From: Branchiostoma floridae | Lineage: Eukaryota; Chordata; Leptocardii; Amphioxiformes; Branchiostomatidae | Reading direction: 5' to 3' | DNA: 64,000 bases | Assembly (NCBI RefSeq): GCF_000003815.2 | Contig: NC_049983.1 | Span: 26,345,003 to 26,409,002, forward strand | In this document: positions 1 through 64,000 of the stretch, in pieces | How the letters are laid out: each line of letters begins with the position of its first letter | Numbering within the stretch: position 1 is the first letter of the stretch | Notes under the pieces: generated by a model | Database searches by the model: none | What the model saw: only the letters and a program-made list of their open reading frames with translations | What the model was told of the DNA's origin: nothing | Position numbers and translations under genes: made by a program

Positions 1-430
1 AAAGGGTTTTTACAATACATCATAGGAACACAAACATGAAAGCGGACGCAGCTGTCTGCTTTACAGTCACTGTGATTGGCAGTTCTGGACATCTAAAAAT
101 TTCTAGTGCTCTAAAGTAATTTGGTGTTTAGTACGTAGATGTTTGAATTTCTAAATGATTTGTGTATGGGAGTTGTTATGAATTGCAATAAGCTCTACAC
201 AGTACACAAATGTTATTTGATACTCATTTGTTTTTAAAGACCAAAATGAATAGTTTGGGACTGTTAGAGAAACTGTGATCAACAGCCTTTTTGTTAAGTT
301 AGTTATGCTGCAATTCTTAGACTTGTTCCCGTGGATAAGCTCGCTGGTATGTTTTTGCTTTAGCACGTATAGTTACAATTTCTGTCTCCATAGTATCACA
401 GGCCTAATTATAATGCTCATTTTTTATCAG

Positions 431-611
431 CTGGAAATCACGCTTTCCAAGTCGTACGAACTACAAACCAGCAGTATAAAGGGGTGGACTTCTTCGCCAT
501 CCATGCGCGGCTGCCTGCTGACGGTTGGTCGGCCTCAGAGAACTGGTGCCGGGACTACCAGAACCTTTGTGAAGGGTTCGGACTCCGCCCTACCGGCAGA
601 AGCATAGCTGG
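431..611 (+). CDS. First half-exon of six-cysteine module 1 (copy 1)
   Basis: The exon enters in phase 1 and leaves in phase 2. It encodes the conserved core with the motifs FFAI, ARLPADG and WCRDYQNLC, then GLRPTG. The module is split across two exons: this one supplies the WC and LC cysteines, the partner exon four more. The same two-exon module recurs twice in this gene. I do not recognise the domain. It is probably extracellular because it follows a signal peptide (seen in copy 2) and alternates with EGF. Confidence 0.75.
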
Positions 612-3600
612 GTAGGACCAATGAGCAGTAGAAGTGTCTTGTTACCTGTCCTTCAACCTGTCTGGGTACTTTTCCAGGGATCTGTCTTGTTTCCTGTCCT
701 GGGATATTCCATCCATACAATAAAATCAACGTGGCCTCATCAGCTTTAAACGGACATTTTATATGTTGAATCCGTCAGATAAGTTATCACCCCTATGTTT
801 GATTATGTTTGATGTTATATGATTTTTGTTAAGTTTGTGTTAATAGATTTGTTGCGAGTCCTTGGAAATTAGTTTTAGAAAGCTAAAGAGATTACCCTAA
901 AACAGTGATTAAAAATATCTTCAGAAAATAATGTTCTTATGTGCCTCCAGGTGCGACACTGAATACAACTCAGACCCCTACAACAACTACGTGATAGACT
1001 CCTCTACGGATAGAGCTGTTGACGAGATTGCAAAGTTGGCTTTCTCAGCCAAAAACTCCTTCCTTCGGAGTTTCGCTTCGGAGTGGCTGTGGCGGATACT
1101 GCCAGCGAAACATATCCGATAGTACCCAAGCTCTCTACAACCCATATTACGCCTTGCCCGGAAATGAAGACCAGACTGTGTACACCGTGTGTAAAGGTTT
1201 AACGCCTCACAGTGAGTATCAGGGTCGTCTTACTCGTCTCAGTTCGCTTTACAGAACAAGTGTATTAAGCCTCAACCATCCACATGGTTTGTGCGATTAG
1301 AATGACCGAACGGGTCCAAACTATGTTGTGTTCTGGGATATATTTTTTTACACCTTTCGATAATCATTGTATATCGATTCGTCAATGTAAGATGAATATT
1401 TTGACATGTTTGTGAATAATTCTTGCTCATTATTGTCCTGTGCACAAAATCAGAAGGACCACATTTTGCACTTACATTATTAACACCATAACTTTACCAC
1501 TAACTGTTGCCTCTATAGCTCTATCCATCACAAGACATACGTTATGCTGAGGTTTCCTCCGAGGTTTTGTTTTACAAAAAAAAAAAAAAACCTCACGCCT
1601 CTATTATGTATTGATTTGATAAATCTAATTGTGTTATAGAGATTGAATGAGTAAATACCTGTTGCATGGCGTTGATAGTAAATGAGCTCTATTTTTACGT
1701 TGATGTTAATTGTCGTTAACGCGACCATTTTTTTACACGTGTGTTGGATAGAATTGTTATTAAGTTTTCTTGTTTTTAGTCCTCCAAAATGTATAAAATC
1801 ATAATGCCTATATTTTTTGGGGGGTGAAAGGAACTTAATTTTGTAATGAAGACTGCATGAGCAAAACCTCCTATCATTAGGAGCAAATGAAGTCTAGTTT
1901 GGTATTGACATACTTTTGTGAGACGCACCCGTGTACTTTTTACACTTTTGTCGCTATGATGTCATTAAAATGAGCTCATATTGTATTTTCCTTTATTTTT
2001 TTCCACCGCAAAAATGTACGTTTCGTCGATATCTTGTCAATAGCAGAACCCTAACCTCTTTCTAATTGTCTCTATTTGTAGAAGCGTGATCCCACTTGCA
2101 CGTTGCGCCATTTTCTGCTCATCCGTGACCGTTACCTTACTGTGGTTTGTTCTCCCAACAGGTAATGGCGGCTGCCAGCATTTCTGGGACGGTCAGAGCA
2201 CGTGTACCTGTCAAACTGGCTTCGTGTTGCAGTCAGACCGACGTAGTTGTGAAGGTGGGGAACTGTTATACCATTCTTCTTTAGAAGGGGAATTTGCGGT
2301 TGAACTTTATTACAGGGCCACTATTTTCATTAATGACTCAATGGCTACGTCGTTTGCGATTTCTCCTAACGAGTACATAATAGTAAGAGTAGTAGTTCCA
2401 CCGCCTTTACCTCCCTTATTGAAGTCAGGTACCTGACTCATTTTGCACCTGGTTGGGGTGAGGAATGTCGTGTAAAGGGCCATTATACCAAGGGCACAAG
2501 TTACATAGTATAGCAGGATCGAACCCAGGACCTCTAGGTTTGGGGCCAAATACCTGTATCTATGCCATATGACCTACAAGGAACCTGCTTCTGATCGAAA
2601 CCAAGAACATCTAAAGTCAGTAACCATGTCTAAAAGGCCTCCGTCTTGCCATTTTGGAATTTACATCGACTTGGCTACCTTAATTACAACCTTACGTTGT
2701 TACCAGGAATTGTTGATATTACCAGAATTGTTGATATTGTTGATATTATTCAGAGAAAGCAGTGGAAGATGAAATGCATTTCATTTGTCAATGTTCACAT
2801 CACAGTTCAGAAAGAATGAAACTTTTCCTTGAAATCTACAAAAAATTTCCAAGCTTTTATAATCTTACCGACCAACAAAAAAAAAAATCCATCTTCTTGC
2901 TTAAGTCGTCCAACCCCTTTATATATGAGAATGTTGGACAATTCATCTTCTACTGCATACGGAAAAGAAGTCAAACCCATTAATTAGCTTAAGTAGAAAT
3001 TGATTTAGTTTAGACGTTATTCCCTTTTTATTTATCTATGATTATCATTTCCCTTCTTTGTTAAGTATGTTTATGTATACCACTACTACTTTACCCTGTA
3101 TGCAATTAGGCCCTCGGGCATGAATTTGCAATAAAGATTGAGATATTACCGCAAATACCGTTCTCTCAGCTGGACGCCACAACTTTGAAGTCTTGAGGAC
3201 TAAGAACCAGGCATACCCTGGGAGATTCCACTCTAATGGCATCGGAATCAACTTTCTCGCCATCGAGGCGCGACTGCCGGCTGACGGCCTGTCTAACTTT
3301 GACTCCTGGTGCACGGACTACATGTACCTGTGCGCGGAATACGGACTCAGACCCACGGGCCGTGGGGAGGACTATGCACTCGAGACAGGGCCAAATTTCA
3401 GCGATGGCACTGCGCGGTAGGATCTGACACGTGCACGCTAATAGTTAAACTTGTCTTTTTATGCTATCTGAACTGGGCTGTAGCTTCTTTTAGAAATTGT
3501 GGCCCGTATTAGCCATGGATGCCATTAGGCTGTCCTGGAGTTAAGGTGATGTGGTGATGAAATAAATGCTCTAACAGATAATGTGGGAACCAATACATTG

Positions 3601-6600
3601 TAAAAGCTGTGCTGAAACCAGCTCCATGGTAAGATTTTTACGTAGATACCGTTACAAGAAAAGGAGACTATGATGCATGGATACCCTGAAAAACCCTTTA
3701 GAGATTCTTCTGCATTATCTTGTTAAGACCAGGTCGTGTATCCAGATAGTGACCCGCTGCGTCTCCAGTAAATGTGAACAGTAACAGGGAAGTTTGGTCA
3801 TCTAACTACTTGTTTTGAGACTGTACAAGATTTTACATCAATATCTGAAGTGCAGATCGTCATGACCAATCGTTTGTGTGTTCCCATCAGGTGCGTGACT
3901 GAGTACAACTCCGACCCCTACACCGACAACGCGCTCTTCCGTGACGATGCCCTTGCAAGTCTGGCGAATTTAGCTTTCTCTATCTCGGTTACAGAAACCA
4001 GCACTATCGGCTTTAGACACTGCTCGTATAATTACTGCAACCGTGACATATCAGACTGTAAGTACTCTACCGTGTCAAGAGACTTTACATTTGACGGAAG
4101 TGGAAACAGGATTGTTTACACCGTGTGCAAAGGCAGAGACGCCAAGTACCTAAATTTGTTATGCCACTTAAACAAATAGAATCGATCGATCCGCATCACT
4201 AAAAAAACATCCACTAACACTATTCACCCAAACTACACACCAACACCACCCACTCACACCTTCCACTTACCCATTCACCCGAACCACCCACCAACACCAC
4301 CCACCCACACCATCCACTTACCCATTCACCCGAACCACCGACCAACACCACCCACCCACACTATCCACTTACCAATGAACCCGAACCACTCACCACTACC
4401 ATCCACCCATACTATCCACTTTAACCATTCATCCGAACCATCCACCCACACTATCCACTTACCTTTTCACCCGAACCAATCACAGACACTATCCACTTGC
4501 ACTATTCTCCCGAACCACACAAAAACAAAAGCCACCCACACTATCCACTAACCCATTCACCCGAACCGCCCACAAACATCACCCACATCACCCACCCACA
4601 CCACCCACTAACACTATTCACCCAAACTACACACCAACACCACCCACTCACACCTTCCACTTACACCTTTAACCAGAACCAACACCACTATCTCACACTA
4701 TCCATTAAAGAAGTCAACCACTCACCAACACCAGCCACCATGTACATGCACCTTCCATAACGAACAGTACAACTGCGAAACACTTTCAAACTCTAAACTA
4801 TTTGAAAACATAGAGGGGTTCGCTGCATCGCTTTTATTGGTGTCATAATCTTTCACTGACAGGAAACCACGCTTTCGAGGTCCTCCGCACTGCAAACCTG
4901 CAGTATCAAGGTGTCGACTTCTTCGCCATTGAGGCTAGGATTCCTTCTGATGGCTACGGGCTGTCCGCCTCTGAAAGCTGGTGCAGGGACTACCAAAACC
5001 TGTGCGCAGAGTTCGGACTCAACGCGACCGGCTGTGGGGAGAACTATGCAGTGGAGGGGGGCAGTTCCAGCACACCTGAACACATCCGGTACAACCCGTG
5101 ACACGTTACGTTAGCAGTGAAATCGCGTATTGTTAGTGCACCTGCCTACTGATCTGGCCAGGGTGCATTACTCTTTCTAAAAAAATTCAAAGTTCAAAAT
5201 TGAGCATTTGACTATTATTTAAGACATTTTGTATAGAAATGTTACCTGTTACGTATCTATCAAGGCTTTTCAAAGCTCCCTAAATTGATTCCTTGTCTCT
5301 GTCTATATAATTTCCTTTTGAACATGGAGTAGACATACTAAGGCTGTCGTGTTTCCAGGTGCGTTGATGAGTACAACTCCGACCCCTACATCAACAACGT
5401 GCTCTTGTGCCCTCCGGCCGCTAGGGTAGAGATGATTGTAGACTTGGCTTTTCCTTCTCACAATGGTGACAAGTTCTTCGCCTTTGGTACCTGCCCGCTC
5501 GCCTCCTGCCAGCGTAAGATATCGGATAGTCTTGCTCTGGACAGCACAGCACCGATGAGCCATGGCTCAATTGTGTATACCGTGTGTACCGGTATAGTAG
5601 GTAGGTATGTGGGTCCATTTTAGGACATCAGTTATCACACACTCATGCTTGTCATATTGTTTTGGGTGTGTCTGTGTGTCCGTCTGTCTGTGTGTGTGCT
5701 TATATCAGTCTACATGTGCGTGTGTTTCTGTATATTTGTGTAGGTTTGAGGTCCCAAGCAGCTTGCTTAGAACTGGCATTGTTTTACATGTGACAAAAAA
5801 AAGAAGTCTATGAAAAGTGGAACATTAACAGATACCACTTATGCGAGTAATTTGTATCTCATAATTAATGGAACAGTGACATAATTCCTACTAAATGATT
5901 GGACTGTCAAAAATACTAGAAGTGTTGAAATTTCCCTCGATCATGATCAATGCTTTGTGCAAGGGGCACTGCGACTAGCTTCGTGAATTTCAGTAATGCA
6001 TATATTCACCAAGCAACAGCCTAAGTGTGATTATCCTGCTTAAATAGAATACGATCAAAGGAAATGATCATAGCAAATGCTGTATGATTAACTGATCATG
6101 AAAGCGTGATACATTGTCATGATGTATGATAAAACACAATTGACAAAGTAACAACGGAGATTTGATCAACCGAAGCCATGTCTCCAAACTTGAAGTTTTA
6201 ACCTGAGCCTTGGCTACGTTCCGTTCTTGTTGCAGACGGCTGTGCGAATGAGAATGGCGGATGTGCTCAAAACTGCACCAGTCTTGAGGGGGGAGAATAT
6301 CACTGCAGCTGCACGCAGGGCTATTTTTTTGTGTCGGATCTTCATGGCTGTNNNNNNNNNNNNNNNNNNNNNNNNNNNNNNNNNNNNNNNNNNNNNNNNN
6401 NNNNNNNNNNNNNNNNNNNNNNNNNNNNNNNNNNNNNNNNNNNNNNNNNNNNNNNNNNNNNNNNNNNNNNNNNNNNNNNNNNNNNNNNNNNNNNNNNNNN
6501 NNNNNNNNNNNNNNNNNNNNNNNNNNNNNNNNNNNNNNNNNNNNNNNNNNNNNNNNNNNNNNNNNNNNNNNNNNNNNNNNNNNNNNNNNNNNNNNNNNNN

Positions 6601-9600
6601 NNNNNNNNNNNNNNNNNNNNNNNNNNNNNNNNNNNNNNNNNNNNNNNNNNNNNNNNNNNNNNNNNNNNNNNNNNNNNNNNNNNNNNNNNNNNNNNNNNNN
6701 NNNNNNNNNNNNNNNNNNNNNNNNNNNNNNNNNNNNNNNNNNNNNNNNNNNNNNNNNNNNNNNNNNNNNNNNNNNNNNNNNNNNNNNNNNNNNNNNNNNN
6801 NNNNNNNNNNNNNNNNNNNNNNNNNNNNNNNNNNNNNNNNNNNNNNNNNNNNNNNNNNNNNNNNNNNNNNNNNNNNNNNNNNNNNNNNNNNNNNNNNNNN
6901 NNNNNNNNNNNNNNNNNNNNNNNNNNNNNNNNNNNNNNNNNNNNNNNNNNNNNNNNNNNNNNNNNNNNNNNNNNNNNNNNNNNNNNNNNNNNNNNNNNNN
7001 NNNNNNNNNNNNNNNNNNNNTCTAGGTCTGTTTTATGAAGGAGTGAGAGGTTTAGCAAATCTGCTATGTAGACCTGGTCATTCTGATGATAGAACTGGTC
7101 ATAAACTTGTCATCTAAATTAGGCACAAATTACGTATGGTTTCCTTTCGAAGTGAAGAAAAGAGCTTAATAACATTTCTGATTCATCTTAACTTCTGCAT
7201 GTGTTATCCTTCTGTAGCTGTTGATGCTCCAATGAACCTGACAGTCTCGGACATCACGGATGAAGAGTCCAAGGTCACATGGCTTCCATCCTCTGACCCT
7301 GACCTCCAGGGGTACCGCGTCGTGGTGTCCGGGCTGGATATGACGACAGCTGTCAATCAGAGCACAGCTCAGACATTTTTTCATGTATCTGGCTTGACAC
7401 TGGAAACTGATTACATCATTAGAGTGAGGGTGTTGGTCCTGTCCGAAGGGCTCTGGTCACAGAGCAATGTGACAACAACCGAAGCAACCACGAGTAAGGA
7501 GTGATTTGGTTTCCTGATTATCGGTAAACAATCAGATGGCTAGTCCTTTATAGTTTTGCCATACCATAGTTTTAGTGATGCAGTTAGTAGCCACAGTTAC
7601 ACTTTAAAACAGACGAGAATGTGCCATTGGCTATGTTTGGTGAGGGTAAGGCTAGTCTTAGACTAAATACCTTTAAGCCTGGATTTGTAATTTTGACCTT
7701 GCATTTTTCAGTAATGAGCTCCTCTACAGACCTGGAGTTCGTTGACGTAATCGAGACGACGTCCATGCTGAGCTTCACCTGGGTTCCTCCTGATGCGGCC
7801 GTGACCGGATACCGCATCATATACGGACAAGAGGAGGCGACAGAACGGCTCAGCCCCTCCCCCGGTCCAGGAGATAGGTCTGCCTTGTTGGCGGGGCTCC
7901 AGCCAGACACCATGTACAAGTTGGAGATCATCACCATCGGGCGTCGACGGGAAAGCCTGCCGCTGGTCGGTCATAACGCGACAGGTGGATTCATAAAACA
8001 TTTGTTCAATGTCTCTGTTATTTAGTCTACTCTCGTGATTTTTTGCCTGTTGGCCTTTGCAGTACCTAAAAAATGAAAGTCAGTCATGTTTTGTTGTGTG
8101 TTTTTTATAGTAACATTTGCATGTACCTTACAGAGCCCGACGAATGTGCGACAGTGAACGGTTGGTGTGACCAGATTTGTACCAACGTCCCGGGCAGCTA
8201 CAGGTGTTTCTGCCGAGAGGGTTTCGTACTAATGCCAGACGCCCACGGCTGTGGAGGTGGGAAATTGTTACATCGCAGTTTAGACATTTCTGGGGTTATG
8301 ACAGATGTTTTGCTTTGGGGAGATCGGGGAGATAGAAGAAAACAATGAACCCTGAGCACTTGGCACTATCTAAGGGGAGGAGGGGATCATACTTTTGCCA
8401 GATGTAGGTCGAGTCAGGAGACGTTTGATATCTAAATTTTAAGTCTTTGACTTTAGCTGTTTAGTCTTGGAATACGAAATGTTCAACTTCAAGAAGGGAA
8501 CCTATGGATACAAACGTGAAAAAATCACTTTGGCTTTTGTAATGAGGACTATAACATGATATGAACATGTAGCAAGGTGGCAAACATTTAAAAATAATTG
8601 GTCATTGTTTTAAATTGAAAATGTGTCATTTACTTTTTCAATGCTAAGTGTGCGGCCACTGCCAGGGCGGGGACATCAACTGTGACGCGATGTCGGGTAT
8701 CTGCTCAGCTGGGTGTCAGGATGGATGGAAAACACAGCTTTGCAACGAAGGTATCTTCTTTTTGTTTAGAAAGAAACTTTGATACTACTGCTTGAATACC
8801 TATCTATCTACGTTTTCCCGCACGATAAAATGGTGAACCGTCTAATCAAATGCAATGTGATTCTTACACGTAAGAGTAGGCATACAAAAGTCAGTCAATT
8901 TCTTTAATTGTTAGTTGGCTATATTCATTGAGCATTTCTCATCTCATCTTCGCGTCCCCTCAGCTGTGGAGCCGCCAATCAACCTGGCCGTTTCTGACGT
9001 CACGGATAAAGCGTTCAAGATCACGTGGTCCCCATCCTCTGACCCTGACCTTCATGGATACCGTGTTGTGGTGTCGAAGTTAGACATGACGACAGCAGTC
9101 AATCAAGATACGGATCAGTCGTCATTTCTGGTGTCAGATCTGTCACCGGATTCAGATTACATCATCAGTGTGACCTCGCTGTTCCTGACGGATGGTTGGA
9201 GGTCACAGAGCGAGACGTCGGTGATACACTCATCCACAGGTAGGACAAACCTAGCTAACAGCCATAGCCAATCAAAAAATAAACTCAAATGGCATTTTAC
9301 TATAACGTCGGACTGTTGATTGTTAGGTTATGATCTATTTGGAATGGAAAGGGTGGAACAAGTCTTCCTGCGAAGACTTTAATGTGTGTATGAATTTTAT
9401 GGACGATAGAAATATACTCTGAAAAATGCCATACTAAGAAAATCAGAAAAATGACAGAGCACAATTTTTTCTTGAAACAAAATCAAACAATAACCTTACA
9501 TATTCTCAGCGATGAGCTCTTCTACTGACCTGCAGTTCGTGGATGTGACCGAGTCAGAGTTGCGTTTCACCTGGGTGCCTCCTGATGCGGTTGTGACCGG

Positions 9601-12600
9601 ATATCGCATCATGTACAGACTGGAAGAGGCGACAGAGCACCTCATCCCCTCCCCGGGTCCAGGAGATAGATCCGCTGTCATCCGTGGACTTCAGGCAGAC
9701 TCCATGTACAAGGTGGAGATTATCACCTTCGGGGTTCAGCGGGAGAGTGCGCCTCTAGTGGGATATCACATGACCGGTGAGTACATGGCGTAACTGTAAT
9801 GCTGCTGTTGAGAGAAATATTCCAGTACCTTAGATCAGTGCTAATTGTTATGTATTAAATTGCTATGTCTTTTTTCGTGATGCACAGAACAGTTACACAC
9901 AGTACTCACTAAATTACTGTTATCAGCTGCCACAGTGATATCAACAACAACGCCCGCTGCTTCAACCAGGGAAACAATTGCTTCAACCGCCCGGACAAGT
10001 CTGATGACCTCGTTTTTCATCAGCCTACTAACTTCAACTACAGCAGCAAAGACACAGGAATCTACTTCAACCAGGGAGGAGCTCAATCTCGGTGAGTTAC
10101 CGTCTAAGGAACGACTGTGCCATGAACAAAGCTAGATATATCGTGTCAGACAAATCATTGATATGATGCTGTAACTTTACACTAGAAGTGTTTGATGCAT
10201 GTCGCTATTTCTTGTCTAGGTGGCGACCAATCGGATAGCGACCAATCGGATAGTGACCAATCATATGATGACCAATCAGAAGGTGACAAATCTGATGGCA
10301 ACCAATCAGATGCCGACGAATTAGATGACGACTACCTGGCTCAAAGACCAACTAGTACATTCGGTACAAGCAAACAGGGTAAGGGAATACTTTGATTTTC
10401 AGAACCTGTGAAAACAATGCTATCGTTATGGTTGTTGCCACTAATGTGCTTACGTCGTGTGACTTGGCTGTGAATGAAGCTCATACATGGCAAATGTTTT
10501 TGTTTTTGTTGTACAGGTATCAAGCAAAGCAGCACCATCTCACCTGGAGGCAGCGGAACAAGGCTAGCAGACCAGGTTGGCACTAAGCTGGCAAAAAGTT
10601 TCCGACGTCTCGTCAAATATCATATGGCCACTGTAAAAAAACGCAGATACCGCTAACGTAAATACAAATATATTGAAAAAGAACAACTCATCTATGGTGT
10701 ACAGAAGCTTGTAAAATAAATACAGATGTTGCACATAGTCATATAGTTCAATCTTTTAAAGATAAATGCATCTCTTTAGTTGAAGCTATTGGTGAGTGGT
10801 AATTAATCAAGGTAGAATATTAGTGCATTGATAGTGAATGATGAGAAAAGTTCATCAAACGGTACGTGTTTTATCTGTTCTGATGATTAGGCCCCAGACA
10901 ATAGTCTAGACAGCATCTACGCAGACGCCTTCTCCCCAACTCCACAGGACGTGCTCCAGAGGCTGAGTCAGGTTAGTCACTTCCTGTACTTGTTGACAAT
11001 TTTACAATGGTGTCATAGACATTGTAATCGTGCAACACGTCTACGTTTAAGGTTTAAAAAATCAGGCGTCTACAGAACTCTGGTGTCGATAAATAAAAGC
11101 AAGAGATTCGGTCGAAAATTCCGGTAAGTAAAATTCCGGTTAGAAAAATTGTTTTGTGTTGCAGAACATGTCTCCTTGTGTAATTCACCAACTCAGGATG
11201 ACCCTCATTCTAGTTTCAAGGTTAAGTGAATCTAAATATTCGTTGTTTGTGGTTTTCCTTAAATCTGTGCCCATTCAGAAAAAAATCTATTTATACATTT
11301 ACAACATCCATTCGTTCTTGATAATTATCGGTGGCGAAACATTATGATATTTTCTTCATGGTAACTTGTTCGAGTGTCAGCATTTACCATAAGCACGTTT
11401 CTTGTTGATGAAGAATATTCCATTTTGTTGTCAGTAAAACGAATATTTTTCTACAAATCAGGACATTGCCGGTGACGGTGTTGGTGCTGTTGGGTTGGAG
11501 CAGCCAACATCAGCTGCTGAAGAGAAGTCAGAGGTAAAAGCTCCTTTATTGTAGACCTTGGGTACGATCTGTTGAATTTTAATGTTGGCATAGGTATCAC
11601 TAATGTTTTTGATATCTATTGTTTTAGATGTGCAGGAAGGCAATCGAAAGATTGGGATCTGAAACCGGTAGAGCCCAGACACCGCAGCGAGTAGAATTGA
11701 TCTCTGAGTTATCATCGCTTGTCATTACGTCATGCCCCAACATTCCACAGGAAAATGCCTTCAAGGTAAAGATAATTGACGTGATTTCTACAAAGTTGAA
11801 TGGTTTTATTTAGTCTTTATTTAGTCTAAATTTAGCTAATATGTTCATCTCATATTTGATCATTTTCTTGTTTCTGACACAAGCAACTTTATGACAAAGT
11901 TGCCTACTTTTCTGAAAATGGTAAAATCTTTATGATTTCCATCAGAACACAGCACTAGACGTTCTGCAGTCCATCACCAGAAAACTGGGCAAACTGGACA
12001 TGTCTGACCCGTCCACTGCCGAATCTGTGGGAGGTCGTAAGTACCAATACATCAGGTCTACATCGCTTAACTTCCTTAAAACGTATGGAAAGAAAATATC
12101 TCAAACATTTACTGCAGCTTAAAGAACTGTTGGGCTGTGTGCAGAGAATTCCTGTTCCTTTTGTATCTAAATATCCTCAAATGTTTTCACTTGTGTAACA
12201 GTCTATTTGGATCATTTGATTGCTTTGGTAGAGTGTATTAGTGCCTTACAAAGTTTCTGAATCGTATAAAATCCTCTTCGGATTCATTTGCAAGTTTTGG
12301 TAGAGTCCCTTGGCAAGGTTTCTGACATGTATAGTAGCATTCTGTGTTTCTTATGCTCAATGAGTAACTGACAGTTGTCTCTATTGATTATTATATTTTG
12401 TGACAGTACTTTATGTTCAGAACGGCATTATCTCACTATTGTAGGCTATCTATGTCACTTAGATCCATCGCAAAGGAAAGCACTTTTTGCCCTGAAGATG
12501 ATAGGTGGTCAACTAAAACGTCGTCGCGTAGAAAAATGTGGCTGTGAGTAAGTAATAATATCAAAGAAAATATTAACGGGGTGTTCCCGGTTTCTTTTGC

Positions 12601-15600
12601 AGCTCTGGTGGAGTCAGTCGCTACTCTTCTTTATGAACCTGGGAAAGATGCAGAAACGAATGACGGGAATCTTCAAACCCATGCAGTAGAGGACGATCAT
12701 GTCTCTCCAGAGGAGCGCGCTCAAAAGGCGAAACAAGAGGAGGAAGAACAGCGAGCTGAGGTGAAAATTAGACACTTAATGATTCACTTTCAGATCGGAC
12801 TTTTTTTTGAATCTCTGAACGGGGGAAGGGGTCGCTCTTGAGGACCATGTTTAGAATACCTATTACTTCTAAACGGCTCATTATATGGCCACCAAATATT
12901 TAATGACTGATGCAAAAGGAAAATATCAGGGTTTTAAGAAATAGGACTGCATTGGACGTAATATTATGCAATTTTGACGTCATCTATTGTATTGGCTGCA
13001 AAAAACATGGCTGCAAGCTCAACATTTTCGGGCAATGACTTGGCTCTTTTGTATGTGTGCTATTAACCGTTCGCTTAAAGCTTCTGTTGGGAAGTTAGTA
13101 CTATTATAGTATTTTGTTTGTGTTTTTTTAAATCTAAGTGGCATGTTTACACCACTGGTGTCAACAGTGTAATGCTTTCTTTCACTATTAGAAGAAAATG
13201 ATTGTCCAGAAAAGCCACAAGGTCCTGGATGACCTGCTCAACGCCATTACCGACCCCATGAGACTTGGAGCCCCGCCAGTAACTATCAAGAGGAGTGGTG
13301 TTACTCTGAAAGCACAGAAGATCCGGGGCTCCATGTTTGGGGGCCAGGTGGTGCAGACGGAGGATGGGGGGTTCCAGTTCCCATCACAAACTGCACTTTT
13401 TCCGGAACATCCACCTCACAACATCACTGTAAAGGTAACAGTCCTCCCTTTCTTCCTCCCTTTCTTCTGTCAGCATTCAGTAAATGGCTTCTTATCCTTT
13501 GGGCTTTCCAACAGAATCAAATTAAAGCAGCCTCTCAAATCTCTTTCTAATCATCTTCATGAAAAAGGTGAGGTGAACACCTCGACTGACATTACGGCTT
13601 TAGTTTAACATATTTTTGTAAATTAGTAACGCTTATAAGGTTTTCTTCTATCTTGTGGGGACAGTAACCAACGAAAAAATAATCTGAAATGAAGAACAGA
13701 AATGTGCTGACCTCAAATTTCACTTTAAAGGAGTAACAAAAATTCCATTACTTTCAGTTGACTCAGTACCAGGAAAACCCATTCACATGGGGCCTTGGCC
13801 AATATCAGGCCCACTCTTCTGTCATGGAACTGACGATTCGCCAGAAAAACTACAAACCCTTGGTCTTCAACAACCTTACTGAAGATTTCATAATCACCAT
13901 TCCGGGCAAGTCCAGAAACACACCAGCGACAAAAATCATCACCTACCCTCTCCCAGGAAACCGAAGTTCGTCCTACCATTTACTGAACCTCAACAGCACT
14001 GCAGAAGCATTCCTGGTCACAATCACCCCGCTGAACACAAGCGTGGTCTACGGCGTGTGGGGCAGGTACGGCGGCCGCCCTGATGACCAAAACTACGACG
14101 TGTCCATGGAGACGTACGTTCTACCCGAGGAGTGTTCCCTGATGGAAACTCTGGGTGGGAATGGACACGACATGGACAAGGCGGAGGCAAGGATGTTCAT
14201 CAAAGGAGTCAAAGATCCAGTTGACTACTATGTCAAAGTCCAAATTCTAGGTGAGATATTTCAGTTTGCATTTCTCATCATTAAGACATAAATAAACTTT
14301 AGTCTCTCCGACAAACTGAATAAGGTATACGTTTGCAGCAGTCGAAACAGTATACCGATTTTCGACAGTGGTTTTTTGAGGTTTTAATCGGTACTCAATA
14401 CCGTAAAAAAAACAAAGATCTTTAAATATTCTCTTCATGCTCTACCATTGCCGAAAGTGTACATACGTTATCACATAGGTCATCGTTTTTCAGGACCGGT
14501 GAGCGAGTGTGACGTCAATGAGCGAACAGAGGAAAAGCATGTACTCGCAAATTCCTTCTACTCCTACCAGATCCAGTGGGCCCGTCTGAGCTGCGTCTTT
14601 TGGAGCGAGACAGAGGACGCCTGGAGGCCGGAAGGCTGCACGGTGGGTAAAACAGCTATATTATATTGCCAAACTTGCAGAGTTTTTTTTGTACCATTTT
14701 ATCAACTATTGATAGTGAATGATATCTTATACGATTATAATCTAATTTGTAACCGATTGTAACCATTTCACTGATGATTGATTATTCCAATAATTACTAT
14801 AAATGGTTTAACATGAAGTATGTCAACATATTCGGAATACTAATTAACATAATGACAATATGATTAAAAGTACATGTAAATTATTAAACTGTTAACGACC
14901 AATGTAACATTTCTAAACATGCAAATGCCAATTTGGATTAGTCGTTTTTATCGACAAAGATGTAACTTTCCGTCTACCCTTTAGATTAGCAACCAGTCCA
15001 CGATTAACAACATCATCTGCCACTGTAACCATCTGACGGCGTTCGGAAGCGATTTCGCCACACCACCTAACAGGGTGGACTTCGGGGCTTTAACTCTTAG
15101 TGATTTACGTGACAACGGTGCGGTGTTGACAACCATCTTCGTGGTGGACTGCCTGTTTCTGCTTACGTTGGTCATAATGAAGGTTACTGGCCTCAGATTA
15201 AAGAGGAAGGTACGTAGAGATTGTCGACAATGCCATCATGATGTGCTGTTTATCAGCTGTTTATATATTTTACAGTGCTCAATGACCCCAAATTTCTTCG
15301 TACATCCTTACAGAAAAGCCCTTCAATCAATCTGGATGACCTGCAGAACGATTTCCGGTACCGCCTGCACCTTTGGACAGGCACCGCTAAGCTTGCCGGG
15401 ACGGAGTCCACCGTTTCCTTCAACCTGTGTGGAGATGAGGCGACCTCCGGAGTGAGAGTGGTCAGCATCACGGAGAAGGTCAGGCATTAAATTACTTTAG
15501 CGTCCATTTTATTCAGTATGAATGATTTCAGGTAGCTCCTAACAGGTCGAATGTTGCTGTTTAGGTTTTCACCCAAGGCGGCCAGGTGACGCTGAACTTC

Positions 15601-18600
15601 AGCACAGCAGAACAGCTGGGTAACGTGGCGCTGCTGCAGCTCATGCACGACAACAGTGGGGAGGGGAGCCGCGCATCGTGGCACGTGGACAGAGCAGCAG
15701 TTCAGGATCTCACCACAGGCAAACTGTGAGTTTTTAGGCTGCTTAGATTCGTCAATTCAATCGCATCTATAAAGTGCACGACCAAGAAAGGAATTACACA
15801 TTATGTTTAGTTTTGTGATGAAGTTAGATATGATATTTTGAAAAGATATAGTTTTTATCATGGCGAAGAACAGACACGACTGCAATTCAGTTCTTTTTGA
15901 TGGATGGTGACAAAAATTAGGCTTGCATATCTTGCCGCGTGATTAAAATAATATAAACCTTATGTCCTAATAATCAAACTTTAGACTCTCTCCGTTTCAT
16001 ACTTCACTAGCTTTAAACAATCCCTATTCCTGACCTTTGTCAAACTGTGAGGTTTAATATGGGTCCTAGAAGAATTAATCTAAGTTATTTTGCCATTAAA
16101 TCATGGAAAAACAGGTTCTACTTCTTCTGCGATGAGTGGCTGGCAGCCGACCGCGGGGACGGACAGGTCGCGAAGACCTTTCCTGTCGCCACTGAGCAGG
16201 ACCTGCGATCCTTCGGGTTTCTGTTTCCGGCAAGTCTGCGGAGCAATCTTGTAGAGGAGCACCTCTTTTTTTCCGTCGCTATCATGCCTACAGGTAAACG
16301 TGTATATTTACTACATATTAGATCTATCTGTATTACACTTGCTGAAGGATTCCTACAAGTTGAAATGAGGAGCTAGGTGTCTATAGGACAGAAGTAGTTC
16401 TGCTAGTTTTCCTGCTCATCTGGCGAAAAATCCACAGGAGAATCCGAATTATCATCAGATGACTGCGGAGCAACCAATCCCAAGTTTCTATCCATAACTG
16501 ACGGACCTCAGCCAGTACAGCAATAGTGCATTAGGAAAAAAGCATAGAGATAGTTCTTCTATGCATGGAATCTTTATGAGTATAGTCAACTTTGTTGTTC
16601 CTGCAAATACAGTAATCAACTGAAGACAGAGTTTCAAATTCTTTTAATTATGGTTGAATATGACCAGAAACTGTTCCTTTACAGGAAGCAAGTTCACCCG
16701 CATCGAGAGGCTTGGCTGCTGCCTGAGTTTTCTCACCTTGTCCATGGTGGCCAGCGCCATGTGGTTGAGCGATGAAAACGCAACCCAAGTTGTGCAGGCC
16801 GTCAGCCTGGGGCCGTTCTCCTTCACCTTGAACACAGTTTACACGGGAATCATGGCCAGCATCACCTGCCTTCCCGCCGTCATGGCCATCGTTGTGCTGT
16901 TCCAGTACAGCCGACCGAACAGCAAGGGCGGTCGTCCGGTCAGGGACGCGGAGACAGCCGGACCAGCTGAGGCACCCACACAGCAAGAACCAGCCAAGGG
17001 CCTGCCACACTGGTGCAAGAACGTGGCCTGGGTGCTAGTGGTGCTGTCTGCCGTGGGGTCATCTGTCTTCACCGTGCTGTACAGTCTGGAGTGGGGCAAG
17101 GACAAGTCCGAGAGGTGGCTTTCTGCGTTCTTCACCACTTTTCTGGCGGACATATTTCTTCTGCAACCAGTGAAGGTTTGTGCCGAAATGTCTTGTCATG
17201 CTCTGCTGTTTCAAAACGTTTTTCCTTTGAAACAGAAGCAAATTAAGTCAAGTACCATCGGGTTTGCATGTTATTAAAACGTTGGGGATTGTGATGGGTA
17301 CATGTCATGTCCATCCATAGATCTAGAAGCGTTGCTTGTCTTATTGTATATAAATGTCAAATCGGGATTTGAACAATACTAATGTTTATTATATAACCTC
17401 TTCAGAACGTGCTGTATAAACCCTAAAAATCCTGCTAGCTGCTGTCTCCTTAGTCAACGTCATGTTTATGCTGGAGATGTCGACAAATTTCTCAATATCA
17501 AACACTTAATGTTACAGGTCTTGGTTCTGGCGATCGTCTTTTCATCCGTTTTCCAAAGACACACCTTGAAGATAATTTTTGAAAATGAAGAGGACAAAGT
17601 TGTCTTGCAGGACACTACTGTGGCGTCAAAAAAGCAGAAGGAGTTTGACAGTGAGTCATGAAAAACTTGATGTAAAGCCGCAACACTCATCTTGCAGTTA
17701 TTATTTGTTACGTTATTATCCAAGGATACGACATTTGCGTTCCGATTGTTCTGCGTTCTATATCTTCACGTAATTACTAATCGATTTTATGTTTACTTTC
17801 AACAAAGGTGGTCGATTCCGGGTAAAGAAGAAAATGGAAAGACTGTCTCAGATGTCCCTTGCAAACGTTAACGAAGCGCAACAGAAGCGGAACAGAGACA
17901 GGCGAATCGGAAACCTCCTTTGGGACATCATCCTGTCTTGTGCTCGCCTCCTGCTTGCTCTGACTATCATTAACGGACACCACAACACCAACACGGCCTT
18001 CCATCAGACACAGAGCGCTGCAGAAAATTTCGTGCAGTCCATTGACGACGTGAGTGCATCACTGCGTTCTTTTATACGCAGCATTTGGGAAAGGGTGTGC
18101 ATAACAACATGCATACGTTAGCACTCACTGTCATCAAAGTCATTAAAAATATTGCTGATATACGCACAAGTTTCATGCAGCTTCTGAAAAGGAAAAAAAT
18201 CTGATCTTATCTTTTATCATCTGATGTAGTCTTTTATTGAGAAGCAAACCATATGTAGAATATGTCAATGGTTTATGAATATATCCACATATTCTATCCT
18301 TCCAGGTGACAGAGCCTTCTGCCGTCTGGCCCTGGCTGAACGAGACCGCTCTGGAGAGCTTCTACCCGGAGACTTCCTACAATGACGACAAGCCCCGCTG
18401 GTGGGAGAAGGTCTTCACAACCGACATGCAGTCGGTCCTGGTCTCCCCACCCATCCTGATTCAAGCCCGAGTAAAGCCAGGTTGGTTGAACTGCTTTTTA
18501 CGTAGGACTAAAAAAAATAAACATACGTTACTATAGGGTACAAATTTGACAGAAGACTGAGCCTGTACAACTTTTATCAACATCGTTTCAACGAGACTTG

Positions 18601-21600
18601 CGTAAAACTTACGGACTGTCTGAAAGATGATTACATTTGCAGCTAACTACTATGACTTCCATTCTCATTCAATCCTAGGGCTGTGCAAAGTGCCTGCGAC
18701 AATGCAGGACTTGTTTGATGAATGTACAGCAGCGTATGGTGAAAATACGAAGGAGACCGGAGTGTTTCAAAAGGGGTGGAAGAGGGTTACGAATATGTCG
18801 GAGGTGGAGTCAGAAACCTCTGGATGGTGCCATCGTCCCATCGGTTACACCATCAAACCCGTCTTTGGTGTAAAATCGCACTACTGGGGAGACGGCTTCA
18901 GTCTGGGCCTGGGAGATTCAGCAGACGAGATGCGCAGCATCCTAGCAGACCTGAAGTCCAACCACTGGATTGACAAGCGAACAAGAGCCGTCATTGTGGA
19001 ACAATTCGTCTACAACGGAAACTTGGATATGTTCACTTCGGTGACGGTAGTGTTTGAATTTACCGAGATATCCGGAGTTTTCTCCCATCGTCACCTACAC
19101 ACCTTCCGACTTCATCAACAGCCAGGTACAATCGGGTACATCTACGTCCTGTTGGAAATAATTTACGTCATCTTTCTCCTCTACTCACTGTGGAAAGAGG
19201 CGAAAACGGCACGAGAAGCCGGCTGGGCCTACCTGACGGAGCCATGGAATATCTTCGAAATCTTTAATTTCATCTTGGCCTTCACTGTCATTGCCTTGTA
19301 CGCCACTAACAGAGTCTATGGGACCATGGCTCTGGCGGCTGTCAAGCAAGAGAAAGGTGGGTTATAAACACGTACACTTAACAGTAAAGTTATTACGTTG
19401 GCATTGCACAAAATCCTACAATTATTAAATTTTGAGTCTTATTTGGAATGTTTTTTTATTCGTTTAGATCCACTCCAATATCTCAGATCCGTGGTGAACA
19501 TAAACCTGCTGTACGGATGGTTCCTGTCTTTCCTCGCCTTTGTCAACATCATGAAGTTCCTGCGACTGTTGAGGTTCAACCCACTCCTGTCCAAGCTGAT
19601 GTCCGTCTTCCGGGGAATGGCGGTGGAGTTCTCTGCCTTCATCTTCTACTTCTTCCTCTGCTTCTCAGGATTTGGGATCAGCGCTTATTTCATGTTCGGT
19701 GCCACCGCAACAACGTACAGGTTCATAATTTTAATTGTTCACGGACGGTCAATACTATATAATAGCAGACATGGACAGAAATCAGATTAATGCTAATTTA
19801 CATCTATCCACTGCCTTCAAAATAAGTATTCAAGAACATCAAGTCGACGGTGGTGGTTTAGTTTCATTTCAATTCATTACAACACACTGACATGAAAACG
19901 ACTTCTTCTTTTTTCAGGTCCATCAGTATGTCCTTCTCCACATTGTTCCAGATGTCTCTTGGAGTCTTTGACCACACGGAGCTGACGGAGGCAAACCCCA
20001 TCCTCGGCCCCATCTACTTTGTAACATTCATTTGCTTCATGTTCCTGGTTCTGATGAACATCGCCGTGGCGATCATCGACAGCGCACTTCCGGACGTGCG
20101 GAACCACGTCATGCCTGAAGAGGACCGGTACTTCATCCAAGGGTTGTGGGAACGCTTCACCTCCCTGCTTGGGCTTCAGGAGGCGCCAGTCACAGGTAAA
20201 GAGGTCTAAGTAATGTTGTCTAAGTATTAGAAAACTTAAAGTGCCTTTTTTTTCTTTAATACCAGGTGGCACCCGGTTGGTTTCCATTTGATGTTGTTTG
20301 TATTCAAAGTGTTGGAATGAGAAAATTGTATACAATTACAGACGTCCACATCGTGGATACGCTCCATGACAGCCTTATTGAGGTTGAGATCCAAGTTGAG
20401 AGACTGTGGTTGAAGAGACTGTCGCTTTTCAGCTGCAGGCAAGTACGATTCTCTGTGAGATGCATGGGCTGCGTTTTTCCTGTTGCCACACTTACCTCTT
20501 GCCTTCCCTATTCTGAACTGTAGTGATGCGGCTCAACATTCTTTCCAGAGCGTGGTCGACTTGCCGTGGTCTTGGAGCGAATGTTTCAGTGTGTTTCACA
20601 TAACAGTGGCATTGGGCCCAGGACCTATTGATAAATGTCAATGTTACCCCCGCTGTACCCTTTTCATTGGTTTTGGTGTCCTCTTGCTCTGCATTAAAAA
20701 TGGAAGACAAGACAAAGGCTTACCTGACGTCTAACTGAGTCCTAACATTTGATACTTTCCACTTCCAAATTTTAAACGCTTTGCTGCCAATATTTACAAA
20801 GCTGTTTCTACCTGCACAGGATGAAGAATACGGACCTCCCTACGAAACCTGACTTCGTCCCGCCAGTCAAGAACGTCCTCAAGGACGGAGCCGAGGAACG
20901 TCAAGCTCCAAGAGAAGACCTTCCCGTCATTGTTATCCGCCCTGCTTCCCACAACAACGGCGTAGTGGACGAATCCGGGAACAGCGCAATGGCGGAGGTG
21001 GGTCCAAGTTCAAGTGACAGTTACGAAGAAGAAAATGTCGCAGAAGATAAAGATTTGGCTGTGGTCAAGTCCTCCACACCTCTTTCGCTTGGAAAGATGC
21101 TGACATACAACGACATCCAAGCTGCCCAAAACCTGCTCCGCCGCCAGTATCCGGCACTCCAAGGGCTGGAAGACCCTGTATTCGGTCTCTATGACGTAGG
21201 ATTTGCCAAGTTGACTGGAAAGGGGCTACAAATCCACCACAGTGGTAGCGGTACCATGCACTGGGTGCTGTCGTCTTACACAGACGGACAGGTATGCCTG
21301 TATGACAGCCTCGGTGTCGCCATGAGCAAATCCCTGCAGATTCAGCTTTGCCAGTCTTACTCCGGATTTGCTGACCAGGAAACAAACGTCTTGGCCGTCT
21401 TGGTACCGGAGGTACAGCATCAATGGGATGCCGAAGATTGTGGGCTGTTCGTCATCGCCTGGGCAGTGGATATCGCAGAGGGGCAAGACGTGAGCAAGGT
21501 TGTGTATGACGAAATGAAGATGAGGAGCCATTTGGAGATGTGCTTCAAAGAAGAGAAACTCAGACCGTTTCCACGTCTGACCAGCCGCAGATGGAGGGTC

Positions 21601-21768
21601 GGCCCAACCAGTGCACACCAAATCTCACTGGTCTGCCGCTGCAAACACGTTGGGCGTCTGGGAAGGATGGAGAGGTGCAAGGCATGCCGGAGGATCTTTC
21701 ACGTCAGCTGCCTGGCAGCCAGCCCTCCCCGTGACGGCACATGGGCTTGTGGAGACTGTGCCGTGTAG
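431..21768 (+). CDS. Polycystin-1-like receptor-channel with C-terminal Ulp1-like protease and PHD finger, copy 1 (5' partial)
   Basis: The exons I could join in phase are 431-611, 951-1196 (frameshifted), 2162-2254, 3170-3416, 3891-4132, 4863-5088, 5359-5591, 6236-6351 (runs into a gap), 7218-7493, 7712-7984, 8134-8256, 8649-8750, 8964-9239, 9510-9776, 9927-10091, 10220-10378, 10517-10575, 10891-10971, 11462-11533, 11628-11765, 11946-12036, 12603-12760, 13192-13434, 13758-14250, 14494-14642, 14985-15209, 15314-15478, 15565-15725, 16115-16293, 16685-17175, 17518-17650, 17808-18049, 18306-18480, 18679-19356, 19468-19720, 19918-20195, 20342-20438 and 20820-21768. GAIN/GPS, PLAT, eleven membrane segments and the TOP domain define the polycystin-1/PKD1L class of ciliary or sensory membrane receptors. 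The signal peptide and first two exons lie before the window. One laminin-type EGF exon is probably inside the gap. One base too many in exon 951-1196 breaks the frame, so this copy may be a pseudogene, an allele or a misread. All other visible exons are open and in phase. Confidence 0.88.
951..1196 (+). pseudogene. Frameshifted second half-exon of module 1 (copy 1)
   Basis: The exon starts with CDTEYNSDPY, as expected for the second half of the module. Near 1072-1080 it reads ttcggag where the other copy reads gttaag. It is therefore 246 bp instead of 245 and shifts frame, reaching a stop at 1120-1122. The cysteines after the shift (SGCGGYC and VCKG in copy 2) are present only in the other frame. 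The extra bases resemble a short repeat of the nearby cttcggagt. It may be a real inactivating mutation, an allele or a sequencing error. Confidence 0.7.
2162..2254 (+). CDS. EGF-like domain 1 (copy 1)
   Basis: This phase 1-1 exon of 93 bp encodes one EGF-like domain starting GNGGCQ, with C-x-C (CTC) and a closing CEG. It separates six-cysteine modules 1 and 2. Such symmetric exons are typical of shuffled extracellular modules. Confidence 0.75.
2430..2575 (-). mobile_element. tRNA-derived SINE (copy 1)
   Basis: Read on the - strand it has an A-box-like TGGCATAGATACAGG and a B-box GGTTCGATCC, spaced as in a tRNA, followed by an unrelated body. The same element occurs in copy 2, so it predates the duplication. 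A tRNA-derived SINE family (BfSINE1) is known from amphioxus; membership is not tested. Confidence 0.6.
2755..3147 (+). mobile_element. LINE 3' fragment specific to copy 1
   Basis: It encodes the last piece of a LINE protein (VEDEMHFICQCSHHSSERMK, similar to the knuckle region of the LINE near 61,500). It ends with the tail GCATGAATTTGCAATAAAG. Copy 2 has no such insert at the matching place, so it arrived after the duplication or is polymorphic. Short TTGATATTACC-like sequences flank it. Confidence 0.75.
3170..4132 (+). CDS. Six-cysteine module 2 (copy 1), two exons
   Basis: Exons 3170-3416 and 3891-4132 encode the second copy of the unknown module. The first exon has FLAIEARLPADG, WCTDYMYLC and GLRPTG. 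The second has CVTEYNSDPY, a C-x4-C pair in RHCSYNYCNRD and the closing VYTVCKG. The second exon has no usable GT donor in the required phase. A GC donor directly after the lysine codon (AAAG|GCAGAG) gives the phase-1 join to module 3, and copy 2 has the same arrangement. Confidence 0.7.
4195..4730. repeat. G-depleted minisatellite (copy 1 intron)
   Basis: Over 500 bp of degenerate tandem units built from CACCCAC, ATCCACTTAC and TTCACCCGAACCACC. The + strand has almost no G. It lies in the intron between modules 2 and 3. The matching place in copy 2 is an assembly gap. Confidence 0.85.
4863..5591 (+). CDS. Six-cysteine module 3 (copy 1), two exons
   Basis: Exons 4863-5088 and 5359-5591 encode the third module. 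Motifs are FFAIEARIPSDG, WCRDYQNLC, TGCGENYA (one extra cysteine), CVDEYNSDPY, GTCPLASCQRKISD and VYTVCTG. The first exon ends in phase 2 at EHIR and the second in phase 1, as in modules 1 and 2, so the three modules arose by duplication of one two-exon unit. Function unknown. Confidence 0.72.
6236..6351 (+). CDS. EGF-like domain 2, truncated by gap (copy 1)
   Basis: The visible part starts DGCANENGGC and continues through the EGF cysteines to HGC at the gap edge. The complete exon in copy 2 is 120 bp. The following laminin-type EGF exon is expected inside the gap, because copy 2 has it at the matching place. Confidence 0.75.
6352..7020. other. Assembly gap (669 N)
   Basis: This run of N hides the end of EGF domain 2, an intron and probably a laminin-type EGF exon of copy 1. 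No conclusion about missing domains in copy 1 should be drawn here. Confidence 0.99.
7218..7984 (+). CDS. Fibronectin type III domains 1 and 2 (copy 1)
   Basis: Two exons, 7218-7493 and 7712-7984, each encode one complete fibronectin III domain in phase 1-1. The first has the pattern PMNLTVSDI, VTWLPS, GYRVVVSGLD and TDYIIRV. The second has LSFTWVPPD, GYRIIYGQ, GLQPDTMYKLEI and the closing NATG. These are beta-sandwich adhesion modules of the extracellular stalk. They are paired again further on, so the two-domain unit was duplicated. Confidence 0.9.
8134..8750 (+). CDS. EGF-like domain 3 plus laminin-type EGF (copy 1)
   Basis: Exon 8134-8256 encodes an EGF domain starting EPDECATVNG with NVPGSYRCFC, which resembles calcium-binding EGF. 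Exon 8649-8750 encodes a short cysteine-rich unit starting VCGHCQGG and ending GWKTQLCNE, like laminin-type or TNFR-like EGF. Both are phase 1-1 and separate the two fibronectin III pairs. The calcium-binding assignment rests on the DEC start and is tentative. Confidence 0.8.
8964..9776 (+). CDS. Fibronectin type III domains 3 and 4 (copy 1)
   Basis: Exons 8964-9239 and 9510-9776 encode two more fibronectin III domains. They are close relatives of domains 1 and 2 (PPINLAVSDV, GYRVVVSKLD; then MSSSTDLQFVD, FTWVPPDAVV, SPGPGDRS). Domain 3 resembles domain 1 and domain 4 resembles domain 2, so the pair was copied as a unit. Confidence 0.9.
9927..10575 (+). CDS. Ser/Thr-rich and acidic repeat linker (copy 1)
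   Basis: Three exons (9927-10091, 10220-10378, 10517-10575) encode a low-complexity linker. The first is rich in Thr and Ser and likely O-glycosylated. The second has imperfect five-residue repeats of the type DQSDS, coded by 15-bp units. The third, starting GIKQSSTISP, changes the phase from 1 to 0. The linker separates the adhesion modules from the helical stalk and GAIN region. Confidence 0.75.
10891..12760 (+). CDS. Helical stalk before the GAIN region (copy 1)
   Basis: Five small exons (10891-10971, 11462-11533, 11628-11765, 11946-12036, 12603-12760) join in phase and read as mostly helical sequence. Examples are DVLQRLSQ, RVELISELSS, LDVLQSITRKLGKLD and a charged end rich in Lys, Glu and Gln. 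In PKD1-like and adhesion-GPCR proteins the helical GAIN-A part lies just before the GAIN-B beta sandwich, and I infer the same here. The donor of exon 11946-12036 is taken as GTAAGT, giving phase 1. Confidence 0.7.
13192..15209 (+). CDS. GAIN domain, GPS autoproteolysis site and TM1 (copy 1)
   Basis: Exons 13192-13434, 13758-14250, 14494-14642 and 14985-15209 encode the GAIN beta sandwich and GPS. The GPS cysteines and tryptophans are visible as RLSCVFW, AWRPEGC and CHCNHLTAF. The cleavage tripeptide H-L-T is intact; the cut would fall between bases 15035 and 15036. A hydrophobic stretch around TTIFVVDCLFLLTLVIM is TM1, followed by basic residues RLKRK. In polycystin-1 and adhesion GPCRs this site is cut by the protein itself and the two parts stay together. 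Confidence 0.88.
15314..16293 (+). CDS. PLAT domain (copy 1)
   Basis: Exons 15314-15478, 15565-15725 and 16115-16293 encode an intracellular PLAT (LH2) domain between TM1 and TM2. Motifs are FRYRLHLWTGT, STVSFNLCGDE, LGNVALLQLMHDNSG, FYFFCDEWLA and DGQVAKTFPV. PLAT domains bind lipids or proteins and sit at this place in all PKD1-like proteins. Confidence 0.9.
16685..17650 (+). CDS. TM2-TM5 region (copy 1)
   Basis: Exons 16685-17175 and 17518-17650 encode hydrophobic segments around LGCCLSFLTLSMVASAMWL, TGIMASITCLPAVMAIVVLF, NVAWVLVVLSAVGSSVF and FFTTFLADIFLLQPVKVLVL. A hydrophilic Pro/Glu-rich loop lies between the second and third. This is the membrane block specific to polycystin-1-like proteins and absent from PKD2. 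Confidence 0.85.
17808..18480 (+). CDS. TM6 and start of polycystin TOP domain (copy 1)
   Basis: Exon 17808-18049 has a basic stretch (RFRVKKKMERL), then TM6 (LLWDIILSCARLLLALTI), then NTNTAFHQT. Exon 18306-18480 has EPSAVWPWLNETALESFYP and ILIQARVK. This matches the first transmembrane helix of the channel half and the start of the large extracellular TOP (polycystin) domain. Confidence 0.85.
18679..20195 (+). CDS. TOP domain, TM7-TM11 and pore (copy 1)
   Basis: Exon 18679-19356 starts with GLCKVPATM and a second cysteine in FDEC, the conserved TOP disulfide pair. YQ/FQKGWKR, HYWGDGF and the two helices TM7 (YIYVLLEIIYVIFLLYSLW) and TM8 (FEIFNFILAFTVIALY) follow. Exon 19468-19720 has TM9 and TM10. 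Exon 19918-20195 has the pore loop TLFQMSLGVFDHTEL and TM11 (FICFMFLVLMNIAVAIID). The filter reads L-G-V where PKD2 has L-G-D, so conduction could differ. Confidence 0.9.
20342..20438 (+). CDS. Short cytoplasmic coil exon (copy 1)
   Basis: This exon encodes DVHIVDTLHDSLIEVEIQVE and LWLKRLS, a heptad-like amphipathic helix as found after TM11 in polycystins. It enters in phase 1. Ending at CAG|GCAAGT (a GC donor) leaves phase 2, which is exactly what the next exon needs. If the intron is retained, translation continues for about 28 residues to a stop ending at 20523. Confidence 0.72.
20820..21768 (+). CDS. Terminal exon: Ulp1/SENP-like cysteine protease plus PHD finger (copy 1)
   Basis: A single 949-bp exon, numbered here from its first Met at 20821. 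Residues 1-85 are acidic, Ser-rich and likely disordered. Residues about 95-250 form a Ulp1 (C48) peptidase fold with His147 in MHWVLSS, Asp162 in YDSLG, Gln199 in PEVQHQW and Cys207 in EDCGLF: the His/Asp/Gln/Cys set of SUMO-type proteases. Residues 272-313 form a C4HC3 zinc finger (Cys272, 274, 286, 289, His294, Cys297, 310, 313, with Trp308 before the last pair), a PHD arrangement. The polycystin reading frame continues into it across a GC-AG intron. Proteins with this protease-plus-finger layout are common in invertebrate genomes and often tied to transposons. An independent single-exon gene starting at its own Met is the main alternative. Confidence 0.82.
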
Positions 21769-24255
21769 AGTACAGTCTTCAGCACGCCGTAAAACTCCTT
21801 AAGTCAATACACTACCATTTCTTTCCCAAATTTGTATATACTACTTCTAACCAGATGTCTACTTCAGGAAAGTTACAAGTATATTTACTATGATAAATGC
21901 GTGTACATTCCATAGATATCATAATTTGATATAGTATAGTAATTATATATTAAGTGGGGAAGTTATTTATCAAGAACATGTATAGGATCCAAATGCCTAA
22001 AATCTCGTTGCATGTATAAACATATATTCCTGTATATATTTCATATCTTAATGCTTTGACACATTACACTAAATACTTTTATGATGTCACCTGTGATATC
22101 TATTCAATATATTTATAAGTGCCTTCATACAATAAGTCCGATTAGAAATACGTTCGCGTCCGCTGTTTAAGGCCTTACATCATGACATAAAATTAACACT
22201 ATGGATACCTGTATGCTTTGATGTACTGCATTACATGTAAATATCTTTGTGTTATGCATGATGTAATCGCAACATGTATTTGTACATGAATAGGCTTGAG
22301 ATGTCATTATCAAGTAGTACTTTTATCTCGTTGTAAGTTGTATGTATATTCCAGAGATACCTGGATAATAATGTGCGTTAATCGTCTACACAGAACATGC
22401 GAACATCATACGTCCCATTAGCAAGAAGCTTTGTTATAGGCATGGCGAGAGAACATAAAAGTTGATGTATGAAACTATGTCAAAGAAAATCAGGGTATGT
22501 CCTACTTGTAGATGGGCGTGTTGTTGTGCATGTGCTATTTATTTATTTATTTATTTCTGTAATCTTTATCCAGGGTGGTCCAAGCTCAGTGCTCTTGCAC
22601 TGCTTTTCAGTGGAGCCCTGCGTGTTACATAAAAAGAAATTAAACATATTCATCACAAACATAGGCAAACATAAATAGACAGCAATAAATGAAATGATCA
22701 AATAACAATGGTAATGAAACTGATATAAACAATAATACTAATCATAACAATAGATGCTGCTAGTGATGATGATATCAATACAAATGATGAATGAAAATAA
22801 TGGTACGAAACTAAAGAAAACAATAATGATAATAACAAAATAAATACTATCAAGTTGTCATTTTCATTGAGTGGTCAGGGGTCAGGCTAGCCAAGCCCTG
22901 CATTTGGTTTTAAAGGTAGATTTTGACGTGCAGGTCTTTACAGATGGTGGAAGACTGGTGGATGTGCTAGCGTAGCTAGAACGGGGTGGCCTTCAACAGT
23001 ACACAGGAGGGTGTGGGCCATGAATATTTGATGACGCTTTGTGCGTCGGCGTTCATGTGGAAAAGGAACATGTGAAACGTTACAATGTGGCAGATCGGGT
23101 TCACCCTACTCATGAACGATACAAATACTTTTCTTCATGGACGGAAGACAACAACGTCTTGGTCTCAACGGCGAGACCTACTGTTTTATTTTAACCACCC
23201 TGTCTTTAACATGATTTTGTGCTTTATACTGAAAACCACAGGAGAAATGGCTTATAGCTGAAGACGGATCCACTCAAAGTTCAAAGGTGATCAGCCATGT
23301 CCCCGCGGTGTCAGAAATACAACGTAAAAGACTTGTAAATGTCCGTCCATTCGGTTGGCAGTTTTCTAAAATTACAGCACTTTGTATAATCTCTATTTAT
23401 CAGTAAACAGTTCTAAACCAACCAAGGCTGAGCCATGGCAAAACATGAAAAGAGAAAGACAATGACGTCCTCTATTCTGTTTGAACTGTTTGTATCAAGT
23501 TTCGGTAATCATGCAAAGATAACGAATATGGCTTGCATTATGCTACAGCGGACCACATACAGCCAAATGTAACAGAAGACCGTTTTATCTGCTATTCTTT
23601 GGTAGGCATACCCAAAGTGTTATACTTGACTTTTCCTGTGACCAGTAATTAACAAAATGCAGTGCATGGTATTTTCTGGTAAACTATAAAAACCATAAAA
23701 GCGATGGTATTTGGTGGTACCTTTCCGAGGTTGTATAGTCTATGCTAGTCTATGCTAGTGTTTTTTTTATGTAGGAGGGTCTCTGTGGGGGGGAGGGAGG
23801 GAGTTTTCCAGTTGCTTTTATGGACTACGCTCGGATTGGCCAAACTCAGTGCAAAACGATATCATGTCAGCTGATTGGCTAATAAACTCTGTATTATAAG
23901 TGGCAGCTATAGTCAGTGCAATACGATACCCTGTAAGCTGTGGCTATTTCCTAGGGCACCCTGTCCGAACTGCTCAGGACGCCCTGCCCTAACTAGAGTA
24001 GAAATTATAAAAGCAAGTGCGGTACCACTCTCTTGTTATTCTGATGAAGACTTTTGAATAAAAGGTAAATCGGCAAATTGTTCTGTCGCAGCCGTCATTC
24101 TTTTGACATCTTTTCGACTTTACAAATGCACATTTGGTAAGCCTCAGTTTCATCAGCGAGACCGACAAGCTGTGTGCCCAGAGATTAATGATGTTCTCGG
24201 TACGGTTTGAAATGTTTGCATATCAACATTGGGTAAGCATGAGAATTACCATTGG
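21769..24255. other. 3' flank of copy 1 and repeat-rich spacer
   Basis: Up to about 22,490 the sequence matches the 3' flank of copy 2 (49,150-49,890) and is probably 3' untranslated region plus flank. After that the copies diverge. From 22,540 a (TTTA)n tract is followed by sequence such as GGGTGGTCCAAGCTCAGTGC that looks like a transposon end. I see no gene. No clear AATAAA is found close to the stop. Confidence 0.6.
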
Positions 24256-24563
24256 AATATGGTGAAAAATGACTCGCGCCAGGCAACAGGTGGCCACACC
24301 CGTCCAAGGACACGTTGTTTTTCTGTACAGACCAAAGATGTGACGATGTCTACGTCAATCGCAGAGATGGACAGACATTAACAGGGCGCGACCGCGGTAT
24401 AACCATGGCAACTACCATGGAAACATGGTAAACATAGTTCGCACTAGGCAACAGATGACGTCAAACAGCCAAGGACACGATGTTTTTCTCAACCGACCGA
24501 AAACCAGACGATCCCGGCGTCACTTGCAGAGACGGACTAACCATGGCCGGACGGGACCGCCGG
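24256..24563 (+). promoter_or_regulatory. Duplicated 5' leader region of polycystin copy 2
   Basis: A block of about 140 bp (24256-24396) is repeated at 24421-24563, and the second repeat contains the start codon. Shared parts are AGGCAACAG, CCAAGGACACG, TGTTTTTCT and GCAGAGA. Three GGCAAC half sites (24282-24287, 24407-24412, 24447-24452) lie before the start. The middle one, in CCATGGCAAC, is close to an RFX X-box half. A related 50-bp piece recurs near 25397-25446 in intron 1. Confidence 0.5.
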
Positions 24564-24621
24564 GCCACGATGAGCCGACTGGTCTCCGCTGGGATCGCAT
24601 GTTGGCTGCTGATTGTCACTG
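24543..24621 (+). CDS. Exon 1 with signal peptide (copy 2)
   Basis: The start Met is followed by AGRDRRATMSR and a hydrophobic core LVSAGIACWLLIVTG, a convincing signal peptide. Ending at ACTG|GTTGGG gives the phase 1 needed by the next exon. The donor is weak. A second Met ten codons in could also start. Similar sequence for copy 1 would lie before the window. Confidence 0.6.
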
Positions 24622-27600
24622 GTTGGGGATACAGTTTTTTTCCTATGCGATATTTGCTTGTACTAAAGCTGTCGTCTGGTGCAAAATTACTTCTGCTCGA
24701 GGTGACAGTGTGGCCGGTAGTTTTTTTTCTAAAGAATAAATCCGTAATTCTAGGTAGAAGCCATCATTTAGGTATGACAGAGCTTTAGAACAGTTTTCAC
24801 TTACTTCTCTGGACCTGAGACGCCGTAAACTCTGCGTGAAAATTGCATTGCCCATATCAAAATCACCCATGGCCACCTTCTGAAGTTAGTTGCCCCTAAA
24901 CGGAGAAGGCTATACGGCAGAACACTGAGAATAAAGGACAACTTTAAGACGGTTCAGGTGCAGAATCTCCAGAAAAAAAATTTAAGACTAGTACTTAACT
25001 TTTAGTGTAGAGTTGTTGAATGATTTTTAAGAATGCTCTCTGTCTCATACCCCGATTCCGCCAGGCAATGCTGTAACGGTATGCTTGTTGTTGCAAATAA
25101 GCCAGTCATCTATTTATTCTTTGCAATGTGTGACCAGAACTCTGTACCTGTACCTATGCACATATCCAGGTGCAGGTTCGAACCTGAACGTTATCTGTGC
25201 CTGTGCTTCGACAAACTAAACACTTTGCCCATAGGATAACATTTTTAAGGCCGGTAAAATCTGTCTCAAATATGGCATATTCGTTTAAACATTCTTTCTT
25301 TCAAGAAAACGAGGTAAAATTCTAGATACGCTTTGTAGATTACCACACATGATGGCAACTTACTGCCAAAAAGCACGCGTATTTTGCACATATTTGACAA
25401 ATCCTGCAACAGGTGACCACACCCATTCAAGGACACTGGGTCCAGGTCTGCAGTACAGAGGCTGTTTTGAGCACCTTCTATAGGGCCCTGTCCTGTAGTC
25501 CCGATTAAAGCGATTTAATTCTGGAGGAATGCAGAAAGTCACCTGCTTGTCTACACATCCCAGTTCCAACCACACATCCCAGTTCTGTCCCTGTAGACTG
25601 GAAAACCCATAAGTTACACACCGTCCGGACAATGACGAAAATAGGCGGCAATGCAACCGCCACTTTATCATGTCATGTATTCAGAATGTGTATCATTTCT
25701 CTGGTTCTGACTCTCTTCCAAAACAGATTTGACTTGGTACATAAAGTCTATTTATTGTTATACTCCTACAGGTGTTTTCAAAAGGACATTTTTTCATGTG
25801 GAAATAAGGAGTGGCAAGCTGAGCCAACAAAAGGAGCAATCAACCATAATGTAAAGATACATAAAACTTCTGAATATTTAATGAGACATGGCCTCGCGTT
25901 TTGTGCACGACGAAAACAAGATATTAAACCCAAGGCTAGTTTTCCAGAACAAATCTTTATATTCTGTATTTTTGTTTTTAAATGGTGGCCAAATCATTAA
26001 TTTATTGATAGAATAGAGTTGGAAGAATCCAGAAATAAAATGTACTAACCAATTTTCAACCTCTCATTCCAGGAATTCCAGCTCCAACAGCAGCCGGTAA
26101 GTTTTGTTTTCTTGTTTGTTACGTTTTTACGGATAAAGGGTTTTTACAATACATCTTAGGAACACAAACATGAAAGCGGACGCAGCTGTCTGCTTTACAG
26201 TGATTGGCATTTCTGGACATCTAAAAAATTCTAGTGCTCTAAAGTAATTTGGTGTTTAGTACGTAGATGTTTGAATTTATAAATGATTTGTGTATGGGAG
26301 TTGTTATGAATTGCAATAAGCTCTACGTAGTACACAAATGTTATTTGATACTCATTTGTTTTTAAAGACCAAAATGAATAGTTTGGGACTGTTAGAGAAA
26401 CTGTGATCAGTAGCCTTTTTGTTAAGATAGTTATGCTGCAATTCTAAGACTTGTTTCCGTGGATAAGCTCGCTGGTATGTTTTTGCTTTAGTACGTATAG
26501 TTACAATTTCTGTCTCCATCGTATCACAGGCCTAATTATGATGCTCATTTTTTATCAGCTGGAAATCACGCTTTCCAAGTTCTGCGTACTACAAACCAGC
26601 AGTATAAAGGGGTGGACTTCTTCGCCATCCATGCGCGGCTGCCTGCTGACGGTTTGTCGGCCTCAGAGAACTGGTGCCGGGACTACCAGAACCTTTGTGA
26701 AGGGTTCGGACTCCGCCCTACCGGCAGAAGCATAGCTGGGTAGGACCAATGACCAGTAGAAGTGTCTTGTTACCTGTCCTTCAACCTGTCTGGATACTTT
26801 TCCAGGGATCTGTCTTGTTTCCTGTCCTGGGATATTCCATCCATACAATAAAATCAACGTGGCCTCATCAGCTTTAATAAAAACGGACATTTTATATGTT
26901 GAATCCGTCAGATATGTTATCACCCCTATGTTTGATTATGTTTGATGTTATATGATTATTGTTAAGTTTGTGTTAATTGATTTGTTGCGAGTCCTTGGAA
27001 ATTAGTTTTAGAAAGCTAAAGAGATTACCCTAAAACAGTGATTAAAAATATCTTCAGAAAATAATGTTCTTATGTGCCTCCAGGTGCGACACTGAATACA
27101 ACTCAGACCCCTACAACAACTACGTGATAGACTCCTCTACGGATAGAGCTGTTCACGAGATTGCAAAGTTGGCTTTCTCAGCCAAAAACTCCTTCCTTCG
27201 GAGTTTCGCGTTAAGTGGCTGTGGCGGATACTGCCAGCGAAACATATCCGATAGTACCCAAGCTCTCTACAACCCTTATTACGCCTTGCCCGGAAATGAA
27301 GACCAGACAGTGTACACCGTGTGTAAAGGTTTAACGCCTCACAGTAAGTATCCGGGCCGTCTTACTCCTCTCAGTTCGCTCTACAGAACAAGTGTATTAA
27401 GCCTCAACCATCCACATGGTTTGTGCGATTAAAATGACCGAACGGGTCCAAACTATGTTGTGTTCTGGGATATATTTTTTTACACCTTTCGATAATCATT
27501 GTATATCGATTCGTCAATGTAAGATGAATATTTTGACATGTTTGTGAATAATTCTTGCTCATTATTGTCCTGTGCACAAAATCAGAAGGACCACATTTTG

Positions 27601-30600
27601 CACTTACATTATTAACACCATAACTTTACTTGCTACTGGTCATCATGTTTATTTTTATGTTATTTTTTTGTAATTCTGCTTAAATTGCTCGGTTAAAACT
27701 GATACCAGAGAAGGGTGGTGAAAAGAGTTCAGCTGACCACGTTACTTTCCCGCCTCCCTCAGTGAAGACATAACTTACGAAGCTTGCCAAAAAGATCATA
27801 GCAACAACTGTTAATTCCTCCTCCATCGGCGACATAATTTAGTTTTTTTTTACCATACCGACTTTGGCATTAGGAAATCATCACCTTTATAGGACAAAAC
27901 CTGCTAAATGTCAGGCCATAGATATCTGGACCCAACGTTTGAACATTTATATATTCCTAAAACAAAGTAAACAAATAGCATTACCAGTATCTGGAATAGT
28001 GTATTGACTTAGATTTGTTATTTGAGTGGAATGATCAAATACAGTGGCATCCAGAGCCACTGACTGTTGCCTGTATAGCTCTATCCATCACAAGACATTC
28101 CTCCGAGGTTTTGTTTTACAAAAAAAACATCATGCCTCTATTATGTATTGATTTGATAAATCTAATTGTGTTATAGAGATTAAATGAGTAAATACCTGTT
28201 GCCTGGCGTTGATAGTGAATGAACTCTACTTTTACGTTGATGTTAATTGTCGTTAACGCGACCATTGTTTTACACGTGTGTTGGATAGAATTGTTATTGA
28301 GTTTTCTTGTTTTTAGTCCTCCAAAATGTATAAAATCATGATGCCTATATTTTTTGGGGGGTGAAAGGAACTTAATTTTGTAATGAAGACTGCATGAGCA
28401 AAACCTCCTATCATTAGGAGCAAATGAAGTCTAGTTTGGTATTGACGTACTTTTGTGAGACGCACCCGTGTACTTTTTACACTTTTGTCGCTAAGATGTC
28501 ATTAAAATGAGCTCATATTGTATTTTCCTTTATTTTGTTCCACCGCAAAAATGTACGTTTCGTCGATATCTTGTCAATAGCAGAACCCTAACCTCTTTCT
28601 AATTTTCTCTATTTTGTAGAAGCGAGATCCCACTTGCACGTTGCGCCATTTTCAGCTCAGCCGTGACCGTTACCTAACTGTGGTTTGTTCTCCTAACAGG
28701 TAATGGCGGCTGCCAGCATTTCTGGGACGGTCAGAGCACGTGTATCTGTCAACCTGGCTTCGTGTTGCAGCCAGACGGACGTAGTTGTGTAGGTGGGGAA
28801 ATGTTCTACCTTTCTTCTTTTGATGGAAAATTTGTGGTTAAACTTAAGCAGAGGGCCACTATCTTCTTAAAAGATACAATGGCTATATACGGCTTTCTCC
28901 TAACGAGTACATAACAGTAAGAGTAGTAGTTCCACCGCCTTTACCTTACCTTATTGAAGTCAGGTACCTGACTCATTTTTCACCTAGTTGGGGTGAGGAA
29001 TGTCGTGTAAAGGGCCATTACCAAGGGCACAAGTTACGTAGTATTGCAGGATCGAGCCCAGGACCTCTGCGCCAAATATTTGTATCTGTGCCATATGACC
29101 TACTAGGAACCTGCTTCTCATCGAAACCTAGAAACTCTAAAGTCATTAACCATGACCAAAAGGCCTCTGCCTTGCCATCTTTGAATTTATATCGACTTGG
29201 CTGTCTTAATTACAGCCTTACATTGTTACCGTGAGTTGTTCATACTACCGCAAATTCCGTTCTCTCAGCTGGACGCCACCGCTTTGAAGTCTTGAGGACT
29301 AAGAACCAGGCATACCCTGGGAGATTCCACTCTAATGGCATCGGACTCAACTTTCTCGCCATCGAGGCGCGACTGCCGGCTGACGGCCTGTCTAACTTTG
29401 ACTCCTGGTGCCTGGACTACATGTACCTGTGCGCAGAGTATGGACTCAGACCCACGGGCCGTGGGGAGGACTATGCACTCGAGGGAGGGCCAAATTTCAG
29501 CGATGGCGCTGCGCGGTAGGATTTGACACGTGCACGCTAATAGTTAAACTTGTCTTTTTAAGCTATCTGAACTGGGCTGTAGCTTCTTTTAGAAATTGTG
29601 GCCCGTATTAGACATGAATGCCATCCGGCTGACCTGGAGTTTAGGTGAAGTGGTGATGAAATAAATGTTCTAACAAATAATGGGGGAACCAATACATTGT
29701 TAAAGCTGTGATTAAAGCACCTCCATGGTGAGATTTTTATATAGATACCGTTACAAGAAAAGGAGGCTATAATGCATGGATACCCTAAACCCCTTTAGAG
29801 ATTCTTCTGCATTCTCACGGGGACGTTTGGTCATCTAACTACTTGTTTTGAGACTGTAAAAGATTTCACGTCAATAGCCGAAGTGCAGATCGTCATGACC
29901 AATCGTTTGTGTGTTCCCATCAGGTGCGTGACTGAGTACAACTCCGACCCCTACACCGACAACGCGCTCTTCCGTGACGATGCCATTGCAAGTCTGGCGA
30001 ATTTGGCTTTCTCTATCTCGGTTACAGAAGCCAGCACATTCGGCTTTAGACACTGCTCGTATAATTACTGCAACCGTGACATATCAGACTGTAAGTACTC
30101 TACCGTGTCAAGAGACTTTACATTTGACGGAAGTGGAAACAGGATTGTTTACACCGTGTGCAAAGGCAGAGACGGCAAGTACCTAAATTTGTTATGCCAC
30201 TTAAACAAATAGAATCGATCGATCCGCATCANNNNNNNNNNNNNNNNNNNNNNNNNNNNNNNNNNNNNNNNNNNNNNNNNNNNNNNNNNNNNNNNNNNNN
30301 NNNNNNNNNNNNNNNNNNNNNNNNNNNNNNNACCTCACACTATCCATTGAAGAAGTCACCACTCACCAACACCAGCCACCATGTACATGCACCTTCCATA
30401 ACGAACAGTACAACTGCGAAACACTTTCAAACTCTAAACTATTTGAAAACATGGAGGGGGCGCTGCATCGCTTTTATTGGTGTCATAATCTTTTACTGTC
30501 AGGAAGCCACGCTTTCGAGGTCCTCCGCACTGCAAACCTGCAGTATCAAGGTGTCGACTTCTTCGCCATCGAGGCTAGGATTCCTTCTGATGGCTACGGG

Positions 30601-33600
30601 CTGTCCGCCTCTGAAAGCTGGTGCAGGGACTACCAAAACCTGTGCGCAGAGTTCGGACTCAACGCGACCGGCTGTGGGGAGAACTATGCAGTGGAGGGTG
30701 GCGGGAGCAGCACACCCGAACACATCCGGTACGATCCGTGTAACGTGTGTGGTGAAATCGCGTAATGTTAGAGCACCTGTCTTCTGATCTGACCAGGGTG
30801 CATTCATCTTTCTAAAAAAATTCAAATTGTTAGATTGAGCACATCACTATTATTTAAGACATTTTGTATGGAAATATTACCTGTTACGTATCTATCGATT
30901 ATCTATAATTGACTTTCATTATGTGGCACACATACACCAGTGCATTACAACCATTACAACCGGAACCTGTCTTTTCTTCCGTAGAATTACATGCTTACAT
31001 GTTATTTAAACAAAAGAAGTTATGATTTATGTAGACACCACGTACAAACAGTCTGGGGTGCTCTACGCAGTCTGCAATTCATGTAAATTGACATGACGCT
31101 CTTTTTCAAGCCTCCCTAAATTCAAACATACCTTGTCCCTGTCTATATAATTTCCTTTTGAACATGGGAGTAGACATACTAAGGCTGTCGTGTTTCCAGG
31201 TGCGTTGATGAGTACAACTCCGAACCCTACATCGACANNNNNNNNNNNNNNNNNNNNNNNNNNNNNNNNNNNNNNNNNNNNNNNNNNNNNNNNNNNNNNN
31301 NNNNNNNNNNNNNNNNNNNNNNNNNNNNNNNNNNNNNNNNNNNNNNNNNNNNNNNNNNNNNNNNNNNNNNNNNNNNNNNNNNNNNNNNNNNNNNNNNNNN
31401 NNNNNNNNNNNNNNNNNNNNNNNNNNNNNNNNNNNNNNNNNNNNNNNNNNNNNNNNNNNNNNNNNNNNNNNNNNNNNNNNNNNNNNNNNNNNNNNNNNNN
31501 NNNNNNNNNNNNNNNNNNNNNNNNNNNNNNNNNNNNNNNNNNNNNNNNNNNNNNNNNNNNNNNNNNNNNNNNNNNNNNNNNNNNNNNNNNNNNNNNNNNN
31601 NNNNNNNNNNNNNNNNNNNNNNNCCTGCAGTGGTCTTTTGTCAAAATCTTTCCAGGACAATGACAAAAGAAAGGAGCGTAGCAGGTAGCTTAGCAATAGG
31701 TGTACAAAGTACAAATTTGCATAGGTAATTAAGAAATCTCTTTTGGCATTATTTTACATGTGAAAAAAAGTTTATAGAGGTACCGATTATGCGAGTAATT
31801 TGTATCAAATAATTAATGGAACAGTTACATAATTCCTACTAAATGATTGGACTGTCAAAAATACTAGAAGTGTTGAAATTTCCCTCGATCATGATCAATG
31901 TTTTGTGCAAGGGGCACCGCGACTAGCGTCGTGAAATTTCAATGCGTATATTCACCTAGCAGACAACAGCCTGAGTGTGATTATCCTGCTTAAATAGAAT
32001 AAGATTGAAGGAAATGATCATAGCAAATGCGGTATGATTAACTGAAAGCCTGATACATGTCATTTAAAATGTTGTATAATAAAATAATGATAAGAAGAAT
32101 ACAATACAATTGACAAAGTAACAACGGAGATTTGATCAACCGAAGCCAAGTCTCCAAACTTGACGATGTTCTAAGTTTTAACCTGAGCCTTGGCTTCGTT
32201 CCGTTCTTGTTGCAGACGGCTGTGCGAATGAAAATGGCGGGTGTGCTCAAAACTGCACCAGTCTCGAGGGGGGAGATTATCACTGCTCCTGCACGCAGGG
32301 CTATTTTTTGTTGGCGGATCTTCATGGTTGTGAAGGTGGGCGGTTATTTGCAATTTGGTTAATTACAAGCGTAAAATATGAAAATTACTTCTTCGTGTCA
32401 CTATCAGTTTATTATCATTGATTACAGTGATGAAGCATGCCCTAAGGTTCATTTTTAGTAAATTAAAATACATGTAGATCACAAGATTACAAAACGTTAA
32501 TGTCACTAAGCAGGGCTCAGCTAAGAGATAGGAAAGTAATATGTTTCACATGCCAACCTAACGTAATCCCTGATCTACTCTTGTAATGAAAGTATAGAAA
32601 TAGCGAACACTAGTATCCGAGTTGTCTATTTTTACAATATTACATATCACTGTCACATGTATGTCTCCTAAGTTTCTGCCATGTACTTGCAATTAGCCTT
32701 CGGGCATGAACTTGCAAATACGCTTTCCTTATTTCATCGATTCAGAAGATACTAGTTTGTATGAAATGAATTGTGATGGTAACACGATTGTAAATAACCT
32801 TCACTCACTGTTTATATCGCGTTATTTCATTGCTAAGATTGCGGCCACTGCCAGGGCGGGGACGTGAACTGTGACCCGGTGTCGGGTGTCTGCTCGGCTG
32901 GGTGTCAGGATGGATGGAAAACACGGCGCTGCAAACAGAGTATGTTGTGATTTGAGCTCTTATAATTTGTTTTTATTGCTTCTAGTGTTCATCATCAAGC
33001 TCTAGGTCTGCTTTATGAAGGAGTGAGGTGTTTTACAAATCTGCTATGTAGACCTGGTCATAAACTTATCATCTGAAATAGGCAAAAATTACGCATGGTT
33101 TCCTTTGGAAGTGAAGAAAAGAGCTTAATAACATTTGTGATTCATCTTAACTTCTGCATGTGTTATCCTTCTGTAGCTGTTGATGCTCCAATGAACCTGA
33201 CAGTCAGGGACATCACGGATGAAGAGTTCAAGGTCACATGGCTTCCATCCTTTGACCCTGACCTCCAGGGGTACCGTGTCGTGGTGTCCGGGCTGGATAT
33301 GACGACAGCTGTCAATCAGAGCACAGCTCAGACATGGCTTCAGGTGGCGGGACTGACACTGGAAACTGATTACATCATCAGAGTGAGGGTGTTGGTCCTG
33401 TCCGAAGGGCTCTGGTCACAGAGCAATGTGACGACAACCGAAGCAACCACGAGTAAGGAGTGATTTGGTTTCCTGATTATCGGTAAACAATCAGATGGCT
33501 AGTCCTTTATAGTTTTGCCATACCATAGTTTTAGTGATGCAGTTAGTAGCCACAGTTACACTTTAAAACAGACGAGAATGTGCCATTGGCTATGTTTGGT

Positions 33601-36600
33601 GAGGGTAAGGCTAGTCTTAGACTAAATACCTTTAAGCCTGGATTTATAGTTTTGACCTTGCATTTTTCAGTAATGAGCTCCTCTACAGACCTGGAGTTCG
33701 TTGACGTAATCGAGACGACGTCCATGCTGAGCTTCACCTGGGTTCCCCCTGATGCCGTCGTGACCGGATACCGCATCATATACGGACAAGAGGAGGCGAC
33801 AGAACGGCTCAGCCCCTCCCCCGGTCCAGGAGATAGGTCTGCCTTGTTGGCGGGGCTCCAGCCAGACACCATGTACAAGGTGGTGATCATCACCATCGGG
33901 CGTCGACGGGAAAGCCTGCCGCTAGTCGGGCATAATGCGACAGGTGAATACTTAAAATATCTGTTGATATTCCTTATGTTGCTGAGTTTTCTGCCTACTT
34001 TTGTGACTTTTGACCTGTGCAGCACATAAACAAGGAGCTTCGTTTCATGTTATGCTGTGGGTTTTTAGACGGTTACCTCTGTCATCTTCACTTCACAGAG
34101 CCCGACGAATGTGCGACAGTGAACGGTTGGTGTGACCAGATTTGTACCAACGTCCCGGGCAGCTACAGGTGTTTCTGCCGACAGGGCTTCGTACTAATGC
34201 CAGACGCCCACGGCTGTGGAGGTGGGAAATTGTTACATCGCAGTTGAGACATTTCTGGGGTTATGACAGATGTTTTGCTTTGGGGAGATCGGGGAGAAAG
34301 AAGAAAACAATGAACCCTGAGCACTTGGCACTATCTAAGGGGAGGAGGGGATCATACTTTTGCCAGATGTAGGTCGAGTCAGGAGACGTTTGATATCTAA
34401 ATTTTAATTCTTTGACTTTTGGCTGTTTAGTCTTGGAATACGAAATGTTCAACTTCAAGAAGGGAACCTATGGATACAAACGTGAAAAAAAACACTTTGG
34501 CTTTTGTAATGAGGACTATAACATGATATGAACATGTAGCAAGGTGGCAAAAATTTAAAAATAATTGGTCATTGTTTGCAATTGAAAATGTGTCATTTAC
34601 CCTTTTAACGCTTAGTGTGCGGCCACTGCCAGGGCGGGGACATCAACTGCGACGCGATGTCGGGTATCTGCTCAGCTGGGTGCCAGGATGGATGGAAAAC
34701 ACAGCTTTGCAACGAAGGTATCTTCTTTTTGTTTAGAAAGAAACTTTGATACTACTGCTTGAATACCTATCTATCTACGTTTTCCCGCACGATAAAATGG
34801 TGAACCGTCTAATCAAATGCAATGTGATTCTTTCACGTAAGAGTAGGCATACAAAAGTCATTTAATGGCTTTAATTGTTCGTTGGCTATATTCATTGAGC
34901 ATTTCTCATCTCATCTTCGCATCCCCTCAGCTGTGGAGCCGCCAATCAACCTGGCCGTTTCTGACGTCACGGATAAAGCGTTCAAGATCACGTGGTCCCC
35001 ATCCTCTGACCCTGACCTTCATGGATACCGTGTTGTGGTGTCGAAGTTGGACATGACGACAGCTGTCAATCAAGATACGGATCAGTCGTCATTTCTGGTG
35101 TCAGATCTGTCACCGGATTCAGATTACATCATCAGTGTGACCTCGCTGTTCCTGACGGATGGTTGGAGGTCCGAGAGCGAGACGTCGGTGATACACTCAT
35201 CCACAGGTAGGACAAACCTAGCTAACAGCCATAGCCAATCAAAAAATAAACTCAAATGGCATTTTACTATAACGTCGGACTGTTGATTAATAGGTTATGA
35301 TCTATTTGGAATGGAAAGGGTGGAACAAGTCTTCCTGCGAAGACTTTAATGTGTGTATGAATTTTATGGACGATAGAAATATACTCTGAAAAATGCCATA
35401 CTAAGAAAATCAGAAAAATGACAGAGCACAATTTTTTCTTGAAACAAAATCAAACAATAACCTTACATATTTTCAGCGATGAGCTCTTCTACTGACCTGC
35501 AGTTCGTGGATATGACCGAGTCAGAGTTGCGTTTCACCTGGGTTCCTCCTGATGCGGTTGTGACCGGGTACCGCATCATGTACGGACTGGAGGAGGCCAC
35601 AGAACACCTCATCCCCTCCCCGGGTCCAGGAGATAGATCCGCTGTCATCCGTGGACTTCAGGCAGACTCCATGTACAAGGTGGAGATCACCACCTTTGGA
35701 GTTCAGCAAGAGAGTGCGCCTCTTGTCGGCTATCAGGCGACCGGTGAGTATATGCCGTAACTGTAATGCTGGTGTTGAGACCGAAGGAAAATTCCAGTAC
35801 CTTAAGTTATTGCGTGCATTACGTCTTCTTTCGTGATGCACGAAACAATTATACGCAACACTCTCTGCTTATTCCTTTTATTAGCTGCCACAGTGATATC
35901 AACAACAACGCCGGCCGCTTCAACCAGGGAAACAACTGTAACCGCCCGAACCAGTCTGATGACCTCGTTTTTCATCAGCCTGATGACGTCAACTACAGCA
36001 GCAAAGACACGGGAAACTACTTCAACCCGGGAGGAGCTCAATCTCGGTGAGTTACCGTCTAAGGAACGACTGTGCCATGAACAAAGCGAGATATATCGTG
36101 TCAGACAAATCATTGATACTATGCTGTAACTTTACACTAGAAGTGTTTGATGCATGTCGCTATTTCTTGTCTAGGTGGCGACCAATCGGATAGCGACCAA
36201 TCGGATAGTGACCAATCATATGATGACCAATCAGAGGGTGACAAATCTGATGGCAACCAATCAGATGCCGACGAATTAGATGACGACTACCTGGCTCAAA
36301 GACCAACTAGTACATTCGGTACAAGCAAGCAGGGTAAGGGAATACTTTGATTTTCAGAACCTGTGAAAACATTGCTATCGTTATGGTTGTTGCCACTAAT
36401 GTGCTTACGTCGTGTGACTTGGCTGTGAATGAAGCTCATACATGGCAAATGTTTTTGTTTTTGTTGTACAGGTATCAAGCAAAGCAGCACCATCTCACCT
36501 GGAGGCAGCGGAACAAGGCTAGCAGACCAGGTTGGCACTAAAAAAGTTTCCGACGTCTCGTCAAATATCATATGGCCACTGTAAAAAAACGCAGATACAG

Positions 36601-39600
36601 CTAACGTAAATACAAATATATTGAAAAAGAACAACTCATCTATGGTGTACAGAATCTTGTAAAATAAATACAGATGTTGCACATAGTCATATAGTTCAAT
36701 CTTTTAAAGATAAATGCATCTCTTTAGTTGAAGCTATTGGCGAGTGGTAATTAATCAAGGTAGAATATTAGTGCATTGATAGTGAATGATGAGAAAAGTT
36801 CATCAAACGGTACGTGTTTTATCTGTTCTGATGATTAGGCCCCAGACAATAGTCTAGACAGCATCTACGCAGACGCCTTTTCACCAACTCCACAGGACGT
36901 GCTCCAGAGGCTGAGTCAGGTTAGTCACTTCCTGTACTTGTTGACATCACGTGTATTTTACAATGGTGTCATAGACATTGTAATCGTGCAACACGTCTAC
37001 GTTTAAGGTTTAAAAAATCAGGCGTCTACAGAACTCGGGTGTCGATAAATAAAAGCGAGAGATTCGGTCGAAAATTCCGGTAAGTAAAATTCCGGTTAGA
37101 AAAATTGTTTTGTGTTGCAGAACATGTTATTTGTCTCCTTGTGTAATTCACCAACTCAGGATGACCCTCATTCTAGTTTCAAGGTTAAGTGAATCTAAAT
37201 ATTCGTTGTTTGTGGTTTACCTTAAACCTGTGCCCATTCAGAAAAAAATCTATTTATACATTTACAACATCCATTCGTTCTTGATAATTATCGGTGGTGA
37301 AACATTATGATATTTTCTTCATGGTAACTTGTTCGAGTGTCAGCATTTACCATAAGCACGTTTCTTGTTGATGAAGAATATTCCATTTTGTTGTCAGTAA
37401 AATGAATATTTTTCTACAAATCAGGACATTGCCGGTGACGGTGTTGGTGCTGTTGGGTTGGAGCAGCCAACATCAGCTGCTGAAGAGAAGTCAGAGGTAA
37501 AAGCTCCTTTATTGTAGACCTTGGGTACGATCTGTTGAATTTTAATGTTGGCATAGGTATCACTAATGTTTTTGATATCTATTGTTTTAGATGTGCAGGA
37601 AGGCAATCGAAAGATTGGGATCTGAAACCGGTAGAGCCCAGACACCGCAGCGAGTAGAATTGATCTCTGAGTTATCATCGCGTGTCATTACGTCATGCCC
37701 CAACATTCCACAGGAAAATGCCTTCAAGGTAAAGATAATTGACGTGATTTCTACAAAGTTGAATGGTTTTATTTAGTCTTTATTTAGTCTAAATTTAGCT
37801 AATATGTTCATCTCATATTTGATCATTTTCTTGTTTCTGACACAAGCAACTTTATGACAAAGTTGCCTATTTTTCTGAAAATGGTAAAATCTTTATGATT
37901 TCCATCAGAACACAGCACTAGACGTTCTGCAGTCCATCACCAGAAAACTGGGCAAACTGGACATGTCTGACCCGTCCACTGCCGAATCTGTGGGAGGTCG
38001 TAAGTACCAATACATCAGGTCTACATCGCTTAACTTCCTTAAAACGTATGGAAAGAAAATATCTCAAACATTTACTGCAGCTTAAAGAACTGTTGGGCTG
38101 TGTGCAGAGAATTCCTGTTCCTTTTGTATCTAAATATCCTCAAATGTTTTCACTTGTGTAACAGTCTATTTGAATCATTTGATTGCTTTGGTAGAGTGTA
38201 TTAGTGCCTTACAAAGTTTCTGAATCGTATAAAATCCTCTTCGGATTCATTTGCAAGTTTTGGTAGAGTCCCATGGCAAGGTTTCTGACATGTATAGTAG
38301 CATTCTGTGTTTCTTATGCTCAATGAGTAACTGACAGTTGTCTCTATTGATTATTATATTTTGTGACAGTACTTTATGTTCAGAACGGCATTATCTCACT
38401 ATTGTAGGCTATCTATGTCACTTAGATCCATCGCAAAGGAAAGCACTTTTTGCCCTGAAGATGATAGGTGGTCAACTAAAACGTCGTCGCGTAGAAAAAT
38501 GTGGCTGTGAGTAAGTAATAATATCAAAGAAAATATTAACGGGGTGTTCCCGGTTTCTTTTGCAGCTCTGGTGGAGTCAGTCGCTACTCTTCTTTATGAA
38601 CCTGGGAAAGATGCAGAAGCGAATGACGGGAATCTTCAACCCCATGCAGTAGATGACGATCATGTCTCTCCAGAGGAGCGCGCTCAAAAGGCGAAACAAG
38701 AGGAGGAAGAACAGCGAGCTGAGGTGAAAGTTAGACACTTAATGATTCACTTTCAGATCGGACTTTTTTTTGAATCTCTGAACGGGGGAAGGGGTCGCTC
38801 TTGAGGACCATGTTTAGAATACCTATTACTTCTAAACGGCTCATTATATGGACACCAAATATTTTATGACTGATGCAAAAGGAATATTATGCAATTTTGA
38901 CGTCATCTATGTGATTGTATTGGCTGCAAAAAAACATGAAAAAATGTATTCCCAGAAAACTTAAAGATATGCAACAAAAATGAAACAACAATTGGAGATA
39001 ATAGAATAATAATGTCTACTTGGACCTCTTTTATCAATAGCAATGACGCCAGAATGACACAAAACACACTGAAAATCGACTTTAATAGTTCATTTGAACG
39101 TCTTCTGAGGAAAAAATAACAGGTAATTACGAATAGTGTAATACCAAAGTTGTACTTGACCTAGGGATATGGTCCGCCATCTTGGATTTTCACTAATGAT
39201 GTTATGAAATAAGCATAATTTATGCATATTTGATTTTCAAAGATATACCAAAGCAAATAAGATTTTAATCACGTGATAACCGTTAGAACCGAAGTTAGCG
39301 ATTTTCGTAAAAATATGCCTGTCAACAACTTGATGCCAAAGCAACACGACAGGATGGAAAACCAAATTTTGGAAAATTATTGGCATCTCAATTTCTGGAA
39401 AAGTTACTAAATCTGGTGGCTCTAGCGTAAGCCGTTCAGGCATTATGTGACATGAAGTTGGTGGAGGCATGAAAAGCTTATGACAAATTATGTATTTCCC
39501 CAATGCATTTACCGTCTTTTTTCTAATTCAAAAGATGCTGACTACCACATATTATACATGTGTTGTTTTTTGGCGGGCAAGCTCAACATTTTCAGGCAAT

Positions 39601-42600
39601 GACTTGGCTCTTTTGTATATGTGCTATTAACCGTTCGTAAGCTTCTTTTGGGAAGTTAGTACTATTATAATATTTTTTTTGTGTGTTTTTTTTTCCCTTC
39701 TTTTTATCTAAGTGGCATGTTTCCACCACTGGTGTTTGCAGTGTAATGCTTTCTTTCACTATTAGAAGAAAAAGATTGTCCAGAAAAGCCACCAGGTCCT
39801 GGATGACCTGTTCAACGCCGTTACCGACCCCATGAGACTTGGAGCCCCGCCGGTAACTATCAAGAGAAGTGGGGTTACTCTGAAAGCCCAGAAGGTCCGG
39901 GGCTCCGTGTTTGGGGGCCAGGTGGTGCAGACGGAGGATGGGGGGTTCCAGTTCCCATCACAAACTGCACTTTTTCCGGAACATCCACCTCACAACATCA
40001 CTGTAAAGGTATCAGTCCTCCCTTTCTTCCTCTCTTTCTTCTGTCAGCATCCCCTAACGGGCTTCTCGTCCTTTCCAAAAGAATCAGATTAAAACATCCT
40101 CTTCAATCTCTTTCTTATCATATTCTTGAAAAAGGGGGGGGGGGTGAAAAGGTGAACTTCGACTAACATCACGACTTTAGTTTAACATATTTTTGTAAAT
40201 TAGTAACGCTTATAAGGTTGTCTTCTATCTTGTTGGGACAGTAAACAACGAAAATAGAACCTGAAATGAAGAACAGAAATGTGCTGACCTCAAATTTCAC
40301 TTTAAAAGGCTAACAAAAATTCCATTACTTTCAGTTGATTCAGTACCAGCAAAACCCATTCACCTGGGGCCTTGGTCAATATCAGGCCCACTCTTCTGTC
40401 ATGGAACTGACGATTCGCCAGAAAAACTACAAGCCCTTGGTCTTCAACGACCTCACTGAAGACTTCATAATCACCATTCCGGGCAAGTCCAGAAACAAAC
40501 CAGCGACAAAAATCATCACCTACCCCCTCGCAGGAAACCGAAGTTCGGCCTACCATTTGCTGAACCTCAACAGCACCGCAGAAGCATTCCTGGTCACAAT
40601 CACCCCGCTGAACACAAGCGTGGTCTACGGCGTGTGGGGCAGGTACGGCGGCCGCCCTGATGACCAAAACTACGACGTGTCCATGGAGACGTACGTTCTT
40701 CCCGAGGAGTGTTCCCTGATGGAAACTCTGGGTGGGGATAGAGACGACATGGACAAGAGGGAGGCAAGGATGTTCATCAAAGGAGCTAAAGATCCAGAGG
40801 ACTACTATGTCAAAGTCCAAATTCTAGGTGAGCTGAACTATTTTACATTTCTCATGATCAGGACAGAAATAAACTTCAGTCTCTCTGACAGACTAATAAA
40901 TAAGGTAAACGTTTGCAGCAGTCGAAACTGTATACCGATTTTCTGCAGTGGTTTCTTTAGGTTTTAATCGGTACTCAATACCGTGAAAATGGGCAAATAT
41001 TTTACAAATATTATTTTCATGCTCTACCATTGTCGGAATTGTACATATGTATTTACATAAGTCGGATTGAGTCCTGGAATGTAATAAAGTATGTTATTTA
41101 TGAAGAAGGAATTGTCTTCGTTTCTTCAGGACCGGCGACCGAGTGTGACGTCAATGAGCGAACAGAGGAAAAGCATGTACTCGCAAATACCTTCTACGCC
41201 TACGAGTTCCAGTGGGCCCGTCTGAGCTGCGTCTTCTGGAGCGAGACAGAGGACGCCTGGAGGCCGGAAGGCTGCACGGTGTGTACAACGGCCATATTAT
41301 ATTGCCAAACTTGCCGAGTTTTGTTGCCATTTTATCAACTATTAATAGTGAATGATATCTTATACGATTATAATCTAATTTGTAACCGATTGTAACTATT
41401 TCATTGATGATTGATTATTCCAATAATTACCAAAACTGGTTTAACCTGCAGTGTGTCAACATATTCGGAGTACTAATTAACATAATGACAATGTGATTAA
41501 GAGTACATGTAAATTATTAGACTGTTAAGGACCCATTTAACATTTCTAAACATTGGATTAGTCGTTTTTATCGACAAAAATGTAACATTTCTGTCTACCC
41601 TTTAGATTAGCAACCAGTCCACGATTAACAACATCATCTGCCACTGCAACCATCTGACGGCGTTCGGAAGTGACTTCGCCACACCACCTAACAGAGTGGA
41701 CTTCGGGGCTTTAACGCTTAGTGATTTACGCAACAACGGCGCGGTGTTGACAACCATCTTCGTGGTGGACTGCCTGTTTTTGCTCGCGTTGGTCATAATA
41801 AAGATTATTGACCCTAGATTAAAGAGGAAGGTAAATGGGCATAATCGACAATGACTCAATTTCATAAACAACTTGGAACTTTGTCGCGTGTTCTGAATTT
41901 TTTAGATATATTTTATCAATATTCCATTTTTTTCATTCTTACAGAAAAACTCTTCCATCACACTGGATGACCTGCAGAATGATTTCCGGTACCGCCTGCA
42001 CCTTTGGACAGGCACCGCTAAGCATGCTGGGACGGAGTCCACAGTTTCCTTCAACCTGTGTGGAGATGAGGCGACCTCCGGAGTGAGAGTGGTCAGCATC
42101 TCGGAGAAGGTCAGGCATCAAATTCAGTAGCGTCCTTTTTATTCCTCAAGAATACTTTCACTCAAACAAGAATACTTTCACTCAGACAGGTAGATCTTAA
42201 CAAGTCGAATGCTTGTTGCTGTTAAGGTTTTCACCCAAGGCAGCCAGGTGACGCTGAACTTCAGCACAGCAGAACAGCTGGGTAACGTGGCGCTGCTGCA
42301 GCTCATGCACGACAACAGTGGGGAGGGGAGCCGTGCATCGTGGAACGTGGACAGAGCAGCAGTGCAGGATCTCACCACAGGCAAACTGTGAGTTTTTAGG
42401 CTGCTTAGATTCGTCAATTCAATTGCATCTATAAAGTGCACGACCGAGAAAGGATCTACATATTATGTTTAGTTTGTGATGAAGTTAGATATGATATTTT
42501 GAAAAGATATAGTTTTTATCATGGCGAAGAACAGACACGACTGCAATTCAGTTCTTTTTGATGGATGGTGACAAAAATTAAGCTTGCATATCTTGCCGCG

Positions 42601-45600
42601 TGATTAAAATAATATAAACCTTATGTCCTAATAATAAAACTTTAGACTCTCTCCGTTTCATACTTCACTAGCTTTAAACAATCCCTATTCCTGACCTTTG
42701 TCAAACTGTGAGGTTTAATATGGGTCCTAGAAGAATTAATCTAAGTTATTTTGCCATTAAATCATGGAAAAACAGGTTCTACTTCTTCTGCGATGAGTGG
42801 CTGGCAGCCGACCGCGGGGACGGACAGGTCGCGAAGACCTTCCCTGTCGCCACTGAGCAGGACCTGCGATCCTTCGGGTTTCTGTTTCCGGCAAGTCTGC
42901 GGAGCAATCTTGTAGAGGAGCACCTCTTTTTTTCCGTCGCTATCATGCCTAAAGGTAAGCGTGTGTATTTACTACATATTAGATCCATCTGTATAACACT
43001 TGCTGAAGGATTCCTACAAATTAAAATGAGGATGTGTATATAGAACAGAGTTCTGCTAGTTTGCGTGATCATCTGCCGAAAAATCTTCAGGAGAATCCGA
43101 ATAATCATCAGTTGACTCTGGAGCAATCAATCACACGTTTTCATCCATAACTGACGGACCTCAGCCAGTTCAGCAATAGTGCATTGATTAGGAAAAAGCA
43201 TATAGATGGTTCTCCCATGCATGGAATCTTTATGAGTATAGTCAACTTTTTGTTCCTGCAAATACACTTAACTGAAGACAGAGTTTCAAATTCTTTTAGT
43301 TATGGCAGCATCTTACCAGTAACTTTTTAACTTACAGGAAGCAAGTTCACCCGCATCGAGAGGCTTGGCTGCTGCCTGAGTTTCCTCACCTTGTCCATGG
43401 TGGCCAGCGCCATGTGGTTGAGCGATGAAAACGCAACTCAAGTTGTGCAGGCCGTCAGCCTGGGGCCGTTCTCCTTCACCTTGAACACAGTTTACACGGG
43501 AATCATGGCCAGCATCACCTGCCTTCCCGTCGTCATGGCCATCGTTGTGCTGTTCCAGTACAGCCGACCGAACAGCAAGGGCGGTCGTCCGGTCAGGGAC
43601 GCGGAGACAGCCGGACCAGCTGAGGCACCCATGCAGCAAGAACCAACCAAGGGCCTGCCACACTGGTGCAAGTACGTGGCCTGGGTGCTAGTGGTGCTGT
43701 CTGCCGTGGGGTCATCTGTCTTCACCGTGCTGTACAGTCTGGAGTGGGGCAAGGACAAGTCCGAGAGATGGCTGTCTGCGTTCTTCACCACTTTTCTGGC
43801 GGACATATTTCTTCTGCAACCAGTGAAGGTTTGTGCCGAAATGTCCTGTCATGCTCTGCTGTTTCAAATCTTAATTCCTTTGAAAAAGAAGCACATTAAG
43901 TACAATGCAATCGGGTTTGCATGTTATTAATGTTATTTTTGCACGTTGGGGATTGTGATGGATACATGTTCATCCATAGATCTAGAAGCATTGGTTGTCT
44001 AATTGTATATAAATGTCAAATCAAGATTTGTACAATACTAATGCATATAATATAACCTCTTCAGAACGTGCTGTACAAACCCTCCACATCCTACTAGCTG
44101 CTGCTTCCTTAATCAACGTCGACAAAATTGTCAATATCAAACACTTAATGTTACAGGTCTTGGTTCTGGCGATCGTCTTTTCATCCGTTTTCCAAAAACA
44201 TACCTTGAAGATGATTTTTGAAAATGAAGCGGACAAAGTTGTCCTGCAGGACACCACTGTGGCGTCAATAAAGCAGAAGGAGTTTGACAGTGAGTCATTA
44301 AAAACTTGATGTAAAGCCGCAACACTCATCTTACAGTTATCATTCGTTACGTTATTATCCAAGGATACGACATTTGTGTTCCGATTGTTCTGCGTTCTCT
44401 TTACGTAATTACTGATTGATTGTATGTTTACTTTCAACAAAGGTGGTCGATTCCGGGTAAAGAAGAAAATGGAAAGACTGTCTCAGATGTCCCTTGCAAA
44501 CGTTAACGAAGCGCAACGTAAGCGGAACAGAGACAGGCGAATCGGAAACCTCCTTTGGGACATCATCCTGTCTTGTGCTCGCCTCCTGCTTGCGCTGACT
44601 ATCATTAACGGACACCACAACACCAACACGGCCTTCCATCAGACACAGAGCGCGGCAGAAAACTTCGTGCAGTCCATTGACGAGGTGAGCACGTCATTGC
44701 AGTCTTTAAAACGTAGCTTTTGGGGGGGGGATGCTTTCTCTAGTTCTCACTGTTATAACTGTCATTAAGAAATACTGCTGAAATACGCACAAGCCACATG
44801 CAGCGTAGCAAAATGTACCCAGGATATGAAAAATGTAAATCTTTTGTCATCTGATCTAGCTTTTTATCATGAAGCATACCAATTGTAGAATATGTCAATG
44901 GTTTATGCATATGTCCACATATTCCATCCTTCCAGGTGACCGAGCCTTCTGCCGTCTGGCCCTGGCTGAACGAGACCGCTCTGGAGAGCTTCTACCCGGA
45001 GACTTCCTACAATGACGACAAGCCCCGCTGGTGGGAGAAGGTCTTCACAGCCGACATGCAGTCGGTCCTGGTCTCCCCACCCATCCTGATTCAAGCCCGA
45101 GTAAAGTCAGGTTGGTGGAAATGCTTTTTACGAAGGGCTAAAAATAAACATTCGTAACTATTGACTTAAAGACCAACCCCGTACTATAAAACCACCCAAT
45201 AAATTCGGCTAACGTAAACTACTAGAGCTCAGTCTTCTGTTGACTGTGGTGGAGTTCACATCGGGGAAGGCTGGCTGAGACCCCTGACCAACACAAGTTT
45301 ATTTTCAATTTAATTTTGATATTAGGATACTACATAAGGTATTGAAGTATGATTATACATAAAGCTTTACCTAACCCAGAAAATAAAGCAATGAAAATGC
45401 TGGCTTGTCTTACTCTGGTACTCTGAGACATAACTAACAGTTACAATTGTACAGTCTACATAGCCCCTGTTGGTACACTTACAAATAGACACCACATTAT
45501 TAGCCATATTAGACACATAAATATCAGAGCTAATTCAGTTATAAGGAAGATTTTCAAGTTGCAATTATGTGTTGTAGATAGTCATACAAACAGACACTTT

Positions 45601-48600
45601 GATACAAAGTTGGCAAAGCAGAGTTGAAAGTTTCAATTTGAACACAAGGTTGGTTTCCCAATATTTGAAAGTCACTGTTATTAGGACCTCGATTATGTGA
45701 CTTTGTTACAGCTATCTGGATCATTCTGCAGGGTTTGATAGTGTTTGCTTGAAAACCAGTAGAGAAAAATATTTGAATTTTTGACCAGTATTTTATGCCA
45801 ATCTGTCCCTGCCTTTGTTTCCAGCGTGTAGACAGTCTGTGATGTTTATTAGTTTATGTATTTATAGGGGTCAATTCACCCCTCTAGCTGCTGGGATGGT
45901 CACAGTAGGGAGTACTTCCTTAGTGCTGTGCCCAGGGCACTCCTGTTTGGTCTTTAAACTGCACAACTTTTATCAATTGTTTCAACGCGACTTGCGTAAA
46001 ACTTACGGAGTGTATGAAAGGCGATTACATTTTAGCTATTTCTTTGACTTCCCTCCTTCTTCAATCCCAGGGCTGTGCGAAGTGCCTGCGACAATGCAAC
46101 ACATGTTCGATAAGTGCACGGCAGCGTATGGTGAAAACACGAAGGAGACCGGAGTGTATCAGAAGGGATGGAAAAGAGTCACGAATATGTCGGAGGTGGA
46201 GTCAGAAACCTCTGGATGGAGCCACCGCCCCAGCGGTTACACCATCAAACCCGTCTTTGGTGTGAAATCGCACTACTGGGGAGACGGCTTCAGTCTGGAC
46301 CTGGGAGATTCAGCAGACAAGATGCGCAGTATTCTCACAGACCTGAAGACCAACCACTGGATTGACAAGCGGACAAGGGCCGTCATTGTGGAACAATTCG
46401 TCTACAACGGAAACCTGGATATGTTCACTTCGGTGACGGTAGTGTTTGAATTTACCGAGATGTCCGGAGTTTTCTCCCATCGTCACCTGCATACCTTTCG
46501 GCTTCATCAACAGCCTGGTACAGTCGGCTACATCTACGTCCTGATGGAAATCATTTACGTCATCTTTCTCCTCTATTCGCTGTGGAAAGAGGCGAAAACA
46601 GCACGAGCAGCTGGCTGGGCCTACTTGAAGGAGCCATGGAATATTTTCGAAATCTTTAACTTCCTCTTGGCCTTCTCTGTTATTGCCTTGTATGCCACTA
46701 ACAGAGTGTATGGGTCCATGGCTCTGGCGGCTGTCAAGCAAGGGAAAGGTGGGCTATAAACATGTACACATGTTCATTACGTTGTAACGTTAGTATTGTA
46801 CAAAATCCTACATTTTTTCTTAAATCTTGAGAGGAGGTTTAAAGAAAATAATAACGAACAATTCTTTTGATTCCGTTTAGATCCACTCCAGTATCTCAGA
46901 TCGGTGGTGAACATAAATCTGGTGTATGGATGGTTCCTGTCTTTCCTTGCCTTTGTCAACATCATGAAGTTCCTGCGACTGTTGAGGTTCAACCCACTCC
47001 TGTCCAAGCTGATGTCCGTGTTCCGGGGAATGGCGGTGGAGTTCTCTGCCTTCATCTTCTACTTCTTCCTCTGCTTCTCAGGATTTGGCATCAGCGCTTA
47101 TTTCATGTTCGGTGCCACCGCAACAACGTACAGGTTCATAATTTTAGTGTTTAGAGTGGTTAAGACTATAGCAGACCTGGACAGAAATCGGATTACCGCT
47201 AGTTTACCTTTATCCGCTAGGTAACATATATTCGTTGTCTTTGAAAGAAGGAACATCAAGTCCATGGTGGTGGTTTTAAAAAGAAAAGCGTTACAACACA
47301 CTGACATGAAAACGACTTTTTTTTTTTCAGGTCCATCAGTATTTCCTTCTCCACATTGTTCCAGATGTCTCTTGGAGTCTTTGACCACACGGAGCTGACG
47401 GAGGCAAACCCCATCCTCGGTCCCATCTTCTTTGTAACATTCATTTGCTTCATGTTCCTGGTTCTGATGAACATCGCCATGGCGATCATCGACAGCGCAC
47501 TTCCGGATGTGCGGAACCACGTCATGCCAGAAGAGGACCGGTACTTCATCCAAGGGTTATGGGAACGCTTCACTTCCTTGTTTGGGCTTCAAGAAGCGCC
47601 AGTCACAGGTAATTGCGTCTAAGTTGATGTTGTCCAACACGTGATTTAAATCTTAATGAGCCTTATGTTTCTTACCAGGCGACACCCGGTTGATTTCTAC
47701 TTGATCTTTTTGTTTCATTCAAAGTTTTGGAATGACAAAATTGTACACAATTACAGACGTCCACATCGTGGATAGCCTCCACGACAGCCTTATTGAGGTT
47801 GAGATCCAAGTTGAGAGGCTGTGGTTGAAGAGACTGTCGCTTTTCAGCTGCAGGCGAGTACGGTTCTCTGTGGGATGCATGGATGGAACATTTCCTGTGT
47901 CATCACTTACTTATGCTTTTCCTACCCCTTATGAACTGTAATCTTGCGCTGCTATATTTTAAAAGGTGAGTGAAACCTGTAGACGATTCAATTTGCTTGC
48001 TGAAGGCGCGTCTCTACTTTGCTTTTCTCTTCCCTCTTCTGATTTTCTAACGCTTCTGAACCCAATTATGGTATTGATCCATTGTTACATACATATGATC
48101 CTTACCATGTGACCTGTACTTAGCCCAGTGGGGCAAAAATGTGCAATAAAGGTCTTCATTCATTTATTCATTCATTAACCTTATAGTTTTACATGTACAG
48201 GATGAAGAATGCAGACCTCCCTACGAAACCTGACTTCGTCCCACAAGTCAAGAATGTCCTCAAGGACGGAGCCGAGGAACCTCAAGCTCCAAGAGAAGAT
48301 CTTCCCGTCATTGTTATCCGTTCTGCTTCCCAAAACAGCGGCATCGAGGACGAATCCGGGAACAGTGCAGTGGTGGAGGCGGGTCCAAGTTCAAGTGACA
48401 GCTACGAAGAAGAAAATGTCACAGAAGATAAAGATTTGGCTGTGGTCAAGTCCTCCACACCTCTTTCGCTTGGAAAGATGCTGACATACAACGACATACA
48501 AGCTGCCCAAAACCTGCTCCGCCGCCAGTATCCGGCCCTCCAAGGGCTGGAAGACCCTGTATTCGGTCTCTATGAAGTAGGATTTGCCAAGATGACCGGA

Positions 48601-49149
48601 AAGGGGCTACAAATCCACCACAGTGGTAGCGGTACCATGCACTGGGTGCTGTCGTCTTACACAGACGGACAGGTGTACCTGTTTGACAGCCTCGGCGTCG
48701 CCATGACAAAATCCCTGCAAATTCAGCTTTGCCAGTCTTACGCCGCGTTTGCTGACCAGGGAACAAACGTCCTGACCGTGTTGGTACCGGAGGTACAGCA
48801 TCAATGGAATGCCGAAGATTGTGGGCTGTTCGTCATCGCCTGGGCAGTGGATATCGCAGAGGGGCAGGACGTGAGCAAGGTTGTGTATGACGACAGGAAG
48901 ATGAGGAGCCATTTGGAGATGTGCTTCAAAGAAGAGAAACTCACACCGTTTCCACGTCTGACCACTCGCAGATGGAGGGTCGGTCCAACCAGTGCACACC
49001 AGTTCACACTGGTCTGCCACTGCGAACAAGGAGGGCGTCTGGGAAGGCTGGAGAGGTGCAAGGCATGCCGGAGGATCTTTCACGTCAGCTGCCTGGCAGC
49101 CAGCCCTCCCCGTGATGGCACATGGGCTTGTGGAGACTGTGCTGTGTAG
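24543..49149 (+). CDS. Polycystin-1-like receptor-channel with C-terminal Ulp1-like protease and PHD finger, copy 2
   Basis: The exons are 24543-24621, 26073-26096, 26559-26739, 27084-27328, 28700-28792, 29269-29515, 29924-30165, 30503-30728, 31200-31237 (then gap), 32216-32335, 32838-32939, 33177-33452, 33671-33943, 34099-34221, 34616-34717, 34931-35206, 35477-35743, 35885-36046, 36175-36333, 36472-36530, 36839-36919, 37425-37496, 37591-37728, 37909-37999, 38566-38723, 39766-40008, 40335-40827, 41130-41278, 41606-41830, 41945-42109, 42227-42387, 42776-42954, 43338-43828, 44157-44289, 44443-44684, 44936-45110, 46071-46748, 46881-47133, 47331-47608, 47757-47853 and 48201-49149. Every junction keeps the frame. 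With the gapped exon taken as 233 bp, as in copy 1, the coding length is 8,940 bp, or 2,979 residues. This is the intact member of the tandem pair. The architecture matches PKD1L-type proteins, which act as membrane receptors and channel subunits. The extracellular head and the enzymatic tail are unlike the vertebrate family members I know. The first two exons and the protease exon are the least certain joins. Confidence 0.88.
24622..26072. other. Intron 1 of copy 2
   Basis: About 1.45 kb between the signal-peptide exon and the micro-exon. It holds a third, partial copy of the leader repeat near 25,400. No other coding signal is convincing. Confidence 0.55.
26073..26096 (+). CDS. Micro-exon 2 (copy 2)
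   Basis: A 24-bp exon flanked by a pyrimidine-rich acceptor and a GTAAGT donor encodes IPAPTAA. It is phase 1-1, so it links the signal peptide to module 1. The homologous exon of copy 1 would be just before the window. Confidence 0.6.
26559..27328 (+). CDS. Six-cysteine module 1 (copy 2), intact
   Basis: Exons 26559-26739 and 27084-27328 (245 bp) encode the full module without the frameshift of copy 1. Motifs include WCRDYQNLC, CDTEYNSDPY, SGCGGYCQRN and VYTVCKG. Confidence 0.78.
27632..28075. other. Insertion specific to copy 2 (intron after module 1)
   Basis: Copy 1 joins ACTTTAC directly to CACTAACTGTTGCC at about 1497, whereas copy 2 carries about 440 extra bases here. The origin is unknown and no terminal repeats are obvious. 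Confidence 0.6.
28700..28792 (+). CDS. EGF-like domain 1 (copy 2)
   Basis: This 93-bp phase 1-1 exon (GNGGCQ, CICQPGF, RSCVG) matches the copy 1 exon with several residue changes. Confidence 0.75.
   Translation, partial: VMAAASISGTVRARVSVNLASCCSQTDVVV
28970..29105 (-). mobile_element. tRNA-derived SINE (copy 2)
   Basis: Matching element to the one in copy 1, with its B-box changed to GGCTCGATCC and several small deletions. Confidence 0.58.
29269..30165 (+). CDS. Six-cysteine module 2 (copy 2)
   Basis: Exons 29269-29515 and 29924-30165 match module 2 of copy 1 (WCLDYMYLC, CVTEYNSDPY, RHCSYNYCNRD, VCKG). The second exon again needs the GC donor AAAG|GCAGAG for a correct join. Confidence 0.75.
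30232..30331. other. Assembly gap (100 N)
   Basis: A fixed-size gap at the place where copy 1 has a G-poor minisatellite, so the repeat probably stopped assembly. The true length is unknown. Confidence 0.99.
30503..31237 (+). CDS. Six-cysteine module 3 (copy 2), truncated by gap
   Basis: Exon 30503-30728 is complete (GSHAFEVLRT, WCRDYQNLC, TGCGENYA, EHIR). The second exon starts at 31200 with CVDEYNSEPY and runs into the gap after 37 bases. The rest of the exon is not visible after the gap. Confidence 0.75.
31238..31623. other. Assembly gap (386 N)
   Basis: The gap hides most of the second exon of module 3 in copy 2 and part of the next intron. In copy 1 the matching stretch includes a GT/CT-rich simple repeat just after the exon. 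Confidence 0.99.
32216..32939 (+). CDS. EGF-like domain 2 and laminin-type EGF 1 (copy 2)
   Basis: Exon 32216-32335 encodes a complete EGF (DGCANENGGC to HGCE). Exon 32838-32939 encodes DCGHCQGGDVNCD and CSAGCQDGWKTRRC, a laminin-type unit. Both are phase 1-1. The second exon is the one missing from view in copy 1. Confidence 0.8.
33177..33943 (+). CDS. Fibronectin type III domains 1 and 2 (copy 2)
   Basis: Exons 33177-33452 and 33671-33943 match those of copy 1 almost exactly in length and sequence. A few residue changes are seen (for example SDITDEES to RDITDEEF). Confidence 0.9.
34099..34717 (+). CDS. EGF-like domain 3 and laminin-type EGF 2 (copy 2)
   Basis: Exons 34099-34221 and 34616-34717 encode the same pair as in copy 1 (EPDECATVNG; VCGHCQGGDINCD) with very few differences. 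Confidence 0.82.
34931..35743 (+). CDS. Fibronectin type III domains 3 and 4 (copy 2)
   Basis: Exons 34931-35206 and 35477-35743 are nearly identical to copy 1. They lie in the stretch where the two copies, introns included, are most alike. Confidence 0.9.
35885..36530 (+). CDS. Ser/Thr-rich and acidic repeat linker (copy 2)
   Basis: Exons 35885-36046, 36175-36333 and 36472-36530. The Thr-rich exon is one codon shorter than in copy 1. The DQSDS-repeat exon differs by about two silent changes only. Confidence 0.75.
36839..38723 (+). CDS. Helical stalk before the GAIN region (copy 2)
   Basis: Exons 36839-36919, 37425-37496, 37591-37728, 37909-37999 and 38566-38723 match copy 1 in length and phase. 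Introns here are also close to identical to copy 1. Confidence 0.72.
38938..39578. other. Insertion specific to copy 2 (stalk-GAIN intron)
   Basis: About 640 bp absent from copy 1 (between CATGGCTGCAAGC parts near 13,010). The ends carry CAAAAAAACATG and its approximate inverse CATGTGTTGTTTTTT, so it may be a small DNA element. It has no open frame of note. Confidence 0.5.
39766..41830 (+). CDS. GAIN domain, GPS site and TM1 (copy 2)
   Basis: Exons 39766-40008, 40335-40827, 41130-41278 and 41606-41830. The GPS motif CHCNHLTAF is intact, so autoproteolysis is expected. TM1 is changed at several positions (LLALVIIKII) but stays hydrophobic. Confidence 0.88.
41945..42954 (+). CDS. PLAT domain (copy 2)
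   Basis: Exons 41945-42109, 42227-42387 and 42776-42954. All PLAT motifs seen in copy 1 are kept. The acceptor before 42227 ends AAG rather than TAG. Confidence 0.9.
43338..44289 (+). CDS. TM2-TM5 region (copy 2)
   Basis: Exons 43338-43828 and 44157-44289 encode the same four hydrophobic segments. Changes are mostly conservative (Ala to Val in TM3, Asn to Tyr before TM4). Confidence 0.86.
44443..45110 (+). CDS. TM6 and start of TOP domain (copy 2)
   Basis: Exons 44443-44684 and 44936-45110 are nearly the same as copy 1. The following intron is about 770 bp longer than in copy 1 because of inserted sequence. Confidence 0.86.
45150..45960. other. Insertion or replacement in copy 2 (TOP-domain intron)
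   Basis: The intron before the main TOP exon is about 770 bp longer than in copy 1. The extra sequence is AT-rich with no coding signal. Homology with copy 1 resumes at AACTTTTATCAA. Confidence 0.6.
46071..47608 (+). CDS. TOP domain, TM7-TM11 and pore (copy 2)
   Basis: Exons 46071-46748, 46881-47133 and 47331-47608. The first part of the TOP domain is clearly more diverged between copies than the flanking exons (for example FDEC to FDKC, CHRPIG to SHRPSG). The pore reads QMSLGVFDHTEL as in copy 1. Confidence 0.9.
47757..47853 (+). CDS. Short cytoplasmic coil exon (copy 2)
   Basis: Same length and phase as in copy 1. The donor is CAG|GCGAGT, again GC. Reading on without splicing would reach a stop ending at 47941 after about 29 more residues. 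Confidence 0.72.
48070..48180 (+). mobile_element. Retrotransposon 3' tail in copy 2
   Basis: CCCAGTGGGGCAAAAATGTG followed by CAATAAAGG and (TTCA)n resembles the tail of the LINE in copy 1. It lies in the intron just before the protease exon and is absent from copy 1. Confidence 0.5.
48201..49149 (+). CDS. Terminal exon: Ulp1/SENP-like protease plus PHD finger (copy 2)
   Basis: The exon has exactly the same length as in copy 1 (949 bp). The protease residues are kept (MHWVLSS, FDSLG, PEVQHQWNAEDCGLF), as are the PHD ligands (CHCEQGG, CKAC, FHVSC, WACGDC). The open frame and kept catalytic set argue that the domain is used. The acceptor is TACAG. Confidence 0.82.
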
Positions 49150-52100
49150 AGTACCGTCTTCAGCACTGCGTAAAACGTAGGGAGAATCTTTAAGTGAATA
49201 CACTACCATTTCTTTCCCAAACTTCCATGTACTACTTCTAATTAGTATTTCAGGAATGTTACAAGCATATTTACTATGCTATTATGCGTGTACATTCCAT
49301 AGATACTAAAATATCATAATTTGATATACTATAGTAATTATATGTTATGTGGGGAAATTATTTATCCAGAACATGAATTAGTATCGAAATGCCTAAAATC
49401 TCGTTACATATTTAAGCATATGTACATGTATATATTTCATATCTAAATGCTTTGATACATTACACTAAATATTTTTATGATGTCACGTGTGATATCTATT
49501 CAATACATTTGTAAATACCTTCATACAATAAGTCCGATTAGAAATAGGTTTATGTCCATTGTTTTAGGCTTTACAACATGACATAAAACTTGAAACTATG
49601 GGTATCTGCATGCTTTGATGTACTGCATTACATGTAAATAGCTTTGTGTTATGCATTATGTATTCCCAACATGTACGTTTACATGAATAGGATTAAAAGA
49701 TCACGTAATACTCTTATCTCGTTTTAAGTTGTATGTATATTCCAGAGATACTTGGATAATAATGCTCGTTAATCATCTACTCAGAACATGCGAACAGCAT
49801 ACGTCCCATTAGCAAGAAGCTTTGTTATGGGAATAACAAGAGAACATAAAAGTGTATGTATCATATTATTATGTCCAAGAAAATCAGGGCATTTACGTGT
49901 CTTTATGGGGTTATTAGAACCACCAGGAACAGAGGTAAATATCAACCAATCAAACGCAGGACAGTACGACCAAATAACTCTAACATTTTACTATATTGAT
50001 ATACTATATACATTGGTGTCATATGCTTACAATTACTTAATATACTATACCAATTTATTGTTTAAGTGTGCTGATTATTTATGTAGACCAAGTCCAAGAA
50101 ATAGACAACTTAAAGTTAAATTCAGTAAGAGAGAAAAACAAACGATATGACTTTTACAAAATTAGGACTGATATACATACCCAGTAGAATTATTGACGTT
50201 GTTTTGAATAGGTTTGTTTACGTTATGTTAGTTAATTTATCAAAATTATGATGATGAATTAGTTTCATTGAAACTTTCAAACATTACAGTATTGCAGTCA
50301 ACAAGAAAAACTTAGAAAAAATACAATAAACATACGAACAGTAACATATAAATTTACTCTAAAATCAACCGTATCTAAAAGACATTGAAGTTTACAATGT
50401 GTCCTGTTCGTCTATTACATTGACACGTTTTCAAGAAGATGTACACTGATGTCTCTCTCTATATATATTTATATAATAGTTACAAAATTTATCTAAAATA
50501 TGATGCTAAATGAGTTTATGTTATGTGTGAACCTGAATACGTGATTACTCTTATACTTATACGTGATACGTGAAGTCCAAAATGTAAGAAGTTGTTTTAA
50601 GCACATGAATATATATACATAATGCTGATATAATCATGTAAAAAGATTTGGACATTTGTAATCGAATAGATTTATATAGAATGCCCACATGCTGTACATA
50701 GAGTCAAATTTGCTCAGCTGCATGCTGTATGTATATTTCATTAATACTCGGATACTATGATCAACTATATTTCATAGTCTTATGTTATTTGTGTTAATTC
50801 ATCGTGCATAGTAGGTATAAATCTGTGTTAAACAATTAGCATTGATGTTAGGATAACTTCCATTACTTAAAAGGACTGTCACGTAGATGTATATTGCTGA
50901 CTATATAGTTCATACTTGAATGCTCTGATGTATCATGCTAAATGCTTTGTGTGTTATGATGTTTTGTGTGCTATTTCTTCAATGTGTAGAAACATGAATA
51001 TCATATTTTCGATAAGCGATAACTTTCTGTACACTGTTTGGGGTGTCACGGTAAGACATAAAATAATGTAAAAAAAATCAGTAACGGTGTATACACCCAG
51101 AAATCGATGCTACTTAAATGGGTTATATGCTACTCATATAGAAGACAGTATACGACAGAAACGAACCATCAATTAGGAAACCTTAGTCATGACTACTTCA
51201 AATTTATAGATTCATGTTAACCACTGTGTTTAAACATAGGAACTTACAAAATTGATTTGAAACTGCAAGGCTGGATGCAAGGTGTTAGTAAAGTTGATCT
51301 TTGACCCGGTTAAGTAATGGATACAAATTGAAAGCTCCTCGTTTCTACATGTAGATTTGTCAATTTTCTTTGTTCACATTTAGAATATCATTTTGTCTGT
51401 AACTACAGTTGAAGCTTACAAACAAGCGGCGGTGGCTGTTACTTTGATATAGGACATATCACCGCTCAGCCCTGTTTATGTGATTCAAAGTGTAATGAAT
51501 GATGTCTGATCACAATAACCCGGTTAAGTAATGGATATAAATTTGAACCGTCTCGTTTCTACATGTAGATTTGTCAATTTTCTTTGTTCACATTTAGAAT
51601 TATATCAATTTGTCTGTAATTACAGCTGAAGCTTTACAAACAAGCGGCGATGGCTTTTATTATACTTTGGTATACGACATATCACCGCTCAACCCTATAT
51701 ATGTGATTCAAAGTGTAATGAAGGATGTCTGATTACAAGGACTTTACTGCATATTGTAATAAGTTTGAACTGCTCTACCACAGCGTCAACCGTTTTGATA
51801 GATAATCCTTAAATTTAAGTTGATATTCATTCATCTGTTATCTAAATAGCCATCTATTAAATATGTATTCAAATACAGGCATGTACTAAAATAAAACATT
51901 GTTCATTGCTTCACAACTTATCCAAGCATGAATTTTTCCTTTAAACTAGTCATTTTTGACTCACAGAGCATACAGGTTTGCCATTAAGAATAATAAACAA
52001 GAGTCCGTAGGTCACATGCCTCCGTAAATTCAAAGTGTTTGCGGTTAGGGCTGTTCAAAGTATAAAAGTCTTATCTTAGTACAGAAGGCTGTTGAAACCT

Positions 52101-53144
52101 TTTCTCATAAATCATGTAAATGTCATCATCATTTTGATGGTTTCTATCTACGAATATTCAATTTTACCTAACTTCTAAATGCCACAAGAATAGAATCAGC
52201 ATTTTTTACCTTTAGTTGATTATAGTGTTTACTTATGAATTATGCAAATCACACGTATGATTGATATCTATCGATTTTCCTCTATATATCACTTACATAT
52301 TCACATGTCTATGAGTCCTATCATTAAATGCAATTGATTTATAAACTTTCTTCCTTGATCAAGCAAAACAAGTTTTCAATTAGCACGATTGGATTTTACT
52401 TGTCTAAATCATTACTGACGCTAACTGCATACCAAAAATCATGACTATCTGTCAACCCCTAGTTGGGCAATTCTCTTTCAAAGATGAAATCGGCCCCCTC
52501 AGTACACTGACGGCTAACATCTGCTTGGAGATCAGATAACTGAAGTCAGCTGGGTCGAGAATTTACGGCATCAGCCTGGAGAGCCCGGGACAGGCTAAGT
52601 TCATAGTTGCCTATTGACAGAAGTTGTGACTTTTCCATACCTTGAAGATGTCTTCTGATTCTGAAATATTACATTATTTATACAATCAGCAACGGCAAAA
52701 ACACGAACGTGCATCATCTCGCAACTCAAAGCAGACGACTTGCCTCACTACATACGAATGTGACAAAACAGATGCAAACAGGCCTATAATGTTACAAAAT
52801 TTTAATTTAAGAACCTTGTTCTCCGACTATATATATCAACAGGATGAAATTTGTCAAATGAAATGAAATATAGTGTGTATCTTATTTATAGTATGAATCT
52901 TTATAGCATCAATGACGAGTATGCCCAGGAGGTGATTGTGCATTTTCCGATATTCCGGTGTTCAGCACTATCTGCAGGCTATTGTACTCATTTTATGGAG
53001 TGGATTACAGATAATGTGAAGTGGCAGTTCCAAGGTAACACATAGATTGCCTTGACAACTTTACATTTACCATGGTATGGATGGTGTTCAGCACCAAGAA
53101 CAGGTTCTATCAAAACTTTCATACAGATTATTATAGATTTACCA
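49150..53144. other. 3' flank of copy 2 and AT-rich spacer
   Basis: The first 740 bp match the flank of copy 1. A degraded second copy of part of this flank (AATGCTTTGAT... and GACATAAAA landmarks at 49,440-49,590) recurs near 50,920-51,070. The rest is AT-rich without convincing exons. The last part (about 53,000-53,144) is likely 3' untranslated region of the - strand gene. Confidence 0.5.
51301..51740. repeat. Tandem direct duplication of about 220 bp
   Basis: Two adjacent copies starting ACCCGGTTAAGTAATGGATA and sharing TTTCTACATGTAGATTTGTC, AACAAGCGGCG, CATATCACCGCTCA and GTGATTCAAAGTGTAATGAA. No coding sequence is seen in either. It lies in the spacer between the polycystin copy 2 and the - strand gene. 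Confidence 0.8.
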
Positions 53145-56100
53145 TCAGTGCTGCTTCTGTTTGGTGGCTGCTTTCTTCCCGCACAGAACTCGGCAGCAGC
53201 ACCGACAGCAGCACCGACAGCAGAGCCAGAGAACAAGCACCATGGCCACCCCTGCCGCGGACAGTAGCGCCGCCACGTCCAGCAGGTGGTACTGCAGCAG
53301 GCTGAGGTGTCGCGCGGCCGACTTGAGGTGCGGCAGGCCGCCATGTCTGATGACGTGCTCGATCCACCAGACGGCGCGGTCCATGGGAGACTGCGGCTGG
53401 TCCCGCTGGAGCTGCGCCAGCCGCACGGCGGCGGACTTGTAGCTGCAGAAACAACAAAAAAGCACAGTAATGTCAGCATAAAAGTCCTCTGTGTGGGGAC
53501 AGGCGGTTAGGGAGATGGGCGATGTCTACCTGGATATTGATAGTCGGGGATTTCGCATCGCGACGGTACCCATGCGATAACTTGTTTTTCTTTACATTGG
53601 ACAAATTATGTTTTTTGTACAATACATAATTACTTCTACGGAGGCAGGAGAAAGCTATCTTCAATAGAGCAGAATCTTATTTTCCTCTACTGTTTGATTA
53701 CTAGAATTGTAAGATATATTCTGAATTCTTTCTCTCTTTGTTTGTTGTAGTTTATAGTTGACTATAAAAAAGGAACTGTACTTTTTGTCGTGTCAATGAA
53801 GGTTGTTATAAAAACTCCGCCGTCATCTTGAGCAGAGTTCTAAACTGAACACAGACGGGGATTATGTGGACTTCCTGGCACATAAAAATATCAAGCATCC
53901 ATAAAGGGAGATGTTATGACATTTGTATCCTATAAAAACGTTCTAGAGTTGCACGTACGTTTTGTTGTTGGCGACCTCCATGATGGCTTCGTAAAGGTCA
54001 TCCGAGGTCATGGTGAAGATGTCCAGGGTGACTCCCGTTCCCAGAGTCTCCAGGTTGTCGCTGTTCCCATGCTGCTCTGCGAAGGCGGGAACCCTGACCA
54101 TGGGCACGCCGTGGAACATCGCCTCGTACACGGCGTTAATCCCGCAGTGGGTGATGAACAGGAGGGTCTTGGGGTGAGCTGGAGAAACATGCAAAACGTA
54201 CAATGGGTAAATAATGGCCCGGTATAGAAAAAAATCATGCTTGGGATAGGTTCAGCTCATTTACAAAAACAAATGACTACCAGGCTAAAGCTTAAGCTAG
54301 AATTGCAAGCAACATAATTTCACCAGTATCATGTTATATATACTTTTAAGGTTAAAAGCTGAAGTTATTACAGGCGCACCGCCGGATGGTATTTTTGGTT
54401 GTATCAGGAACGCCTATGAATCGAAATGGGACGTGTAAAAATGGTTTTGTACACGTATTTATAAGATAAAGAGGAAAGAAAATAACATCCTTACCCAGCA
54501 AGTCATTCTGTGGAATCCAGCTCATCAACAAGGTGTTCTCTCCTGTGTTTTTCGGTCTTTGACCTTGGAACTTCCAGATGACCTTAAAAGGCACCCTTGC
54601 TAACCCTGCAGCCAACATCTCGGCCTTCTCCTTGCCCATTACCTTGGCGTAGGACCCGAAGGACAAGACGACTACACCCCCGGACTCTTCAAGGAACTTT
54701 TCAAGATCCTGACATGTTGACAGGAGGAACGAAGAAAAATGGTAATTGATATTCGTATTTGTCGTGTAAATATTTGTCATAATTTACGATGCTTTTTAGA
54801 CGCAACACCAGGGTTGTATGACTTCAGGAATGCAGAGAATATGTCACTGATTTAACATATAAACTCGAAACACTAGATGGACATCGACAAGACATACTAC
54901 CAGGGCTCTAGCCAGCGTCCGTTTTTCCGTCAATTGACGGAAATTTGCTGCGTGTGACGGAAATTTTTTAAAACCAATCCGTCAACCTTGACGGACAAAA
55001 ATTCTTGGTGGAAGCTACAGGCGGCTTGGGGACGCTGTCCACGGTCGGAAAGCCACACACTGTTTGTTTTGCTATTGTTATGATTGTTGATTTAGTGTGT
55101 CGGCGCCCTTTCGCATACGATAATCTCATTAAAAACCCGTTTTTCAAGGTCTCAGTTCCGTCTTTCTAACTTAACTTTCGCGGTTTTCGCGACAATGGGA
55201 ATTGGCTGACGGAAAAAAAATTTCGAGCTGGCTAGAGCCCTGCATACTACAGTTGGTACAACGACAAGAAATACCTTTACATATGGCAAAGGGCTGCTCG
55301 TGATTGTACTCTTCAATTTACCGTGTGTGCATCAGGATAAGCCCCCACCCTTCTAAAAAGGGAAGAATAGATCAAAATAAAAAATGCATGAGCCTACCTT
55401 TGGCAGGGGGTTGACGCGCTGTACGTGGTACCCCCCTATGTAAACCATGTTGGGCATGGCGGGGTGAGGGGGGTGCATGACAAAATCCCCCCTCATGAGA
55501 AACAGGTCTGCCTCCGCCATCAGCTCCAGGATGGTCGTGTCGTAACCAAGAGCGCGGGACGCGATCGGCCTGAACCTGATGATAGTGATGGTGATAAAAA
55601 GATGCTGATTATGGTGATGATTTGATCGCAATAAAGATGATGGTGATGATTTTGGTGATGATGATGATGATGATTGTGAGGATAAAAGTGATGACGATTA
55701 TGGTGGTGATAATGATGAGAAATGATTTTATTACACAAGACCATCATAGATTGAATTTCATATTCTTGACATATGATTGACATCAATAACGGGTAAGCAC
55801 ATAAAGAGATAGCAGTCGTGATACACATGATGATCTAAACATCCAAACTATCTACCAAACGAGATTTTCACATGTCATATACTGAAACAATACAAAACAG
55901 ACAATTGGAGTAACAAATACCCATCTGCTCTGTAGTAGTAAAACTCATTAGTAAACAATCACGCATTGAGACTTCATTTGACCAATGCTATTTCGACCAC
56001 CTGCCATCCTCCTAACGCCCGGTCCCCAACGGCATTAGCCTATGGGGCCCTGCTATCTCATGCCCTATCAGTGGTTATTATGATTGTCGCCACAAACCAG

Positions 56101-58438
56101 CTGTCAACCAATCAGAGAATAGGCTTTTCTTGGGCTTTTTGTTGTCGCAAGCTGTGTCGCAAAGGCCGCTGGGAAGCTATCAGCCAATCATGTTACGTAT
56201 AACATGGCTCCATCCTCCTACTCCCTATCCCCAACGGCTGACTGCCCATATAAGGGCAAGCTCATTAATATTTATAAGTAGGGCGGTCCCTAACTAATCT
56301 GAGTGCACAAGATAGCAGAGGTAAACACTAGGCGTTTTGACACGACTGTGGTCCCTCTGCGTAGGAGAATGCCACCTGCATACCTGCCTGCGAAAGTCCG
56401 CATGATGGCGCCGGCGACACAGTGCCAGACCAGGTTCTTCAGCCTCTGCCAGAAGTCCGTTCGGAAGGAGTAGAAGGTGGCTATCGGCACGGGAGCCTGG
56501 GTGGCGTACTCCAGGAAACCCGGCATGATGTAGGGTGCTTCAATGATGACGAGCGGGATGTTCAACAGTCTGGCCACGATGTTGCCGCAAACCATAGCGG
56601 GATCGATGATGATGATGTCAAAGTTCATCTGTCGTAATTGGGAAATCATTTTGTTGTCGTAAACGAGCGCCTCGCACTCCTCGGTCCCGATGGAGCCGAC
56701 CGAGACGAGCTTGAAGGCCTCGTAGGTGAATTTCCACGCGGTGTCGAAAGTCGATCGGTTCTTGTTGTCGCCTAGCGACAATTCCACCTGCAGATCGATC
56801 ATCCTGTCGAAGAAGTCGCCCTCTGTCGGAACCTGGGCGAACAGCATGGCAATGGAATTCACACCACATTGCTAATTCATGTTTATTTCCTCAATTCTAC
56901 CGTCATCATTTCTCATGTGATATTGCGAAAGATAAATGCCAAGACGTTTTGTGTGTCTAAACGGCTGTAAACTTGTAAGTTTACAGTTTAAACTCTTTCT
57001 AGTTTAAAAACTAGAAAGAGTATTTCTGGACAACCATCATCTTTCAATGAATTTAAAAAAGGGACCTTTTAAACCATAAAATTTCACAAATACTGTTTGA
57101 CATATTTTAATTGGTGGTTTAATAGTTTAAAGTAGACTAAAACAGCCTTTCACGCAATGAAACATAAATGAATAAATGAACGGCATGGATATTTGTGCTG
57201 TTACCTGTATGTTTAAAAACAGCCCAATCTCTACACCAAGTTAAGACTCGGAGATTATTTTCCAGATGTTCCGAGTGACATTCATCACTCTTTGTCAGTA
57301 TCAATAGAATGAGCAATCTAGTGTCACAATAATATCGTTCCAGTGACGCTTCTTCTTCTTTCGTGTCATCACTCCAGTGATGATGAAGAAGAGTGATGGA
57401 TGTCACTCGAAACGTCCGGATGTAATCTCCGAATGTTATCCAATAGTAGAGAGTAAACTGTTGTGAATATTGTTTACCTGGAAGTCTAACCTTCAAAAAC
57501 GTGTTAACTTTATATGTTAATTGAACTAACTAACGTACCTCAAACCTCTCCAGGTGAATCTTGCGCCTGACGGGGGTGTTCAGCACCTTCTGCTGGTTGT
57601 CGTACAGGTTAGAGGGAACCAGGGAAACCACGTCATGACCTTTGCTAGAACAAACAAACATGACATTACGACACTGAAAAAAGATTTACGGCTCTGGATG
57701 GCAAATGTTGGCACGTGCATGATGGCACATCAATTGGCGCACGAAAATCGTGCGTGTTTCTTGCTAAACGTTTGATAATGATAGGCCTAGAGTACCACAA
57801 GAATATGCCACACGCTTTTGTGGTTAGATCTGCGGATTGGTACACGGGAGACCAGTATATATCCTTAGGAGGCCACTAACGCGATAACATAAACAAACCG
57901 CACTGACCGCAGAACAGCTGGAGTGACGCGTACAGGCCAGTTGTGCTACCGCTACATTATGCATACTTGACCACACCCTCTAAATCTAACGCTACCTGAG
58001 GGAAGAGCTACAGATTCGCCAGGCAGAGCCACAGACAGTGAGACCTGATCAGACACTCTGCCAGGTAGAGCTACATGTGAGACTTACCTGATCTAACCAT
58101 CACCAGGTAGGGCTATAGGTGAGATTGACCTGATCAAACCCTCCCCAGGTAGAGCTACAGGTGAGACTTACCTGATCAAACCCTCCCCAGGTAGAGCTAC
58201 AGGTGAGACTTACCTGATCAAACCCTCCCCAGGTAGAGCCACAGGTGAGACTTACCTGATCAAACCCTCCGCCAGGTAGAGCTACAGGTGAGACTTACCT
58301 GATCAAACCCTCCGCCAAGTAGACCAAGTTGAGCCAGTGACTGCCGCTCGGCCCCATCATTAACACCTTGGCAGGCTGGGCAGAACCGGCGAGACTACAA
58401 AACACGAACAACAACAACACGGAACGAACGGCCGCCAT
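53145..58438 (-). CDS. UDP-glucuronosyltransferase, complete, 7 exons
   Basis: Exons in order of transcription are 58299-58438, 57539-57644, 56384-56832, 55398-55575, 54495-54708, 53959-54178 and 53145-53442. All junctions are in phase (1,605 bp, 534 residues), the usual length for the family. It starts with a signal peptide (MAAVRSVLLLFVFCSLAGSA) followed by MGPSGSHWLNL, which carries the N-terminal catalytic His, and KGHDVVSL. The donor-binding signature [21 protein letters not shown] and GINAVYEAMFHGVPMV is complete. The acidic-Gln motif is altered to AEQHGNSDN. The last exon has a membrane span, a cysteine cluster and KKAATKQKQH, a lysine-rich end suited to retention in the endoplasmic reticulum. 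The enzyme would transfer a sugar from a UDP-sugar to small lipophilic compounds. It is head-to-head with a second family member. Confidence 0.93.
54893..55250. mobile_element. Non-autonomous hAT-type MITE
   Basis: The 342-bp element 54901-55242 begins CAGGGCTCTAGCCAGC and ends with its inverse, GCTGGCTAGAGCCCTG. It is flanked by a perfect 8-bp duplication CATACTAC on both sides (54893-54900 and 55243-55250). Eight-base target duplications and CAGGG ends are typical of hAT transposons. It has no coding capacity. It sits in an intron of the - strand gene. Confidence 0.92.
55580..55710. repeat. GAT/GGT-rich microsatellite
   Basis: Imperfect (GATGGT/GATGAT)n run in an intron of the - strand UDP-glucuronosyltransferase, adjacent to an exon acceptor. 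Confidence 0.75.
56003..56238. repeat. Intronic unit with internal direct repeats and CCAAT motifs
   Basis: CCATCCTCCTAACGCCCGGT and CCATCCTCCTACTCCCTATC each precede CCCCAACGGC. CCAATCAGAG and CCAATCATG lie between, and CATATAAGGGC follows. It looks like the promoter-like end of a repeat element. Its origin is not determined. Confidence 0.4.
56965..57021. repeat. Two adjacent perfect hairpins
   Basis: CTGTAAACTT-GT-AAGTTTACAG (10-bp stem) is followed six bases later by a 14-bp perfect stem with a 2-base loop (arms ACTCTTTCTAGTTT and AAACTAGAAAGAGT). Both could extrude as cruciforms or form hairpins in the pre-mRNA. Confidence 0.8.
57245..57435. mobile_element. Fold-back (long inverted repeat) element
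   Basis: Imperfect inverted arms of about 47 bp (57245-57292 and 57389-57435) face each other across about 96 bp. Inner arm ends read GAGTGACATTCATCACTCTT and AAGAGTGATGGATGTCACTC. Probably a MITE or hairpin repeat in an intron of the - strand gene. No clear target duplication was found. Confidence 0.6.
58019..58314 (-). repeat. Minisatellite repeating the exon 1 end and splice donor of the - strand gene
   Basis: About seven tandem units of 42-43 bp begin with the true exon end. On the - strand each has the layout GGAGGGTTTGATCAG|GTAAGT followed by CTCACCTGTAGCTCTACC. Five of the intronic units keep the perfect GTAAGT; the distal ones are degraded. Confidence 0.85.
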
Positions 58439-58448
58439 CTTTACTCCG

Positions 58449-58461
58449 TAACCTTTAACCT
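58449..58461 (-). promoter_or_regulatory. Candidate DR1 element before the - strand UDP-glucuronosyltransferase
   Basis: On the - strand the sequence reads AGGTTA-A-AGGTTA, ending 10 bp before the start codon. It is the mirror counterpart of the element in the opposite gene, and the bases between element and ATG are also conserved. Confidence 0.42.
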
Positions 58462-58544
58462 TGTGTCGTGTAAAACTCAGGCTGAAATGACCTTAAATAA
58501 CCTGTTGCTCCACGCCAAGGCAAACCAATGACCCAAAGTGACCC

Positions 58545-59165
58545 ACAATTAGCACATGGCGATTCAGAATACATAAACACCGCTGGGCTGTCTACTTCGA
58601 CTCAACATCGAAAAAATGATTTGTTATTCTCGCCCTCTTTTCCTAGCCGTGTTACCCTTGTCACCAGAAACACGTACGGCATTGACAACGCTAACGCGAT
58701 ATGGTATGCCACACAGTGCGGTGTTATTTATAGCATTAAAACGTGGAATGTTATAACATGCACATTAAAACTGTCTGCTTCACACAGACATGTTTATGTG
58801 TCCACGGAGCTTTACAGGGGACGTAAAGGTCATTTACATTGTTTCGCAGTCTAATAGCGCATGGCGGTCCAGAATACATAAACAGTGATGGACTGTTTAC
58901 TTCGATTCAACATCGTATGATGATTCTCGCCCTCTTTCCTAACCGTTCTTAGCCTTATCCCCAGAAGCCTTTGTTTTTTGAACACGTATGGCAGTGTCCA
59001 CGTGAGCGCTATGTAGTAAAAATTATTTCGTACAATACAAATCTACAGATATAATAACGCTAGAAGGTATAACGTTATAAAGCGAACAATGTCACTGTCT
59101 GCTTCACACAGATATGATTATGTATCCAAGGAGCTTTACACGCTACTTGCACTGGCACTTTAAGG
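58545..59165. repeat. Direct duplication of about 300 bp inside the divergent promoter
   Basis: Block 58545-58852 is repeated, with substitutions and small indels, as 58853-59165. Shared landmarks are GCACATGGCG / GCGCATGGCG, CAGAATACATAAACA, TCTCGCCCTCTTT, CTGTCTGCTTCACACAGA and GGAGCTTTACA, each ending in AAGGTCATT. Confidence 0.75.
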
Positions 59166-59318
59166 TCATTAGGTTGTATCGGAGTCTATGAAGCTCTGTG
59201 TGAAAGGTCAAGGTGAACATAGCGACTGTTTGTTGCCTGGTTGTTTGTGTGAACGGGGTTAGGGTACTTGAGGTCATAAGGTTGCATGATGTCTTGCACA
59301 ACGCGTACGTAAGGTTGA

Positions 59319-59331
59319 AGGTCAAAGGTTA
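59319..59331 (+). promoter_or_regulatory. Candidate DR1 element before the + strand UDP-glucuronosyltransferase
   Basis: AGGTCA-A-AGGTTA ends 10 bp before the start codon. Two direct half sites with one spacer base are the classic binding site of HNF4 and RXR partners. HNF4 controls UDP-glucuronosyltransferases in vertebrates. The site may fall in the 5' untranslated region, so its role is uncertain. Confidence 0.45.
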
Positions 59332-59341
59332 CGGAATAAAG

Positions 59342-62300
59342 ATGGCGAGCGTTCATTTCGTGTTTTTGTTGTTCCTGTTTTCTGGTGGAACTGGTCCTGC
59401 CTGGGCCGCCAAGGTGTTACTGATGGGGCCGAGCGGCAGTCACTGGCTCAACCTGGTTTACCTGGCGGAGGGTTTGATCAGGTAAGTCTCACCTGTAGCT
59501 CTACATGGGAGGGTTTGATCANNNNNNNNNNNNNNNNNNNNNNNNNNNNNNNNNNNNNNNNNNNNNNNNNNNNNNNNNNNNNNNNNNNNNNNNNNNNNNN
59601 NNNNNNNNNNNNNNNNNNNNNTTGATCAGGTAGGTTCACATGCCACGACAGTGCAAATGTCAGTTTACATAACGTTAAATAACTCAGCTATTGTGCGACG
59701 ATTATCTGCTGCTTATTCATTTAGATATGTTCAGCCGTCATAACGAATGCAGCGTTTGCGCTGAACTTTCATTCTTCACACGCTCGCATCAGTTTTGAGG
59801 TTCCCAGAGGATGCTATCAATATAATCTAATCAACATGCGTCATGACTAAAGCATCAGCGACACTAGCTACCTGTTGTTTCACTCCAGGAGAGGCCACGA
59901 GGTGGTTTCTCTGGTTCCGTCTAACCTGTACGACAGCCAGCTCAAGGCGCTCAACTCCCCCATCCGCCAGAAGATACGGCTGGAGAAATATCAGGTAAAG
60001 GTGAACACTTGCATGCGCCACCTATGTTGGTTTATGTTGTATTTAGTTAGACTTGACCCGTATGTTAAGTTGGTTCAGTCCTATAGTTTAGTCCGACCAC
60101 CGACTCCCAGAGTAGAGCCATGTTGGAATAAAGCTCCTCAAGTTATTTGCACTTGTGTTTGTTTGTTTGTTTCGCCCGTGAGTCGCTCCCTTCAGTGGTC
60201 CCTGTACTAAACTGGCGTTGAGTAAGGCTGGTCTGGTTGTGTCACAGCTATTACGCCTGCTAGTGATATCGCCCCAAATACCAAGGGGCGATATGGGGGG
60301 GGGGGGGGGGTTCCCTATACGAGCGTATGTAATAGATTTCACATGTAGTAGACACACCCACAAAGTTGATTCTTTCACATGCAAAGTAGCCAATTACCAC
60401 TGCTGTGCTGACAAGAGGGTTGCTGTGGGTTGGGTCGAAATCCCAGTGGCACTTGCCTAGTCTCAAGCCCTTAAGTTGTCTTCCTGGCGTTTGGTCTCAG
60501 CAAGAGTGGTCACTATTTTCTGTGATGTGCATCGAAGAACGCACCGAACCACGCCTTTAGACTTATCTCCTCCTGTATGCTCTAATGTTTGGTTGATTAT
60601 GAGTTTCTCCATGTTCCCTGTCTCGGTTACACTCGTGCTTCCCAATACCTTTTTTTGACACCCCCAACCCTAACACTAAACGGTTTAGGTTAAGTTAACA
60701 TGACATATGGGTGACATAAAGTAGTTTTGTCAGAAGACCCGGATAAGAGTATCTGAATGACCCACTTTCCCCCAGGTCCCGGTGGAAGGAGACGTGTTTG
60801 ACAGAATGATGCAGCTCCAGGTCCAGTTCTCACTGGGAGATGCCGAGGACTTCTCCGCCTTTCGGTTCGCCAAGATGGTCTTCGATTCCTTGGACGACGC
60901 CGTCAGCTTCGGCAGGGTGGAGTGCGACGTTCTGCTGCACAACCGGGACCTGATGTCCAGGCTGAAGGCCATGAACTTCGGCATCGTCATCATCGATCCC
61001 GTGACCTACTGCGGACACATCGTGGCGCGCATTCTCAAGGTCATTACTTCTTAACATGGCTTTCCAACTTCCCTTAAGATTACAAAAGGATTTTAAAGGT
61101 AATTTCTTAGAAATATGGTTTCTCAACGACTTCAATTCGAAATATCGCTTCTCAATGTCAAGTCAAGTCAAGTCAAGTTTATTGCACGACGATTGTAACA
61201 GGTACAATGTATGGCAAATAACATATAACTAATAACTACAAACTATCTACATCAGTATATTAATCTAATATAATAGAAAATATGGCGGCATAGTGTATTT
61301 CACATTGTTAAAGCACTACTTTTCTTTTGCATAGCATTATATATATATATTGACCTAGGTGAACAGATATGGAGTCGGGACATGATAAAAGTACATTGAA
61401 TATTTCTCTACTTGTTTTAGGTAATGTTGTTCCGTTGTTACACATGGTCAGTAACTTTTTCCTTTCTTCATTATAATAAGGGCATATCATCAGGAAATGA
61501 TATTCATCTTCAATACTGTCTTTGCAGATGGGACACATTCTCTTTTCAGCTGGTATATTTTTGTGACGACCCTTTTCAACTTCTAAACAATGTGCTCCGA
61601 TCCTTAGTTTTGTTATACTATTAGTGAATGATCTGTTTTGAATTGATAAAAGATAGTTTTCTAGAGCGAAGGTTGTTTTAATTTTCGAATATGTTGCCAG
61701 TTTACTAAAGTTTCTTATCTTTTGTCTCCAGTTAGAAAGAAATGTGTCCTTTAGGCGTTCCTTGAACATGTTTCCAAAATATTTGGCATCGACATTAGGG
61801 TTTAGCCAAATATTTTGGAAACCATGCCTGCATAGTATATCTTGTGCATGTGTAATCCATTCATGTTCTTGTATAACAGCAGTGTCGTATGCTTTTTTAA
61901 CAATTCTATCATTAGACATATTGTGTAATCTGAGCCAGTATTTAATCAGTTGTGTCTGGGTGTCTATATACAGTGGAAACATACCTAGCTCACCCAGTAC
62001 AACAGCATTAACAGAGCTTCTTGGAACACTAAGCAATATCTTACAGTAGTTAAGCAGTACATGTTCTAGATCGGGAATCTCGTAGGAAATAATGATATTA
62101 GAATTGGCATCTCAAGGTCATTTCTTGTAAATACAATTTTTCAAGGTCATTAAAGATTAAGCAAGGCCGTGCCTAGGCTTCCCAATGTTAATACATATAA
62201 AACATCGATGGTTGTAATTAATCAGATGATTAAATGTGAATTTATTGGTTGGTTGATACAGTGATAAGTTGGTTGATGGACTGATTGACTCCCTCAGGTT

Positions 62301-63806
62301 CCGCTTGCCATTACGGCGACCCCGGGAATCGCAACGTTCCACCTCAGCCAGGCCTCTCAGGTTCCCGTTCCCATAGCAACGTACTACTGCCACAGGACGG
62401 GGTTCGTGCAGAGTCTGAAGAACCTGGCGAATCACGTGATGATGGCGATGATGGTCAGTTTGATGACGCGAAACATCGACTCGCTCGCATCCGGGGCGCT
62501 CGGGTACCAGGTAGGTGTTAACGACATCCGGCGCGCTCGGGTACCAAGTAAGTGGTAACGACATCCGGGGCACTCGGGTACCAAGTAAGTGGTAACGACA
62601 TCCGGGGCACTCGGGTACCAAGTAAGTGGTAACGACATCCGGGGCACTCGGGTACCAAGTAAGTGGTAACGACATCCGGGGCACTCGGGGTACCAAGTAA
62701 GTGGTAACGACATCCGGGGCACTCGGGGTACCAAGTAAGTGGTAACGACATCCGGGGCACTCGGGTACCAAGTAAGTGGTAACGACATCCGGGGCGCTCG
62801 GGTACCAAGTAAGTATTAACGACAGCAAGTTGAGAGCACCCTTGGTGTGTGTTTTTGGGGGGGGGGGGGGGGTAGTCGTAGCCTGGGTGCAATACTATCT
62901 ATTCTACATGACTGTATCAGTCAAGTAGATATAGAAGTCCCAACTCTACTTTGTTAATTCTCTTTTTCATATGTACTCAATTAGGCTAATTGATGCTACT
63001 ATATGTCTTGGGGTGGTGGGAAATGGCGCACAGATATGTTGACCTAAGTTACCTAAGTTCATTAATTCATTTGTATTTTGTTATGTGGCGCTGTTAAAAT
63101 AAGTTGTTAAACTTGAGTGCAGCGCCACATTGTCCTTGCTGTGTGTTTTTGAATAAAGAAAAAAATACTATTCTAATTTACAGGGTCTCCAATATACTTG
63201 AGGAAGCAAGTATGGGCGCCCGGGTTTACTAATTAAGTAGGATAACGCCCAAGGGCAGTCATGGAAGTGTCGCACGAAATTTGGTTAACTACTATATAGT
63301 TTATATATTGAAGTACTGACCACTAAACTGCATTACCTTATGGTTCAGATGGTGGTCTGCTAACCACTGAAATACACGGCTATATGGTTTAGATATGGGT
63401 TCAGATGGTGGTGTGCTAAGTAATATACTACTATAATACAATATGGGTCAGATATGGTAGTGCAAATCACTAAATTGCACGACCTCATGGTTGAGATGTT
63501 GGGCTGCTAACGACTAAACTGCACTACCTTAGTTATGTTTCGGATGTTGGTCTGCTAACCACGAAACTACACTACTTTATGATTTAGATATGGGAGTGCT
63601 GACCACTAAACTACTATCCAGTTCAGACGTGGGAGTGCTAACTGCTAAACCACTGCACGCTACAGGTGACGTTCGCGGAGCTGTCGGCGGAGACAGACCT
63701 GTTCCTGAACCGGGAGGACTCCATCGTGTACCCGCCACACCCACTCATGCCCAACATGGTGCAGATAGGGGGGTACCAAGTGCAGAACGCCAGCCCGTTA
63801 CCAAAG
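59342..63806 (+). CDS. UDP-glucuronosyltransferase, 3' partial
   Basis: Visible exons are 59342-59481, 59889-59994, 60776-61039, 62298-62510 and 63666-63806. They encode a signal peptide (MASVHFVFLLFLFSGGTGPA), MGPSGSHWLNLVYL with the catalytic His, RRGHEVVSLVPSNLYD, VPVEGDVFDRMM, the mid region GFVQSLKNLANHV, and PPHPLMPNMVQIGGY. Exons 1 and 2 have exactly the lengths of the neighbour gene on the other strand (140 and 106 bp). The middle differs: there are extra introns at LK|VPL and GYQ|VTF, and none at the neighbour's AGR|FRP site. The donor of exon 3 (GTCATT) is weak. The UDP-sugar binding half, membrane span and stop lie beyond the window. Confidence 0.9.
59465..59634 (+). repeat. Minisatellite repeating the exon 1 end and splice donor of the + strand gene (contains a gap)
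   Basis: The exon end GAGGGTTTGATCAG|GTAAGT recurs after CTCACCTGTAGCTCTACATG, runs into a 100-N gap at 59522-59621, and reappears after it (TTGATCAGGTAGG). The unit is the same as in the neighbour gene. The gap size is nominal, so the copy number is unknown. Confidence 0.8.
59522..59621. other. Assembly gap (100 N)
   Basis: A nominal gap inside the exon 1 donor minisatellite, most likely an assembly break in the repeat. Confidence 0.99.
61034..62160 (+). repeat. Degenerate repeats of the exon 3 end and donor, interrupted by a LINE
   Basis: The exon end TCTCAAG|GTCATT is echoed in the intron at about 62110 (TCTCAAGGTCATTTCTTG) and 62138 (TTCAAGGTCATT). More degraded copies lie at 61095-61155 (AAAGGTAATTTCTTAG, TCTCAACGACTTC). 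Units are near 29 bp. A LINE fragment has been inserted in the middle. Confidence 0.55.
61155..62105 (-). mobile_element. LINE (non-LTR retrotransposon) 3' fragment
   Basis: On the - strand 62036-61308 is an open frame resembling the end of a reverse-transcriptase protein. It has a C-terminal zinc knuckle CPICKDSIEDEYHF with C-x2-C-x8-H-x4-C, then ERKKLL. The 3' end carries a short tandem repeat (TTGAC)n after TGCAATAAAC-like sequence. The element is 5'-truncated and inserted in an intron of the + strand gene. Confidence 0.75.
62486..62824 (+). repeat. 37-bp minisatellite repeating the exon 4 end and splice donor
   Basis: Nine units, the first being the last bases of the coding exon plus its donor (GGGTACCAG|GTAGGT). 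The eight intronic units read GGGTACCAA|GTAAGT, a better match to the donor consensus than the true one. Units are 37 bp, some 38 by one extra G. A long open frame on the other strand is only a by-product. Confidence 0.9.
62990..63170 (+). mobile_element. Possible retroposon 3' end with hairpin and poly(A)
   Basis: An 11-bp perfect inverted repeat (ATGTGGCGCTG at 63083-63093, CAGCGCCACAT at 63120-63130) is followed by GAATAAAGAAAAAAA. A polyadenylation signal next to an A run suggests a retroposed end. Confidence 0.45.
63315..63665. repeat. Degenerate tandem repeat up to an acceptor site
   Basis: About six diverged units near 60 bp with landmarks CTAACCACTAAACTGCA, CTACCTTATGGTT and CAGATGTTGGTCTGC. 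The array ends at the acceptor of the last visible exon of the + strand UDP-glucuronosyltransferase. Confidence 0.7.
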
Positions 63807-64000
63807 GTAGGCTTATTTCAGAAGTAAACACCAACTCAAATTCAGTCAATATCTTAAACTCGGGTTAGAGCGCCCTGCACTAGGAAGGCACAGAAAAGGT
63901 ATAAAAGGAGGAGTGGACCGGCCTCTGTCATTCTTGAGAAAGACGAAGAAAGTCGAAACCTGTCGAATACCGTCTCGAATACGAGCTGCCCTTTTCCCAA
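63807..64000 (+). other. Start of the next intron with a repeat fragment
   Basis: After a GTAGGC donor the intron contains GGTATAAAAGGAGGAGTGG and CTTGAGAAAGACGAAG, which resemble 23,985-24,060 (ATTATAAAAGCAAGTGCGG, TTCTGATGAAGAC). Probably a dispersed repeat shared by both places. Confidence 0.4.

Follow-up and report, generated by a model that had tools for sequence, protein, structure and literature searches.

The window analyzed here (the whole 64,000-nucleotide stretch of the Branchiostoma floridae genome, C5:26345003-26409002) contains two copies of a polycystin gene in which the final exon encodes a protease-like domain and a PHD-like finger. The conserved in-phase junction, the shared divergence of channel and tail, and tail dN/dS ratios of 0.30-0.42 together point to a polycystin subfamily that has undergone duplication and bears a fused tail. 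Sequence comparison establishes that the junction is conserved, that channel and tail share their history, and that the tail is under purifying selection, and the fusion is very probably real. We assign a probability of about 0.8 to the explanation as a whole, namely that this duplicated subfamily carries a transposon-derived Ulp1-PHD tail acting by the mechanism proposed below. A preliminary description of the window had recognized the fusion, which stands, as a feature of a single odd gene, which does not.

Gene organization in the window

The first gene (copy A) is on the plus strand. Thirteen of its last polycystin-gene exons lie at 13758..20195, share their splice sites with the second gene (copy B), and align with it gap-free. 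As in the polycystin-1 (PKD1/REJ) family, the joined exons encode GPS, PLAT, polycystin domain, and channel pore in this order, with GPS, PLAT, Polycystin_dom, and PKD_channel all above the Pfam cut-offs. The channel part matches the solved chains of PKD2, PKD2L1, and PKD1L3. In ten selected upstream open reading frames, representing a partial ectodomain, fn3 and EGF-like matches were found and REJ was absent. Polycystins are known to have a C-terminal coil (PMC1934368). Unlike in the polycystin-1 family, the coil is followed here by a tail of 315 residues that is protease-like and PHD-like. No polycystin with such a tail was found in the polycystin and lancelet literature searched (titles and abstract starts), which is not proof of absence.

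The last pore exon of copy A (19918-20195) is followed by a coil exon of 97 bp (20342..20438), the 3' end of which is set by a GC donor in a strong context, CAG|GCAAGT, rather than by GT. A GC-AG intron (20439..20819) leads to the tail exon (20820..21768), which starts directly after an ACAG acceptor and spans 949 bp, encoding 315 amino acids plus the stop codon. Coil and tail join in phase at the protein junction ...SLFSCR|MKNTDLP... (SLFSCRMKNTDLPTK). The tail comprises a linker (residues 1-88, 20821..21084), the start motif of which recurs behind the coil exons of the family, a C48/Ulp1-like protease segment (residues 89-255, 21085..21585; Peptidase_C48 E 0.21, under the cut-off), and a PHD-like C4HC3 finger (residues 256-315, 21586..21765; PF00628 E 0.00022, 21.6 bits).

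Scored with donor weights based on general consensus frequencies, just two of the 5388 GC dinucleotides on both strands reach at least 8.2, and these are the coil-exon donors of copies A and B. No published frequency of GC-AG introns in amphioxus was found in the literature searched. If the coil of copy A is read unspliced, a stop is reached at about 20525. The sequence past the donor is unconserved between copies and across loci, and an ending of the polycystin at this read-through stop was rejected on that ground.

Comparison of the window with itself revealed the gene region twice, at about 1-22498 and 26135-49892. Copy B, also on the plus strand, has the same 13 polycystin exons (40335..47608), including the last pore exon (47331-47608), followed by a coil exon (47757..47853) ending in the GC donor CAG|GCGAGT and a tail exon of 949 bp (48201..49149). 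Its tail protein is 90% identical to that of copy A with zero indels. All 15 modelled terminal exons, the tail among them, align gap-free between the copies, whereas the 13 alignable introns, with 2835 aligned bases, show 62 gap events; at this intron rate 20.8 indels would be expected in the tail exon, against zero observed. In the last intron, homology between the copies is lost beyond about 20530 and the donor and acceptor are retained.

Substitutions between the two copies also indicate constraint. For the tail, dN is 0.047 and dS 0.125, giving a dN/dS of 0.38 (bootstrap 0.22-0.62, or 0.23-0.66 in a second run); the channel part (1240 codons) has a dN of 0.026, a dS of 0.122, and a ratio of 0.22. 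The dS values of tail and channel part therefore match. For the finger alone, the dN/dS interval extends above 1 (0.12-1.58). When the 58 tail substitutions were placed at random, a mean of 40.6 amino-acid changes resulted, compared with 33 observed; 33 or fewer occurred in 74 of 5000 trials, and hence selection is visible in this pair yet modest when taken alone. A chance open reading frame was rejected as the source of the tail on the strength of selection, the zero indels, and the family of copies.

Several other features of the window were observed. The last intron of copy B has a strong GT donor context, AAG|GTGAGT, at 47965 past the read-through stop, as well as an AATAAA at 48145 ahead of a CATT repeat; an alternative ending or a LINE-type insertion is possible. 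Repeated Cys-containing modules (..EYNSDPY..) occur in the 5' parts of both copies (979-1032, 3784-4198, 27112-27165, and 29817-30231), and two of the module frames, when tested, had no counterpart in Pfam up to an E of 0.1. Minus-strand open reading frames at 54352-54783 and 56290-56871 are presumably pieces resembling UDP-glucuronosyltransferase. A tandem array with a 37-bp unit, 9.1 copies, and 96% matches occupies 62488-62824.

Distribution of the fused tail in the genome

A search with the tail protein of the window's own assembly (513.4 Mb, 431 contigs) returned 58 matches, 27 of them with more than 250 bits (65-100% identity). We read 22 of these 27 close copies, comprising the two in the window and 20 elsewhere. 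A polycystin pore exon lies just 5' on the same strand in 24 of the 27. Among the 22 loci read, 20 have both a pore and a coil exon 5' of the tail on its strand. The other two, on C2, have the tail, with coil or pore not found in about 6-7 kb 5'. Four of the five unread loci (C13:13.70, C13:18.61, C9:2.49, and C13:21.16) have, among the matches listed, a same-strand pore match within some 2.5 kb on the 5' side; for the fifth, C12:11.89, there is none among the matches listed. Seven tail copies in both orientations are present at C5:26.28-26.49 Mb, and others are located on C19, C13, C3, C12, C9, C174, and C2.

The junction is uniform across this family. As the preliminary description had proposed for 20342..21768, coil and tail exons join in phase, and they do so at the identical codon, after AG, in all 20 coil-bearing loci. 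Thirteen of these coil exons have GC donors and seven have ordinary GT donors; the GT donors of the sister group leave little room to question the junction.

Channel and tail have also diverged together. Their distances are correlated (Mantel r 0.82, n = 19), with none of 9999 permutations giving as high a value. The trees of channel and tail disagree on some details, in that copy A (winA) and L009, as well as L012 and L017, pair only in the channel tree; these trees carry no support values, and the differences may reflect gene conversion. In four groups of copies, tail dN/dS is 0.42, 0.32, 0.36, and 0.30. The tail core is open in 18 of the 22 loci, with one stop each in L018, L024, L026, and L027.

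Some loci depart from the common arrangement. A polycystin on C14 (L029, C14:2633900-2637400) has the coil and a GC donor with no tail on C14 among the matches listed; loss of the tail is possible. Together with the two C2 tails, this coil with no listed tail match counts against our explanation. A tandem-repeat-like frame was noted near the C14 gene. At a C12 locus (L023:979-2339), four more PHD-like matches stand in tandem behind the tail, and in L027 and L028 a second partial protease and finger are also present. Three distant tail matches on C19 have 46-48% identity. One of these loci (L032) counts in favor of the explanation: behind a pore-like exon, which scores 19.0 bits with PKD_channel (cut-off 22.4), it too carries a C48-like frame, of 396 residues. 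This frame lacks the finger and by eye has Asn at the position of the catalytic Asp; up to E 1, its Pfam matches do not include C48.

Of the 21 loci in which the start of the tail exon is readable, 20 have ATG as its first codon. Set beside the conserved junction, this near-constant ATG raises the prospect, which we consider unlikely, that two products are made: the fused channel, and a free tail from an internal promoter or from Met1 of the tail exon. However, the adjoining motif LP.xP.FVP varies as little as the Met, so that a role as start codon is not needed to account for it, and L021 has Ile instead.

The two genes in the window might alternatively be alleles that were placed side by side by the assembly, in which case the duplicate would be no independent gene. 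Divergence between lancelet alleles is near 95-97% identity, and copies A and B show this level over long stretches of their 5' half. Their 3' part is only 86-89% identical, though, and runs of more than three N are absent between 22498 and 26135. Given also the seven tails in both orientations on C5 and the others dispersed over further contigs, we regard this as improbable, and the inferences on coding and junction would hold even for alleles.

Still less probable is that the tail forms a gene of its own, with one exon, either domesticated or still belonging to a mobile element, which starts at the ATG at 20821 behind a polycystin that ends at about 20525. The ATG that opens the tail exon would also suit such a start, which counts against our explanation, as would the C2 tails for which coil or pore was not found. 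Against this, L021 lacks the Met, and the stretch ahead of the ATG is non-homologous between copies A and B, which means that no shared promoter lies there. The read-through end of the polycystin is likewise unconserved between copies and across loci, while the donor is kept at the same codon, whether GC (13) or GT (7), and in phase in 20 of 20 loci. Finally, a decaying and functionless transposon remnant spliced by chance, which might be read from the stops in four of 22 tails and the variation at some catalytic positions, is very improbable given dN/dS of 0.30-0.42 across groups, the zero indels between the window tails, zinc ligands invariant in 23 aligned rows, and 18 of 22 tails open.

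Domain identity and source of the tail

The Pfam check of the last exon that had been suggested gave C48-like and PHD-like matches, both under the gathering cut-offs in the window copies. For Peptidase_C48, the tail segments score 11.8 bits in copy A and 13.0 bits in copy B (E 0.095) against a cut-off of 20.7; for PHD (PF00628), they score 21.6 and 23.7 bits against a cut-off of 24. With the copy A tail at full length, Pfam gave no C48 up to E 1, and the linker (residues 1-88) matched no Pfam family up to E 10. Among solved proteins, SENP8 alone was matched by the protease segment at E up to 10, with an E of 1; in this alignment His, Gln201, and Cys pair, and Asp162 is two residues off. An alignment of 18 tails, which leaves out the four with stops, was also used: its profile placed PHD fingers at the top (best E 0.0066) and SENP8 next at 0.38, and Pfam reported C48 for nine of the 18 members (best E 0.0012). 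AlphaFold2 models of the two window tails have a mean pLDDT of 33.

The His147, Asp162, Gln199, and Cys207 previously assigned to the protease are present at these positions, but the glutamine of Ulp1/SENP type is Gln201 rather than Gln199. Catalytic Gln and Cys in Ulp1/SENP proteins are spaced as Gln-x5-Cys, and only Gln201 has this spacing to Cys207. Conservation was assessed in an alignment of 23 rows, consisting of the 22 tails and a related C15 protein and including the four stop-bearing tails with the stop as X. Gln199 is kept in 23 of 23 rows compared with 19 of 23 for Gln201 (Tyr in L018-L021), Asp162 is kept in all 23, His147 in 22 (Leu in L020), and Cys207 in 20. All four catalytic residues (His, Asp, Gln, Cys) are present in both window copies. 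The C4HC3 zinc finger is borne out, with eight ligands in both window copies and in every row.

Cys207 is replaced by Ser in three tails at C19:6.43-6.70 Mb (L014:6955-7650, L015:6395-7084, and L016:7101-7796). These copies have open frames and a dN/dS of 0.32, so that the tail is retained in them even though the catalytic Cys is lacking. They are predicted by this substitution to be natural inactive versions, and protease activity cannot be common to every member of the family. For the window copies, the odds of an active protease are about even. The tail thus resembles Peptidase C48 (Ulp1/SENP) in the catalytic residues of the window copies and differs from it in scoring under the Pfam cut-off, in being attached to a membrane channel, and in having Ser for Cys in three copies. 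The scores under the cut-offs, the catalytic substitutions, and the four tails with stops all count against our explanation, as do the differences between the channel and tail trees and the modest selection seen in the pair of copies A and B alone.

Two open frames elsewhere in the genome provide a firmer candidate link of the tail to C48 than the direct Pfam scores do. The first, on C15 (L030), encodes a SWIM-C48-PHD protein that matches the tail with an E of 1.7e-25 and 34% identity over protease and finger; SWIM and PHD are above the Pfam cut-off and C48 scores 16.8 bits. It differs from the tail in having a SWIM finger and, in the 588-residue frame read, no channel. The second, on C8 (L031, C8:16144500-16147500), is a YqaJ-C48 frame of 749 residues that matches the tail with an E of 9.3e-14, has C48 above the cut-off at 27.9 bits, and by eye contains two PHD-like fingers. 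Matches on C1 and C10 resemble the C8 frame in length and identity and have one TAA each; the pattern on C8, C1, and C10 is as for a dispersed mobile element.

These SWIM-Ulp1-PHD and YqaJ-Ulp1 relatives of transposon type make capture from a mobile element likely. There are also published parallels: the transposase of Ginger1-9_HM has Ulp1 and then PHD at its C-terminus, as in the tail, and Mutator elements with Ulp1 are reported from lancelets (PMC2836005). The transposon-type source put forward in the preliminary description is accordingly supported by the C15 and C8 frames and by this transposase. We consider a mobile-element source probable, and infer that the element was the source of the domains and not their taker. 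Unlike in the Ginger1 and Mutator transposases, an integrase or transposase part was not found in the window tail by Pfam. An intact transposon at the tail exon was rejected, there being no transposase and just two short imperfect inverted repeats at 20430-22700. No relatives of the tail were confirmed in collections of viral, bacterial, and archaeal contigs.

Predicted function and significance

We propose that a transposon-type Ulp1-PHD protein became part of a polycystin gene, and that gene and tail were then multiplied in the genome. A single fused protein would be made, with channel pore and coil followed by linker, protease-like domain, and PHD-like finger. On the basis of what is established about C48 enzymes, PHD fingers, and polycystin topology, the tail is predicted to be cytoplasmic and to sit next to the coil, through which polycystins assemble. 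Copies with Cys207 may act on the channel's partners at the membrane and strip them of SUMO or a similar modifier, and those with Ser207 may bind without cutting. The finger, with its invariant ligands, would be the constant binding part. In vertebrate host-transposase fusion genes, splicing similarly joins a mobile-element domain to a host gene. In contrast to these, a membrane protein of channel type is the host here, and a protease and finger, not a DNA-binding transposase, would have been captured.

A nuclear role, as had been suggested for a releasable tail, is a more speculative prospect. Fragments of the vertebrate polycystin-1 tail reach the nucleus and mitochondria (PMC10502374). By analogy with these, a transposon-derived deSUMOylase and chromatin-reader tail could be released upon membrane sensing to carry the effector to chromatin, with the Ser207 copies as natural blockers. 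We consider this reading improbable, and action of the tail in the nucleus, which nothing observed here supports and for which vertebrate polycystin-1 is the sole basis, similarly so. In a crude scan of the tail for at least four K/R per seven residues, only the zinc-finger stretch RCKACRR was found.

If the fused protein is made, a family of sensory channels would have taken in a mobile-element protease and finger for good, and selection would have preserved them across about two dozen copies of the gene. SUMO-type regulation would then be tied directly to a polycystin, a link absent from the literature searched (titles and abstract starts). Since the family naturally includes both Cys207 and Ser207 copies, one could test directly whether catalysis or binding is the selected property.
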